This document shows, piece by piece, positions 1 to 50,854 of a DNA stretch of 50,854 bases (its first letter is position 1; the number at the start of each line of letters is the position of its first letter). The stretch lies in NCBI GenBank assembly GCA_016931155.1, contig JAFGFJ010000004.1, positions 1 through 50,854 of the forward strand, written 5' to 3'. This stretch comes from Candidatus Dojkabacteria bacterium (lineage in GTDB: Bacteria; Patescibacteriota; Dojkabacteria; B142; JAFGFJ01). The position numbers and the translations under genes were made by a program. A model generated the notes under the pieces. It was not told where the DNA came from. It saw nothing but the letters and a program-made list of their open reading frames with translations, and made no database searches.

Positions 1-1
1 A

Positions 2-3000
2 GGTATCTGTCAGGACGGTAACTATACTGTAGCAATTAAGTCTACTGATGCTGCAGGAAATGCTTCCGGCACAACAAAGCATGTTGTTGAGAGGGATACT
101 GTGAGACCGGAGACGCCAAATCTTAATGTCTCGAAATCAGGTGGTATTGGAAATGAGGTTTTGGGCTTGATGATTTCTGGCGAGAAGAATTCAACAGCTT
201 TAGTTACAGTTATTGAAGATGGGAGAACAAGTAAAAATATTTCGGTAAATCTCGGAAGCAATGGAAGCTACTCAGCGACCAACTTAGTGGGGTTCCTTAA
301 ATGTGGAAATGTTAGATACACCATTGTTGTCAGGATTGAAGATTCTGCAAAGAATATATCTTTAGCAACAAGCAGTAGTATAGCGACAGGAGAATGCCCT
401 ACATGTTCTAATGGTGGTAAGTTAGCTTTTCCTGTAAGACCCGATTATATTATAACGTCAGGATTTAGAACTCCTGAAAGACCAACACATGAAGGCCTAG
501 ATATGATAAGAAAAGGAGGTGATAGTTACAGGGCAGATATTTATGCTACAGGTGCAGGACAAATTATAAGATCAACTCATACTAGAGGAGAACAATGGGG
601 CAAACCAAATTATGTCACTCTTAAACATGATGATGGCAAGGTGACAGAATACTGGCATCTTGACAATGAATCATCAGATAACGATCCAATAGGAATTGGA
701 CAGAGGACCGGTACCATGACAGTTCTTGGCCATATGGGAAAAACGGGAGAGTCTACTGGGGTTCATCTGCATTTTGGAGTGTACATAGCAGGGAGCTCTG
801 TGAATCCAGAATACTACATCGGTGATAAGGAAGATCCTGGTTGTGCTATGGAAATTTCAGCCGATGCTGATAAATCCATACAACTCAAAGAATCACAATT
901 AGGCAGTCCAAATAGAGATGGTGGTATTCATGATTGGTGTGGAACAAAAGTACAAGATTATTATAGTATTGGGAATCATGGAGACAGCATTATCATGTAT
1001 AACCCAAATGATAGGCAAGCTTATCTTATAACAGGTGGTATCTGGGAAACTTACTGGAAGAATGGTGCATGTTCAGAGTTTGGTTACCCTAAGATGGATG
1101 AAGAAAAGAGCGGAAGACTCGAAGGCTGGTACCAATTTTTTGATAAAGCAAATATTTACTGGTCAAAAGATAGCGTTAAATCCCAACCAGGAATAGTAAA
1201 GGGATATATTAGAGATTATTATGAGAACAAAGGAGGTACATGGAGCTACCTTGGTTTCCCTGAAGATAAAGAATGGAATGCCACTTCAACATGTAACACG
1301 ACAGGGACTCATCAGAACTTTACATCAGGTAAAATATACGCTTCTCAAATTGGTCAAGCTGACTGGGAATACGGGGGAGATTTTTTGAATTTACAGGGTG
1401 ATACCATAAAACATTATTGGGATTTAGGCGAGATGAATGGAGAATTGGGTTGGCCAAAATCCGGCTCTTACAGAAAGTCGACTGATAATATATATCTTGA
1501 AAATGGAGAAATTCATCAAACAGGAATTTTTGATACTGGCGTTAATCATAAAATTTACGGTGGGTGCTCAGATCTAAGCCAGAGGAAAAATGATCCTGAT
1601 AATTATACTGCAAAGCTTATTCAAGCAAAAGAAAACACTTTTACTTCATATCAAAGAGTTAATGGAGGTAATGGAAATGGTGCTGTCCATCAGTGGACTT
1701 GTGGTGGAAATACAATGTGGCTTGCTAATTACAATAAAGTTGGTGGGCACGGGAATTCTGTAATTATCGCAAATGAAAATCTGAATGAAGCGTTTCTTCT
1801 GACTGGAGAAATCTGGAATAAATATAGAGATAATAATGGCTGCTCCATACTTAAGAAGCCAACTGCTGATGAGTATGATACTGGGATTCATAAAACCTGG
1901 CTTTGGAAATCCGGAACAAGCCTAAGACAAACTTTTGAAAGTGGGGATGTCTACAGCTTTGGCACTTTCAACTTAATTGGTCAAGAAACAAGGCATACAC
2001 ATATTATTTATGGAAATGTTAAAACGAAATATGATGCTAACAGTGGCATGAACGGAAGTTATAAATTCTTAAAATCGGATAGGTATTCATATAACGAAAA
2101 TGATGTAAAGACATTCTGTCAGGATTCTGAAGGCGGAAGAATTTGTGAGAATGATATTCCCGCACTTACTGATGAACAGAAAAAACTTGGAGAATTATTG
2201 GGTAGGTTTGTAAGTAAAAATGAAATAAAAGATCAATGTAGTTTGAGAGTAGTTAGTATTGATGATGGAATTGCCTACTACGATAATGGTTTCGCAGGTA
2301 AGATCACTGGGAACATTTATAGAAAATGGCAGCCAGGTTGTAATACTTATGGGAAACCGGTTTCATCAATACAGAGTGTTAACAGTAGAGGTATGGAAGG
2401 TGTATTCCAGAGATTCCAATTCAATAACTGGGATAGGGTTTATGATTTCTATGACTCTAATTTTGGAACAATAATACTTGAAGGAGATAGTAGAAATATG
2501 TATATAAAGTATGGTTTTGACAACTTAGGTTTCCCAAAGACAAGTGCGCTCAATAACGCGAAAGCAAACTGTGAGAAAGGCATTAAAGCTGGACATTATC
2601 TTGATGTACAAAAAGGCAGGGTATATAAGAGTGATTATGGAACTTTTTGGGTTAAAGGTGGAGGTATGAATGGAGTCGAAAAATACTTCTGGGAAAATGG
2701 GGCACATGAAAAGATTGGACTTCCGAAAGGGGATGAATATACAAGCGGATTATTGGGATCGACATTAACCCAGGAATTTGAACTGGCAAAAATATACGAC
2801 CCTCTTATAGGTGGAGCTAAAACTAATCCAGAAACGTTCTATTGTCCAGGTCAGGAGCCAACACCTACTCCTATGCCAACACAAACACCAGAGCCAACAA
2901 CTACACCCACACCAACTGATCCAAAAGAGGCTGAATGTCAGGCAAAAGGATTAATTAAGTATACAAATCCAAATAATGCGAATGATGTTGTTTGTGCAAA

Positions 3001-3640
3001 AATTCTTAACGTCCCTTATATAAACCAATACCTAGATTCTTCTGATCCTAAGGAAGGTGAAATGTGTGCCGCCGCCGCAGCTGTTATGGCTACAGCATAC
3101 TTTAAGAAAATACCAATAGGAGAGAATAGTAAGGCAATCGCGGATTATATGTCACAAAACCAAGGACAGGATTTATATAATGGGAAAGAAGTAGATACAG
3201 AAGTTGGGAAATTGAAAACTTGCTATAATGGTGCTTTTGGATATACTGGCATACATGTATCGTGTAACTCTGGATCAATTGAAGGAGTAAGAGCTTATCT
3301 TAAATATATGGGATTATCTTATAGTTCACCTGACTGGCTTGGATCTTTAACTTATTTAAAGAATGCTATTAATAACGAGAATCCAGTGATTATAAGCTAT
3401 GTATACGAGCCTACAGGTTTTGGACATGTAACTATTGTAAAGGGTTATACAGAAGATGGAAGATTTATAATGGCTGATTCATATAGAGACACATTTAAAA
3501 CTCCACCTAATGGGGATGGTAAAGCTAATATAAATGGTAATGGTGCTATTTATGATTTTATAAAAGTAAATGCAGAGTCAAAAAAGACAATAGGAGAAGC
3601 TCTTTATCCTATTAAATATTTATTAGAAGTTAAACCATGA
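2..3640 (+). CDS. Large modular exoprotein, 5'-truncated by the window edge: Ig-like repeat remnant, M23/LytM peptidase, about seven LGFP-like repeats, Pro/Thr linker, C-terminal C39-like cysteine peptidase
   Basis: Frame 2 is open from base 2 (GICQDGNYTVAIKSTDAAGNASG...), so the listed GTG at 101 is probably internal. M23 motifs THEGLD and GVHLHFGVY; repeats such as YLGFPEDKE, ELGWPKSG, EFGYPKMDE, NLGFPKTSA, KIGLPKGDE; linker PTPTPMPTQTPEPTTTPTPTDP; C39-like LNVPYINQY...CAAAAAVMA...GFGHVTIVKGY. Confidence 0.9.
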   Translation, partial: GICQDGNYTVAIKSTDAAGNASGTTKHVVERDTVRPETPNLNVSKSGGIGNEVLGLMISGEKNSTALVTVIEDGRTSKNISVNLGSNGSYSATNLVGFLKCGNVRYTIVVRIEDSAKNISLATSSSIATGECPTCSNGGKLAFPVRPDYIITSGFRTPERPTHEGLDMIRKGGDSYRADIYATGAGQIIRSTHTRGEQWGKPNYVTLKHDDGKVTEYWHLDNESSDNDPIGIGQRTGTMTVLGHMGKTGESTGVHLHFGVYIAGSSVNPEYYIGDKEDPGCAMEISADADKSIQLKESQLGSPNRDGGIHDWCGTKVQDYYSIGNHGDSIIMYNPNDRQAYLITGGIWETYWKNGACSEFGYPKMDEEKSGRLEGWYQFFDKANIYWSKDSVKSQPGIVKGYIRDYYENKGGTWSYLGFPEDKEWNATSTCNTTGTHQNFTSGKIYASQIGQADWEYGGDFLNLQGDTIKHYWDLGEMNGELGWPKSGSYRKSTDNIYLENGEIHQTGIFDTGVNHKIYGGCSDLSQRKNDPDNYTAKLIQAKENTFTSYQRVNGGNGNGAVHQWTCGGNTMWLANYNKVGGHGNSVIIANENLNEAFLLTGEIWNKYRDNNGCSILKKPTADEYDTGIHKTWLWKSGTSLRQTFESGDVYSFGTFNLIGQETRHTHIIYGNVKTKYDANSGMNGSYKFLKSDRYSYNENDVKTFCQDSEGGRICENDIPALTDEQKKLGELLGRFVSKNEIKDQCSLRVVSIDDGIAYYDNGFAGKITGNIYRKWQPGCNTYGKPVSSIQSVNSRGMEGVFQRFQFNNWDRVYDFYDSNFGTIILEGDSRNMYIKYGFDNLGFPKTSALNNAKANCEKGIKAGHYLDVQKGRVYKSDYGTFWVKGGGMNGVEKYFWENGAHEKIGLPKGDEYTSGLLGSTLTQEFELAKIYDPLIGGAKTNPETFYCPGQEPTPTPMPTQTPEPTTTPTPTDPKEAECQAKGLIKYTNPNNANDVVCAKILNVPYINQYLDSSDPKEGEMCAAAAAVMATAYFKKIPIGENSKAIADYMSQNQGQDLYNGKEVDTEVGKLKTCYNGAFGYTGIHVSCNSGSIEGVRAYLKYMGLSYSSPDWLGSLTYLKNAINNENPVIISYVYEPTGFGHVTIVKGYTEDGRFIMADSYRDTFKTPPNGDGKANINGNGAIYDFIKVNAESKKTIGEALYPIKYLLEVKP

Positions 3641-4209
3641 AAAAAACACATATTATAATAATTGTACTAGTAACATTTGTAGCATTGGGAGCCATACCTC
3701 TATTTGTTCTTTTACAGCCCGTGTACTTTAAAGCTAATATTTCTATATATGAACTATCGCTTGAATTTCCTAAAAGAAAATGGAAAGTGGAAGAACAAGC
3801 AGAAGATTTTATACAAATAAAGAATAAAAATGGATCATCAATATTACTAAAAACAAGGAGAGTGGATTATAATGCTATTCCTCACAATGGTATTAATTTA
3901 AGAGATGTAGCCGAATTCCCATTACAAGATGGCTTTGAGAGAATTAATGAAATAAAAGGTTCTACTATCTATAGACACGATAATTGTATTTTCCCTAAGG
4001 ATGAGGAAAATAACAAGTTTTTAAATTTTACACTTTTTGGATCCAATCCTAGTGGGAATCTTTCTTATTCCTTTGTTGATAAAAATAATATTGAATGGAC
4101 TATTATATATTCATTTGCTAATGAGACTTCTTGCAATGATTCCCAGACAGAAGATGCTATAAATGAAATGGACGAAATAGTTAAGTCGATTCAAATAGAA
4201 GAAAAATAA
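3637..4209 (+). CDS. Hypothetical membrane-anchored or secreted protein
   Basis: ATGA overlap with the upstream stop; N-terminal hydrophobic segment MKKTHIIIIVLVTFVALGAIPLFVLL. Confidence 0.8.
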   Translation: MKKTHIIIIVLVTFVALGAIPLFVLLQPVYFKANISIYELSLEFPKRKWKVEEQAEDFIQIKNKNGSSILLKTRRVDYNAIPHNGINLRDVAEFPLQDGFERINEIKGSTIYRHDNCIFPKDEENNKFLNFTLFGSNPSGNLSYSFVDKNNIEWTIIYSFANETSCNDSQTEDAINEMDEIVKSIQIEEK

Positions 4210-5594
4210 TGAAAAAGATATTTTCAATAATAGTCTCCTTTATTTTTATTTACACTGTTTACACAACAAAAGTTAAAGCTGATGTTGCTCCCATTGAGTA
4301 TTGGGGTAATGGAATTGTGACAGGAGAACATTATCAAATAGCTTTAGATAAGGAAATTTTGAAATTTAATGTATTCGAAGATAATATGTGTGGAAACAAT
4401 GGAATAGAATTTTGTAGTAGTTATTTTGACGTAAATGTAGAATTCTATTTTAATAATCCTGGAGAAGATATTAATGTAGAAGTATTTTTCCCAGTTCCTG
4501 GAGCAAATATGAACGAAGGTCATGTAAGAGAGATTGTCGATTCCTTCTCAATGAATATGAATGGTGAAAATACAGAACTTCTTACCAAGAATATTGATCC
4601 CGTATTAATTGCTAAGCCAGTTCTTGATCCCAAGGATACAACTGTAAACGTATATAGTACTCTACATTTCAAAAAAGGAGAAAACAAACTCATTGTAAAG
4701 TATAAAAATCCCCTAACTTCCAGTTACGTGGGCGGATATAAACACCTGCTATATATTCTTACAACTGGAAGTGCTTGGGAAGGGTCAATTGACGAATTAA
4801 TTATAGAAGTAAATTTCCAGTACCCGATTAGTTTCCTAAGATATGAAAATTCTGATGCCTATTATTTGGAGCAAAAGAGTGCAAATCTGCTTAGATACTC
4901 AGCTAAAAACGTAGAACCAATAGATGATCTTGAAGTAAGTTTCATGCCTTATCATGTATGGCAAAAAGTGTCCCCATTCTTACAAGGGAATGAATATAGT
5001 CTTTCTTTAAAAGAGAGATTTGAACTCGATGAATATTTAAGTGATTGGCTAGGTAATAAAGGTCATGTGGAGCTAGCAGGTATATTTGAAGATATGTATT
5101 ATCACAACTTAATCATTCTAGTTGAAGATGGTTATGACGTAGGGGATTGGAAAAAAGAAGAATATGCGAGATACCTTTCAAGGAAGTATAGAGAACTAGA
5201 ATTACAAAATGGAGCTTGTTATTTTGAACCTACTCCGTGGAATATGTACTTATCTGACACATTGTTTAAATCGCTAAAAGAAAGAATTGTAAAATATGCA
5301 GGAGAGAAATATTTAGATGAAAAAGATTTCGAAGTTGATTGTAATAAATACAAGGAACAAAAAGCTGAGTATCCTCAAACAAACTATATTCCCAGCCCTT
5401 ATGATCCTATTAATCCTTATCTGGTGACCATTAAACATTATGAATATTTTGTTGTAGGAGAAGCTATAGTCATTTTTATACTTATTGCCTTACTATTTAG
5501 AAGGAAAATAGCAGGAGGATTCAGGAGACTACTCAGTGTAATTAAAAAGAAAAAGCTACCAGAAAATAAAGGTAAAAAACTTCAAGAGAAATAA
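4209..5594 (+). CDS. Hypothetical exported protein with a C-terminal TM anchor and basic tail
   Basis: Signal-like N-terminus; C-terminal YFVVGEAIVIFILIALLFRRK followed by a Lys/Arg-rich tail; overlaps the upstream stop. Confidence 0.8.
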   Translation: MKKIFSIIVSFIFIYTVYTTKVKADVAPIEYWGNGIVTGEHYQIALDKEILKFNVFEDNMCGNNGIEFCSSYFDVNVEFYFNNPGEDINVEVFFPVPGANMNEGHVREIVDSFSMNMNGENTELLTKNIDPVLIAKPVLDPKDTTVNVYSTLHFKKGENKLIVKYKNPLTSSYVGGYKHLLYILTTGSAWEGSIDELIIEVNFQYPISFLRYENSDAYYLEQKSANLLRYSAKNVEPIDDLEVSFMPYHVWQKVSPFLQGNEYSLSLKERFELDEYLSDWLGNKGHVELAGIFEDMYYHNLIILVEDGYDVGDWKKEEYARYLSRKYRELELQNGACYFEPTPWNMYLSDTLFKSLKERIVKYAGEKYLDEKDFEVDCNKYKEQKAEYPQTNYIPSPYDPINPYLVTIKHYEYFVVGEAIVIFILIALLFRRKIAGGFRRLLSVIKKKKLPENKGKKLQEK

Positions 5595-5610
5595 ATCTTA
5601 AATCTCATTT

Positions 5611-6621
5611 ATGAAAAAGCAAAAATTTAATATGAGTAAAAAGTATTTGGCAATTTTACTAATTATAAGTGCTTTTATATTACTACTATCGCTTATTACG
5701 CTTGTCCCTCTGCCTTTTAGAGCTTCTTATGCGAATGCTCAACTCAACAATATTGTCGCAGGTAAAAGTTTTATTAAGAACCGAAATGTATTTTTTCCTG
5801 AAGTTATAGTATTTACCAAGGAAGATGATGGAGATGTAACTGCAAATTTCGTAAAGCTAAAGCGTAACTTCTTAGTTTGGTGGGAAGTAGACTCAATTTC
5901 TACTCAAGAAGTGGATAATAAATTCGAAAAAAAATCTACAGACACAATTGTAGCAAGCCTGACTGATGAGATTGAACAAGGAAAATTAAATAGTGGTGAT
6001 AATATCGATGCCGACCAAATCAGTGATTATGATATGAGAATAAAAGAACTTAATGATAAAGAATACGAAGTGATAGCTCAATACACCAATGAAGCAGGAG
6101 ATAAAGTACTTAAACTAAAATTAGATGGGAAAGGAGGCACGTATTTGACTCTAAATGAACAGTTTCTTCCTATTTCGGGGAACATCTCATCCCCTGCAAT
6201 CTCTCCTACAGGTGATGAGATATGCTATAGCAAATATCAACAATCAAGTGAAAAAGAACATGAGGTTTATTCTGGTAAGGTTTATTGTATAAATATAGAT
6301 ACAAAGAAAGAAGAAGAAATATATAGTTTTGGGGGAAACGTAGTCGCATCAATAGGGGTAAACAAGAAATATGTGATTTATTCATTATCAAATGGAGAGA
6401 TCGGAGTGGTTGGGCTTTCTTCAAGGCAAAAAACGAAGTTATTAGGTCTTCAGATGCTTCCTCAATCAGATCCTGGAAGGGTAATTTTTGCAGACGAACA
6501 GTCAGCTATCATTGATCCAAATGATTATGAAAAACTTGTGAATAACAATCAAAGAATGATTAGTATTGATCTACTGGACTTGACTTACAGTGAGAAAACT
6601 AACCCTTTGTCAGCACAATGA
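5611..6621 (+). CDS. Hypothetical membrane-anchored protein, possibly with TolB/beta-propeller-like repeats
   Basis: N-terminal TM; ISPAISPTGDEICYSK resembles WD40/TolB-type blades. Confidence 0.7.
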   Translation: MKKQKFNMSKKYLAILLIISAFILLLSLITLVPLPFRASYANAQLNNIVAGKSFIKNRNVFFPEVIVFTKEDDGDVTANFVKLKRNFLVWWEVDSISTQEVDNKFEKKSTDTIVASLTDEIEQGKLNSGDNIDADQISDYDMRIKELNDKEYEVIAQYTNEAGDKVLKLKLDGKGGTYLTLNEQFLPISGNISSPAISPTGDEICYSKYQQSSEKEHEVYSGKVYCINIDTKKEEEIYSFGGNVVASIGVNKKYVIYSLSNGEIGVVGLSSRQKTKLLGLQMLPQSDPGRVIFADEQSAIIDPNDYEKLVNNNQRMISIDLLDLTYSEKTNPLSAQ

Positions 6622-6767
6622 CATTTTTAGCACAAAATATGGGCATGGTACATAATGATTCTTCTGATGGTAGATGGGAAGTGAAGAGTAATACGATAGA
6701 ATTGCCTCCTGGTTCATTAATGTATAGTGTGGGTTGGTATAAATTTAGTGGGTCTAGACTAGATTAG
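6618..6767 (+). pseudogene. Short 49-codon ORF running into the putative left end of the IS; possible 5' fragment of an interrupted gene
   Basis: Starts at an ATGA overlap with the 5611-6621 stop; the stop lies just after GGGTCTAGACTAG, the putative IS end. Confidence 0.4.
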
Positions 6768-7406
6768 AGTGGTTGAAACGTTTAAAAACTAGTTATGACA
6801 ATGGAAAACAAGTATTTAGTTGAGGCTCGAATTACAGAGAGCAAATTCAGGGAAATATTGAGATATTTTAGCGAAGATGAAACAGCAACGAAGACAGCTA
6901 GGTACTCAAAAACAAATCGAAACACAGTGAATAGACTCTATGGACTATTCCGCCTAAGAATAGCAAAGATGAGCATTATTTCATTGCCAGAGCTTGGAGA
7001 ATTTGAAATAGATGAGAGCTATTTTGGAGCAAGAAGAGTTAGGGGAAAAAGAGGACGAGGTGCAGCAGGTAAAACTCCAGTATTCGGGATATTGAAACGG
7101 AAAGGCAAAGTATATGTGAACATAGTAAAGAACTGTAAAAAGGAGCAACTGATGCCAATTATCGAAGGCAGAGTACTGGAAGGATCAACGATATATTCTG
7201 ATGGATGGAAGAGCTATGACGGTCTAATACTTAATGGGTATGACCATTATCGCGTGTATCACAGTAAGAATGAATTTGCCAGGGGGAAGACACATATTAA
7301 TGGGATAGAGAGCTTCTGGAGTTACACTAAGAGAAGGATGGCAAAGTTTAATGGCTTAAGTGATGATGTGTTTCATCTTCATCTAAAAGAATCTGAATGG
7401 AGGTAA
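6750..7406 (+). mobile_element. Truncated IS1595-family (ISXO2-like) insertion sequence remnant
   Basis: Contains the transposase ORF; putative left end GGGTCTAGACTAGATTAG near 6750; no matching inverted copy found near 7406. Boundaries approximate. Confidence 0.6.
6795..7406 (+). CDS. ISXO2-like (IS1595 family) DDE transposase, apparently C-terminally truncated
   Basis: GEFEIDESYFGARRVRGKRGRGAAGKTPVFGILKRKGKVYV...IYSDGWKSYDGL...GKTHINGIESFWSYTKRRMAKFNGL...HLKESEWR; stops where family members usually continue for about 15-25 residues. Confidence 0.85.
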   Translation: MTMENKYLVEARITESKFREILRYFSEDETATKTARYSKTNRNTVNRLYGLFRLRIAKMSIISLPELGEFEIDESYFGARRVRGKRGRGAAGKTPVFGILKRKGKVYVNIVKNCKKEQLMPIIEGRVLEGSTIYSDGWKSYDGLILNGYDHYRVYHSKNEFARGKTHINGIESFWSYTKRRMAKFNGLSDDVFHLHLKESEWR

Positions 7407-7734
7407 GGATATAGAGCCTAACGGGTATGCTAAAATTTATGCAACCATGGATGGAATAGCTGAGAACATTGGATTTTATGCTGGGTACACTGTAGTATTA
7501 AGTAATAGCAAATACAAGGTATTATATTTTCACTTAGATCCAACTGGAACAAACAATATTTTAGAAAAAGGTGAAAAAAGAACTGTAAAAATGGGAGATG
7601 TAATTGGATTAGCCGATAACACAGGTTTTTCAACTGGTTCTCATTTACACTACGAAATTCATAAAATTGAAAACGGAAAAGAAAGATACGCTACTAAAGC
7701 AGAAATGAATGCCTTGTGGCCACCACCTTTTTAA
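7402..7734 (+). pseudogene. 3' remnant of an M23 peptidase gene
   Basis: The frame reads G-K-D-I-E-P-N-G-Y-A-K-I-Y-A-T-M-D-G from 7402, then GDVIGLADNTGFSTGSHLHYEIHK. The HxH motif is present but the first zinc-ligand His (expected codon 7396-7398) falls in IS-derived sequence. Confidence 0.75.
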
Positions 7735-7750
7735 ATTTTGCCTAACACTA

Positions 7751-9367
7751 ATGAATGAACAATTTAAAAGCAAAAGGTTCTATATTGTTTTGATAATAGT
7801 TACATTTATTGCAATAGTACTGTCAGCACACTTCTTAATCTTCAAAAACACAATAGTCCCTAGTAAAGATAGTATGGTCAATAATGAGAAGAAAGTATTT
7901 ACAGATTTTATGAGTTACCAGGCAAATAGTGTTAGAAATCTTGCCAGTCTTCCTATAACCAGGATTATAGCTGATGACTTTACTGTTGAAAACGAAGTTT
8001 CTACTGGAACAGTGATTAGTTTAGATCTGAAAAAAGAAGATTTAAGCGCAGAATTTGATAATCCGGAGAATTATCCAAGACAAAAATTTCTTACTTCCGA
8101 AAATTACGACTTTGACATTGAAGACCAAATTAATCAAGAGGGAACTACTGAAGTTGAGTATAGAAGATATCTTGACTTAAAAATCAAGGAAACCGTCTAC
8201 AATGAGATATTTTTAAATAATCTCGATGAAGCAGTAAAAATTGATAAATCCATGTACTGGATGAAATATGACAACATTACTTCTAGCAATTTAACCCAAA
8301 CTGAATATGACGGGATAGAACCGCCATCAGACCCGAGTATTACCTTTCAACTTAATGAGAAACAGATTAAAGCTGTCGATTATTTTAAGAAATTAGAAAA
8401 TTTTGAGTCTTCCTCAATTAATGCCTATCCTCTCTTTGAAAATCAACCAATTATCAATCTATTTTCAAAGATAAAGATTATAGAGCAAAAGGATGTAAAA
8501 GGATATTTTGCATTAAAAATTGGGAGTTATGTAGATTTAAGTATATTCGAACAAAAAGAAAAAATCGAAGTTCCGATAGCAAACAGAAGTGAGCTAATCA
8601 GGAGTATACAAAGAGGAAATGTTTTTTTGTTGAATGACTTTGAAATAGAGAGCAACTCAACCACAATAGTATTTAATGAAGCAAAGTTAGGATACTTTCT
8701 TGCCCTCGGAGATGATACCTCACTATTAATACCAGCCTACCATATTAAAGGCAAGTACAAAGATAAAGATGTCGAATTCTATACTTATGCTATCGCTTAT
8801 GAGAAATTATTAGACAAAAACTATGTTTATACAGAAACTCCAAAAATAGCATATATAAATCCAATAGTTGTAACAGAAGTAACTTTTAATCCAACAGATT
8901 CCTACAGGATAAAGGGTGTGTTTAGCGAAACCGATTATCAAGTTAAAGGACAACTTATTTCTAAGCCTCTTAGTGTAGAGAAAAAAAGAATTATCTTTAT
9001 TTTTCCAGATACTACAGATGAGAAATATAATCAAAATGAAGAAATAGCCCATAATATTGACAGAACAATTTGGTTTGATGAAGATGGAACCTTCCAACTC
9101 GAATTTGACGTAAACAATTTCTGGGAGATGTATAATGCAGAAAAAATAAAAAAGGAAGTGCGATCAAAACTGGATAACTATTTTCAATTAGTATTATGTA
9201 TATCCTACAAGGAAATAGCAAATAAGGAGTTTTGTAGTGCGAAATCTATAAGAACATTCTTACCAGTACATAAAAATACAATTGAGACCCTGGAGAATAA
9301 TAATCCAGTCGAAAACAAAAAAGAATCTTTGGACGAGGGATTGATAAGAGAAATCTTCAACCCATAA
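7751..9367 (+). CDS. Hypothetical membrane-anchored protein
   Basis: Likely start is ATG 7751 (MNEQFKSKRFYIVLIIVTFIAIVLSAHFLIF); the 7709 start in the ORF track overlaps the M23 remnant. Confidence 0.7.
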   Translation: MNEQFKSKRFYIVLIIVTFIAIVLSAHFLIFKNTIVPSKDSMVNNEKKVFTDFMSYQANSVRNLASLPITRIIADDFTVENEVSTGTVISLDLKKEDLSAEFDNPENYPRQKFLTSENYDFDIEDQINQEGTTEVEYRRYLDLKIKETVYNEIFLNNLDEAVKIDKSMYWMKYDNITSSNLTQTEYDGIEPPSDPSITFQLNEKQIKAVDYFKKLENFESSSINAYPLFENQPIINLFSKIKIIEQKDVKGYFALKIGSYVDLSIFEQKEKIEVPIANRSELIRSIQRGNVFLLNDFEIESNSTTIVFNEAKLGYFLALGDDTSLLIPAYHIKGKYKDKDVEFYTYAIAYEKLLDKNYVYTETPKIAYINPIVVTEVTFNPTDSYRIKGVFSETDYQVKGQLISKPLSVEKKRIIFIFPDTTDEKYNQNEEIAHNIDRTIWFDEDGTFQLEFDVNNFWEMYNAEKIKKEVRSKLDNYFQLVLCISYKEIANKEFCSAKSIRTFLPVHKNTIETLENNNPVENKKESLDEGLIREIFNP

Positions 9368-9619
9368 ACTCAAGCTGGACGAGAAAGTACTAGCCAGTAG
9401 TATCGAAAGGTACAGTGAATCTGCCTTGGCTGAAGTGACCTCAGATTTTCATGTGGATACAAATTCTCTAAATCTAGACTGTCTAAAAGATGGAGGTGAG
9501 CTTTATCTATTAGACAAAATGTATTTCGAAAATAATAGATTTAGATTACTACAAATAATACAAACCCAAACGTTTTTTATTTCGAAGGATATATAGAAAT
9601 GGTAAAAGAGAAAAAATAG
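9366..9619 (+). pseudogene. Frameshifted coding remnant downstream of 7751-9367
   Basis: Reads KLKLDEKVLASSIERYSESALAEVTSDFHVDTNSLNLDCLKDGGELYLLDKMYFENNRFRLLQIIQTQTFF, then a T6 run after which another frame gives FYFEGYIEMVKEKK*. Confidence 0.45.
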
Positions 9620-9645
9620 ATCATGGGAAAAAAGCCGCAAACCAA

Positions 9646-10566
9646 TTAGCTCCCAGTTCCTAGTTTCTCAATATTACTCGGTGTTAAAAGCACATAGTCA
9701 AAGATGGAGGGCACCTGAGGGTATAGAGGTATTTTTGTAATGACAGTAGGGGCAGGAGTAGTCCCAAACTGATCTACATCAAGGGCATATCCTGTAGCTT
9801 CATACACCCTCATCTGATCGTCTATTACTCCAGTCGCCCTCACAGTCAGCAGAGTATATCCATCCTCTCTCATAATTGGTCTAAAACTTAAGTTGATAAG
9901 CTCATCACCTGGCTGAAGACCAGTAGTATCCCCAACAACGAATTCTGTACTTGTCTGCACTGTCCCAAGATATGGTCGGAAAGCCAACACATGGTTTTCT
10001 GGAGGCGAATCATTTAGAGGATCGTTCCCGTGAGTGGTCATCACCCCCAATGGATCAAAAACATCACTTATACTCATATATTCACCGCCTCTTCTGAAAC
10101 CCAAAGTAAAAGTCATTGCTGTCTGCCCGGTCCAGTCGACCCTCAAAAGGTTTCTGTAGCCGCCCAGATACATAGTAAATAATTCATCTTTTTGGAGGGT
10201 ATAATCTTCTATATCCTTATTGTCCTCAATAGTCATTGTCACTTGAGAAATATTGTCATTGTCAACAATCGTACAAGTAATCCCTTTACCTGACATTGAA
10301 CAACTTGCATTTTCATCAACCAGAGAAGGATCAGAAATAATTTCAGACAAGTCGTACTCTGGACTTCCAAAAGCGTATATCGTTCCGATAATAGCCTGTT
10401 CAGCTCTGTCAAGATATCTCTCGTACTCTTTGGTAGTAGTCTGTTGTTCAACGTCTTTTGAAGCAATCAAGATCACAGAGACAACTATTACAGTAATAAT
10501 AGTAAGGACAAGAAGCGTAATTACCATTATTTGTCCTTTGTTGTTATTTTTTAATGATTTAATCAT
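9646..10566 (-). CDS. PilX-like/type IV pilus-associated protein
   Basis: Start re-assigned to ATG at 10566: MIKSLKNNNKGQIMVITLLVLTIITVIVVSVILIASKDVEQQTTTKEYERYLDRAEQA; last gene of the pilus operon. Confidence 0.7.
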   Translation of the reverse strand: MIKSLKNNNKGQIMVITLLVLTIITVIVVSVILIASKDVEQQTTTKEYERYLDRAEQAIIGTIYAFGSPEYDLSEIISDPSLVDENASCSMSGKGITCTIVDNDNISQVTMTIEDNKDIEDYTLQKDELFTMYLGGYRNLLRVDWTGQTAMTFTLGFRRGGEYMSISDVFDPLGVMTTHGNDPLNDSPPENHVLAFRPYLGTVQTSTEFVVGDTTGLQPGDELINLSFRPIMREDGYTLLTVRATGVIDDQMRVYEATGYALDVDQFGTTPAPTVITKIPLYPQVPSIFDYVLLTPSNIEKLGTGS

Positions 10567-11236
10567 AGAATCGTGTATAAAAAGAACTACATGTCCTGCT
10601 AAAGGATAAACTGGAATCACAGTAGAATGCAAGAGTAGGGGACTCAAAATTCGGAATACGAACCGGAGCAGATCCTGATCCAGTACTCCCACTTACTCCT
10701 GGGTAATTCCTTGTAGATATAGCAGTTTGCTGAACAACATTTGAAATATTCAGGGCACCTCCCCTGTAAGAACCAACAATAGTCACGAGTATAGTTCTCT
10801 TATCAAGTGTTTTATCAAAACCGATATCAAAAAATAGCTTATCTATAGTCATGTATTCAGGGCTTCTTTCTTGTATGCTTCCATTGTCATCGTACTTGCA
10901 CACCCCCTTCGTACCGTCTTCATTATCACAAAGCTTCCAGCTGAATTTACCTGACATTGCAAGTACCCCCTCGCACACCGCTTCGTCGTTTTCACCAACA
11001 CAATGGTTTATTACTTGTGAGTTTCTTATATCTCTTTTGATATTTGACAAGATATTTGATATTTCTTCACGCACATTAGCACGTGCAGCCGTCTTTGCTG
11101 CCACAGACAGTGAAATGATCATAACATTTGTAAGCATCACAAGCATGACAGCAATTATCGCCAGAGAAACAACTATCTCAAGAAGAGAATAAGCCTTCTT
11201 ATCAACTACCTGTTTTAATCTGAAAACAATATTCAT
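10559..11236 (-). CDS. Type IV pseudopilin (PilW/GspJ-like)
   Basis: Class III signal-like KKAYSLLEIVVSLAIIAVMLVML. Confidence 0.8.
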   Translation of the reverse strand: MNIVFRLKQVVDKKAYSLLEIVVSLAIIAVMLVMLTNVMIISLSVAAKTAARANVREEISNILSNIKRDIRNSQVINHCVGENDEAVCEGVLAMSGKFSWKLCDNEDGTKGVCKYDDNGSIQERSPEYMTIDKLFFDIGFDKTLDKRTILVTIVGSYRGGALNISNVVQQTAISTRNYPGVSGSTGSGSAPVRIPNFESPTLAFYCDSSLSFSRTCSSFYTRFYD

Positions 11237-11270
11237 GTTATACCTTTTTGATAAACCAATAGTTAGAGGT

Positions 11271-11843
11271 CTACCTGCTCATTATATTAAAATTCCCCTT
11301 TCTAAAAGCCTGAACTTTTTCTACTACCTTTTCGCCACCTATCTCATAAACAACGACTGATACTACACTGTATGTTCCGTCCTCATCAAGCAGCTGCTTA
11401 AAAATAATCTGATTACACATAACCACATTAATTTCTGGCACATCAACTTTGTAAAGCCTATATGCCTCACTACCCTGAGTACATTCACCTGCACTTATTT
11501 CGTCAACAAACGGACTGACTGACTCGAGAGAGGCTACTCCCACACCTTCCTCCTGTCCCGAGGGGAGTGTTTTATTGATCTTATAAGAGCCAACGAGACC
11601 AGATACAGCTGCATTGCCACCAATTGATGGGATAATGTTTAGAGGAACGGGAGATTTTACAAGCTCAAGTGTTTGAACCAGTATTTCATTTGCTGTATTT
11701 TCTATTTCATTCTCCTTGGCAAGCCTGAGCGATTGGCTGGTCATACTGATGGCAACTACCATAGTCGTAGAAGCAACTCCAAGAGATATTATTACCTCAG
11801 CAAGACTAAACGCTTTTTTTCTTTTCCAGAATAATTTCCTCAT
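11271..11843 (-). CDS. Type IV pseudopilin (PilV/GspI-like)
   Basis: KRKKAFSLAEVIISLGVASTTMVVAISMTSQSL. Confidence 0.8.
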   Translation of the reverse strand: MRKLFWKRKKAFSLAEVIISLGVASTTMVVAISMTSQSLRLAKENEIENTANEILVQTLELVKSPVPLNIIPSIGGNAAVSGLVGSYKINKTLPSGQEEGVGVASLESVSPFVDEISAGECTQGSEAYRLYKVDVPEINVVMCNQIIFKQLLDEDGTYSVVSVVVYEIGGEKVVEKVQAFRKGNFNIMSR

Positions 11844-11845
11844 TA

Positions 11846-12439
11846 CTACAATTTAATATAGCTTATTTGGTTATTTTCCGCATCAAACCTGATTTTCTGG
11901 TTGAGATTCGTATTTTCAAAACTGATAACAATATCACAAATATTTTTTGTAGTTCTCACCGCACCAATATCTGAAAAAAGTCTCATATTCCCACTTACAC
12001 GCTCAAACAAAACACCCTGACAGTCATAACTGCTTCCCTCATCCACTTCAATTGATATATCACTATATATCAACTGTTTCAAATTTGCAGTTTCCACATT
12101 GCATATATAATCATCCACTCCTGAACCAATAGATGAAGCCTTATCGCAATAATAAAGAGCGTAATTATCGCCTTCAAAAACGAGGGCATAAGCATCTACT
12201 TTTGCTTCCAGAACACTGTTTACTTTTTTTGATGTACTGAGAGAACTGTTTCTTGCTTTATTCCGTGCCAATTCAGTACTTGCAAATACTTCTCTTGCCG
12301 CCTGTTTTAGCAGGGCAGTCTGCCTGAATCTTACAAGACCAACAATACTCAGACTCCCAAGTACGGCCACTATTGCAATCACAACAATAAGCTCAAGAAA
12401 ACTTATCCCCTTATTTTGTTTGATCCATTTCATACTCAC
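11846..12439 (-). CDS. Type IV pseudopilin (GspH/FimT-like)
   Basis: KQNKGISFLELIVVIAIVAVLGSLSIVGLVRFRQTALLKQAAREVFASTELARNKA. Confidence 0.85.
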   Translation of the reverse strand: MSMKWIKQNKGISFLELIVVIAIVAVLGSLSIVGLVRFRQTALLKQAAREVFASTELARNKARNSSLSTSKKVNSVLEAKVDAYALVFEGDNYALYYCDKASSIGSGVDDYICNVETANLKQLIYSDISIEVDEGSSYDCQGVLFERVSGNMRLFSDIGAVRTTKNICDIVISFENTNLNQKIRFDAENNQISYIKL

Positions 12440-13291
12440 TTATAAGAGCGGAAAAATAAAACCAAAAATCTCTTTTGAAAACAAAAATCCAAAAACGGCT
12501 CCAATAGACAAAAACGGGACAAACGGAAGTCTCAGACCTCTTAGTTTCCCTTTTTTTATTGCAACTATAAGCCCAATGATTGAACCAATTACAAAAGCAA
12601 TATAAAAGCCAACTACTGAACCCTTCCAAGAAGATATAAGACCAAGCATTGCTGCAATTCGGATATCACCACCACCCATACCTTCACCTTTTGTCACAAA
12701 TACCAGAACAGCTATAAATAGAGCAGAAACAATACCGGAAATGATGTTGAAAAAGGGATAAATAATTATCACATTATCAATGCTTATCGAAGAACTTAAT
12801 GAAAAGCCTTTATAAACAAACAGGGCTAAATTCACGAAAACCAAAATCGCTACCAGTGGTATAGAAAGCTTATCAGGTACTTCCTGATAACAATAATCAT
12901 AAGCTGCAAAAAAAACGAAAATCGACAGAAAAAGACCGATCAAAAGGGCAAACGCAAGATATCGAAAAATTGAATCAGTTGAAAGCAGATCTATCTCCCC
13001 GATAAATCTTATTTGGGATAAAACAAAGACTGCCCCCGTTACAACCTCCACAAAAGGATAATATTCTGGAATTTGCTTCCGACAATGTTTGCATTTTCCA
13101 CCCTGCAAAAAGTAAGAGAGTAGGGGAATAAGCTCAAGAGGACCCAGCTTATGCTTGCAATGAGGACATTCCGATCTATCATTGATAAACTTTTTTTTTG
13201 CCCTGATTCTTGGGACTAAAACTGTAATAAAACTTCCAATACAGAGACCAAACACAAATACTATTGAGAACAGCACAAGATAAATTGACAT
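12440..13291 (-). CDS. pilD: Prepilin peptidase / N-methyltransferase (A24 family)
   Basis: Two CxxC pairs (CPHCKHK, CKHCRKQ), catalytic Asp context AAYDYCYQEVPDKLSIP and GMGGGDIRIAAMLG (GxGD), multiple TMs. Confidence 0.93.
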   Translation of the reverse strand: MSIYLVLFSIVFVFGLCIGSFITVLVPRIRAKKKFINDRSECPHCKHKLGPLELIPLLSYFLQGGKCKHCRKQIPEYYPFVEVVTGAVFVLSQIRFIGEIDLLSTDSIFRYLAFALLIGLFLSIFVFFAAYDYCYQEVPDKLSIPLVAILVFVNLALFVYKGFSLSSSISIDNVIIIYPFFNIISGIVSALFIAVLVFVTKGEGMGGGDIRIAAMLGLISSWKGSVVGFYIAFVIGSIIGLIVAIKKGKLRGLRLPFVPFLSIGAVFGFLFSKEIFGFIFPLL

Positions 13292-13293
13292 TT

Positions 13294-13764
13294 CTATTTT
13301 CTAATATCTGCAAACTTACTGGTGCTCGTTCCAATATCAATAACACCACTTTCCTTATCAGCCCCCAAAACATAACCGTCTCTCTCAACCTTATAACAAT
13401 AGACAGTTCCTGAACTATCGCTTTCCAAAGTTGGACTGCAAAGACTTGCGCCCCCCCCTTTCGGTTTGACAAGCCCCTCAACTTTTACTTTTCTAGGCTC
13501 AATATTTCTTCCAGCAATTATTATCTCTTCTTCACCCCAGGTAATATCTCCCTCAGTCGGGATTCTCCCGGTCTGTGTCTGTACTCTTGTAATTTCAGAC
13601 TTTATTTCCTCAAGAGCCTTAAGCCTTAGGGAATCTCTCGAAGATCTCTGAAGAACCCCAACTCCAAAAACCGACATAACAGTCAGCACCCCAATTATTG
13701 CAACAACAACTATTATCTCTATCAGAGTAAAACCCTTTTTATCAAATCCGGTTGTATTTCCCAC
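13294..13764 (-). CDS. Type IV prepilin
   Basis: DKKGFTLIEIIVVVAIIGVLTVMSVFGV canonical class III signal; contains a G8 homopolymer. Confidence 0.9.
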   Translation of the reverse strand: MGNTTGFDKKGFTLIEIIVVVAIIGVLTVMSVFGVGVLQRSSRDSLRLKALEEIKSEITRVQTQTGRIPTEGDITWGEEEIIIAGRNIEPRKVKVEGLVKPKGGGASLCSPTLESDSSGTVYCYKVERDGYVLGADKESGVIDIGTSTSKFADIRK

Positions 13765-13776
13765 AATAAGCTTAAA

Positions 13777-14232
13777 TTATGGTCTTCCAAATAATTGCTC
13801 GCAGGAAGCATTTACATCAGCCCCTTCCTCAAACCACTCACCATTTTCCAGGACAGCACCAAGAGCGTATCCACCTGATGTCCTCTCATAACAATACCTT
13901 GTTCCATTTGCATCAGTATCGCCTCCACCAAGATTAAACCCTACCTGTTTTGCTATTCCCTTCAACTCAACAGAAATAAACACATTCCCATTTCTTTCAA
14001 GAACAACCTTATTGCTTTGAAAGTCTATGTCTGTTGATTCAGGATACTGATTGTACAACTCGTAGTAGCTCTGTATTGCCATAGCAATATCGTCAACAGT
14101 ATTTCTTCTTTGAGCATCCCTCGAAGCCCTCTGTGCAAGACTTATCCCAAATACGGTCATTCCAAGTATCACGGCTATTATTGCCATCGTGACAAGAAGT
14201 TCAACAAGAGTAAACCCTTTTTTATTTTTCAT
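13777..14232 (-). CDS. Type IV prepilin
   Basis: MKNKKGFTLVELLVTMAIIAVILGMTVFGI. Confidence 0.92.
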   Translation of the reverse strand: MKNKKGFTLVELLVTMAIIAVILGMTVFGISLAQRASRDAQRRNTVDDIAMAIQSYYELYNQYPESTDIDFQSNKVVLERNGNVFISVELKGIAKQVGFNLGGGDTDANGTRYCYERTSGGYALGAVLENGEWFEEGADVNASCEQLFGRP

Positions 14233-14268
14233 GAGTATAAATTTTATAAACTAAATTAAAACAAATTT

Positions 14269-15489
14269 TTATTGAACGAACTGTCCGATCTGATAAATAG
14301 GAAGATAGATTGCAACTGCCAGAAGCCCGACCAACCCCCCTACAAACAAAAGAATAAGAGGTTCCATAAGCTTTGTCAAATTGTTGGTAATCTGATTTAC
14401 CTCATTGTCGTAAAATTCGGCAAGACTTTCAAGAATCTGATCGAGACTACCAGTTTCTTCTCCTGTCGCAATCATTTGACTGACAATAAGAGGAATATAT
14501 TTACTCTTGGAAAGAGGTACTGCAAGGGGAATTCCCTTACTTACATCTTCTGCAGCAGAAGAAAGTGCATTTTGGAAGTGAATGTTCGACATCGAATTTG
14601 TTACTGTTTTTATTGTATCAATTATAGGAATACCGCTTACTAGAAGCATATGTGTCAGCCTTGTGAGCTGAGTAATTTGAATTTTTGTATTCAAAGGACC
14701 AAAAACCGGGATTTTTAAAAGAAGCTTATCAGTAAACTCTCTTCCGCTCTTCGTCCCTCTGTAATACCTGAAGGCAAAAATAATCAATCCAGTGCCCCCA
14801 ACAATTGAAATAAATCCGATGGGGCTTTTTACGAAATTTCCGAAAGCTACAAGTAGCCTGGTAACAATTGGAAGTTCTGCTCCCCCAAAATCAGCATACA
14901 ATTCTTCAACAGCAGGCACCATAAACAGTATCATTACAAAAAGAACTACTACTACAGCTACAAGGATAATAACAGGGTAGATCATTGCACTCCTTATCTT
15001 TGACTGTATATCATTCGATTTTTCAAGATCAATAGAGATTTGTGTTATTACTTCTGAGAGATTTCCGCTTTGTTCTCCAGCTCTCAAAAGACTAAGCTGA
15101 ACCTCATTAAACATCGATTTGCGCTTGGAAAAAGCAGAAGAGAGTGTGTTCCCACCTTTTACCTCCTCCAAAATACTATTTAGCTCATTTCTAAACCCTT
15201 CATTCGTTGTCTGCTGAACCAGGATATCTAGTGACTGGGTAATAGGGAGACCCGCAGAAAGCATTACTGACATTTGTTTTGTAAAAAATACTTTGTCCTT
15301 GAGAGGAATCCCTCCTATCTGCACGCTGCCAATTTTTTTGAGGCTAAAACCGATACTATCGTCTATATTGACCACAATAAGATCCTGCCCATGAAGAGCA
15401 TTAAGAACTTCCTCTCTGGATGTTGCCTCCATCTCACCCTCAATCCTTTCACCCGTTTTTTTTGTAGCAATATATCTAAAGTTTGCCAT
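14269..15489 (-). CDS. pilC: Type IV pilus inner membrane platform protein
   Basis: GspF/PilC fold: IPLKDKVFFTKQMSVMLSAGLPITQSLDIL, TGEETGSLDQILESLAEFYDNEV, LMEPLILLFVGGLVGLLAVAIYLPIYQIGQFV. Confidence 0.95.
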   Translation of the reverse strand: MANFRYIATKKTGERIEGEMEATSREEVLNALHGQDLIVVNIDDSIGFSLKKIGSVQIGGIPLKDKVFFTKQMSVMLSAGLPITQSLDILVQQTTNEGFRNELNSILEEVKGGNTLSSAFSKRKSMFNEVQLSLLRAGEQSGNLSEVITQISIDLEKSNDIQSKIRSAMIYPVIILVAVVVVLFVMILFMVPAVEELYADFGGAELPIVTRLLVAFGNFVKSPIGFISIVGGTGLIIFAFRYYRGTKSGREFTDKLLLKIPVFGPLNTKIQITQLTRLTHMLLVSGIPIIDTIKTVTNSMSNIHFQNALSSAAEDVSKGIPLAVPLSKSKYIPLIVSQMIATGEETGSLDQILESLAEFYDNEVNQITNNLTKLMEPLILLFVGGLVGLLAVAIYLPIYQIGQFVQ

Positions 15490-17321
15490 TATGCTTTCTT
15501 CATAAGTCTAACAAGTTCTTCAGGTCTTGTCGTATGCTTTTGAGCATCTTCCACAGAAATTTCTCCCTCTCTGATAAGATCAACAAGAGATCTTTCAAGA
15601 GTAACCATTCCCACATCAAAGCTCGTCTGAATAATGTTATCTATCTGATAGGTCTTTCCCTCACGAATAGCATTTCTAACAGCAGGTGTCCCAATCATTA
15701 TTTCAGTTACAGCACGCCTTCCACCGCTTTTTACAGGGATAAGCCTTTGTGAAATAACAGCAGAAATTACATTTGAAAGCTGTGATCTGATCTGAGCCTG
15801 CTGATGCTGAGGAAAGACGTCAATTATTCTGTCTATTGTCTGAACTGCAGTGTTTGTATGCAAAGTAGCAAACACAAGGTGACCAGTTTCTGCAACTGTA
15901 ATAGCTGCTGCAATAGTCTCAAAATCCCGCATCTCTCCCACAACCACAACATTTGGATCCTGTCTCAATACAGCCCTTAGAGCATTATCCCAGCTCAATG
16001 TATCTTTATGCATTTCCCTTTGATCGACAAGAGATGCTCCTTTGGGATAAACATATTCAATAGGATCTTCTATTGAAATAATATGTTTTCTTTGTTTTGA
16101 ATTTATCTCCTGAACCATTGCAGCAATAGTAGTACTTTTACCACTTCCAGTAGGACCGGTTACTAGAACAAATCCCTGTGGTATCTCAATAAATTCATTG
16201 GCAATTTGAGGAAGTTTCAATTCCTGTATAGTTCGAATCTTCGAAGGCAAGAACCTGAATGCAGCAGCCATATTTCCTTTCTCGTGATAGACATTAATCC
16301 TAAATCTTGCATTCTCTCCATACTCGTAAGACAAGTCTACTTCTTTTGTTTCTTTCAAAGTTTTCTTCTGATCTTCAGTCAGTATTGAAGAAATGAACCT
16401 TTCTATATGTTTCCCTTCTAAAATTGCAGTACCTACCTTGTCAAGAGTTCCGTCCACCCTCATAAAGACCGGATAACCAACCCCAAAATGCAAATCAGAT
16501 GCATTCTTCAAAAGTACGAGATCAAAATACCTTTCTATGGTCGCTGTATTTGGATCTATACTCTGAGCCAGGACTTCTTCTTCAGAAGGCGTTCCGGTTT
16601 CTTCATTAATTTCCATATCATTTGGCTCGGAATCCATAGAGATAGTTTTTATTCGTTCGAATGCTGGAGATTCAAGATCTTCCGTATTAACTTCACTACT
16701 TATAGCAGGAAGCTCCTCAGGTAATTCTCCGGAGATAGCCGAAGTCACTTCCATCTGTTGCAATTCCTTACCCGCTGTCTTCACTTCATTTCCAGAACTT
16801 GTACTCACTGTTTCTTCCAAAGTTTCACTCAAAGGGGGCAAAGTTTCACCAACAGATCCCTCCACCGGAGCAGTATTTGCGGAATTTTCTACAAGAGCTT
16901 CTAAAGATGGAGCCGGGTTATTTCCCGCCTGCTCACCTGCCAATGTTTGTTGAGTACCAACTGGAAGGTCAGACGAAACAGAAGAAATGTCAACTTGTTC
17001 TGAAGAATCACTTGGAAGGGGAGGACCCTTTATCTCCTTGACTCCTTCCCCCGTAATATTAACCTCTTGTCCTGGCAACATCGTTGGAACTTTTTTGCTT
17101 TCCTCATGCTCAATTTCACCATTATTGTAAGACTCTGATGGAGCTTTCATTTCTTCTGACTCAACTCCGGTCTCAACCGAAATCCCATTTTTATCCTGTG
17201 TTGGAGTATTATCCACAGGACTTTGCTGACCTCCAGCCATTCCAGCTTTTGTAACTACTGGCTCAGCAGGAGTAATCTTCTGATCTCCATCATTCTTCTT
17301 TGCAATACTTATAAAGGGCAT
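15489..17321 (-). CDS. pilT: PilT-type ATPase with a long low-complexity N-terminal extension
   Basis: Walker A GPTGSGKSTTIAAM, IEDPIEYV, LRQDPNVVVVGEMRDFETI, ETGHLVFATLHTNTAVQTIDRIIDVFP; about 250 extra N-terminal residues. Confidence 0.95.
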   Translation of the reverse strand: MPFISIAKKNDGDQKITPAEPVVTKAGMAGGQQSPVDNTPTQDKNGISVETGVESEEMKAPSESYNNGEIEHEESKKVPTMLPGQEVNITGEGVKEIKGPPLPSDSSEQVDISSVSSDLPVGTQQTLAGEQAGNNPAPSLEALVENSANTAPVEGSVGETLPPLSETLEETVSTSSGNEVKTAGKELQQMEVTSAISGELPEELPAISSEVNTEDLESPAFERIKTISMDSEPNDMEINEETGTPSEEEVLAQSIDPNTATIERYFDLVLLKNASDLHFGVGYPVFMRVDGTLDKVGTAILEGKHIERFISSILTEDQKKTLKETKEVDLSYEYGENARFRINVYHEKGNMAAAFRFLPSKIRTIQELKLPQIANEFIEIPQGFVLVTGPTGSGKSTTIAAMVQEINSKQRKHIISIEDPIEYVYPKGASLVDQREMHKDTLSWDNALRAVLRQDPNVVVVGEMRDFETIAAAITVAETGHLVFATLHTNTAVQTIDRIIDVFPQHQQAQIRSQLSNVISAVISQRLIPVKSGGRRAVTEIMIGTPAVRNAIREGKTYQIDNIIQTSFDVGMVTLERSLVDLIREGEISVEDAQKHTTRPEELVRLMKKA

Positions 17322-17454
17322 TTTGGACAGTTAATAATTAATTTTTTACTTTAGTAATTTGTCTCAGACAATTTAACAGATTTTTCGATATTTATTAACA
17401 CCTGTATGTTTTCAATTATTTCTCATCTATTTAATTGTGCCGGTTCATCCACGA

Positions 17455-19536
17455 TTATTTATTTGCCACTCTCAATATTTCTTCTACAGTAGTAAGTCCA
17501 TCAAGAGCTTTCATAAAACCATCCTGAATCATCGTTTCCATTCCCTTTTCAATAGCCATCTTCTCAATTTCCTCTACAGAACGGTGCTCCATAACAAGTC
17601 TGCCAATTTTCTCATTGAATCCAAGAGTCTCAAATATCGCCATCCTTCCCTGATACCCGGTGTCTCCACATTTCGGGCAACCCTTTCCTCTGTATAGGTA
17701 TACCTCATTACTCGGAGGTTTTACTGCCTGCATTTTTATAATTTCCGACGAAGGTATCTGGCTGGTATCCTTAGTGCTTACTTTGCCAGGTACAGAAGCA
17801 GGATCAAAAGATTTCGGATAAGAAAACATATCAAATCCCTTGAGACCCGCCAGGACTTTATGTATTTTTTCAACTATTGGAGGTGGGGCGATATATTTTT
17901 CCTTACAGTTTTCGCAGATTTTCCTCACAAGCCTTTGACCGACTGAAACATTAATAGTAGAAGCAAGCAGAAACGGTTCAACCCCCATATCAAGAAGACG
18001 GGGAAGAGCCCCTGCCGCACTATTGGTATGAAGAGTCGCCAGAACCAGGTGACCTGTGAGAGCCGCCTGTACTGCAAGGGCAGCTGTTTCAGCATCACGA
18101 ATTTCTCCCACCATTATTATGTCCGGATCCTGCCTCAAAAAAGATCGAAGACCATTCGCAAAAGAAAGACCTACCTCTTCATTTATTTGCACCTGGGTAA
18201 CCCCTTCTACTCTTATTTCAACCGGATCCTCAAGAGTCATTATATTTACTTCCTGCGTATTTAGTATCTTAAGTGAACTTGCAAGAGTCTGGGTTTTTCC
18301 ACTTCCTGTTGGACCTGTCACAAGAACTATCCCTTGAGTTTTCGCCAGTGCTTCCCTATATGTTTTCAGTGAAGTACCTCTCAGTCCAGTATCTTCGAGA
18401 TTCATAATCCCTCCTCCTTTTTCAAGAAGCCTCATTACAACCTTCTCTCCATATATTGAGGGCATGATTGAAATCCTTATATCTACAGCTCTATCAGCAA
18501 CCTTAATCTGAAACCTGCCATCTTGAGGAACTCGATGTTCATCAATCTTTAAATTTGAAAGAATTTTCAGCCTTGAGACAATAGAGCTTGAAAGCTTCCG
18601 GGGAAGCGTTAACCTCTCAGACAAAACCCCGTTTAGTCTATATCTGACTGCTACCTTACTTTCACGGGGCTCAATATGAATATCAGAAGCGTTAAACCTG
18701 GTAGCATACTCAAGAACCATATTTACAATCCTCGAGACAGGAGCAGATCCTAAGTCTGCCCCGGATAAATCCTGTTCTTTCCCGATAACCGGACCTATCA
18801 CAAAAGCTTCACCGACATCTTCAAGTGCCTCGGTTACTTCTTCTTCAATTTTTACACTGTACTTTGTATCAAGTACCTTCTTTATATCTGTAGGAGTAGC
18901 ATAATAGGGTGCTATTTTCTTGCCGATAACAGCTTCGATGTAATTGACCTTTTGGATATCAATCGGATCGGTCATTGCCACCTTTATGTAATCACCAACC
19001 AGCTCAAAGGCAATTGCACTGTTTTTCTGTGCCGCTTCAAAAGGAATTTTTTGTATTATTTCAGTGGAAATTACTAGCTCACCAAGCTCAATAAAGGGAA
19101 TCCCTGTTATCTCCGATTTCGTCTTGAAAAGATCATTTTCAGAAATCAAACCTTTCTCCACCGCCAGAGATTCAGCACTTCTTCCGGTACTGGCAGACTC
19201 AAACTTCAATGCTTTATACTTTTCAGTATCAATAACTCCTTTCTCAATAAGCTTTGAAAGGACATTAATTGCCCCGGTTCCGTGACTAATCGGAGAAGAT
19301 ACCGGAGCAGACACCGGAGCTTGTGTAGAAACGGTCTGTATTGCACCAGCATCTGACCCCACTGCAGCAGGGACTTCTGCAGGAACAGGATTCTGACCAG
19401 ATGTGTTTGATAGTTGATTTAATCCTGCTGGAGAAACTCCCTTGTCCGGAGCAGATCCATTTACTGGAGCACCCTGAACGAGAGCTTGAAGGTTCGAATC
19501 TAAACTTGAGTTTGTATTATTGACATTGCCGGGCAT
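17455..19536 (-). CDS. pilB: Type IV pilus assembly/extension ATPase
   Basis: GspE/PilB: N-terminal MshEN-like domain, GPTGSGKTQTLASSL, LRQDPDIIMVGEIRDAETA, ALTGHLVLATLHTNSA, zinc motif CPKCGDTGYQGR. Confidence 0.95.
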   Translation of the reverse strand: MPGNVNNTNSSLDSNLQALVQGAPVNGSAPDKGVSPAGLNQLSNTSGQNPVPAEVPAAVGSDAGAIQTVSTQAPVSAPVSSPISHGTGAINVLSKLIEKGVIDTEKYKALKFESASTGRSAESLAVEKGLISENDLFKTKSEITGIPFIELGELVISTEIIQKIPFEAAQKNSAIAFELVGDYIKVAMTDPIDIQKVNYIEAVIGKKIAPYYATPTDIKKVLDTKYSVKIEEEVTEALEDVGEAFVIGPVIGKEQDLSGADLGSAPVSRIVNMVLEYATRFNASDIHIEPRESKVAVRYRLNGVLSERLTLPRKLSSSIVSRLKILSNLKIDEHRVPQDGRFQIKVADRAVDIRISIMPSIYGEKVVMRLLEKGGGIMNLEDTGLRGTSLKTYREALAKTQGIVLVTGPTGSGKTQTLASSLKILNTQEVNIMTLEDPVEIRVEGVTQVQINEEVGLSFANGLRSFLRQDPDIIMVGEIRDAETAALAVQAALTGHLVLATLHTNSAAGALPRLLDMGVEPFLLASTINVSVGQRLVRKICENCKEKYIAPPPIVEKIHKVLAGLKGFDMFSYPKSFDPASVPGKVSTKDTSQIPSSEIIKMQAVKPPSNEVYLYRGKGCPKCGDTGYQGRMAIFETLGFNEKIGRLVMEHRSVEEIEKMAIEKGMETMIQDGFMKALDGLTTVEEILRVANK

Positions 19537-19617
19537 GGACAGATTTATTCACAACAAACAGCTCCTTTGACTGAAGGAGTAAAATTACTTATTCTATCGT
19601 AAGTAAATTACTATTCG

Positions 19618-20352
19618 ATGTCAATTCAGCCTTCCAGCAAAATCATTGAAAGGACAATAAAAAACACAAATTTTGATGATATAGATTCTTTATCGATTAT
19701 TGTTTCCACACAAAACCTGGAACTTCAAAAATATCTTGTTAGCGAACTCACCAGGAAAATAATGGGGGAGGAGAGAAGAAAAGAAAATCCTGACATATTA
19801 AGACTTGAAATATCAGACAGAAATTCAATAGGAATAAATGACATTAAGGGATTGATTGCCAGGTTAAAATACAAACCCTACCAGTCAAAAAGAAAAGTCG
19901 CAATCATTGAAAAAGCAGAAAATATGACATTAGAAGCACAGAATGCTTTCCTGAAAACGCTTGAAGATATACCGGACAGAACTTTCATAATCCTTTCCAC
20001 AGCTAATCACGGAATGCTTTTACCGACAATCCTTTCAAGATGCCGACTTTTCGAAATTAATTCGCAGGAAGAAAAGCAAATTAACTATGATCCTGCTGAA
20101 ATCCTGAAAATGAATCTTTATGAAAGATTTGAGCTAGCTGAAAAAATCTCAAGAATAAAGGAGCCCGGTGAGAAAAGGTCCGAAGTAAATAATCTACTAA
20201 GAAGTTTCATCGAATTCTATAGAGATGATTTAAAAAACAGACCTGAAAATAAAAAAGTCCTGGAGCTGCTCAGTTACACAATGAATGCAATAAACGAAAA
20301 CGTAAATGTGAGGCTTGTTCTTGAAAATTTAATGCTGAATCTGAATGAATAA
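19618..20352 (+). CDS. holB: DNA polymerase III delta'-like (clamp loader) subunit
   Basis: KVAIIEKAENMTLEAQNAFLKTLEDIPDRTFIILSTANHGMLLPTILSRCRLFEI; SRC motif, no canonical P-loop. Confidence 0.8.
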   Translation: MSIQPSSKIIERTIKNTNFDDIDSLSIIVSTQNLELQKYLVSELTRKIMGEERRKENPDILRLEISDRNSIGINDIKGLIARLKYKPYQSKRKVAIIEKAENMTLEAQNAFLKTLEDIPDRTFIILSTANHGMLLPTILSRCRLFEINSQEEKQINYDPAEILKMNLYERFELAEKISRIKEPGEKRSEVNNLLRSFIEFYRDDLKNRPENKKVLELLSYTMNAINENVNVRLVLENLMLNLNE

Positions 20353-20538
20353 TTCTCCGGCAGATGATCATCTCTTTTCTCCAAATACTCAAACAGTTTT
20401 AATGACAACTGAGACTCACTTCAGAGAAATTTTCAAGACATATTTGATCTATTAATCCATTGGAAATGATTCCCCTTTTATTATTTGCCAAGTTGCTCTA
20501 AATATAGGAAAATATTTATACTTCAGACAAATCAAAAA

Positions 20539-21057
20539 ATGAACAAGTCTCAATTCAATAGAACTATTTATCTAATTTATCTCTGGGGAACCGTGTTCCT
20601 TTGGATGGGATTTATCTGGTGGCTTTCTTCAATTCCAAGACTCAGTCTGACTGGAAACGACACAGAACCATTGCTTCGAGCGGGTGGACAACTCCTGGCT
20701 TTTGGCTTTCTATTTCTTTTAATCTACCGTGCACTTCTTACTTCGTTCAAATTTAGAGTAGAGAGACTTGCATTCTGGAGAACAAGAAAAGAAAAATCAG
20801 AGGACACAGAATTTGTATTTATTGTAGAGACACTTCTACTTTTTATTGCAGTTCTCTTGAGCATATTATATGCAATTGTTGACGAATATCATCAGAGCTT
20901 TGTTGATAAATCAATGGCAAGCGCAAGAGACGTACTTCTGGACACAATCGGTATTCTAACGATTGCACTTATTACTTACTCCCTGCCAATAATTGCGGAG
21001 ACAGAAGTTTTTGCAGTCAGGAAACTGTTCAAGAAAAAACAACTTAAAGCAGATTAA
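20539..21057 (+). CDS. VanZ-like membrane protein
   Basis: IWWLSSIPRLSLT...LLAFGFLFLLIYRAL...IVDEYHQSFVDKSMASARDVLLDTIGI; start adjusted to ATG 20539. Confidence 0.75.
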   Translation: MNKSQFNRTIYLIYLWGTVFLWMGFIWWLSSIPRLSLTGNDTEPLLRAGGQLLAFGFLFLLIYRALLTSFKFRVERLAFWRTRKEKSEDTEFVFIVETLLLFIAVLLSILYAIVDEYHQSFVDKSMASARDVLLDTIGILTIALITYSLPIIAETEVFAVRKLFKKKQLKAD

Positions 21058-21064
21058 CTGACTC

Positions 21065-21097
21065 TTTTTTATTTTTTATTTTTTATTTTTTATTTTA
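21065..21097 (+). repeat. Heptameric tandem repeat (TTTTTTA)x4 plus TTTTA
   Basis: Direct reading: tttttta tttttta tttttta tttttta tttta between the VanZ-like stop and the SPFH start. Confidence 0.95.
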
Positions 21098-21102
21098 CTA
21101 AG

Positions 21103-21867
21103 ATGGAGTTTGGATTTTTTCTCACTTGTCTGAGTGTTATTGGCTTTTTATTCTTTTTAATGATAATCGGAAATATAAGGGTCATAAATGAATACGAAAG
21201 AGGGGTTCTTTTTACTTTTGGAAGATTCTCAAAAGTTGTTGGACCTGGACTCACATTTGTAATCCCAATTGCCCAGAGACTTTCCAAAATAGATATAAGA
21301 ACAAAAACTGTTGATCTTGCGGAACAGGAAGCAATAACAAAAGATAATGTATCAACAAAAATCAGTGCAGTTCTGTATTACAAAATTAATGACGCCGCAA
21401 AATCAATAATAATAGTTGAGAGTTCTGCATGGGCAACTTCCCAGCTTGCTGAAACAACAATGAGAACTATTGTTGGAGAATTTTCTTTGGACGAACTACT
21501 GGCTCACAGAAACAAAGTTGCTCAAAAGATTGAGGAAATAGTGGAAAAGACAACTGAAGAGTGGGGAATAGAAATCCAGGGAGTTGAACTGAAAGATGTA
21601 ATCCTCCCCGATACCATGAAGAGAACCATAGCAAAACAGGCTGAGGCGGAAAGAGAAAAGAGAGCTACGATAATAAACTCTGAAGGAGAAGTTATCGCTT
21701 CACAAAATCTTGCCAGAGCAGCAAAAACAATGGCAACAGCACCCGGAGCACTTCATCTCAGAACATTGAACTCAATCAATGACATCTCCTCAGACCAGTC
21801 AAACACTGTAGTATTTGCTGTGCCAATGGAAATACTGAGAGCCCTGGATGGGTTTAAGAAAAAATAG
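21103..21867 (+). CDS. SPFH/Band 7 (stomatin/slipin-like) membrane protein
   Basis: VINEYERGVLFTFGRFSKVVGPGLTFVIPIAQRLSKIDIRTKTVDLAEQEAITKDNVSTKISAVLYYKI...ELKDVILPDTMKRTIAKQAEAEREKRA. Confidence 0.93.
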   Translation: MEFGFFLTCLSVIGFLFFLMIIGNIRVINEYERGVLFTFGRFSKVVGPGLTFVIPIAQRLSKIDIRTKTVDLAEQEAITKDNVSTKISAVLYYKINDAAKSIIIVESSAWATSQLAETTMRTIVGEFSLDELLAHRNKVAQKIEEIVEKTTEEWGIEIQGVELKDVILPDTMKRTIAKQAEAEREKRATIINSEGEVIASQNLARAAKTMATAPGALHLRTLNSINDISSDQSNTVVFAVPMEILRALDGFKKK

Positions 21868-22072
21868 CTGGAGCGACTGGATATGCTTAATACAAAATAG
21901 TTTATGGAAATGACAAGCGAGACGCAAGGTGTTATTTTAGAGCATTTTTAGATCACTATCACCACTTTTGTATCGGGAGATTTTTTGAGGAACTAGTTAA
22001 GTCCTGTTATGGTAAAGATAAAGGGGAAAAAAATAGTTAGTTTTCCGGTGACTACATAGTTCCGATGAAAAA

Positions 22073-22102
22073 TTTACTTTCTTCTAGTTTTTCTGCTACA
22101 AT
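22073..22102 (+). promoter_or_regulatory. Predicted extended -10 promoter for gyrB
   Basis: TTTACT (22073-22078), 18-nt spacer, TACAAT (22097-22102) preceded by TGC (extended -10). Confidence 0.55.
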
Positions 22103-22107
22103 AAACA

Positions 22108-22119
22108 GGTTAATTAACC
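22108..22119. promoter_or_regulatory. Perfect 12-bp palindrome GGTTAATTAACC at the predicted gyrB transcription start
   Basis: Direct reading; lies 5-16 nt downstream of the predicted -10. Confidence 0.6.
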
Positions 22120-22134
22120 GCTTTTATTAAACTT

Positions 22135-22153
22135 TCCCCGTCCGAAACGGGGA
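22135..22153 (+). promoter_or_regulatory. Stable hairpin in the gyrB leader (TCCCCGT-CCGAA-ACGGGGA)
   Basis: 7-bp perfect stem with a 5-nt loop, followed by a T-rich stretch; may be a 5'UTR element or terminator-like. Confidence 0.6.
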
Positions 22154-22185
22154 CTGTATTTTCTTTAAGGATTTTTTCGAGTTAA

Positions 22186-24153
<1,968 letters not shown>

Positions 24154-24163
24154 AATTTTAATA

Positions 24164-26935
24164 ATGGCAGATAATAATACAAAAAAGAATAAGAACCCTG
24201 AGGAAGAAGAAATAAAGAAAAAGAAAATTCAAAATGGGTCAAAGAACGACGAAACAGGCTTAAATAGCGTGAAACAGTCTGTAGTCGAGAAAAACAACGT
24301 TAATGAAAACAAGGAGGAAAACCCGATCGATTTCCCTCTTCAAGGAATCAGAAAGGGTGGAGTAATTGATCAGGATATTTCCGGAATAATGAAACGCTCT
24401 TACATCAACTATGCGATGAGCGTAATAGTAGCTCGTGCTCTTCCAGATGTTAGGGACGGACTCAAGCCTTCACAAAGAAGAATATTAGTCACTATGAAAG
24501 ATCTCAGCCTCGCACCAGGCGGAAGATACCGAAAAAGTGCGAAAATTGCTGGAGATACTTCAGGAAACTACCACCCGCATGGAGAAGCTATTGTCTATCC
24601 TACGATGGTAAAAATGGCACAGGATTTTAATATGCGCTATCCACTGGTGGACGGACAGGGAAACTTCGGTTCAATTGACGGGGACAACGCCGCCGCAATG
24701 AGATACACAGAGGCTCGGATGTCACGCTTGTCATGGGCAATGATGGATGATTTGGATAAAAGTACCGTCGAATATATACTCAACTATGACGGATCAAGAA
24801 AAGAACCCTCGGTACTTCCGGCTGTTGTTCCAAACCTCCTCTTGAATGGTGGTGATGGAATTGCAGTTGGCATGGCAACAAAAATTCCTCCACACAATCT
24901 GACCGAACTCATTGATGCTATTACTGCAATGGTAGAGAAGGGGAATGAGTGGAAAGAAAGCCGAAAAACTGGAGCCAGTAAATATTTTGAAAACATAAGA
25001 ACATTGCAGGATCTGGAGAAATTGCCCGGTGGGAGATTTCCTGAGTTTATTACCACAATAGAGGTAGATGAACTTATGAGATTTATTCCAGGACCTGATT
25101 TTCCTACTGGTGCTCAGATTTATGACGCAAAGGAAATTGCAATGGCATACGCAACAGGTAGAGGAAGAATTTTGATTCGTGCTGTGGCAGAAATTGAGGA
25201 GGGAAAAGGAGGAAAATTCCAGATTATTATTACTCAAATTCCTTATCAAGTAAACAAAGCAAGACTTGTTGCCAAAATGGCAGAGCTTGTCAGAGCGAAA
25301 AAAATAGAGGGTATTGCAGACATTCGGGACGAATCTAACAGAGAAGGTATAAGAATAGCCGTTGAAGTAAAAAGAGATGGAAAACCAAAAACAATCCTTA
25401 ATAAGCTATATAAGTATACTGAGATGCAGAAGGCATTCAATGCCAATATGCTGGCTCTTGTAAACGGAGAACCGAAGGTCTTGAACCTCAAGAGAATACT
25501 GGAGCTTTTCATTACGTTCAGGCAGGAGATATCAATTAGGAGGGCCGAATTTGATCTTGCCAGATCAAGAGAACGGGAACATATCCTTGAGGGATTAATG
25601 ATCGCCCTTGATCATCTGGATGAGGTAATAAGGACTATCAGAGAGTCAAAAGACGCTGATATGGCGAAAGCAAACTTAATGAAGAAGTTCAAGCTCAGTG
25701 AAATCCAGTCACAGGCAATACTCGACATGCAACTCAGAAGGCTTGCAGCATTGGAAAGAAAGAAGATCCAGGACGAATACAAACAAATAAAACTTCATAT
25801 CAATGAACTACTCGAGCTTCTTTCAAGTCCTGAGAAGATCCTGCAACTCATTAACGATGAGTTGCAAATAGTAAAAGAAAAATATGGGGACAAAAGAAGA
25901 ACAAAAGTCTTTAAGGGAGGAGTAGACGAGTTTAGTGAAGAAGACCTGGTTGCAAAGGAAGATGTGATTGTTACGGTTAGTGAGCAAGGCTACATAAAAA
26001 GGATCAAAGATATTACCTACAAAATACAAAGAAGGGGAGGAAAAGGAGTAAGGGGTATGGAAACCAAGGAAGATGATGCAGTCAGCCATATTTTCAGCTG
26101 TAGCACACACGATGATATCTTATTTTTCACAAATAGAGGTAAAGTCTACCAAAAGAAGGTATACGAAATACCAGAGTTTGGAAGGACAGCTAAAGGACAA
26201 CCTGTTATTAACCTCATAAACATAGAACAGGGAGAGCTGGTTACAAGCATACTTACAAAAACCAAAGAGGGGGTACTGGGAGAAGACGTGAAACAAGAGC
26301 AGGAGATGGAATCTGAGCAATCGGGAAAGAAGTATAAACACCTGTTTATGGCAACAAGAAAAGGCACAGTGAAAAAGACAGGTCTTGCCGATTTCGAAAA
26401 CATAAAAAATAACGGTCTTATAGCCATAAAACTCGATCAAGACGATGAGCTTGCCTGGGTCAAGCCAACAACAGGAAATTGTGAAATTCTTCTGATAACC
26501 AAAAACGCCAAGTCAATCCACTTCCATGAAAAAGATGTCCGACCGACTGGAAGAGCTACAATGGGAGTTAAAGGGATAAATATGAAAACAAAAGGAGATG
26601 AGGTAATTGCAATGGATGTAATTCGGAAAAAAGAAGACTTTATGCTTACAATATCGGAGAACGGCTTCGGAAAAATAACAAAACTGGAGCAGTTTCCACT
26701 ACAAAGAAGAGGTGGTGGTGGTGTTTTTGCTGCAAGAACAAACGATAAAACAGGAACCCTTGCTTCCGCAAGAATTTTAGATCACCCTGATCTTGAACTT
26801 CTAATAGTCAGCCAACACGGGCAAGTGGTTAGAATCCCGACAGTGCAGCTTCCGGAGAGAAGCAGACAAACAGCCGGAGTAATTTTGATGAAACTCAACA
26901 AAGGAGACAAGGTTGCAGCTATTGCTATTATATAG
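24164..26935 (+). CDS. gyrA: DNA gyrase subunit A
   Basis: RSYINYAMSVIVARALPDVRDGLKPSQRRIL, AAMRYTEARMS, GyrA-box QRRGGKG; low-complexity N-terminal extension of about 65 residues. Confidence 0.98.
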   Translation: MADNNTKKNKNPEEEEIKKKKIQNGSKNDETGLNSVKQSVVEKNNVNENKEENPIDFPLQGIRKGGVIDQDISGIMKRSYINYAMSVIVARALPDVRDGLKPSQRRILVTMKDLSLAPGGRYRKSAKIAGDTSGNYHPHGEAIVYPTMVKMAQDFNMRYPLVDGQGNFGSIDGDNAAAMRYTEARMSRLSWAMMDDLDKSTVEYILNYDGSRKEPSVLPAVVPNLLLNGGDGIAVGMATKIPPHNLTELIDAITAMVEKGNEWKESRKTGASKYFENIRTLQDLEKLPGGRFPEFITTIEVDELMRFIPGPDFPTGAQIYDAKEIAMAYATGRGRILIRAVAEIEEGKGGKFQIIITQIPYQVNKARLVAKMAELVRAKKIEGIADIRDESNREGIRIAVEVKRDGKPKTILNKLYKYTEMQKAFNANMLALVNGEPKVLNLKRILELFITFRQEISIRRAEFDLARSREREHILEGLMIALDHLDEVIRTIRESKDADMAKANLMKKFKLSEIQSQAILDMQLRRLAALERKKIQDEYKQIKLHINELLELLSSPEKILQLINDELQIVKEKYGDKRRTKVFKGGVDEFSEEDLVAKEDVIVTVSEQGYIKRIKDITYKIQRRGGKGVRGMETKEDDAVSHIFSCSTHDDILFFTNRGKVYQKKVYEIPEFGRTAKGQPVINLINIEQGELVTSILTKTKEGVLGEDVKQEQEMESEQSGKKYKHLFMATRKGTVKKTGLADFENIKNNGLIAIKLDQDDELAWVKPTTGNCEILLITKNAKSIHFHEKDVRPTGRATMGVKGINMKTKGDEVIAMDVIRKKEDFMLTISENGFGKITKLEQFPLQRRGGGGVFAARTNDKTGTLASARILDHPDLELLIVSQHGQVVRIPTVQLPERSRQTAGVILMKLNKGDKVAAIAII

Positions 26936-26955
26936 CAGGTTTTTCCCCAAAATTA

Positions 26956-26984
26956 TTGACAGTTTCGAAAATTAAAGCTAACAT
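26956..26984 (+). promoter_or_regulatory. Predicted promoter of the GreA-like leader or small RNA
   Basis: Perfect TTGACA (26956-26961), 17-nt spacer, TAACAT (26979-26984). Confidence 0.55.
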
Positions 26985-27154
26985 CTCCAGAGTGTATTTC
27001 GTTGGCAACTACATAGAGTATATTTCATAAATATAAAGGCAAATATGTAACGTTGCAAAATAGAGGTCGTTTTAGTGGGTACAAACCTGCAATGATAATG
27101 AGTAAATATTCTAAGAAAATTGTTGATATTGTAGCAGTATTAATTGATTCTGCG

Positions 27155-27221
27155 TAGGGAGGTTATAAATTGTCTATTTGATCCGCCTCCCTAAGCAAAG
27201 TGAACAGGGAGGTTTTTTTTA
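27155..27221 (+). terminator. Intrinsic terminator with a mutually exclusive upstream antiterminator segment
   Basis: TAGGGAGG (27155-27162), CCTCCCTA (27186-27193), AGGGAGG (27206-27212), then T8. The middle arm can pair with either flank. Confidence 0.7.
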
Positions 27222-27240
27222 TTTTTTATGATAATGTGTT

Positions 27241-27669
27241 ATGTCAAATCTAAGAGACGAGTTAAAGAGCAAGCTGGATGAATTGAAAATAGAGCTTCAG
27301 TCAATCACAAATGATATTGATATTTCGAGAAGGGAGGATCAGGAAGAAGACGTAGCCGTAACTCGAGATCTTTTGGATCAAAAAACTATGCTTATTCAGC
27401 AGATCGCTGACATTGAGGATGACCTGGATACATATAGGGAGAACAACACCACAAGTATAGTTGATATGGGAAATGCGGTATCTCTAGAGATAGGAGGTTT
27501 AACGAAAGAGATTACTATTGTTCCTTCGGCTCAAGCTGATCCCAGCCGTGGCTATATTTCCTCAGGCTCACCACTTGGCATAGCACTTGTTGGAAAGAAA
27601 AAAGGAGAAACTATATTATTGGAAACACCAGCTGGTAGACAGTTCTACCAGATAGTGGAAATAAAATAG
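27241..27669 (+). CDS. GreA/GreB-family transcription elongation factor
   Basis: N-terminal coiled coil, C-terminal MGNAVSLEIGGLTKEITIVPSAQADPSRGYISSGSPLGIALVGKKKGETILLETPAGRQFYQIVEI. Confidence 0.88.
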   Translation: MSNLRDELKSKLDELKIELQSITNDIDISRREDQEEDVAVTRDLLDQKTMLIQQIADIEDDLDTYRENNTTSIVDMGNAVSLEIGGLTKEITIVPSAQADPSRGYISSGSPLGIALVGKKKGETILLETPAGRQFYQIVEIK

Positions 27670-27760
27670 GGTAGAGAAGAGCAGCCAAATATTAGAGCTG
27701 TCTTTCTATTTTAGTTTACAATACCCCACCCTCTTGATTTAGTGAATTACCTTCTTAAAT

Positions 27761-28819
27761 TCAATCTTCTTTAAGTGGATGGTACTTTTGATGAGTATCC
27801 TCTGCAAACTTATCACTAGCGTGTACATAGCGAGTTGTAGTTTGGAGGGATTCATGTCCTAATAAATGCTGAATTGCAGCCGGACTTGCCCCTTGTTCCG
27901 CAAGATATGTAGCAAATCCGTGTCTCAAACTGTGAGCACTGGTGGGAGCAATTATCCCAAGCCTTTTCCTGTATTCAACTATTTTGGCTTGAAGATAATT
28001 TGTAGATACTCTTACCTTATATAAATCTTCCTGAGCTTTGGCTCTTCTTCCTCCTCTATAAGGAATAAAAAGAGCCGGGTATTGGTCATCACGTATACCC
28101 AAATACCTTCCCAGATAAGTCTTTGCACGAGGAGTTAAATAAACAAACCTCTGTTTTTTTCCTTTCCCCAATATAAATATCTTGGCATCTTTTATTTCTT
28201 CAGACTCTCCCTTCAAGTTGATATGTTCGCGATTTAGATTAGTAAGTTCAGAAATCCTCATACCTGTCGAAAACAAAACCTCTAGCATCGCACGATTTCT
28301 AAATCTTACTTTTTTCTTTTTCTCATATTCCTCAGGAGCTTCAATAAGTTTAATAAGTTCATTCAGCTCAGCAACCTGTGAAATCTTCCTTTCAGTTTTT
28401 ATTAGTTTCACCGCCTCAGGAGGAACCGGTACTTTGTGATCAAAATTTATCAAATATGTTAAAAATGATCTTAGCGATGATAAAATCCGATTAATTGAAC
28501 GACTATCCAGTGCACCAACTTTACCAGAATTAGTTTTAGGGGCAACAGGGCTCGATAACCTCGAATCGCCTTGACCATTGGTAGTTTCCAGCCCCTTGTA
28601 TTCTTTCAGAATAATTAAATGCCTGCCTTGTCTTAAGAATCCTTTAAATTGACTTATGATATTTTTATCTACTTGTTCAAACTCAATTCCTTCTGAGTTC
28701 AAAAAGGCTTCGAGCAAGGTTAGATCTCTTTCATAGTTTTCAATTGTTTCCTTGCTGTAATTATTATTAAGGAGATCAAGTAGAAATTCATCCTTATATG
28801 GCAGTTGTACTTTTCCCAT
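27761..28819 (-). CDS. Tyrosine recombinase, XerC/XerD/XerA-like
   Basis: Catalytic motifs: R in LFSTGMRISELTNL, HSLRHGFATYLAEQG, LLGHESLQTTTRYVHAS; start taken as MGKVQLPYKDEFL (28819). Confidence 0.92.
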   Translation of the reverse strand: MGKVQLPYKDEFLLDLLNNNYSKETIENYERDLTLLEAFLNSEGIEFEQVDKNIISQFKGFLRQGRHLIILKEYKGLETTNGQGDSRLSSPVAPKTNSGKVGALDSRSINRILSSLRSFLTYLINFDHKVPVPPEAVKLIKTERKISQVAELNELIKLIEAPEEYEKKKKVRFRNRAMLEVLFSTGMRISELTNLNREHINLKGESEEIKDAKIFILGKGKKQRFVYLTPRAKTYLGRYLGIRDDQYPALFIPYRGGRRAKAQEDLYKVRVSTNYLQAKIVEYRKRLGIIAPTSAHSLRHGFATYLAEQGASPAAIQHLLGHESLQTTTRYVHASDKFAEDTHQKYHPLKED

Positions 28820-28995
28820 AATCAAAACTAATAATATTTCTAATAGATATTCTCTCACAAATAACATTTACTTACTTCATATAGCATAATTCATTATTAA
28901 ACAAGGATTCAAGCACACTCAACATTTCTGTTATACGCTGCCTTTATAAGAAGCTCAAACAATACTTTAATAAATACAAACCTACAGAAGACCAA

Positions 28996-29067
28996 AAGCC
29001 CCAGAACCTTTGCTACACAGTTGTTTTAATCGGGGTAGGGGCTTAAAAGCCTCCCCAGCAAGGCTTT
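28996..29067 (-). promoter_or_regulatory. Predicted structured leader (alternative hairpins) upstream of the recombinase gene
   Basis: On the minus strand: AAAGCCT/AGGCTTT, AGGCTT/AAGCC and AAGCCCC/GGGGCTT are overlapping, mutually exclusive pairings. Confidence 0.45.
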
Positions 29068-29094
29068 CCAGTGTTTTACTGAGTGACATTACAT

Positions 29095-29100
29095 ATTATA
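29095..29100 (-). promoter_or_regulatory. Consensus -10 element TATAAT for a minus-strand transcript toward the recombinase
   Basis: Exact TATAAT on the minus strand; a -35 is only weakly supported. Confidence 0.4.
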
Positions 29101-29243
29101 GGGTAGATAAGAGTAAGGGCTAATATAAGTAAATAAATTGAAATTACAACAATCCTGTAAACAAATAGCTGAATAACAAAGGTAAATACAAGCAAAACAA
29201 TAACAATGAGAATTTCCCCCCTCTCTTCCTTCCCGTCCTCATT

Positions 29244-29271
29244 ACTGAGTATAAGGGTGATTATACACAGT
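29244..29271. other. Candidate dif site (Xer recombination target), 11-6-11 inverted repeat
   Basis: ACTGAGTATAA-GGGTGA-TTATACACAGT: 10 of 11 arm positions complementary, 6-nt centre, inner ATAA/TTAT as in E. coli dif. Confidence 0.6.
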
Positions 29272-29425
29272 TTCTTTTCACTTTACAATAGACATAAATG
29301 GCAAAAAAGAGTGGTATTAGGGCTTTATGACATTTTTGAGTAATTCTTTCTACCTTTTCTAATACCTTTCTCATAAAACATGCTATCTTCTGATTCATTC
29401 TTTGCATTTATTCCTATATTATTAT

Positions 29426-29459
29426 TAACCTATAGTTATCCACAAAAAACTATAGGTTA
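29426..29459. other. Perfect 12-bp inverted repeat enclosing a consensus DnaA box
   Basis: TAACCTATAGTT-ATCCACAAAA-AACTATAGGTTA; TTATCCACA at 29436-29444. Confidence 0.65.
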
Positions 29460-29558
29460 TATCATTCTTATATATGAAGTTGATCAACATTTTTTACCAA
29501 CTCCCCTACCCCATACCCATACTTCATAACCAGATAAAAAACTGACTGAAATATTTCT

Positions 29559-30377
29559 TTAAAGAAGCGTCCCGTTGATGCCAAATGGTGCAAAAAGAAC
29601 TGCAATTATTAGAATAACAAGGAAAAGGAAACTGTATTCTATCCAGGTAAAAAACCCAATTCTCTCCCTAATCTCTAGACCCACACCAAGGGTCATATAG
29701 ACTATTACACTGAGGATTAGAGCAACATACGCAACAGACAGCGGCCAAATACTAAGAACAAAAGAGGCAAAAAGCACAGTGAAAGAAATGATTGAAACTG
29801 AGAGTGTTAGTTGTGACTTACTAAGCTGTATCATCCAGAAACCTGAATATGTCAGATAAAAAGTGAGCATAAATATAAGACCCAGCCTGATAACTGGAGA
29901 TATTCCTAAAGAAAAAAGAATTGAATAACCGAGGTAAGATGCAATCAGAATTAAAACATACTGTGCAGCTTTTCCAGCCTGCCCCAATGGGATCTTTGTA
30001 AGAACAGAAACATTCAAAATATTTCCCGTTAGGATAGTAATATAGCTTACCAACCAGAACAACAGACCTGAAACCACTAAAAATGGAATTCTTCCAAGCC
30101 CTCTAAACGATGTGAATAGCAATAGCTCAGAGAAAAAGGAAAAAATAAAAGTTATAACAGATGGAAAGGTAAGCACAGAAAGGAATCTCCCACGATTCAT
30201 ATTGAAGTTGATAGTCCAGTAGAAACCTAGAAGCATGATAGATGATAGAAGTGCGGATCTGATAAAATAGTGCAAAACTTCTTCTTCCGTTATAAATTCA
30301 AAACTGATTAGCTGCAAGCCTACAAAAAAGAAAGAAAGAATTGTTGTTATAACTACAGATCGTGTTCTTGTTGTCAT
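29559..30377 (-). CDS. Hypothetical polytopic membrane protein
   Basis: Multiple hydrophobic segments; overlaps the ruvB stop. Confidence 0.75.
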
Positions 30378-31408
30378 TTTATTAACTTCTGTTGTGAATT
30401 AGTATTTTCACTATAATCAAACCCCAGGTGTTCATACGCTTTTTTCGTTACTACCCTGCCCCGTGGTGTTCTTTCCAAAAAACCTTCCTTCATAAGATAT
30501 GGCTCATAAACGTTTGACAATGTTTCAATATCTTCGGAAACCCCCGCTGATAAAGTCGTAAGACCAACCGGTCCTCCATCAAACTTCTCAATAATTGTAG
30601 TTAGAATTTTTCTATCCAATGTATCAAGTCCATTTACATCAATATCCATAATGTCTAGAGCTTTCCTTGCTAGATCAGATCTAATCATTTCAACTCCTTC
30701 TACGTGAGCTAGATCCCTCACTCTTTTCAGAAGCCTCACGGCGATTCTAGCCGTACTTCTGGATCTTTTCGCAATCTCTTCAGCGGCTTCCTCATCAATA
30801 TCAATATCCAGAAATCTTGCCTTCTGTTTTACAATCTCCTTCATTTCTTCAAGTGAATAAAAGTCTAACCTGAAATCAGCTCCGAATCTATCTCTAAGAG
30901 GAGATGAAAGAAGACTTATCCTGGTTGTCGCTCCAACAATTGTAAACCTGGGAAGATCAAGCCTCAGAGTCTTAGCAGAAGGTCCTTTACCGATTATTAT
31001 ATCAATAGCTCTGTCTTCCATTGCTGGATATAGAACCTCCTCAACAATTTTGTTCAACCGATGTATTTCATCAATAAAAAGTATACCGTTTTCTGAAACA
31101 TTCGTTAGGATAGATGCAAGATCTCCCTGTCTTTCTATTGCTGGACCGGAAGTGATAAAAATTGGAGACTTCATTTCGTTTGCCAAAACGTGTGCAAGAC
31201 TTGTTTTACCTAGCCCAGGAGGACCATGGAATAAAATGTGATCAATTGGCTCTTCTCTGCTCTTTGCCGCGTCAATCATTATTTTTAATATCTCTTTTTC
31301 TTTTCCACGTCCGATTACTTCGTCAAAATTCCTCGGTCTTAGACTTTTTTCAATTCTCTCTTCCTCATTGCCCTCTAATTGTGGATCCACTACTCTATCC
31401 GTAGCCAT
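30374..31408 (-). CDS. ruvB: Holliday junction branch migration ATPase RuvB
   Basis: [86 protein letters not shown]. Confidence 0.97.
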
Positions 31409-31413
31409 TATTA

Positions 31414-31989
31414 TTATTTTTGAAGAAATTTTTTAACTACATCCTGCGGAGTTTTTACATCTGCATCTTCTTTTATTACTTTTTTAACCTTGTCATCAAT
31501 CTCATTTTTTCTAAATCCTAAGACCATAAGAGCAGCAATGGATTCGTCATACAAATCTATATTTATACTAGATAAGTCCTCTCCTCTTGCGAGATAAGTA
31601 TCCTTCCCAACTTTATCTTTAAGATCAACAATAATCTTTTCTGCGGTTCTTGCCCCTACTCCACTTATTTTGAGTCCTTTTGGATTGTTTAATTTTATTG
31701 CCTCAATTATACCTCCAACTCCAAGCTCAGTAAGTAGAATAAGTGCAGTTTTTGGTCCTACCCCGGAAACCGTTATCAATCTCTCAAAAAAAGAAAGCTC
31801 TTCTGAAGTCTCAAAACCAAAAAGCCTTAACTCCTGTTCTCTAACGTGAGTATATACAAAAAATTCAGCAGTATCTTCTTCCCTGTAAGAAATTTTCCCA
31901 ACCTCGATTTTATAGCCAACCCCATTTGCGTTAACAATAAGATAACCGTCACCAATAAATTTTACTTTCCCCGAAATATAACCAATCAT
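31414..31989 (-). CDS. ruvA: Holliday junction branch migration protein RuvA
   Basis: [55 protein letters not shown]. Confidence 0.96.
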
Positions 31990-32106
31990 AGTAGCAATAG
32001 AGAGACAAGAAATGATATCAGAAGGGTTATTTTTTTTCCAGAAGGATCAGAAGCTTTTACCTGGCTGATAATAGATACTCAATAAAGAATTCTGAGAATT
32101 CTATTC

Positions 32107-32589
32107 TCAGCTTACACAACTAAGATGACAAACCGCAACAGCAAGTGCATCTGCTGCATCATCAGGTTCAGGAATACTTTTTAGAGATAGTAATGACTTT
32201 ACCATTTTTTGAACTTGTACCTTTTCAGCACGACCATAACCACAAACCGAAATTTTTACCTGTAAAGGAGTATAGTCGAAGACCCTCAGTCCAGAGTTCA
32301 CTGCAGAAAGAATAGCCACACCTCTAGCTTGTCCCACAGTGATTATTGTCTTTTGATTTTTAAAGAAATACAGATTTTCAATTGCAACTTCCTCAGGCTT
32401 AAATTCCTTGATAAGAGCAGATAGTTCATCATAAATATTCTTGAGGCGAAACGACATTTCCTCTCCTGCAGGAGTAGTAATTACTCCATAGCTATAGACC
32501 TTATATTTCCCGCTCTTAACATTTTTATCCTGCTCAACAATAGCCCACCCTGTTGTTGCAAGCCCGCAATCTATTCCGAGTACCTTCAT
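32107..32589 (-). CDS. ruvC: Holliday junction resolvase RuvC
   Basis: MKVLGIDCGLATTGWAIVE, VAIENLYFFKNQKTIITVGQARGVAIL, CGYGRAEKVQVQKMV, PDDAADALAVAVCH. Confidence 0.96.
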   Translation of the reverse strand: MKVLGIDCGLATTGWAIVEQDKNVKSGKYKVYSYGVITTPAGEEMSFRLKNIYDELSALIKEFKPEEVAIENLYFFKNQKTIITVGQARGVAILSAVNSGLRVFDYTPLQVKISVCGYGRAEKVQVQKMVKSLLSLKSIPEPDDAADALAVAVCHLSCVS

Positions 32590-32607
32590 ATAATATGATA
32601 CAGTTAA

Positions 32608-33834
32608 TTACTCACCTATAATTATATTACTCTCATTTTTACTCACATTCAGTATCCCTATTCCCGCTGATTTTGTTTCCCCAACATTACCACTCTTTCC
32701 AGGATTAAAACCAACAACAATATTGTCAAATAAATAAGAAATGCCCACATAACCTGCCGACAGTTTAACATCTATTCCAGTTGAGTTATCATAAAGATGA
32801 CTTTCTATAGCCTGATTGCCATTTTCATCAATCCTTTTCGTTGACACAAAAATAAGACTATTCTTTGTATCAACACTAAGGGCAACGACATCATCCAACT
32901 CTTGGAGAACTTCAACTTGTGTTTTTGTCTTAATATTTCTTATTGTAAGGTTTGGCTCATCCTTTTTATAGGGCCAATAGACTACTCTGTTGTCATCAAG
33001 CCAGTGAACGTATTTACCTTGAAAACTATCCATAACCTTCCCATCAAGTCCTATGATATTTACAGACAAGTACTCTTGTTCCTCTCCGCTCTCACTCGAC
33101 GTCGGATCAATTGACTTGCTGACTGTATCTTCAACAACAATTGCTTTTCTGTCTGGACTGAGCTTAAGAGAAAAGCCAGCATCATCTGTTAAAATAGTGG
33201 GAGGAAAACCACCTGTCTGAAAAAGCTTATCTGTTTCTTTTGTGTCCATATTGATCAAATAAACAGCATCATTCAGAACAAATTGATAAGCAATTCTGCC
33301 TACACTGTCATATGCAAAAGTGTGTTTATTCCCTTCAGAGGAAACTTCAAGTTTTGTCAAAGTATCAGCAGAAGTAAAATCAAACATATATACTTCTGAA
33401 GCTGACCCAGTACTATCATATGATTCAACAATAGTTTGATCGAAAGTAAACAATGTATCTTTAATACAGGAAATATCTTTGTAGCCTTCTACGTTTGAAG
33501 AAATCAGTGTACTCTTCTCCAGATCGATATCATATTTGTATAGTTCACACCCCCAAATATAATAAAACAACCTTCCCTCTTTAACAGTTGGAGCTGGAAC
33601 TGGCTGTTCCCTAAATTCATCGATGGCTTTATTTAGCTCTTTTTCCCTTGTTTTGTCAAACTGTATCTCGAGTGCTAAATATACAAAAAAAGCAAGACAA
33701 GCAAAGAATATTAAAATTCCAGGAATGACAAAAACAATAGAAGACAACTTGCGCTTTTTCTTATCCAGCAAGGCTTTCTTCCTTGCCTGATCTGCCAGCA
33801 TTAAATTTGATTGCTTTATTTCCGGGGTAGACAT
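32608..33834 (-). CDS. Hypothetical single-TM protein with a beta-propeller-like exodomain
   Basis: One N-terminal TM (IVFVIPGILIFFACLAFFVYLAL); repeated strand-rich segments such as FSLKLSPDRKAIVVED. Confidence 0.7.
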   Translation of the reverse strand: MSTPEIKQSNLMLADQARKKALLDKKKRKLSSIVFVIPGILIFFACLAFFVYLALEIQFDKTREKELNKAIDEFREQPVPAPTVKEGRLFYYIWGCELYKYDIDLEKSTLISSNVEGYKDISCIKDTLFTFDQTIVESYDSTGSASEVYMFDFTSADTLTKLEVSSEGNKHTFAYDSVGRIAYQFVLNDAVYLINMDTKETDKLFQTGGFPPTILTDDAGFSLKLSPDRKAIVVEDTVSKSIDPTSSESGEEQEYLSVNIIGLDGKVMDSFQGKYVHWLDDNRVVYWPYKKDEPNLTIRNIKTKTQVEVLQELDDVVALSVDTKNSLIFVSTKRIDENGNQAIESHLYDNSTGIDVKLSAGYVGISYLFDNIVVGFNPGKSGNVGETKSAGIGILNVSKNESNIIIGE

Positions 33835-33839
33835 ACAAC

Positions 33840-34637
33840 TTAACTAAGATCTACATTTGTCCAAACATTTTGCACATCTTCAAGCTCCTCAAGCCTTTCC
33901 ATGAAATTTTCTACTTTTTCTTTTTTGTCCTCAGCAAGTACTACTTTTTCTTTTGCAATTTTTATTATTTCTGCTGTTTCTATTTTAAAACCATTTTTCT
34001 CTACCGCTTCACGAACTTTTGCAAGGTCAGCTTTTGAAGTAAATATTTCGAAGTAGTCTGTATTATTCCCTTCATCATCCTGATCCGAATACTCCTGAAT
34101 ATCTTCAACACCTTCTATTTCAAACATTTCAAGCTCAGCACTCTGATTATCAATTTTTTCATATGTGTCTTCCTTTCCAAACTTTTCAGATTTTTTTAAT
34201 TTCGCCGGCATAACCGATATCAATCCTTTTTCTTCAAATTGCCAAGATACACTGCCTGGACCAGCCATCTTACCTCCCATACTTTCAACCGTTGTCCGCA
34301 CATTATTTACTGTTCTGTTTGGATTATCAGTCTGTGTATCTATCAGGACAGCAATACTACCAGGGCCGTATGCCTCATAGGTCACCTTCTCTATCCTCCC
34401 CGACTTTAATTCACCTGTTCCCTTTTTTACAGCACGTTCAACATTGTCAGAAGGCATATTTGCAGCTTTTGCCTTATCAATTGCAAGTCTCAAAGTAAAA
34501 TTAAAATTCGGATCGCCACCACCTTCCTGAGCCGCAAGAGTAATTGCCTGACTAAACTTAGTAAATAATGCCCCTCTAGCCGCATCATTTGCTCCTTTTT
34601 GTCTCTTTATTTTTGCCCACTTTGAGTGACCAGACAT
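33840..34637 (-). CDS. yebC: YebC/PmpR family protein
   Basis: MSGHSKWAKIKRQKGANDAARGALFTKFSQAITLAAQEGGGDPNFNFTLRLAIDKAKAANMPSDNVERAVKKGTGE. Confidence 0.97.
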   Translation of the reverse strand: MSGHSKWAKIKRQKGANDAARGALFTKFSQAITLAAQEGGGDPNFNFTLRLAIDKAKAANMPSDNVERAVKKGTGELKSGRIEKVTYEAYGPGSIAVLIDTQTDNPNRTVNNVRTTVESMGGKMAGPGSVSWQFEEKGLISVMPAKLKKSEKFGKEDTYEKIDNQSAELEMFEIEGVEDIQEYSDQDDEGNNTDYFEIFTSKADLAKVREAVEKNGFKIETAEIIKIAKEKVVLAEDKKEKVENFMERLEELEDVQNVWTNVDLS

Positions 34638-34688
34638 ATTTATTTTAATAATTCAAAACAGTCATCTGAGTTTATCATATTTAACAAA

Positions 34689-36092
34689 CTAATTTATGCC
34701 ATTGTCACCAATCACAACAACAATATCCCCTGTATGCCTGTAGGGAAAAACATTTTCAATTAAAACAATTTTGGTACCAAAAATATTTTCAAGCTCCTTG
34801 ATTGTCTCGATATATTTTACTGGTTCTTTTGTGTATACAATCGTCTCAGAATAATGATCTCTGCTGTTGCCAACATTGATTACCTTAGCACCAACATTTG
34901 AAATCCATCTGGCCTTTTTTGTTCCAATCCCTGGAACAGCCGTGCCATTCAGCAATTCTATCCTTGCTTGCTCACGTTGTACCTCAACATTAAAAAATAT
35001 CTTTGTTACATCCTCATCTATACGCTCAATCATAGGAATTTTCCTTCCTCCCTCACTCATATAACTTGATGTCTCTTTTGTATAACCTGCTTTTACTCTG
35101 TCAAAACTTACTTCACGCAGCAACCATATTAATCTTCTAAATTCACCAGGTTCAAAATTTGACCTTACACTCCTGGAGATTTCTTCTGATGCGTTCTTTA
35201 CTTCATATAGCTTGTCAATTTCATCAAGACTCAGTACCAGCCCCTTTATAGCAGAAAACTGATGAGCATGTTTAGTATCCCTACCTTGAGTATCGGCCAT
35301 TACTATAGACATAAAATCTTCCTCATCAACCCTATGCTTTCCTTTCTCAATTTCAAAAATGCCCTTTTCATTTCTAATATCTTCATCCCTCAATTCTTCC
35401 ACCACTTCGACCTCCACCTTTCCATAAACAGCCAGAAGCGTCTGGAAATCTTCTTTATCAATACTCAAATACCTGTCTATTCTGACTGAAAGTAAACTTT
35501 CAACAGCATCTACCATAAGATCCAGACAGACCGGCTCTTCCCTTAGTCTACCCCAATTATATAGCTTCTTGAGAGAGGACTGTTTGTTTTCACTCGCTAT
35601 GTAGACCTCGATATCCGGATCAACAACAAAAATTCCGAGTGTTTTTTTCTCCGGGTCAAGAGCCAATACAGAAAGTGAATCAACAAAAGCAATATCCTCA
35701 TTTTTTCTATCAAGTCCAATCAGTAAAACATTTATTCTTCTCTCCCCCTTCCATACTTCTTCTCTTTCACTACGATCTCCAATCTCTCTACTAAATTTTA
35801 TTGAGTAAAAACCCTTTATATTTGGATAAACTACAAAAATTATTGGAGAGAAAAAAACAAGAGAGAATACAATAACCAACACTGTCCTAACTAGCCGTGA
35901 ATCCACTTTACCTTTGAAAATGTTTTTTCTTTTTGTGGATCTACTGTGTGTTCTTTTATACCAAAATCTACTGATCCTGGCTGTCAAAGAAGAAAAAATG
36001 TTTTGTTTTTGAGCAAAAGGCTTAGTCCCTTCTCGTCTTTTTACCTTTCTTTTTTCCCGAAGGGATCGCTTCTTTTTTAGAAACATCTTCAA
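34689..36092 (-). CDS. LytR-CpsA-Psr-like protein with a C-terminal LytR_C-like domain
   Basis: INVLLIGLDRKNEDIAFVDSLSVLALDPEKKTLGIFVVDPDIEV and ARIELLNGTAVPGIGTKKARWISNVGAKVINVGN. Confidence 0.75.
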   Translation of the reverse strand: MKMFLKKKRSLREKRKVKRREGTKPFAQKQNIFSSLTARISRFWYKRTHSRSTKRKNIFKGKVDSRLVRTVLVIVFSLVFFSPIIFVVYPNIKGFYSIKFSREIGDRSEREEVWKGERRINVLLIGLDRKNEDIAFVDSLSVLALDPEKKTLGIFVVDPDIEVYIASENKQSSLKKLYNWGRLREEPVCLDLMVDAVESLLSVRIDRYLSIDKEDFQTLLAVYGKVEVEVVEELRDEDIRNEKGIFEIEKGKHRVDEEDFMSIVMADTQGRDTKHAHQFSAIKGLVLSLDEIDKLYEVKNASEEISRSVRSNFEPGEFRRLIWLLREVSFDRVKAGYTKETSSYMSEGGRKIPMIERIDEDVTKIFFNVEVQREQARIELLNGTAVPGIGTKKARWISNVGAKVINVGNSRDHYSETIVYTKEPVKYIETIKELENIFGTKIVLIENVFPYRHTGDIVVVIGDNGIN

Positions 36093-37065
36093 TTATATCT
36101 TTTATTTTGACCTTGGAATCTTTATCATAAATGAAGCTCATTACTTCTGTTGGTATTCCGATATCTATCGTTTTTTTTCTTCCAGCTTTTGCATCTCTCA
36201 GGAATGGAAGAGTCAGAGAACTTGAGTGCAGCATAAGTCTTGGTGCCCTTTCTCCACCATAAACAACATCCCCGGCAATCGGAAAACCAAGAGAAGATAG
36301 ATGCACTCTTATCTGATGAGTTCTACCTGTCTTGGGACTGGCCTCAACAAGAGAGTACTTTCTGTCTTCTCCAAATATTCTTAGAGATCTAAATACTGTT
36401 TCTGCAAGTTTTCCTCCTCTTTCCACTACTGCAAATTTTTTCCTTGCCTTTGGGTTTCTTCCCAGAAAATTTCTAACCACCAGCTCGTTTCTACCTGCAA
36501 ACAAACTACTTATATCTCCAGTCACAATTGCGTAATATTTTTTTTCAACTTTTTGTTCACTGAAAAGCTTGGAATAATACCAAAGTGCCTCGTTTGTTTT
36601 GGCTACCATAATCAATCCGGATGTTTCTTTATCGAGCCTATGAATAAGCCCAGATCTGAAACTTATTCCAACATCTTTAAGACTAGCATAATGACCTAGT
36701 AGAGCGTTTAACAAAGTCCCCTGCCAGTTTCCTGTTGCCGGATGCACTGTCATTCCTGCAGGTTTATTAACTATCACCAGATTGTCATCTTCATATACAA
36801 TGTCCAATCCAATATCCTCTGGCTCAACTTCAACCTGATGATCAAAAATTTTGGGGGTAATTTCAATGGTATCACCCTTTTTTACCCTGTAATTTGCCTT
36901 AAATTCGACAGTGTTATTTATCATTACGCAATTACCTTCTATCTGTTTTTTCACGAAAGACCTACTCCAATCGTTGTTGTAGAAGGTAAGGTATAGATCA
37001 AGCCTCTTTCCCTCAACACTCTTTTCAACCTTGAATTTTCTTTTTTTAGTTTGTATTTCTGACAC
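36022..37065 (-). CDS. RluA/RluD-family pseudouridine synthase with an S4 domain
   Basis: VIVNKPAGMTVHPATGNWQGTLLNALL, GLIHRLDKETSGLIMVAKTNEA, PKTGRTHQIRVHLSSLGFPIAGDVVYGG. Confidence 0.95.
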   Translation of the reverse strand: MSEIQTKKRKFKVEKSVEGKRLDLYLTFYNNDWSRSFVKKQIEGNCVMINNTVEFKANYRVKKGDTIEITPKIFDHQVEVEPEDIGLDIVYEDDNLVIVNKPAGMTVHPATGNWQGTLLNALLGHYASLKDVGISFRSGLIHRLDKETSGLIMVAKTNEALWYYSKLFSEQKVEKKYYAIVTGDISSLFAGRNELVVRNFLGRNPKARKKFAVVERGGKLAETVFRSLRIFGEDRKYSLVEASPKTGRTHQIRVHLSSLGFPIAGDVVYGGERAPRLMLHSSSLTLPFLRDAKAGRKKTIDIGIPTEVMSFIYDKDSKVKIKDIIEDVSKKEAIPSGKKKGKKTRRD

Positions 37066-37477
37066 TTTTTCTATTTTTAATAAACAAAATTGTAACTATT
37101 ATCAGAGAAGTAGTGATTAATAAATCAGCAATGTTAAAGCTTGGAATTATTCCAATATTTATATAGTCCACTACTCCTTCTCTAAGCACTCTATCTATCA
37201 AATTACTCAGCCCTGCTCCAAGTAAAATTAACAAGGGAACAAGATAAGTTTTGTCTTCAAGTTTAATCATAAATATAGTCAAAATTACCCCAAATAAATT
37301 TAACAAAAGTCCTATCGGAATTTCTTTGCCAAAAATTCCAAATGCAACACCTTTGTTCAATACATAATCTTTTTCATTAATTGTTACAAAAAGTTTAACA
37401 GTTTGATCAATAAAGATGATCGTAAATAGTAATATCCATTCCCACAGAGTTCTTTTTATTGTGCCCTTTGATCTCAC
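37046..37477 (-). CDS. lspA: Lipoprotein signal peptidase
   Basis: LSNLIDRVLREGVVDYINIGIIPSFNIADLLI conserved Asp dyad context; TM-rich. Confidence 0.9.
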   Translation of the reverse strand: MRSKGTIKRTLWEWILLFTIIFIDQTVKLFVTINEKDYVLNKGVAFGIFGKEIPIGLLLNLFGVILTIFMIKLEDKTYLVPLLILLGAGLSNLIDRVLREGVVDYINIGIIPSFNIADLLITTSLIIVTILFIKNRKSVRNTN

Positions 37478-37507
37478 AATCGATTTTATAATTTTCCCTT
37501 TGTTCTA

Positions 37508-38404
37508 CTAAAAAGTCTTTCCTGTTTTTCCTCTCACTCCATAAGAAACATTATATCCCCCTCTTTCTCGCACATCCTTCCCAGAATCCTCTCCTCTCTG
37601 CCGAAATATTCTCCTCTTCTCCTGAATTTCTTTTTGCTCTCTATCAATCTTTTTAACCGGAAATAAAGTGAATGAAGACAAAACGACAAGAATAGCAAGT
37701 ATATGACCAAAATCAATCATACCATTTTCTGAAATATATCCTTCCGTCATAAATCTTAGAAGTGACTGCATCAATCCCCAAATAAGTAAATATAAGCCAG
37801 ACACAACTCCTTTTTTTTCTCTCATCGATCTCGAAAGAGCAATGATTGAAACCATAGCCAATCCAATTATTTCTATAAGTTGAACTGGAAATCTACCTGC
37901 TTTGTCTTCTGTATAGGTTAAAGAAAAAATCCCATCATAGACACAACCATAGTATGCTGAAGACAAAAATAGTCCTGTCACTAATAGAATATGTGCCGGG
38001 ATAATTGCCATTACAACTTTATCAAGAATACCCCTCGTATCTTTTATTCTCTTTTTTGATAAAACCGAAAACCAGCAACCAAGTATTACTCCAAAAGGAA
38101 GCATAGGATAATAAAGATTCCCATCCCAGAACTTTAGAAAACCCAGAACCAGATCAAAAATATTTTCAATGTTGTAATGTGCTATGCTTAATGTAAACCC
38201 GACTATTCGAATGGTTAAAAGCCCGGCAAAAACACCGGAAAGACCAATATCAAAGCTATCTTCATCCCTAATCCTGTCCAGCTTTTCTATGTCTCTAAAC
38301 CTCAAAAACCATAGTATTCCCAAAAATACTATTATTGAAATAACCGAGAAACCAAGAAGAGTGGAAACTTCGAAATTTATAATTGTAAATAAGCTCTTTA
38401 ACAT
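37508..38404 (-). CDS. Divergent Lgt-like (prolipoprotein diacylglyceryl transferase) membrane protein
   Basis: Lgt-like topology, FPVQLIEIIG motif and adjacency to lspA; several canonical Lgt residues not evident. Confidence 0.6.
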   Translation of the reverse strand: MLKSLFTIINFEVSTLLGFSVISIIVFLGILWFLRFRDIEKLDRIRDEDSFDIGLSGVFAGLLTIRIVGFTLSIAHYNIENIFDLVLGFLKFWDGNLYYPMLPFGVILGCWFSVLSKKRIKDTRGILDKVVMAIIPAHILLVTGLFLSSAYYGCVYDGIFSLTYTEDKAGRFPVQLIEIIGLAMVSIIALSRSMREKKGVVSGLYLLIWGLMQSLLRFMTEGYISENGMIDFGHILAILVVLSSFTLFPVKKIDREQKEIQEKRRIFRQRGEDSGKDVRERGGYNVSYGVRGKTGKTF

Positions 38405-38417
38405 AATTATAATTTTA

Positions 38418-39758
38418 TCATTTAGTATCTAACTTGTGCCTCATAAGACTCAAAACCCCAGCGTAACTCAATACAGAAACAGTTGCAAGGATCATAAATC
38501 CATACAGGTTTACTACCTTATCCATAAGAAGGCCAAAAAGAAAAGCTGGTATTGATGCCAGTGTTTGATTTATTGCCATCCAAACACTATACACCCTACC
38601 CCTGAAAGACTCTTCTGTTTTTTCATGTATAAGAGCTTGAGCGGGAATAATAAGAAAAGGTGCCCCAAAAGCAATAAGCACTACTGAGATCATGCTTATT
38701 TCAAGAGAAGAAGGTATTTTTATGTGTGCAAATTCCTTAAATATAGCAAGTGCAGTAAGCATAAGACAACCGATTCCTATTACAAAGACACCCTCATTAA
38801 TTATTAAAAATTTTCTCCTGTTTTTACCGAATGTATTCATAACAATAAATCCCAAAAAGACTCCAATAGCTGCAGGAACAATAATTATAGAACCGATATT
38901 GTGAGAATCAATTCCGAAAAGCTCTCTTCCTATTCTGAAAACTACTGTCACTGAAGTCAGCACAGCGACCTGTACAATAAATATATGTAAAAGTGTATAT
39001 TTCATAACCCTGTTGTTTTTAATATAGTTAAGTCCCTGCTTCCATGACCCAAAAATCCCTGTAACTAATTTCCACAAGTTCGAAATATCCGGTTTTATTC
39101 TGTCAACAAGTGGAGGTATTTTTACAAACAAAAGCACAATCGTACCCGATAGAAAAAGTGCTGCAAGAAATACGAATATTCCCTGCTGTCCCAGCAACTT
39201 CAGAAGCTGACCTGACCCACCTATTCCAAAAATATAAGTTGAGTAAAGAGTAATTGAAAAAAGGGAATTCGCTAAAAGAATAGACTTCGTAGAAACAACA
39301 TTTGGGATTGTAGATCCTTCTGCCGGAATAAAAAATTGCTGAATAACGCTCATTAAAAGAATCGCGATGTATGAGATTGTCAAGCTTTCCCAACCCCTGA
39401 AAAGAAGGAAAAATAGCATAATAACAAACCTCAAAAGATTTGCTGCTATCATAATTTTCTTTCTGTCCCACCAGTCAACAATCACCCCACCAATACCCGA
39501 CAGAAAAAGAGCCGGAAGATTTGAAAGAAATACAATCAATCCAACTCCACTAGCGGTTCCTTTCAAACCAGCACTCAGCACTCCCTGGTCAGAAAGAATA
39601 GCCATGGAAATAGCAAAAGTGCCAATACCAACCTGAGTCAGGATCTGAGAACACCACAAGGAAAGAAAACTCTTGTTATACAATAATCCGGGCAGTACTT
39701 TTTTTGATCCAGATATTTCCTCCATGCAACAGACTATTATACAATTGTCTTTGGTCAA
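38418..39758 (-). CDS. MFS transporter
   Basis: About 12 hydrophobic segments; GGVIVDWWDRKKIMIAANLLRF and FRGRVYSVWMAINQTLASIPAFLFGLLMDKV. Confidence 0.85.
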   Translation of the reverse strand: MTKDNCIIVCCMEEISGSKKVLPGLLYNKSFLSLWCSQILTQVGIGTFAISMAILSDQGVLSAGLKGTASGVGLIVFLSNLPALFLSGIGGVIVDWWDRKKIMIAANLLRFVIMLFFLLFRGWESLTISYIAILLMSVIQQFFIPAEGSTIPNVVSTKSILLANSLFSITLYSTYIFGIGGSGQLLKLLGQQGIFVFLAALFLSGTIVLLFVKIPPLVDRIKPDISNLWKLVTGIFGSWKQGLNYIKNNRVMKYTLLHIFIVQVAVLTSVTVVFRIGRELFGIDSHNIGSIIIVPAAIGVFLGFIVMNTFGKNRRKFLIINEGVFVIGIGCLMLTALAIFKEFAHIKIPSSLEISMISVVLIAFGAPFLIIPAQALIHEKTEESFRGRVYSVWMAINQTLASIPAFLFGLLMDKVVNLYGFMILATVSVLSYAGVLSLMRHKLDTK

Positions 39759-39849
39759 GAGAAAGAGGAACTATATTTGGAGAAACCCTTTACTCGTTTT
39801 TCAATAAGTACTCTCGTATAAATCTGTTGTCTTTTCCTGAGATATTTAA

Positions 39850-40950
39850 TCAAATTATTATTCTTCCATCAACAAGAACCACTTTGCCATCAACAACAAT
39901 TTTCGAACCCTTAGTATTTTCCCCCGATATGCCACTTCCCATATCTTTCACAATATCCCAATGAATTGCACTACGATTTTTGCCTCCTCCTTCCTTGCCT
40001 TCATATGCCTTCCCAAGTGCAGTATGAATTGTCCCCCCAATTTTTTCATCAAAAAGAGTATTGTTCATAAATCTTTTTATTCCATAATTTGCAGCTATGG
40101 AAAATTCTCCTACTCTTCTCGCCCCTGGATCAATGTCCAGGGAAGCTTTTAGAGTGTCTTCTCCTTTTTCAGCACTGAATTTTATTACTTTTCCTTTTTT
40201 GAACCAAAGACGGATTCCCTTCACTTCTTTGTTCATTCTAATACTAGGAAACTCGTAGTATATATATCCATCCACACTATTCTCAAGAGGAGCACCAAAA
40301 ACTTCACCAGCTGGGATATTATTAAACTGCCTTGTGTCAGGAACGAAATATCTTTTCCTGAAACTCATCTTAAGATCCGTTTGATTTCCTACAACATGTA
40401 TTTCTTTTGTGTTGTCCAAAATCTTTTTCATTTTTTCAAGTTTTTTATGAATACTGGAATAATCCTGAAGACAAGCATTAAAATAGAAATCTTCGAGATC
40501 TTCAAGACTCATATTGGATTCTTGAGCCATTGAGTGAGTCGGATAATATAGTAGTGTCCAGGTTTTCTTCAAAAGCTTATCCATAATTGGACGTGATACT
40601 TTCTGTCTAATTATTACCTTCTTTGGATCAACTTCACTCAGATCTCTACTATTTGAATCAGCCACAATTGTCACCACTTTATCACACCACCCAATAAGAA
40701 ATTCTGTGATTTCCGGTTTTCTCTCAAGCATTTCCTTCGATGCATGATCATAAAAAAATTTCCCCGTGTCAGGAAGCCAGGTATCAACATGAATATTCGA
40801 CTGCTTAAGCACTCCATACTTGTAGACTTCCTTTGCTAATGGCGATCCAAGAGGATCTGTCAACCTCAACAAGATATTATCACCCTTTTTTGCAGAGACT
40901 GCTTTATCGATTATAAACCTGGCAAGTTTGGTATTTCTTGGATCAATCAT
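39850..40950 (-). CDS. M29-family aminopeptidase
   Basis: MIDPRNTKLARFIIDKAVSAKKGDNILLRLTDP; IPAGEVFGAPLENSVDGYIYYE; GGTIHTALGKAYEG...SAIHWDIVKDM; start adjusted to 40950. Confidence 0.9.
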   Translation of the reverse strand: MIDPRNTKLARFIIDKAVSAKKGDNILLRLTDPLGSPLAKEVYKYGVLKQSNIHVDTWLPDTGKFFYDHASKEMLERKPEITEFLIGWCDKVVTIVADSNSRDLSEVDPKKVIIRQKVSRPIMDKLLKKTWTLLYYPTHSMAQESNMSLEDLEDFYFNACLQDYSSIHKKLEKMKKILDNTKEIHVVGNQTDLKMSFRKRYFVPDTRQFNNIPAGEVFGAPLENSVDGYIYYEFPSIRMNKEVKGIRLWFKKGKVIKFSAEKGEDTLKASLDIDPGARRVGEFSIAANYGIKRFMNNTLFDEKIGGTIHTALGKAYEGKEGGGKNRSAIHWDIVKDMGSGISGENTKGSKIVVDGKVVLVDGRIII

Positions 40951-41060
40951 TCTAAATACATTAAATATAGATATTAATGACAATCAAAAGGTGTGTGAGT
41001 TACTATGGATTCTACATCATTTCTGGTTTAGCTTCCAGAGCGTGTGAGCCGGGTAAATAT

Positions 41061-42329
41061 TTAGAGTTTTAATAAATCCCCAAGTCTGTTTAAATCTTTC
41101 CTCGGGCTTATTCCGACAAGAAGCAGATTATCTTTATTCAGTAATTTCTCCCACACATTGACTACTTCCTCTTTGGTTACAGATAAAATCTTCGTTTTTG
41201 CTTCTTCAATAGAAATAACTTCCTCAGTTAGAAGCTCTTGTATACCGTGCCATAAGGCCATATCGTCCGTTGTTTCCAGACCGGTTACAAGATTCCCAAC
41301 AAGATAATTTTTTGCTCTTTCCAATTCATCTTCCCCAAAATTTCCACTTCTTAACACTCCAAGTTCTTTTACAACAGCCTCAACAGCTGCCTCAACTCTT
41401 TTATTGTCTACGCCAAGCCCAACAAGATAGGAACCCGTTTCGTCAAGCATTTCAATGTGTGAATATACGTAATATGCAAGCCCAAGCTGATCTCTAATTA
41501 CCTGAAAAAGTCTTGATCCGAATCCTTCAGATAGAATGGCATTCCCTACTTGAGCTGCAAACCTTTCCTTATCCTTGCGGGAAACCCCAAAACCTCCAAG
41601 AACAAGATGAGTCTGTTCCACCTCTTTATTAAAAATAAATAATTCTGATTCAACTTTTCTCGTCTCGTACATCTCACACTCCGCATACTTCCCGGCAGCA
41701 AGCTCACCAAAAAGTTCACCAATCTGTTCCTCCGATTCTCCAGGCTCTATTCCACCTGCAACAACAACCATTACATTTTCCCCAACATAATAAGAATTAA
41801 CAAAATCTTGAAAAGCTTTTCTTGGCATCTTTGATACTGTATCTATTGTGCCAGTGATAAATCTTCCCAATGGATGTTTTCCATATAGTTTTTGATCGAA
41901 AAGTTCAGGAGCTTTTCTCATGGGAAGATCTTCATACATCCTTATTTCCTCGATTATCACTCCCCTTTCTTTATCTATTTCCTTTTCTTCAAATACAGAA
42001 TTTTTAATTATGTCTGCAAGAATATCAATTGCATGCTTGAATTTCTCTTTCGGAACCTTAATGAAATATCCAGTATAATCCTGAGATGTAAATGCATTCG
42101 ATGTACCCCCAAGATTCTCAATCTCCATTCCAATGATTTTGCTCGTTGGACGCTTTTTCGTACCCTTAAAAAACGTATGTTCAACAAAATGCGCAAGTCC
42201 GGCATACTCGTCACTTTCAAACCTTGAACCAACACGTACAAGCACCATAACAGTCGCACTTTGACTATCCTTATCAGTAACAGTAAGCATTTTAAGCCTA
42301 TTTTTTAATCTTTTTGTGGATACTTTCAT
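41061..42329 (-). CDS. M16-family zinc peptidase
   Basis: YAGLAHFVEHTFFKGTKKRPT (HxxEH), GGTSNAFTSQDYTGYFIKVPKE, inactive-half-like C-terminus. Confidence 0.93.
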   Translation of the reverse strand: MKVSTKRLKNRLKMLTVTDKDSQSATVMVLVRVGSRFESDEYAGLAHFVEHTFFKGTKKRPTSKIIGMEIENLGGTSNAFTSQDYTGYFIKVPKEKFKHAIDILADIIKNSVFEEKEIDKERGVIIEEIRMYEDLPMRKAPELFDQKLYGKHPLGRFITGTIDTVSKMPRKAFQDFVNSYYVGENVMVVVAGGIEPGESEEQIGELFGELAAGKYAECEMYETRKVESELFIFNKEVEQTHLVLGGFGVSRKDKERFAAQVGNAILSEGFGSRLFQVIRDQLGLAYYVYSHIEMLDETGSYLVGLGVDNKRVEAAVEAVVKELGVLRSGNFGEDELERAKNYLVGNLVTGLETTDDMALWHGIQELLTEEVISIEEAKTKILSVTKEEVVNVWEKLLNKDNLLLVGISPRKDLNRLGDLLKL

Positions 42330-42342
42330 AAATTGAAGGATA

Positions 42343-43011
42343 CTATTTCTTCTTTTTTTTCTTCTTTTTCTTTTTGTCCTTTTTTGCTATATCTTTCCCG
42401 TTGCTTTCATCGATTACTAAAATCTCCTCAACAAAAGGCTTTCTTCTTCGCTGAAACATATTTTTAAGCTTCATTAATCCTCTCTTGATATCCGAACTTA
42501 AAGAAAATTCCTTTCTACCAGAATACTCTACCGGGCTTCTGTCTATCTCTTTTATTTCGAATTTCTCTTCATTTGGCTCAACACTGACCCCGATTCTCAG
42601 ATCAGAAGGCCTCACCTCATTGACTTTTGGACTTACCGAAAGAGTCAATGTCATTTCTACCCCTTCCTTACCTGTAAAATTTACAATAGGAATATTTACA
42701 CCTCCCTTCGGTTCCTCCAGGAATCCTTCGTCATCAAAAACCTCATCCGGTCTTATCAACATATAAAGAAGAACAAAAGGAATTCCAAGAAAGAAAGTCG
42801 CAATAGCTATGACAAGAGAATGTATCGGGTTTACATATCTCTTTTTAGCATCAAAATACACCCAGAAAACAACCACCATCCATAGCAAGACAACGTAGGC
42901 AATAAAGACGAAAATGATTATTTTATAATTTAACCCTTCATTGAAATTTATGAAGTCAATTATGGCGTCATACATGGAAGGTGATAAATAGTAAAATAAA
43001 AAATAACACAC
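42343..43011 (-). CDS. Hypothetical membrane protein with a polylysine C-terminus
   Basis: Two TM segments near the N-terminus; ends IAKKDKKKKKKKKKK. Confidence 0.7.
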   Translation of the reverse strand: MCYFLFYYLSPSMYDAIIDFINFNEGLNYKIIIFVFIAYVVLLWMVVVFWVYFDAKKRYVNPIHSLVIAIATFFLGIPFVLLYMLIRPDEVFDDEGFLEEPKGGVNIPIVNFTGKEGVEMTLTLSVSPKVNEVRPSDLRIGVSVEPNEEKFEIKEIDRSPVEYSGRKEFSLSSDIKRGLMKLKNMFQRRRKPFVEEILVIDESNGKDIAKKDKKKKKKKKKK

Positions 43012-43050
43012 TTGATCGGAGGTTACAAATTTTTGCTCGAATTATTTGTA

Positions 43051-43623
43051 CTATCCTTCTTCTGCTTTACTTGTATAGGTTCCTGACTCAGTGTTCAATT
43101 TGATAAATTCTCCCATTTTTAAAAAAAGAGGAACCTGAACTTTGTATCCAGTCTCTAAAACAGCTTCTTTCATAGCATTACTTGAAGTATCCCCTTTTAC
43201 AGCATCACTTGTCTGCTCTATTTTCAAGACAACCGATTTCGGAATTTCAATACCAACCGGCTTATCATTAATGAATAATACAACTACTTTTGTTCCTTCC
43301 TTTATAAAATTCCGCTCCCAGCTCAACTCCGAAAAAGGAAAACTGAATTGGGAAAAGTCGTCTTTGTCCATAAAATAAACAGAAGAATCATCTGCGTAAA
43401 GATATTGTGCTTCCTTTCTGTGAGCATCAGCAAGTTCCACCCTTTCCGAGCTGGAAAAAGTTTTTTCCACAATTGAACCGGTATTTACATTTTTCCCTTT
43501 AATTCTTATTGTTGCCATTCCACGCCCCTTCTTCATGTGACTATATTCAAGCACAAGATAGCTCTCCCCACCTGTAGTGAAAATCATGCCCTTACGTAAA
43601 TCGTTGGAAGGTACGACAATTGC
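43051..43623 (-). CDS. efp: Translation elongation factor P
   Basis: PSNDLRKGMIFTTGGESYLVLEYSHMKKGRGMATIRIKGKNVNTGSIVEKTF...YLYADDSSVYFMD...VLETGYKVQVPLFLKMGEFIKLNTESGTY; start adjusted to MAIVV. Confidence 0.93.
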   Translation of the reverse strand, partial: AIVVPSNDLRKGMIFTTGGESYLVLEYSHMKKGRGMATIRIKGKNVNTGSIVEKTFSSSERVELADAHRKEAQYLYADDSSVYFMDKDDFSQFSFPFSELSWERNFIKEGTKVVVLFINDKPVGIEIPKSVVLKIEQTSDAVKGDTSSNAMKEAVLETGYKVQVPLFLKMGEFIKLNTESGTYTSKAEEG

Positions 43624-44032
43624 CATGGATAGAAACAACAAACTTACCTTGGAAAGAAATAATTAGTTAAAAGTGCAAGAAAGTTTTAACACAATTTGGA
43701 GAATAATAAAAGAGGAAAAAACTGACTACACAGAGCTGACAGGTATCTGGTGTAACTTATCGGCAATGTTTAGCCAGCGATATTTGTGCAATTATATAAA
43801 AGTGATATAATAACGGAGTGTGATTTGTTTTGTATTTAAGTCAAATTACAATTCTACGATGCAAGGATATCCTGAAAAGACTTGTGCAATTGTGAAATTT
43901 CGTAGAATCAGAGAGTTTTGTGTCAATTTAGAGAAGAAGGACTTGATTGTCTTGATATAATAATTGCTCGAGAAAAATGCACACACCACAAAGCAAATCC
44001 CAAATAACTTCATAATTCTTTGTTTATTCAAT

Positions 44033-45550
44033 ATGGGACAAGAAACCAGAGAAGTTAAACAAACTGATTCAAAAATTAATGTTCAAAGAGTCGAGCCGGT
44101 AAGATTAAGCCGGGAGGACGTAACTTATTTACTTGGGCAGGAAAATATTAGCTACGTTCAATCACATGCTGATCAGCCCGAATTACATACACTATTAAAT
44201 GAACTTATCCCTTCAGAACACAATCACTTTTGTATCTGTGGTAAACCTGTCACAAATAGTGTCACAAAGCTAATAAGATCAAGAATAGAAGCCCCTACTG
44301 TATCTTTGGAAGAACACCCATATCATACCTCACCAGAATCATTCAAAGAGTTTTTAAATAGCCAAAGTGCCAGAATCATTGCTATGACCGATCGATGTAC
44401 ACCTGCCTGCAGTTTCTGTGGAAATCCCGATAAAGGACCGATATCTAAAAAGATGTCAGTATCATTTATTCGCACACTTCTCGAAGAAAAAAATCCATTT
44501 AACCAAGACCTCAATATACCACTTAAATCAGGTGATGACAGACTCACTAAAGATAATTACTATGCTATTACTGATCCTTTCGACTGGCAAGATAGAGTTT
44601 TCGACTACGTTTCAATCATGCAACTAGCTCTTGATAATCAGCGATGTTTATATACAAGCACCGCAGTCCCAATAGGCACTGAAATTACAGTTATAAGAGC
44701 AATAGAATTTTTACTTGATAATGAGGTACCTTGGGTTTTTAGACTAAGTCGTGGTTCTGAGAATGCCAAAAGAGTTGACTCAATTCTTGAATTTTTACAC
44801 ACAAAATACGGGAAAAAATTTCAAGACTTAATAAATTGTGGCTATCTGACGAATGAAGATAGAACAACGTTTTATGATAATGGCAGAGTGCTTGCAGGTC
44901 AAATCAGAAAAGGTATAGAACCTGATTTTGAGTCACTATTATTAGCACCAAGTTGTTATGATGGAGTTATAATTGGAGTTGACAAAGTAATTAATACTTT
45001 TGTTACACTACACTCAGAAACAGACCCATTAGGTGCTTCATATCTTCCGCTTAATCCAACACTGGAAGATAATATTGTTATACCTGTCCCCAGATTTATT
45101 AATGAAATGTATATTGATCAAGAAGGAAATTTACCAAAGGGATTTATATTTAACCCACATAGTGGCGAGTATATTGTTACTGATATCGGTTTTGACGATC
45201 CAGATCCAAATTTCAGAAGAGTAGCAAAATGCAGGTATATATCCTTTGCTTTAGGGGCAATAGTCAGAAAACTAATAGCTATTCAACAAAATACATTTCA
45301 GGATTACGATACAGATCCTACTGAGGCTGTCAGTATGGAAAAATTACAAGAATTATTTAATGACAGTGAACTTAGAAAAGATGTCGTACTAAATTGTGTT
45401 CTTGACTTACTAAAAGAATTATATCCTCAGGATGAAACGAATGTAGTTATACCACCAATAGTACAAAAATTCATCGATAAACAGTTTACCGAAGAAGAAC
45501 TAATTAAGAAATTTCTGAAGTTTTTTATGTTCGTGGGCAACAATACTTAG
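44033..45550 (+). CDS. Radical-SAM-like protein of unknown function
   Basis: AMTDRCTPACSFCGNP is a CX3CX2C motif with an aromatic before the third Cys; start taken as MGQETREV at 44033. Confidence 0.65.
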   Translation: MGQETREVKQTDSKINVQRVEPVRLSREDVTYLLGQENISYVQSHADQPELHTLLNELIPSEHNHFCICGKPVTNSVTKLIRSRIEAPTVSLEEHPYHTSPESFKEFLNSQSARIIAMTDRCTPACSFCGNPDKGPISKKMSVSFIRTLLEEKNPFNQDLNIPLKSGDDRLTKDNYYAITDPFDWQDRVFDYVSIMQLALDNQRCLYTSTAVPIGTEITVIRAIEFLLDNEVPWVFRLSRGSENAKRVDSILEFLHTKYGKKFQDLINCGYLTNEDRTTFYDNGRVLAGQIRKGIEPDFESLLLAPSCYDGVIIGVDKVINTFVTLHSETDPLGASYLPLNPTLEDNIVIPVPRFINEMYIDQEGNLPKGFIFNPHSGEYIVTDIGFDDPDPNFRRVAKCRYISFALGAIVRKLIAIQQNTFQDYDTDPTEAVSMEKLQELFNDSELRKDVVLNCVLDLLKELYPQDETNVVIPPIVQKFIDKQFTEEELIKKFLKFFMFVGNNT

Positions 45551-45583
45551 TTTTTTCCAGATTCTTTTTCGATTCTTATCGAG

Positions 45584-45669
45584 TGCCGAGGGAGGGAATC
45601 GAACCCTCACGAGTTTTAAGGCTCACCGGATTTTGAGTCCGACGCGTCTACCAGTTCCGCCACCTCGGC
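45584..45669 (-). tRNA. tRNA-Leu (anticodon CAA)
   Basis: Minus strand GCCGAGGTGGCGGAACTGGTAGACGCGTCGGACTCAAAATCCGGTGAGCCTTAAAACTCGTGAGGGTTCGATTCCCTCCCTCGGC+A; long variable arm; CCA not encoded. Confidence 0.95.
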
Positions 45670-45791
45670 CTGCTCCAGTATTATATCAGTTCATCAACAC
45701 AGTATGAAATTAATCATCTTTATTAGTCATAAAATGGAAAAATAGTCATAGCATGCAAAAAAACTGGATAATTCCAGAATTATTGCAGTTA

Positions 45792-46400
45792 TTAATTAAA
45801 ATCGGAAGGGATATTAATAGACGGAGATACACCAGTAATGCCTGTAGTGACTCTACTTATCTCTCCGTATCTGTTTTTCATAACATACATAGCTCCCAAT
45901 TCTTTTACTCGATCCAATAATTTCTTACTGCAATCTGAAGAAGTGTGAAAGAATACATGGTGGTAAGGGACTTCCTTATCTTGCTCCATCTGTCTCAATC
46001 GTTCCAACATTTCAAGACCATTCATTTTCTCATCGGGACTTTCCGATATCATCCTCATCCTGTTGTCACAAAGGATAATTAATTGCGCCCCTGGATAATC
46101 ATTTTCGAATTGCTTCAAGAATCTAATCGCATCATATCCGTCTCCCGCATGATATTTTTTTACTTCCCCGAACAATAAATTCAATATATCCTCTGCGTGT
46201 TCATGAATAGTATGATCATCATCAACACATAAAAACCCTGCAAAATGATCCAGCTTTCGTGCCTCCGGAGCAGGAATTTTATCATGCAGTAGTTTCTTTG
46301 GAAGGATTTGCTCCCCACAAAGTGTATCTGCTTTGCACATAACAATACGATTATTAACAGAAAGTTGCGGAAGTTTACAGAAAAAACAAAAGAAATACAA
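45792..46400 (-). CDS. Stand-alone response-regulator receiver-domain protein (true start possibly downstream of 46400)
   Basis: FLCVDDDHTIHEHAEDIL (acidic triad), LIILCDNRMR (phospho-Asp position), FFHTSSD, MYVMKNR (conserved Lys). Confidence 0.75.
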   Translation of the reverse strand: MYFFCFFCKLPQLSVNNRIVMCKADTLCGEQILPKKLLHDKIPAPEARKLDHFAGFLCVDDDHTIHEHAEDILNLLFGEVKKYHAGDGYDAIRFLKQFENDYPGAQLIILCDNRMRMISESPDEKMNGLEMLERLRQMEQDKEVPYHHVFFHTSSDCSKKLLDRVKELGAMYVMKNRYGEISRVTTGITGVSPSINIPSDFN

Positions 46401-46429
46401 GAGTTTTACATTTTTTTGACATCGTTCTA

Positions 46430-46843
46430 TTATCCTTTTCTGCCTTTCACTTCGTCCCCCACTGCTTGAGAGATCTGCATACCTGCAAGACGGGTAAGAA
46501 AATTCCTGCGTGCAAGTATAGCCTGATCGTAACGCCCTCCGACTTGCATTTCAACCGCATTTCTTTGTGCATAGAGTCGTTTTACCATAGCATCAAGTTG
46601 GTCTTTTTGACGTACAGTTGTAGATATTTGCTCTCTTATTTGAGCTTTAACCTGTGGGGGATATCTTCTGTCATTTGCCTTAGATTGGAGATCTTTTATT
46701 CTCGCCTGAAGTTTTGCCCTATTGTCAAGAAGCTCACTAAGTTTTGACTGAATTTGTTCTTTCTGAGCAGAAATTGTTTCTCTTTTCTGTGATTCTAGCC
46801 CCTTTATCTCTGCTTTTATTGCACTAGGATTTGGAATTCCCAT
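46430..46843 (-). CDS. Small coiled-coil protein
   Basis: Heptad-rich KAEIKGLESQKRETISAQKEQIQSKLSELLDNRAKLQARIKDLQSKAND; typical codon usage and operon spacing. Confidence 0.7.
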   Translation of the reverse strand: MGIPNPSAIKAEIKGLESQKRETISAQKEQIQSKLSELLDNRAKLQARIKDLQSKANDRRYPPQVKAQIREQISTTVRQKDQLDAMVKRLYAQRNAVEMQVGGRYDQAILARRNFLTRLAGMQISQAVGDEVKGRKG

Positions 46844-46858
46844 TTTGAATCAACCAGA

Positions 46859-47203
46859 TTATTCGTTTAGAGGACTTCTTATGTAGTTTTCTCTGAATTC
46901 CATAAGAACCTGTACTATTTTTTGTTCAAGATTTTCAATTGAATCCATTAGAAACGAGAGAAGCGCATCCTGATCTGCAGAACGATTGATTAATTCATCA
47001 AACTTAGACTTCTGATCATTTGTGAGCATTGGCTCAAAATAGGCAACAAGATTGTCTCCGAATTCATTGTATAGCTTATCAGCTTCCTGTTCGAGAAAAA
47101 CAGCCTCTACTTGATTTCCATGCTTCTCCTGAACAATTTGTCTCATAAAACTCATGACATTTTCATCTCTTACTTCATTGTTTGAGGTCTGCGGAGCCGC
47201 CAT
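46859..47203 (-). CDS. Hypothetical small helical protein
   Basis: 114-aa ORF co-oriented with its neighbour; helical, acidic. Confidence 0.7.
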   Translation of the reverse strand: MAAPQTSNNEVRDENVMSFMRQIVQEKHGNQVEAVFLEQEADKLYNEFGDNLVAYFEPMLTNDQKSKFDELINRSADQDALLSFLMDSIENLEQKIVQVLMEFRENYIRSPLNE

Positions 47204-47284
47204 TGCTTTGTTTTATAATTTATAGAAGAATATTACACAAAATTGAAAATAATGTCGAATTAAAGTATCTTATTAGTAGACATA

Positions 47285-47911
47285 ATGAAACAACCGATAA
47301 TTGTTCTTAAAGTAATTTTAACATTTTTACTGTCAGCAGTGTCGATCACATATTTCGCAGATCAACTAAGACAGGATAAAACAAATGCACAGGAGGTACT
47401 CCAGTCCGTTGTTGTATCAGTGAATGTGAGAGTCGGCAAAATCAGCTTCACTGTCTACCCCGAGAAAAGAATTCCTCCGACAGGAAACTGGAGTACAAGA
47501 ATGAGCGTCCAGATTAGACAAGCTGGAACGACCGTTCCAATTATTCAAAGAGATAATGTTACCACAGATTCTAATGGCTACGGGGAGATTATCCTTTCAG
47601 ACAGCGAAATCTTAAACCCTGGTGTTTACGATTTTTCGTTTAAGGGAATCTCTCATTTGAGAAAAAACTATTATTCTTATACCATTTCTAGTCTTGAACC
47701 CTATTTAAATTTTACTACAAACAGGGAATATCTCCTTGCTGGAGAAACCAGTGTCATTGTTGATAATTATGTAAATTCTTTGGATGTTTCTACTGTAGTA
47801 AAAAACTTCTATAAAACCAACATACAAAATGACCTGAATAGAGATGGCCAGGTAAATTCACTTGACCTTAGTAACCAAATAATTAATTTATACAAGTTCG
47901 GAGACACATGA
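47285..47911 (+). CDS. Exported protein with a C-terminal dockerin-like domain
   Basis: Signal-like N-terminus; VNSLDVSTVVKNFY...DLNRDGQVNSLDLSNQIINLYK (dockerin-like duplicated segment). Confidence 0.75.
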   Translation: MKQPIIVLKVILTFLLSAVSITYFADQLRQDKTNAQEVLQSVVVSVNVRVGKISFTVYPEKRIPPTGNWSTRMSVQIRQAGTTVPIIQRDNVTTDSNGYGEIILSDSEILNPGVYDFSFKGISHLRKNYYSYTISSLEPYLNFTTNREYLLAGETSVIVDNYVNSLDVSTVVKNFYKTNIQNDLNRDGQVNSLDLSNQIINLYKFGDT

Positions 47912-49923
47912 AAAATAGATTTTCAGAGAAAACTTCATTTGTCAGGATAATTGTTCTTACGGTGGTTCTTCTCTGCATTGGATTTGCAAACCCCTACCAG
48001 ACAAAAGCGGCTACCAACGGCTCCTTTAGAATAACAGCACCTTCAACCACTCTTGTGTCAAATTGTGAGTATTTTGCAAATATCGTGATAAATACGGGAG
48101 GAGACAACTCGAACGCTGCAGACATTGAAATAACATTTGATCCTGCCAGGCTCGAAATTTTGGATTCAGACACTTCTGTCCCCGGAAAACAGATTCAAAT
48201 GGGTAGTGCTTATGAGGGATATTTGGGAAATATGGTTGATGAATCTACTGGAAGAATAAGACTTCTTGGTGCTTCGACTACAAGGATACTAAATGGTGAA
48301 GCAGTCTTCGGAATTATAAAATTCAGATCAAGACCTGCAGTGACCAGTGCAGGATTTAGTATTAAGTTCGATGGTGCAGGAAATACTTTGGATAGCAACA
48401 TAGCAGACTCATCAACGAGTTATGATATTCTTGGTTCAGTTGAGAACATTTCTTTTACCTTCGGTTCAGGTAGCTGCCCCACAGATACCTCGGGTCCAAT
48501 TATTATATTCGTACAACCCAAAAATAACGAAATATCTTATCCTCCAAACGGTCATATTATTATAAAAGTTTCAGACCCAGGCACGGGGATAAATATAAAT
48601 ACACTCCACATAAACATAAATGGAGAGATATATTTAATAACCAGTCCAGAGTTGAGTTATGAAGTAAGTGGATCAGAATATACTATAGAAATAGTACCGA
48701 AAAACCCTTTCCCCACTGATCAACCTTCAACCATTATAGTAAGAGTAGAAGACAATTCAGGTAATTCCTCCACGGAATCTATTGTTTTCAATATGTTACA
48801 GCAAAGAGAAGATCTTCCGGAGACAGGAATTTCAACACCTGTAGACAAAGTAATAACAGATACTATTAACAGTCTGGAAAATATTTTTAAAAGAATCACG
48901 GATACAATCCCAGGTATGCTGGGTCAAATAATACAGGAAGCGGGCATAGCCGGTCTCGGAAGCATTCTTAGTGCCTTAACTCTTATTGCTTACGGAATAG
49001 CTCTTCTTTTTACACTCAGAAGTCCCAAGCATTTGTTTTACCTCTTCGGATTTGTTTTCGGAAAAAGAAGTAAGAACCCCTGGGGCATAATTATTGATGG
49101 GAATAGCAACAAACCTGTAGCTTTTGCAAATGTCAGGTTGTATATCGAGGGAAGCAGAGCTGTCGTCAATGAAAAAGTATCTGATCTCGATGGCAGGTAC
49201 GGACTCGTTGCATCAGCAGGAAAATATAGGCTGGAAGTAGAACATTCGGACTATAAAAAAGAAATTGTTTCTATAGAAATTCCAGAAACAGGAGTAATCA
49301 CAAGAGATATAGTACTCAGACCGCTTGAATCGAAAATGAATTTCTTCAGAGGTATAAGGAAAGGTCTTGAGAATTTCAATAATTCAATGAATAAACTACT
49401 CCCATATATTTTCACAATTGGATTTTTTTCTTCACTACTGGCAACTATTTTCAACCCTGTGGTCACTAACTTTTTGATCATGACCTGTTATTTTGTATTT
49501 CTTATCCTTCAGGCAATCGCAAGCAGATACAAACTGAAGGAATGGGGATCTGTCTTTGATTCATCCAGCAATCTTTTGGTACCAAATACTTTGGTCAAAT
49601 TATTTGATACAAAGACTTGGAAGCTAATAGACACCCAAATGACTGATGAAAAGGGACGGTTTGGGCTGTTTATCCAACCTGGTGAGTACGGTCTTCTTGC
49701 TGTAGCACAAGGTTATAGTTTCCCTTCAAAGAAGCAGGAAGACCTGCCACTTCTTGAGGAGAAATACCAGAGTCTCCTTAAGGTAGATATAAAGGAAGGA
49801 AAAAAACTTGATGTTGATATTCTACTTGATCCCCTTGGAGAGGCAACTGCGAAAAAACTTCAGGAGAAATTTACCAGTTCAAAGGGAAATACAATTCAAG
49901 ATTCTCCCTTCGGAGTCGATTAG
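47908..49923 (+). CDS. Membrane protein with a cohesin-like domain, an Ig-like segment and two CarboxypepD_reg-like domains
   Basis: FRITAPSTTLVSNCEYFANIVINTGGDNSNAADIEITFDPARLEILDSD...GEAVFGIIKFRSRP; IDGNSNKPVAFANVRLYIEGSRAVVNEKVSDLDGRYGL and FDSSSNLLVPNTLVKLFDTKTWKLIDTQMTDEKGRFGLF. Confidence 0.8.
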   Translation: MKNRFSEKTSFVRIIVLTVVLLCIGFANPYQTKAATNGSFRITAPSTTLVSNCEYFANIVINTGGDNSNAADIEITFDPARLEILDSDTSVPGKQIQMGSAYEGYLGNMVDESTGRIRLLGASTTRILNGEAVFGIIKFRSRPAVTSAGFSIKFDGAGNTLDSNIADSSTSYDILGSVENISFTFGSGSCPTDTSGPIIIFVQPKNNEISYPPNGHIIIKVSDPGTGININTLHININGEIYLITSPELSYEVSGSEYTIEIVPKNPFPTDQPSTIIVRVEDNSGNSSTESIVFNMLQQREDLPETGISTPVDKVITDTINSLENIFKRITDTIPGMLGQIIQEAGIAGLGSILSALTLIAYGIALLFTLRSPKHLFYLFGFVFGKRSKNPWGIIIDGNSNKPVAFANVRLYIEGSRAVVNEKVSDLDGRYGLVASAGKYRLEVEHSDYKKEIVSIEIPETGVITRDIVLRPLESKMNFFRGIRKGLENFNNSMNKLLPYIFTIGFFSSLLATIFNPVVTNFLIMTCYFVFLILQAIASRYKLKEWGSVFDSSSNLLVPNTLVKLFDTKTWKLIDTQMTDEKGRFGLFIQPGEYGLLAVAQGYSFPSKKQEDLPLLEEKYQSLLKVDIKEGKKLDVDILLDPLGEATAKKLQEKFTSSKGNTIQDSPFGVD

Positions 49924-50093
49924 AAAAAATGTCTGAAATTGCGGAAGTTACAAGAGAATATTTCCACTAATATTCCCGCTTTATTACTAAATGTCTCTTA
50001 TTCCCTCAAGGAAATCAATATCTTTCCTGCTGATGAGTAAAACGTGATGCTCTAAATCGCAACAACCCAAAGTAATAGCTAAGACTCAACTTG

Positions 50094-50594
50094 TTAGTTT
50101 GAAGGATTCGTCCCAGGCACAGAAGATGGGTCTGTTGTTTCAGTATCGGTAGTTACAACTGGAGCAACATTAACAATCCTGTCCTTTTCGGGATCATATA
50201 AAATAGCTTTATTTTTATATACAAGCAACTTATGACCATTCTTTGCATCTGCATAAAACTCAGGATTACTTTCTCTCAATTTATCAACGTCAACAACAGT
50301 TGCAATACCTGGTTCTTCATCAGGCAACAAAATATGCTTCTCGACCTGTCTCTTCAGGAAATTGGCCTCTTCACCTGCAGCAACAGTTGGATTAACAGCC
50401 TTCTGTTTCTCTTTGTAGTATAAAAGACCAAGACCACCAGCCACCAAAATGCACACAACCAACAACACAACAAGAACTGAATCCCTTTTTTGGAACAGAT
50501 TTAGAGCCTTTCCTGTTTTCTCTGATGTTCCCGATTGTTCCATACTTCCTGTATGCTCACTGCCAAAAGGTGATTGTAAATTCATATCGGGCAA
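50094..50594 (-). CDS. Hypothetical single-TM protein
   Basis: DSVLVVLLVVCILVAGGLGLLYYKEKQ TM; Thr/Pro/Ser-rich C-terminus. Confidence 0.75.
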   Translation of the reverse strand: MPDMNLQSPFGSEHTGSMEQSGTSEKTGKALNLFQKRDSVLVVLLVVCILVAGGLGLLYYKEKQKAVNPTVAAGEEANFLKRQVEKHILLPDEEPGIATVVDVDKLRESNPEFYADAKNGHKLLVYKNKAILYDPEKDRIVNVAPVVTTDTETTDPSSVPGTNPSN

Positions 50595-50662
50595 TTAAAA
50601 ATTCTGTGGAAAATTATTTCTAAAGCGTACAAGTTTTTGCTTGGTTAGTCAAGAATTTTAAT

Positions 50663-50854
50663 TTAGTTTACTATCAGATACTTGATTATAATTTCCTCTT
50701 CCAGAGTTTCTCTCAACACCAAATAGAAGCCGCCATTATCTTTACCCTCAATTTTTACAAACCCATCATAGTTATCATAATATCCTTCATAGCTGATAAG
50801 GACAAGAGAATCGGGAGTTACCATACTATTCTCCACCTTTATTTCACTCTCCCC
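50663..50854 (-). CDS. C-terminal part of a hypothetical protein, cut by the right window edge
   Basis: Minus frame open from the edge: ...ESEIKVENSMVTPDSLVLISYEGYYDNYDGFVKIEGKDNGGFYLVLRETLEEEIIIKYLIVN*; absent from the ORF track. Confidence 0.6.
   Translation of the reverse strand, partial: GESEIKVENSMVTPDSLVLISYEGYYDNYDGFVKIEGKDNGGFYLVLRETLEEEIIIKYLIVN

Follow-up and report, generated by a model that had tools for sequence, protein, structure and literature searches.

The 28-bp inverted repeat considered here is very probably (with a rough probability of 0.9) a dif site served by a dojkabacterial Xer recombinase, as the initial annotation had proposed for the window, i.e., the whole 50,854-nucleotide stretch of Candidatus Dojkabacteria DNA that was analysed (contig C7 of the 10-contig assembly G000). 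This reading, made from sequence comparison, draws on arms of 11-6-11 layout, a single copy conserved across the class, a recombinase with an intact R-K-H-R-H-Y set, the presence of FtsK-gamma, and KOPS-type octamers that converge on the site and switch strand there (ambiguously in one relative, G017). Sites of this kind are already known; what would be new is the off-terminus placement, which is more probable than not for the class. The site and its surroundings in the window are as follows:

29244..29271, plus strand: candidate dif site, 28 bp, with arms at 29244-29254 and 29261-29271 and the centre GGGTGA at 29255-29260 (evidence: sequence, copy number, conservation and octamer switch)
27761..28819, minus strand: xer, a 352-aa XerC/D-like tyrosine recombinase (NCBIfam and Pfam matches; the open frame reaches 28867)
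22201-24153, plus strand: gyrB (context only)
24164-26935, plus strand: gyrA (context only)
30374..32589, minus strand: ruvB, ruvA and ruvC (context only)

The site reads ACTGAGTATAA-GGGTGA-TTATACACAGT; its 11-6-11 layout, with 10 of 11 arm positions paired, is as first described, and a direct count returned the number given earlier for its likeness to E. coli dif, 13 of 22 arm bases. By itself, the 11-6-11 geometry is weak support, as the window holds four such repeats in which 10 or more of the 11 arm positions pair, where Markov-shuffled sequence holds 0.8 ± 0.9; it is class-wide conservation and the FtsK-type octamer strand switch at the site that lift this repeat above chance. A count of copies, one of the checks first suggested, found the 28-mer only once in the 971,167-base assembly (10 contigs), even with up to three mismatches. 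Rfam gave no match on 28700-29700. A second inverted repeat, TAACCTATAGTT-10-AACTATAGGTTA, lies at 29426-29459 and contains a DnaA-box-like TTATCCACA at 29436-29444; the relatives checked show no such repeat next to their site.

Conservation in relatives bears the dif reading out, with about 80 of the 88 genomes of the class (Dojkabacteria/WS6) keeping a version of the 28-mer, nearly always in one convincing copy. A pattern with a fixed core and free outer arms, two mismatches being allowed, was run on 97 genomes, 88 of them of the class, and matched 76, of which 75 belong to the class; with the pattern reversed as a control, there were about a dozen matches over all 97. A looser pattern adds diverged copies in G002, G004, G022, G052, G055 and G073, and the class count is given as about 80 of 88 on account of doubtful two-mismatch matches (e.g., G049 and G082). 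Two copies on two contigs occur in G083, a genome that is 7% contaminated. The relatives' contigs with the full site were deposited as Candidatus Dojkabacteria/WS6 or Patescibacteria-group MAGs, and kinship with them would place the window's genome in the same class. What speaks against a dif site is that seven or so genomes of the class lack a detected one, three of them with a xer orthologue: neither site nor xer orthologue was found in G006, G009, G051 and G080, and in G039, G061 and G087, where xer is present, the fixed-core and looser pattern searches did not find the site.

Within the site, the inner ATAA/TTAT ends are invariant except in one doubtful sequence, the outer arm bases often co-vary between the arms (ACT..AGT, ACC..GGT, ATT..AAT, ATC..GAT), and several relatives carry perfect palindromes with 11/11 arm pairs. 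This variation among relatives contradicts a pair of DnaA boxes or an origin, a reading suggested by the right-arm TTATACACA, which fits TTATNCACA, and by the TTATCCACA at 29436, i.e., two matches in one gap, and now close to negligible: the deciding arm base varies (TTATACTCA, TTATACCCA, TTATACGCA), the window holds five matches against 2.5 expected, and dnaA, near which the octamer source of the window's genome appears to lie, sits on contig C9.

In many genomes, the distance from the site to xer downstream of it is a few hundred bases, which would also suit a xer operator or a mobile-element attachment site. However, G013, G016, G022, G031, G035, G037, G044, G045 and G054 retain a single copy at 22-205 kb from xer or on a different contig; the site is thus not a promoter element of xer, and an operator role is contradicted by these distant copies. 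As for mobile elements, eight viral contigs carry the 17-mer core and none of them the arms. Neither role explains the chromosome-scale octamer switch described below, and both together are very improbable.

The adjacent gene encodes a genuine Xer-type recombinase, as first annotated, with all six catalytic residues intact: an alignment of 23 orthologues shows no change at R188, K219, H296, R299, H322 or Y331. Its best model scores are those of XerC and XerD, both under cut-off, and among solved structures it scores 71.5 bits against XerD and 45.6 bits against XerH. A C-terminal HxxxHP is kept in the orthologues and aligns with the HQQHHP tail of XerD. The window Xer would be the cognate recombinase of the 28-bp site, predicted to bind and cleave it. 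In orthologues of families f9 and f14-f17, the matches are interrupted around residues 76-97 and 244 and the open frames are longer, pointing to putative variable insertions.

Whether one recombinase or two act on the site turns on a further gene outside the window:

L003 1165-2040 (G000:C4): second Xer-like paralogue, with orthologues in G011, G017, G018 and G030

On the model of XerCD, this paralogue could occupy one of the two arms, and it is indeed found in 15 of the 17 relatives searched, while the arms differ from each other in many genomes. Its active site is altered, however: an N replaces the first H of HxxR (NxxR) in all five copies aligned, there is no clear hairpin lysine, and the first Arg is a K in G017. 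Moreover, it was not found in G015 and G057, both of which keep the site, and the outer arm bases co-vary palindromically. A two-recombinase site is therefore unlikely, and the paralogue is possibly a regulatory or inactive recombinase. Given this altered active site and the near-palindromic arms, a single recombinase acting on both arms is favoured; to that extent the comparison with single-recombinase systems drawn earlier stands. A third tyrosine recombinase of 234 aa lies on another contig (L001 1312-2013, G000:C9); its nearest models are XerA and integron integrase, below their cut-offs.

FtsK-gamma was found in 16 of 16 genomes searched. The octamer was chosen from known KOPS/SRS forms and then by an unbiased search for words in sequence retrieved from G011, G017, G018 and G028, which pointed to GAGNAGGG-like words. 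In the window, its occurrences converge on the site:

10633, 13118, 24935, 25196 and 27327 (span 10633..27334), plus strand: GAGNAGGG left of the site and pointing to it, with one opposite at 18409
31654, 36027 and 37211 (span 31654..37218), minus strand: GAGNAGGG right of the site and pointing to it, with none opposite

The best strand-switch interval of GAGNAGGG in the window, 27,327-31,654, thus holds the site (29,258). A strand switch at the site is seen in the window and nine relatives, three of these with a distant xer. The best intervals are 255,735-257,044 in G011 (site at 256,790), 757,448-770,637 in G018 (761,665), 134,022-165,538 in G020:C3 (157,129), 371,830-396,265 in G022 (394,921, with xer at 579 kb), 716,088-736,023 in G035 (733,545, with xer at 939 kb) and, among the matches listed, 48,028-53,265 in G031:C9 (50,957, with xer on another contig). 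In G003:C3, the best switch point among the matches listed lies 1.4 kb from the site, and in the sampled sequence of G028 and G030 the octamer switches strand at the site. Left of the site in G053:C2, 18 of 20 octamers among the matches listed point to it. Taken together, switch points this close to the site would arise by chance with a probability of about 1e-7; the figure is rough, as G011 and G018 had contributed to the choice of octamer.

When 168 permutations of the octamer were scored over the stretch from site to skew maximum and over the window, GAGNAGGG shared the top score and the reversed octamer GGGANGAG was near neutral. In G011, G018 and G035, 46 of the 58 octamers located between the site and the skew maximum are directed towards the site; gene orientation adds to this polarity, and antisense occurrences lean the same way. 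G017 is an exception, with a clear polarity right of the site and a mixed one between site and skew maximum. TGGTGG, TGTTGG and like words track the GC-skew terminus and not the site; not every skewed word thus switches at dif.

Together, these elements would resolve chromosome dimers. Homologous recombination would fuse sister chromosomes into a dimer; septal FtsK, which is predicted to read GAGNAGGG, would follow the polar octamers aimed at the site from both sides and bring its two copies together; the neighbouring Xer would bind the two 11-bp arms and, on activation by FtsK-gamma, would exchange strands across the 6-bp centre to yield two monomers.

The known pairs are XerCD/dif with FtsK/KOPS in E. 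coli and CodV-RipX/dif with SpoIIIE/SRS in B. subtilis. Both share with Dojkabacteria a 28-bp, single-copy 11-6-11 site with ATAA/TTAT inner ends and FtsK-gamma, together with polar G-rich octamers, GGGNAGGG and GAGAAGGG, that converge on the site. Unlike XerCD and CodV-RipX, Dojkabacteria have only one recombinase with an intact active site and nearly palindromic arms. They resemble XerS/difSL and XerH/difH in a recombinase of ~350 aa that often adjoins its site and apparently works alone; the dojkabacterial system differs from these in its 6-bp centre and XerC/D-like sequence. By comparison, difSL is 31 bp long with an 11-bp centre (PMC5357621). Identity with XerS/difSL was rejected on the 6-bp centre and on the XerS model, which gives the window Xer 84 bits against a cut-off of 267. 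In Thermococcales, the position of the XerA/dif site is conserved relative to oriC but is not at 180 degrees, polar words peak at dif and xer is sometimes non-adjacent (PMC2958812). Dojkabacteria likewise appear to combine an 11-6-11 site, one recombinase, a conserved off-180-degree position, polar words and a xer that is not always adjacent; unlike the archaeal system, they possess FtsK-gamma and a KOPS-like octamer, and their site, at ~80-105 degrees from the skew origin, falls well before the skew maximum. The likeness is one of layout only, as membership of the XerA family is excluded by a score of 145.6 bits for the window Xer on the XerA_Arch model, below its cut-off of 220.

The dif sites of bacteria are normally located at the replication terminus, and the initial annotation had supposed that the window contains it, with genes converging on the site as a pointer. 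The local convergence is real and the local GC skew turns from plus to minus near 27.7 kb. However, this skew has another turn near 9 kb and goes with the gene strand; it thus locates no terminus in the window. The whole-genome skew check proposed at the time was carried out on relatives, by change-point fits of GC skew (G018, G011 and G028 sampled, G017 whole except for masked stretches), and it places the shift point elsewhere. The site lies 86 (G011), 100 (G018), 105 (G017) and 79 degrees (G028) from the skew minimum, i.e., ~80-105 degrees, and 84, 61, 58 and 53 degrees, respectively, from the skew maximum, or 15-23% of the chromosome, the bootstrap ranges of the maximum being wide in G018 and G028. 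In G030 and G035, the distance to the minimum is 84 and 87 degrees, and the skew maxima are uncertain. A terminus at the site is not supported by the signs of GC and keto skew, which are the same on both sides of it in the near-complete relatives G011, G017, G018 and G028; in this lack of a skew switch, which counts against the dif reading, the four differ from the usual bacterial case. In Proteobacteria and Firmicutes, dif and the skew shift point agree within 1.4% of the genome (one sigma), with outliers at up to 3% (PMC3025954), and the dif of Thermococcales lies 122-142 degrees from oriC (PMC2958812). In G011, G017 and G018, 50-98 degrees separate dnaA from the GC-skew minimum; the gene thus does not mark the origin there.

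It is possible, if doubtful, that the site is where replication ends after all and that the skew of the relatives misleads, owing to rearranged or misassembled MAGs or to gene-strand effects. In G018, G011 and G028, gene orientation on either side tends to be towards the site, with a weaker GC skew beyond it, and the uncertain maxima of G030 and G035 would leave room for such a terminus. Against this stand the constant signs of both skews across the site in four relatives and the similar distance from site to skew minimum in six genomes. The off-terminus reading thus places the site of the relatives at roughly a quarter of the chromosome from the origin, apart from the GC-skew terminus; carrying this over to the window's own chromosome is an extrapolation. 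As in Thermococcales archaea, the location of dif and of its octamers in Dojkabacteria seems independent of the replication terminus. With moderate probability, the class has an FtsK/KOPS-dif axis stably uncoupled from the origin-terminus axis, in which one Xer serves a dif roughly a quarter turn away from the origin, the octamers follow dif, and the forks would pass dif and meet elsewhere.

Whether replication ends at dif, or whether dif and the sequences that steer FtsK merely lie near the terminus, has been debated on the basis of bacteria in which both coincide. A class with dif and octamers 15-23% of the chromosome away from the skew terminus would, if the placement is true, separate the two naturally. 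A literature search, with subscription papers and preprints outside its scope, found no earlier report. The Candidate Phyla Radiation class gains a site for dimer resolution whose consensus can be searched for, and the octamer switch offers an independent check for locating diverged dif sites such as that of G022. Among the neighbouring genes, gyrA encodes a protein of 923 aa whose profile matches are split around residues 260-297, suggesting a possible insertion there.
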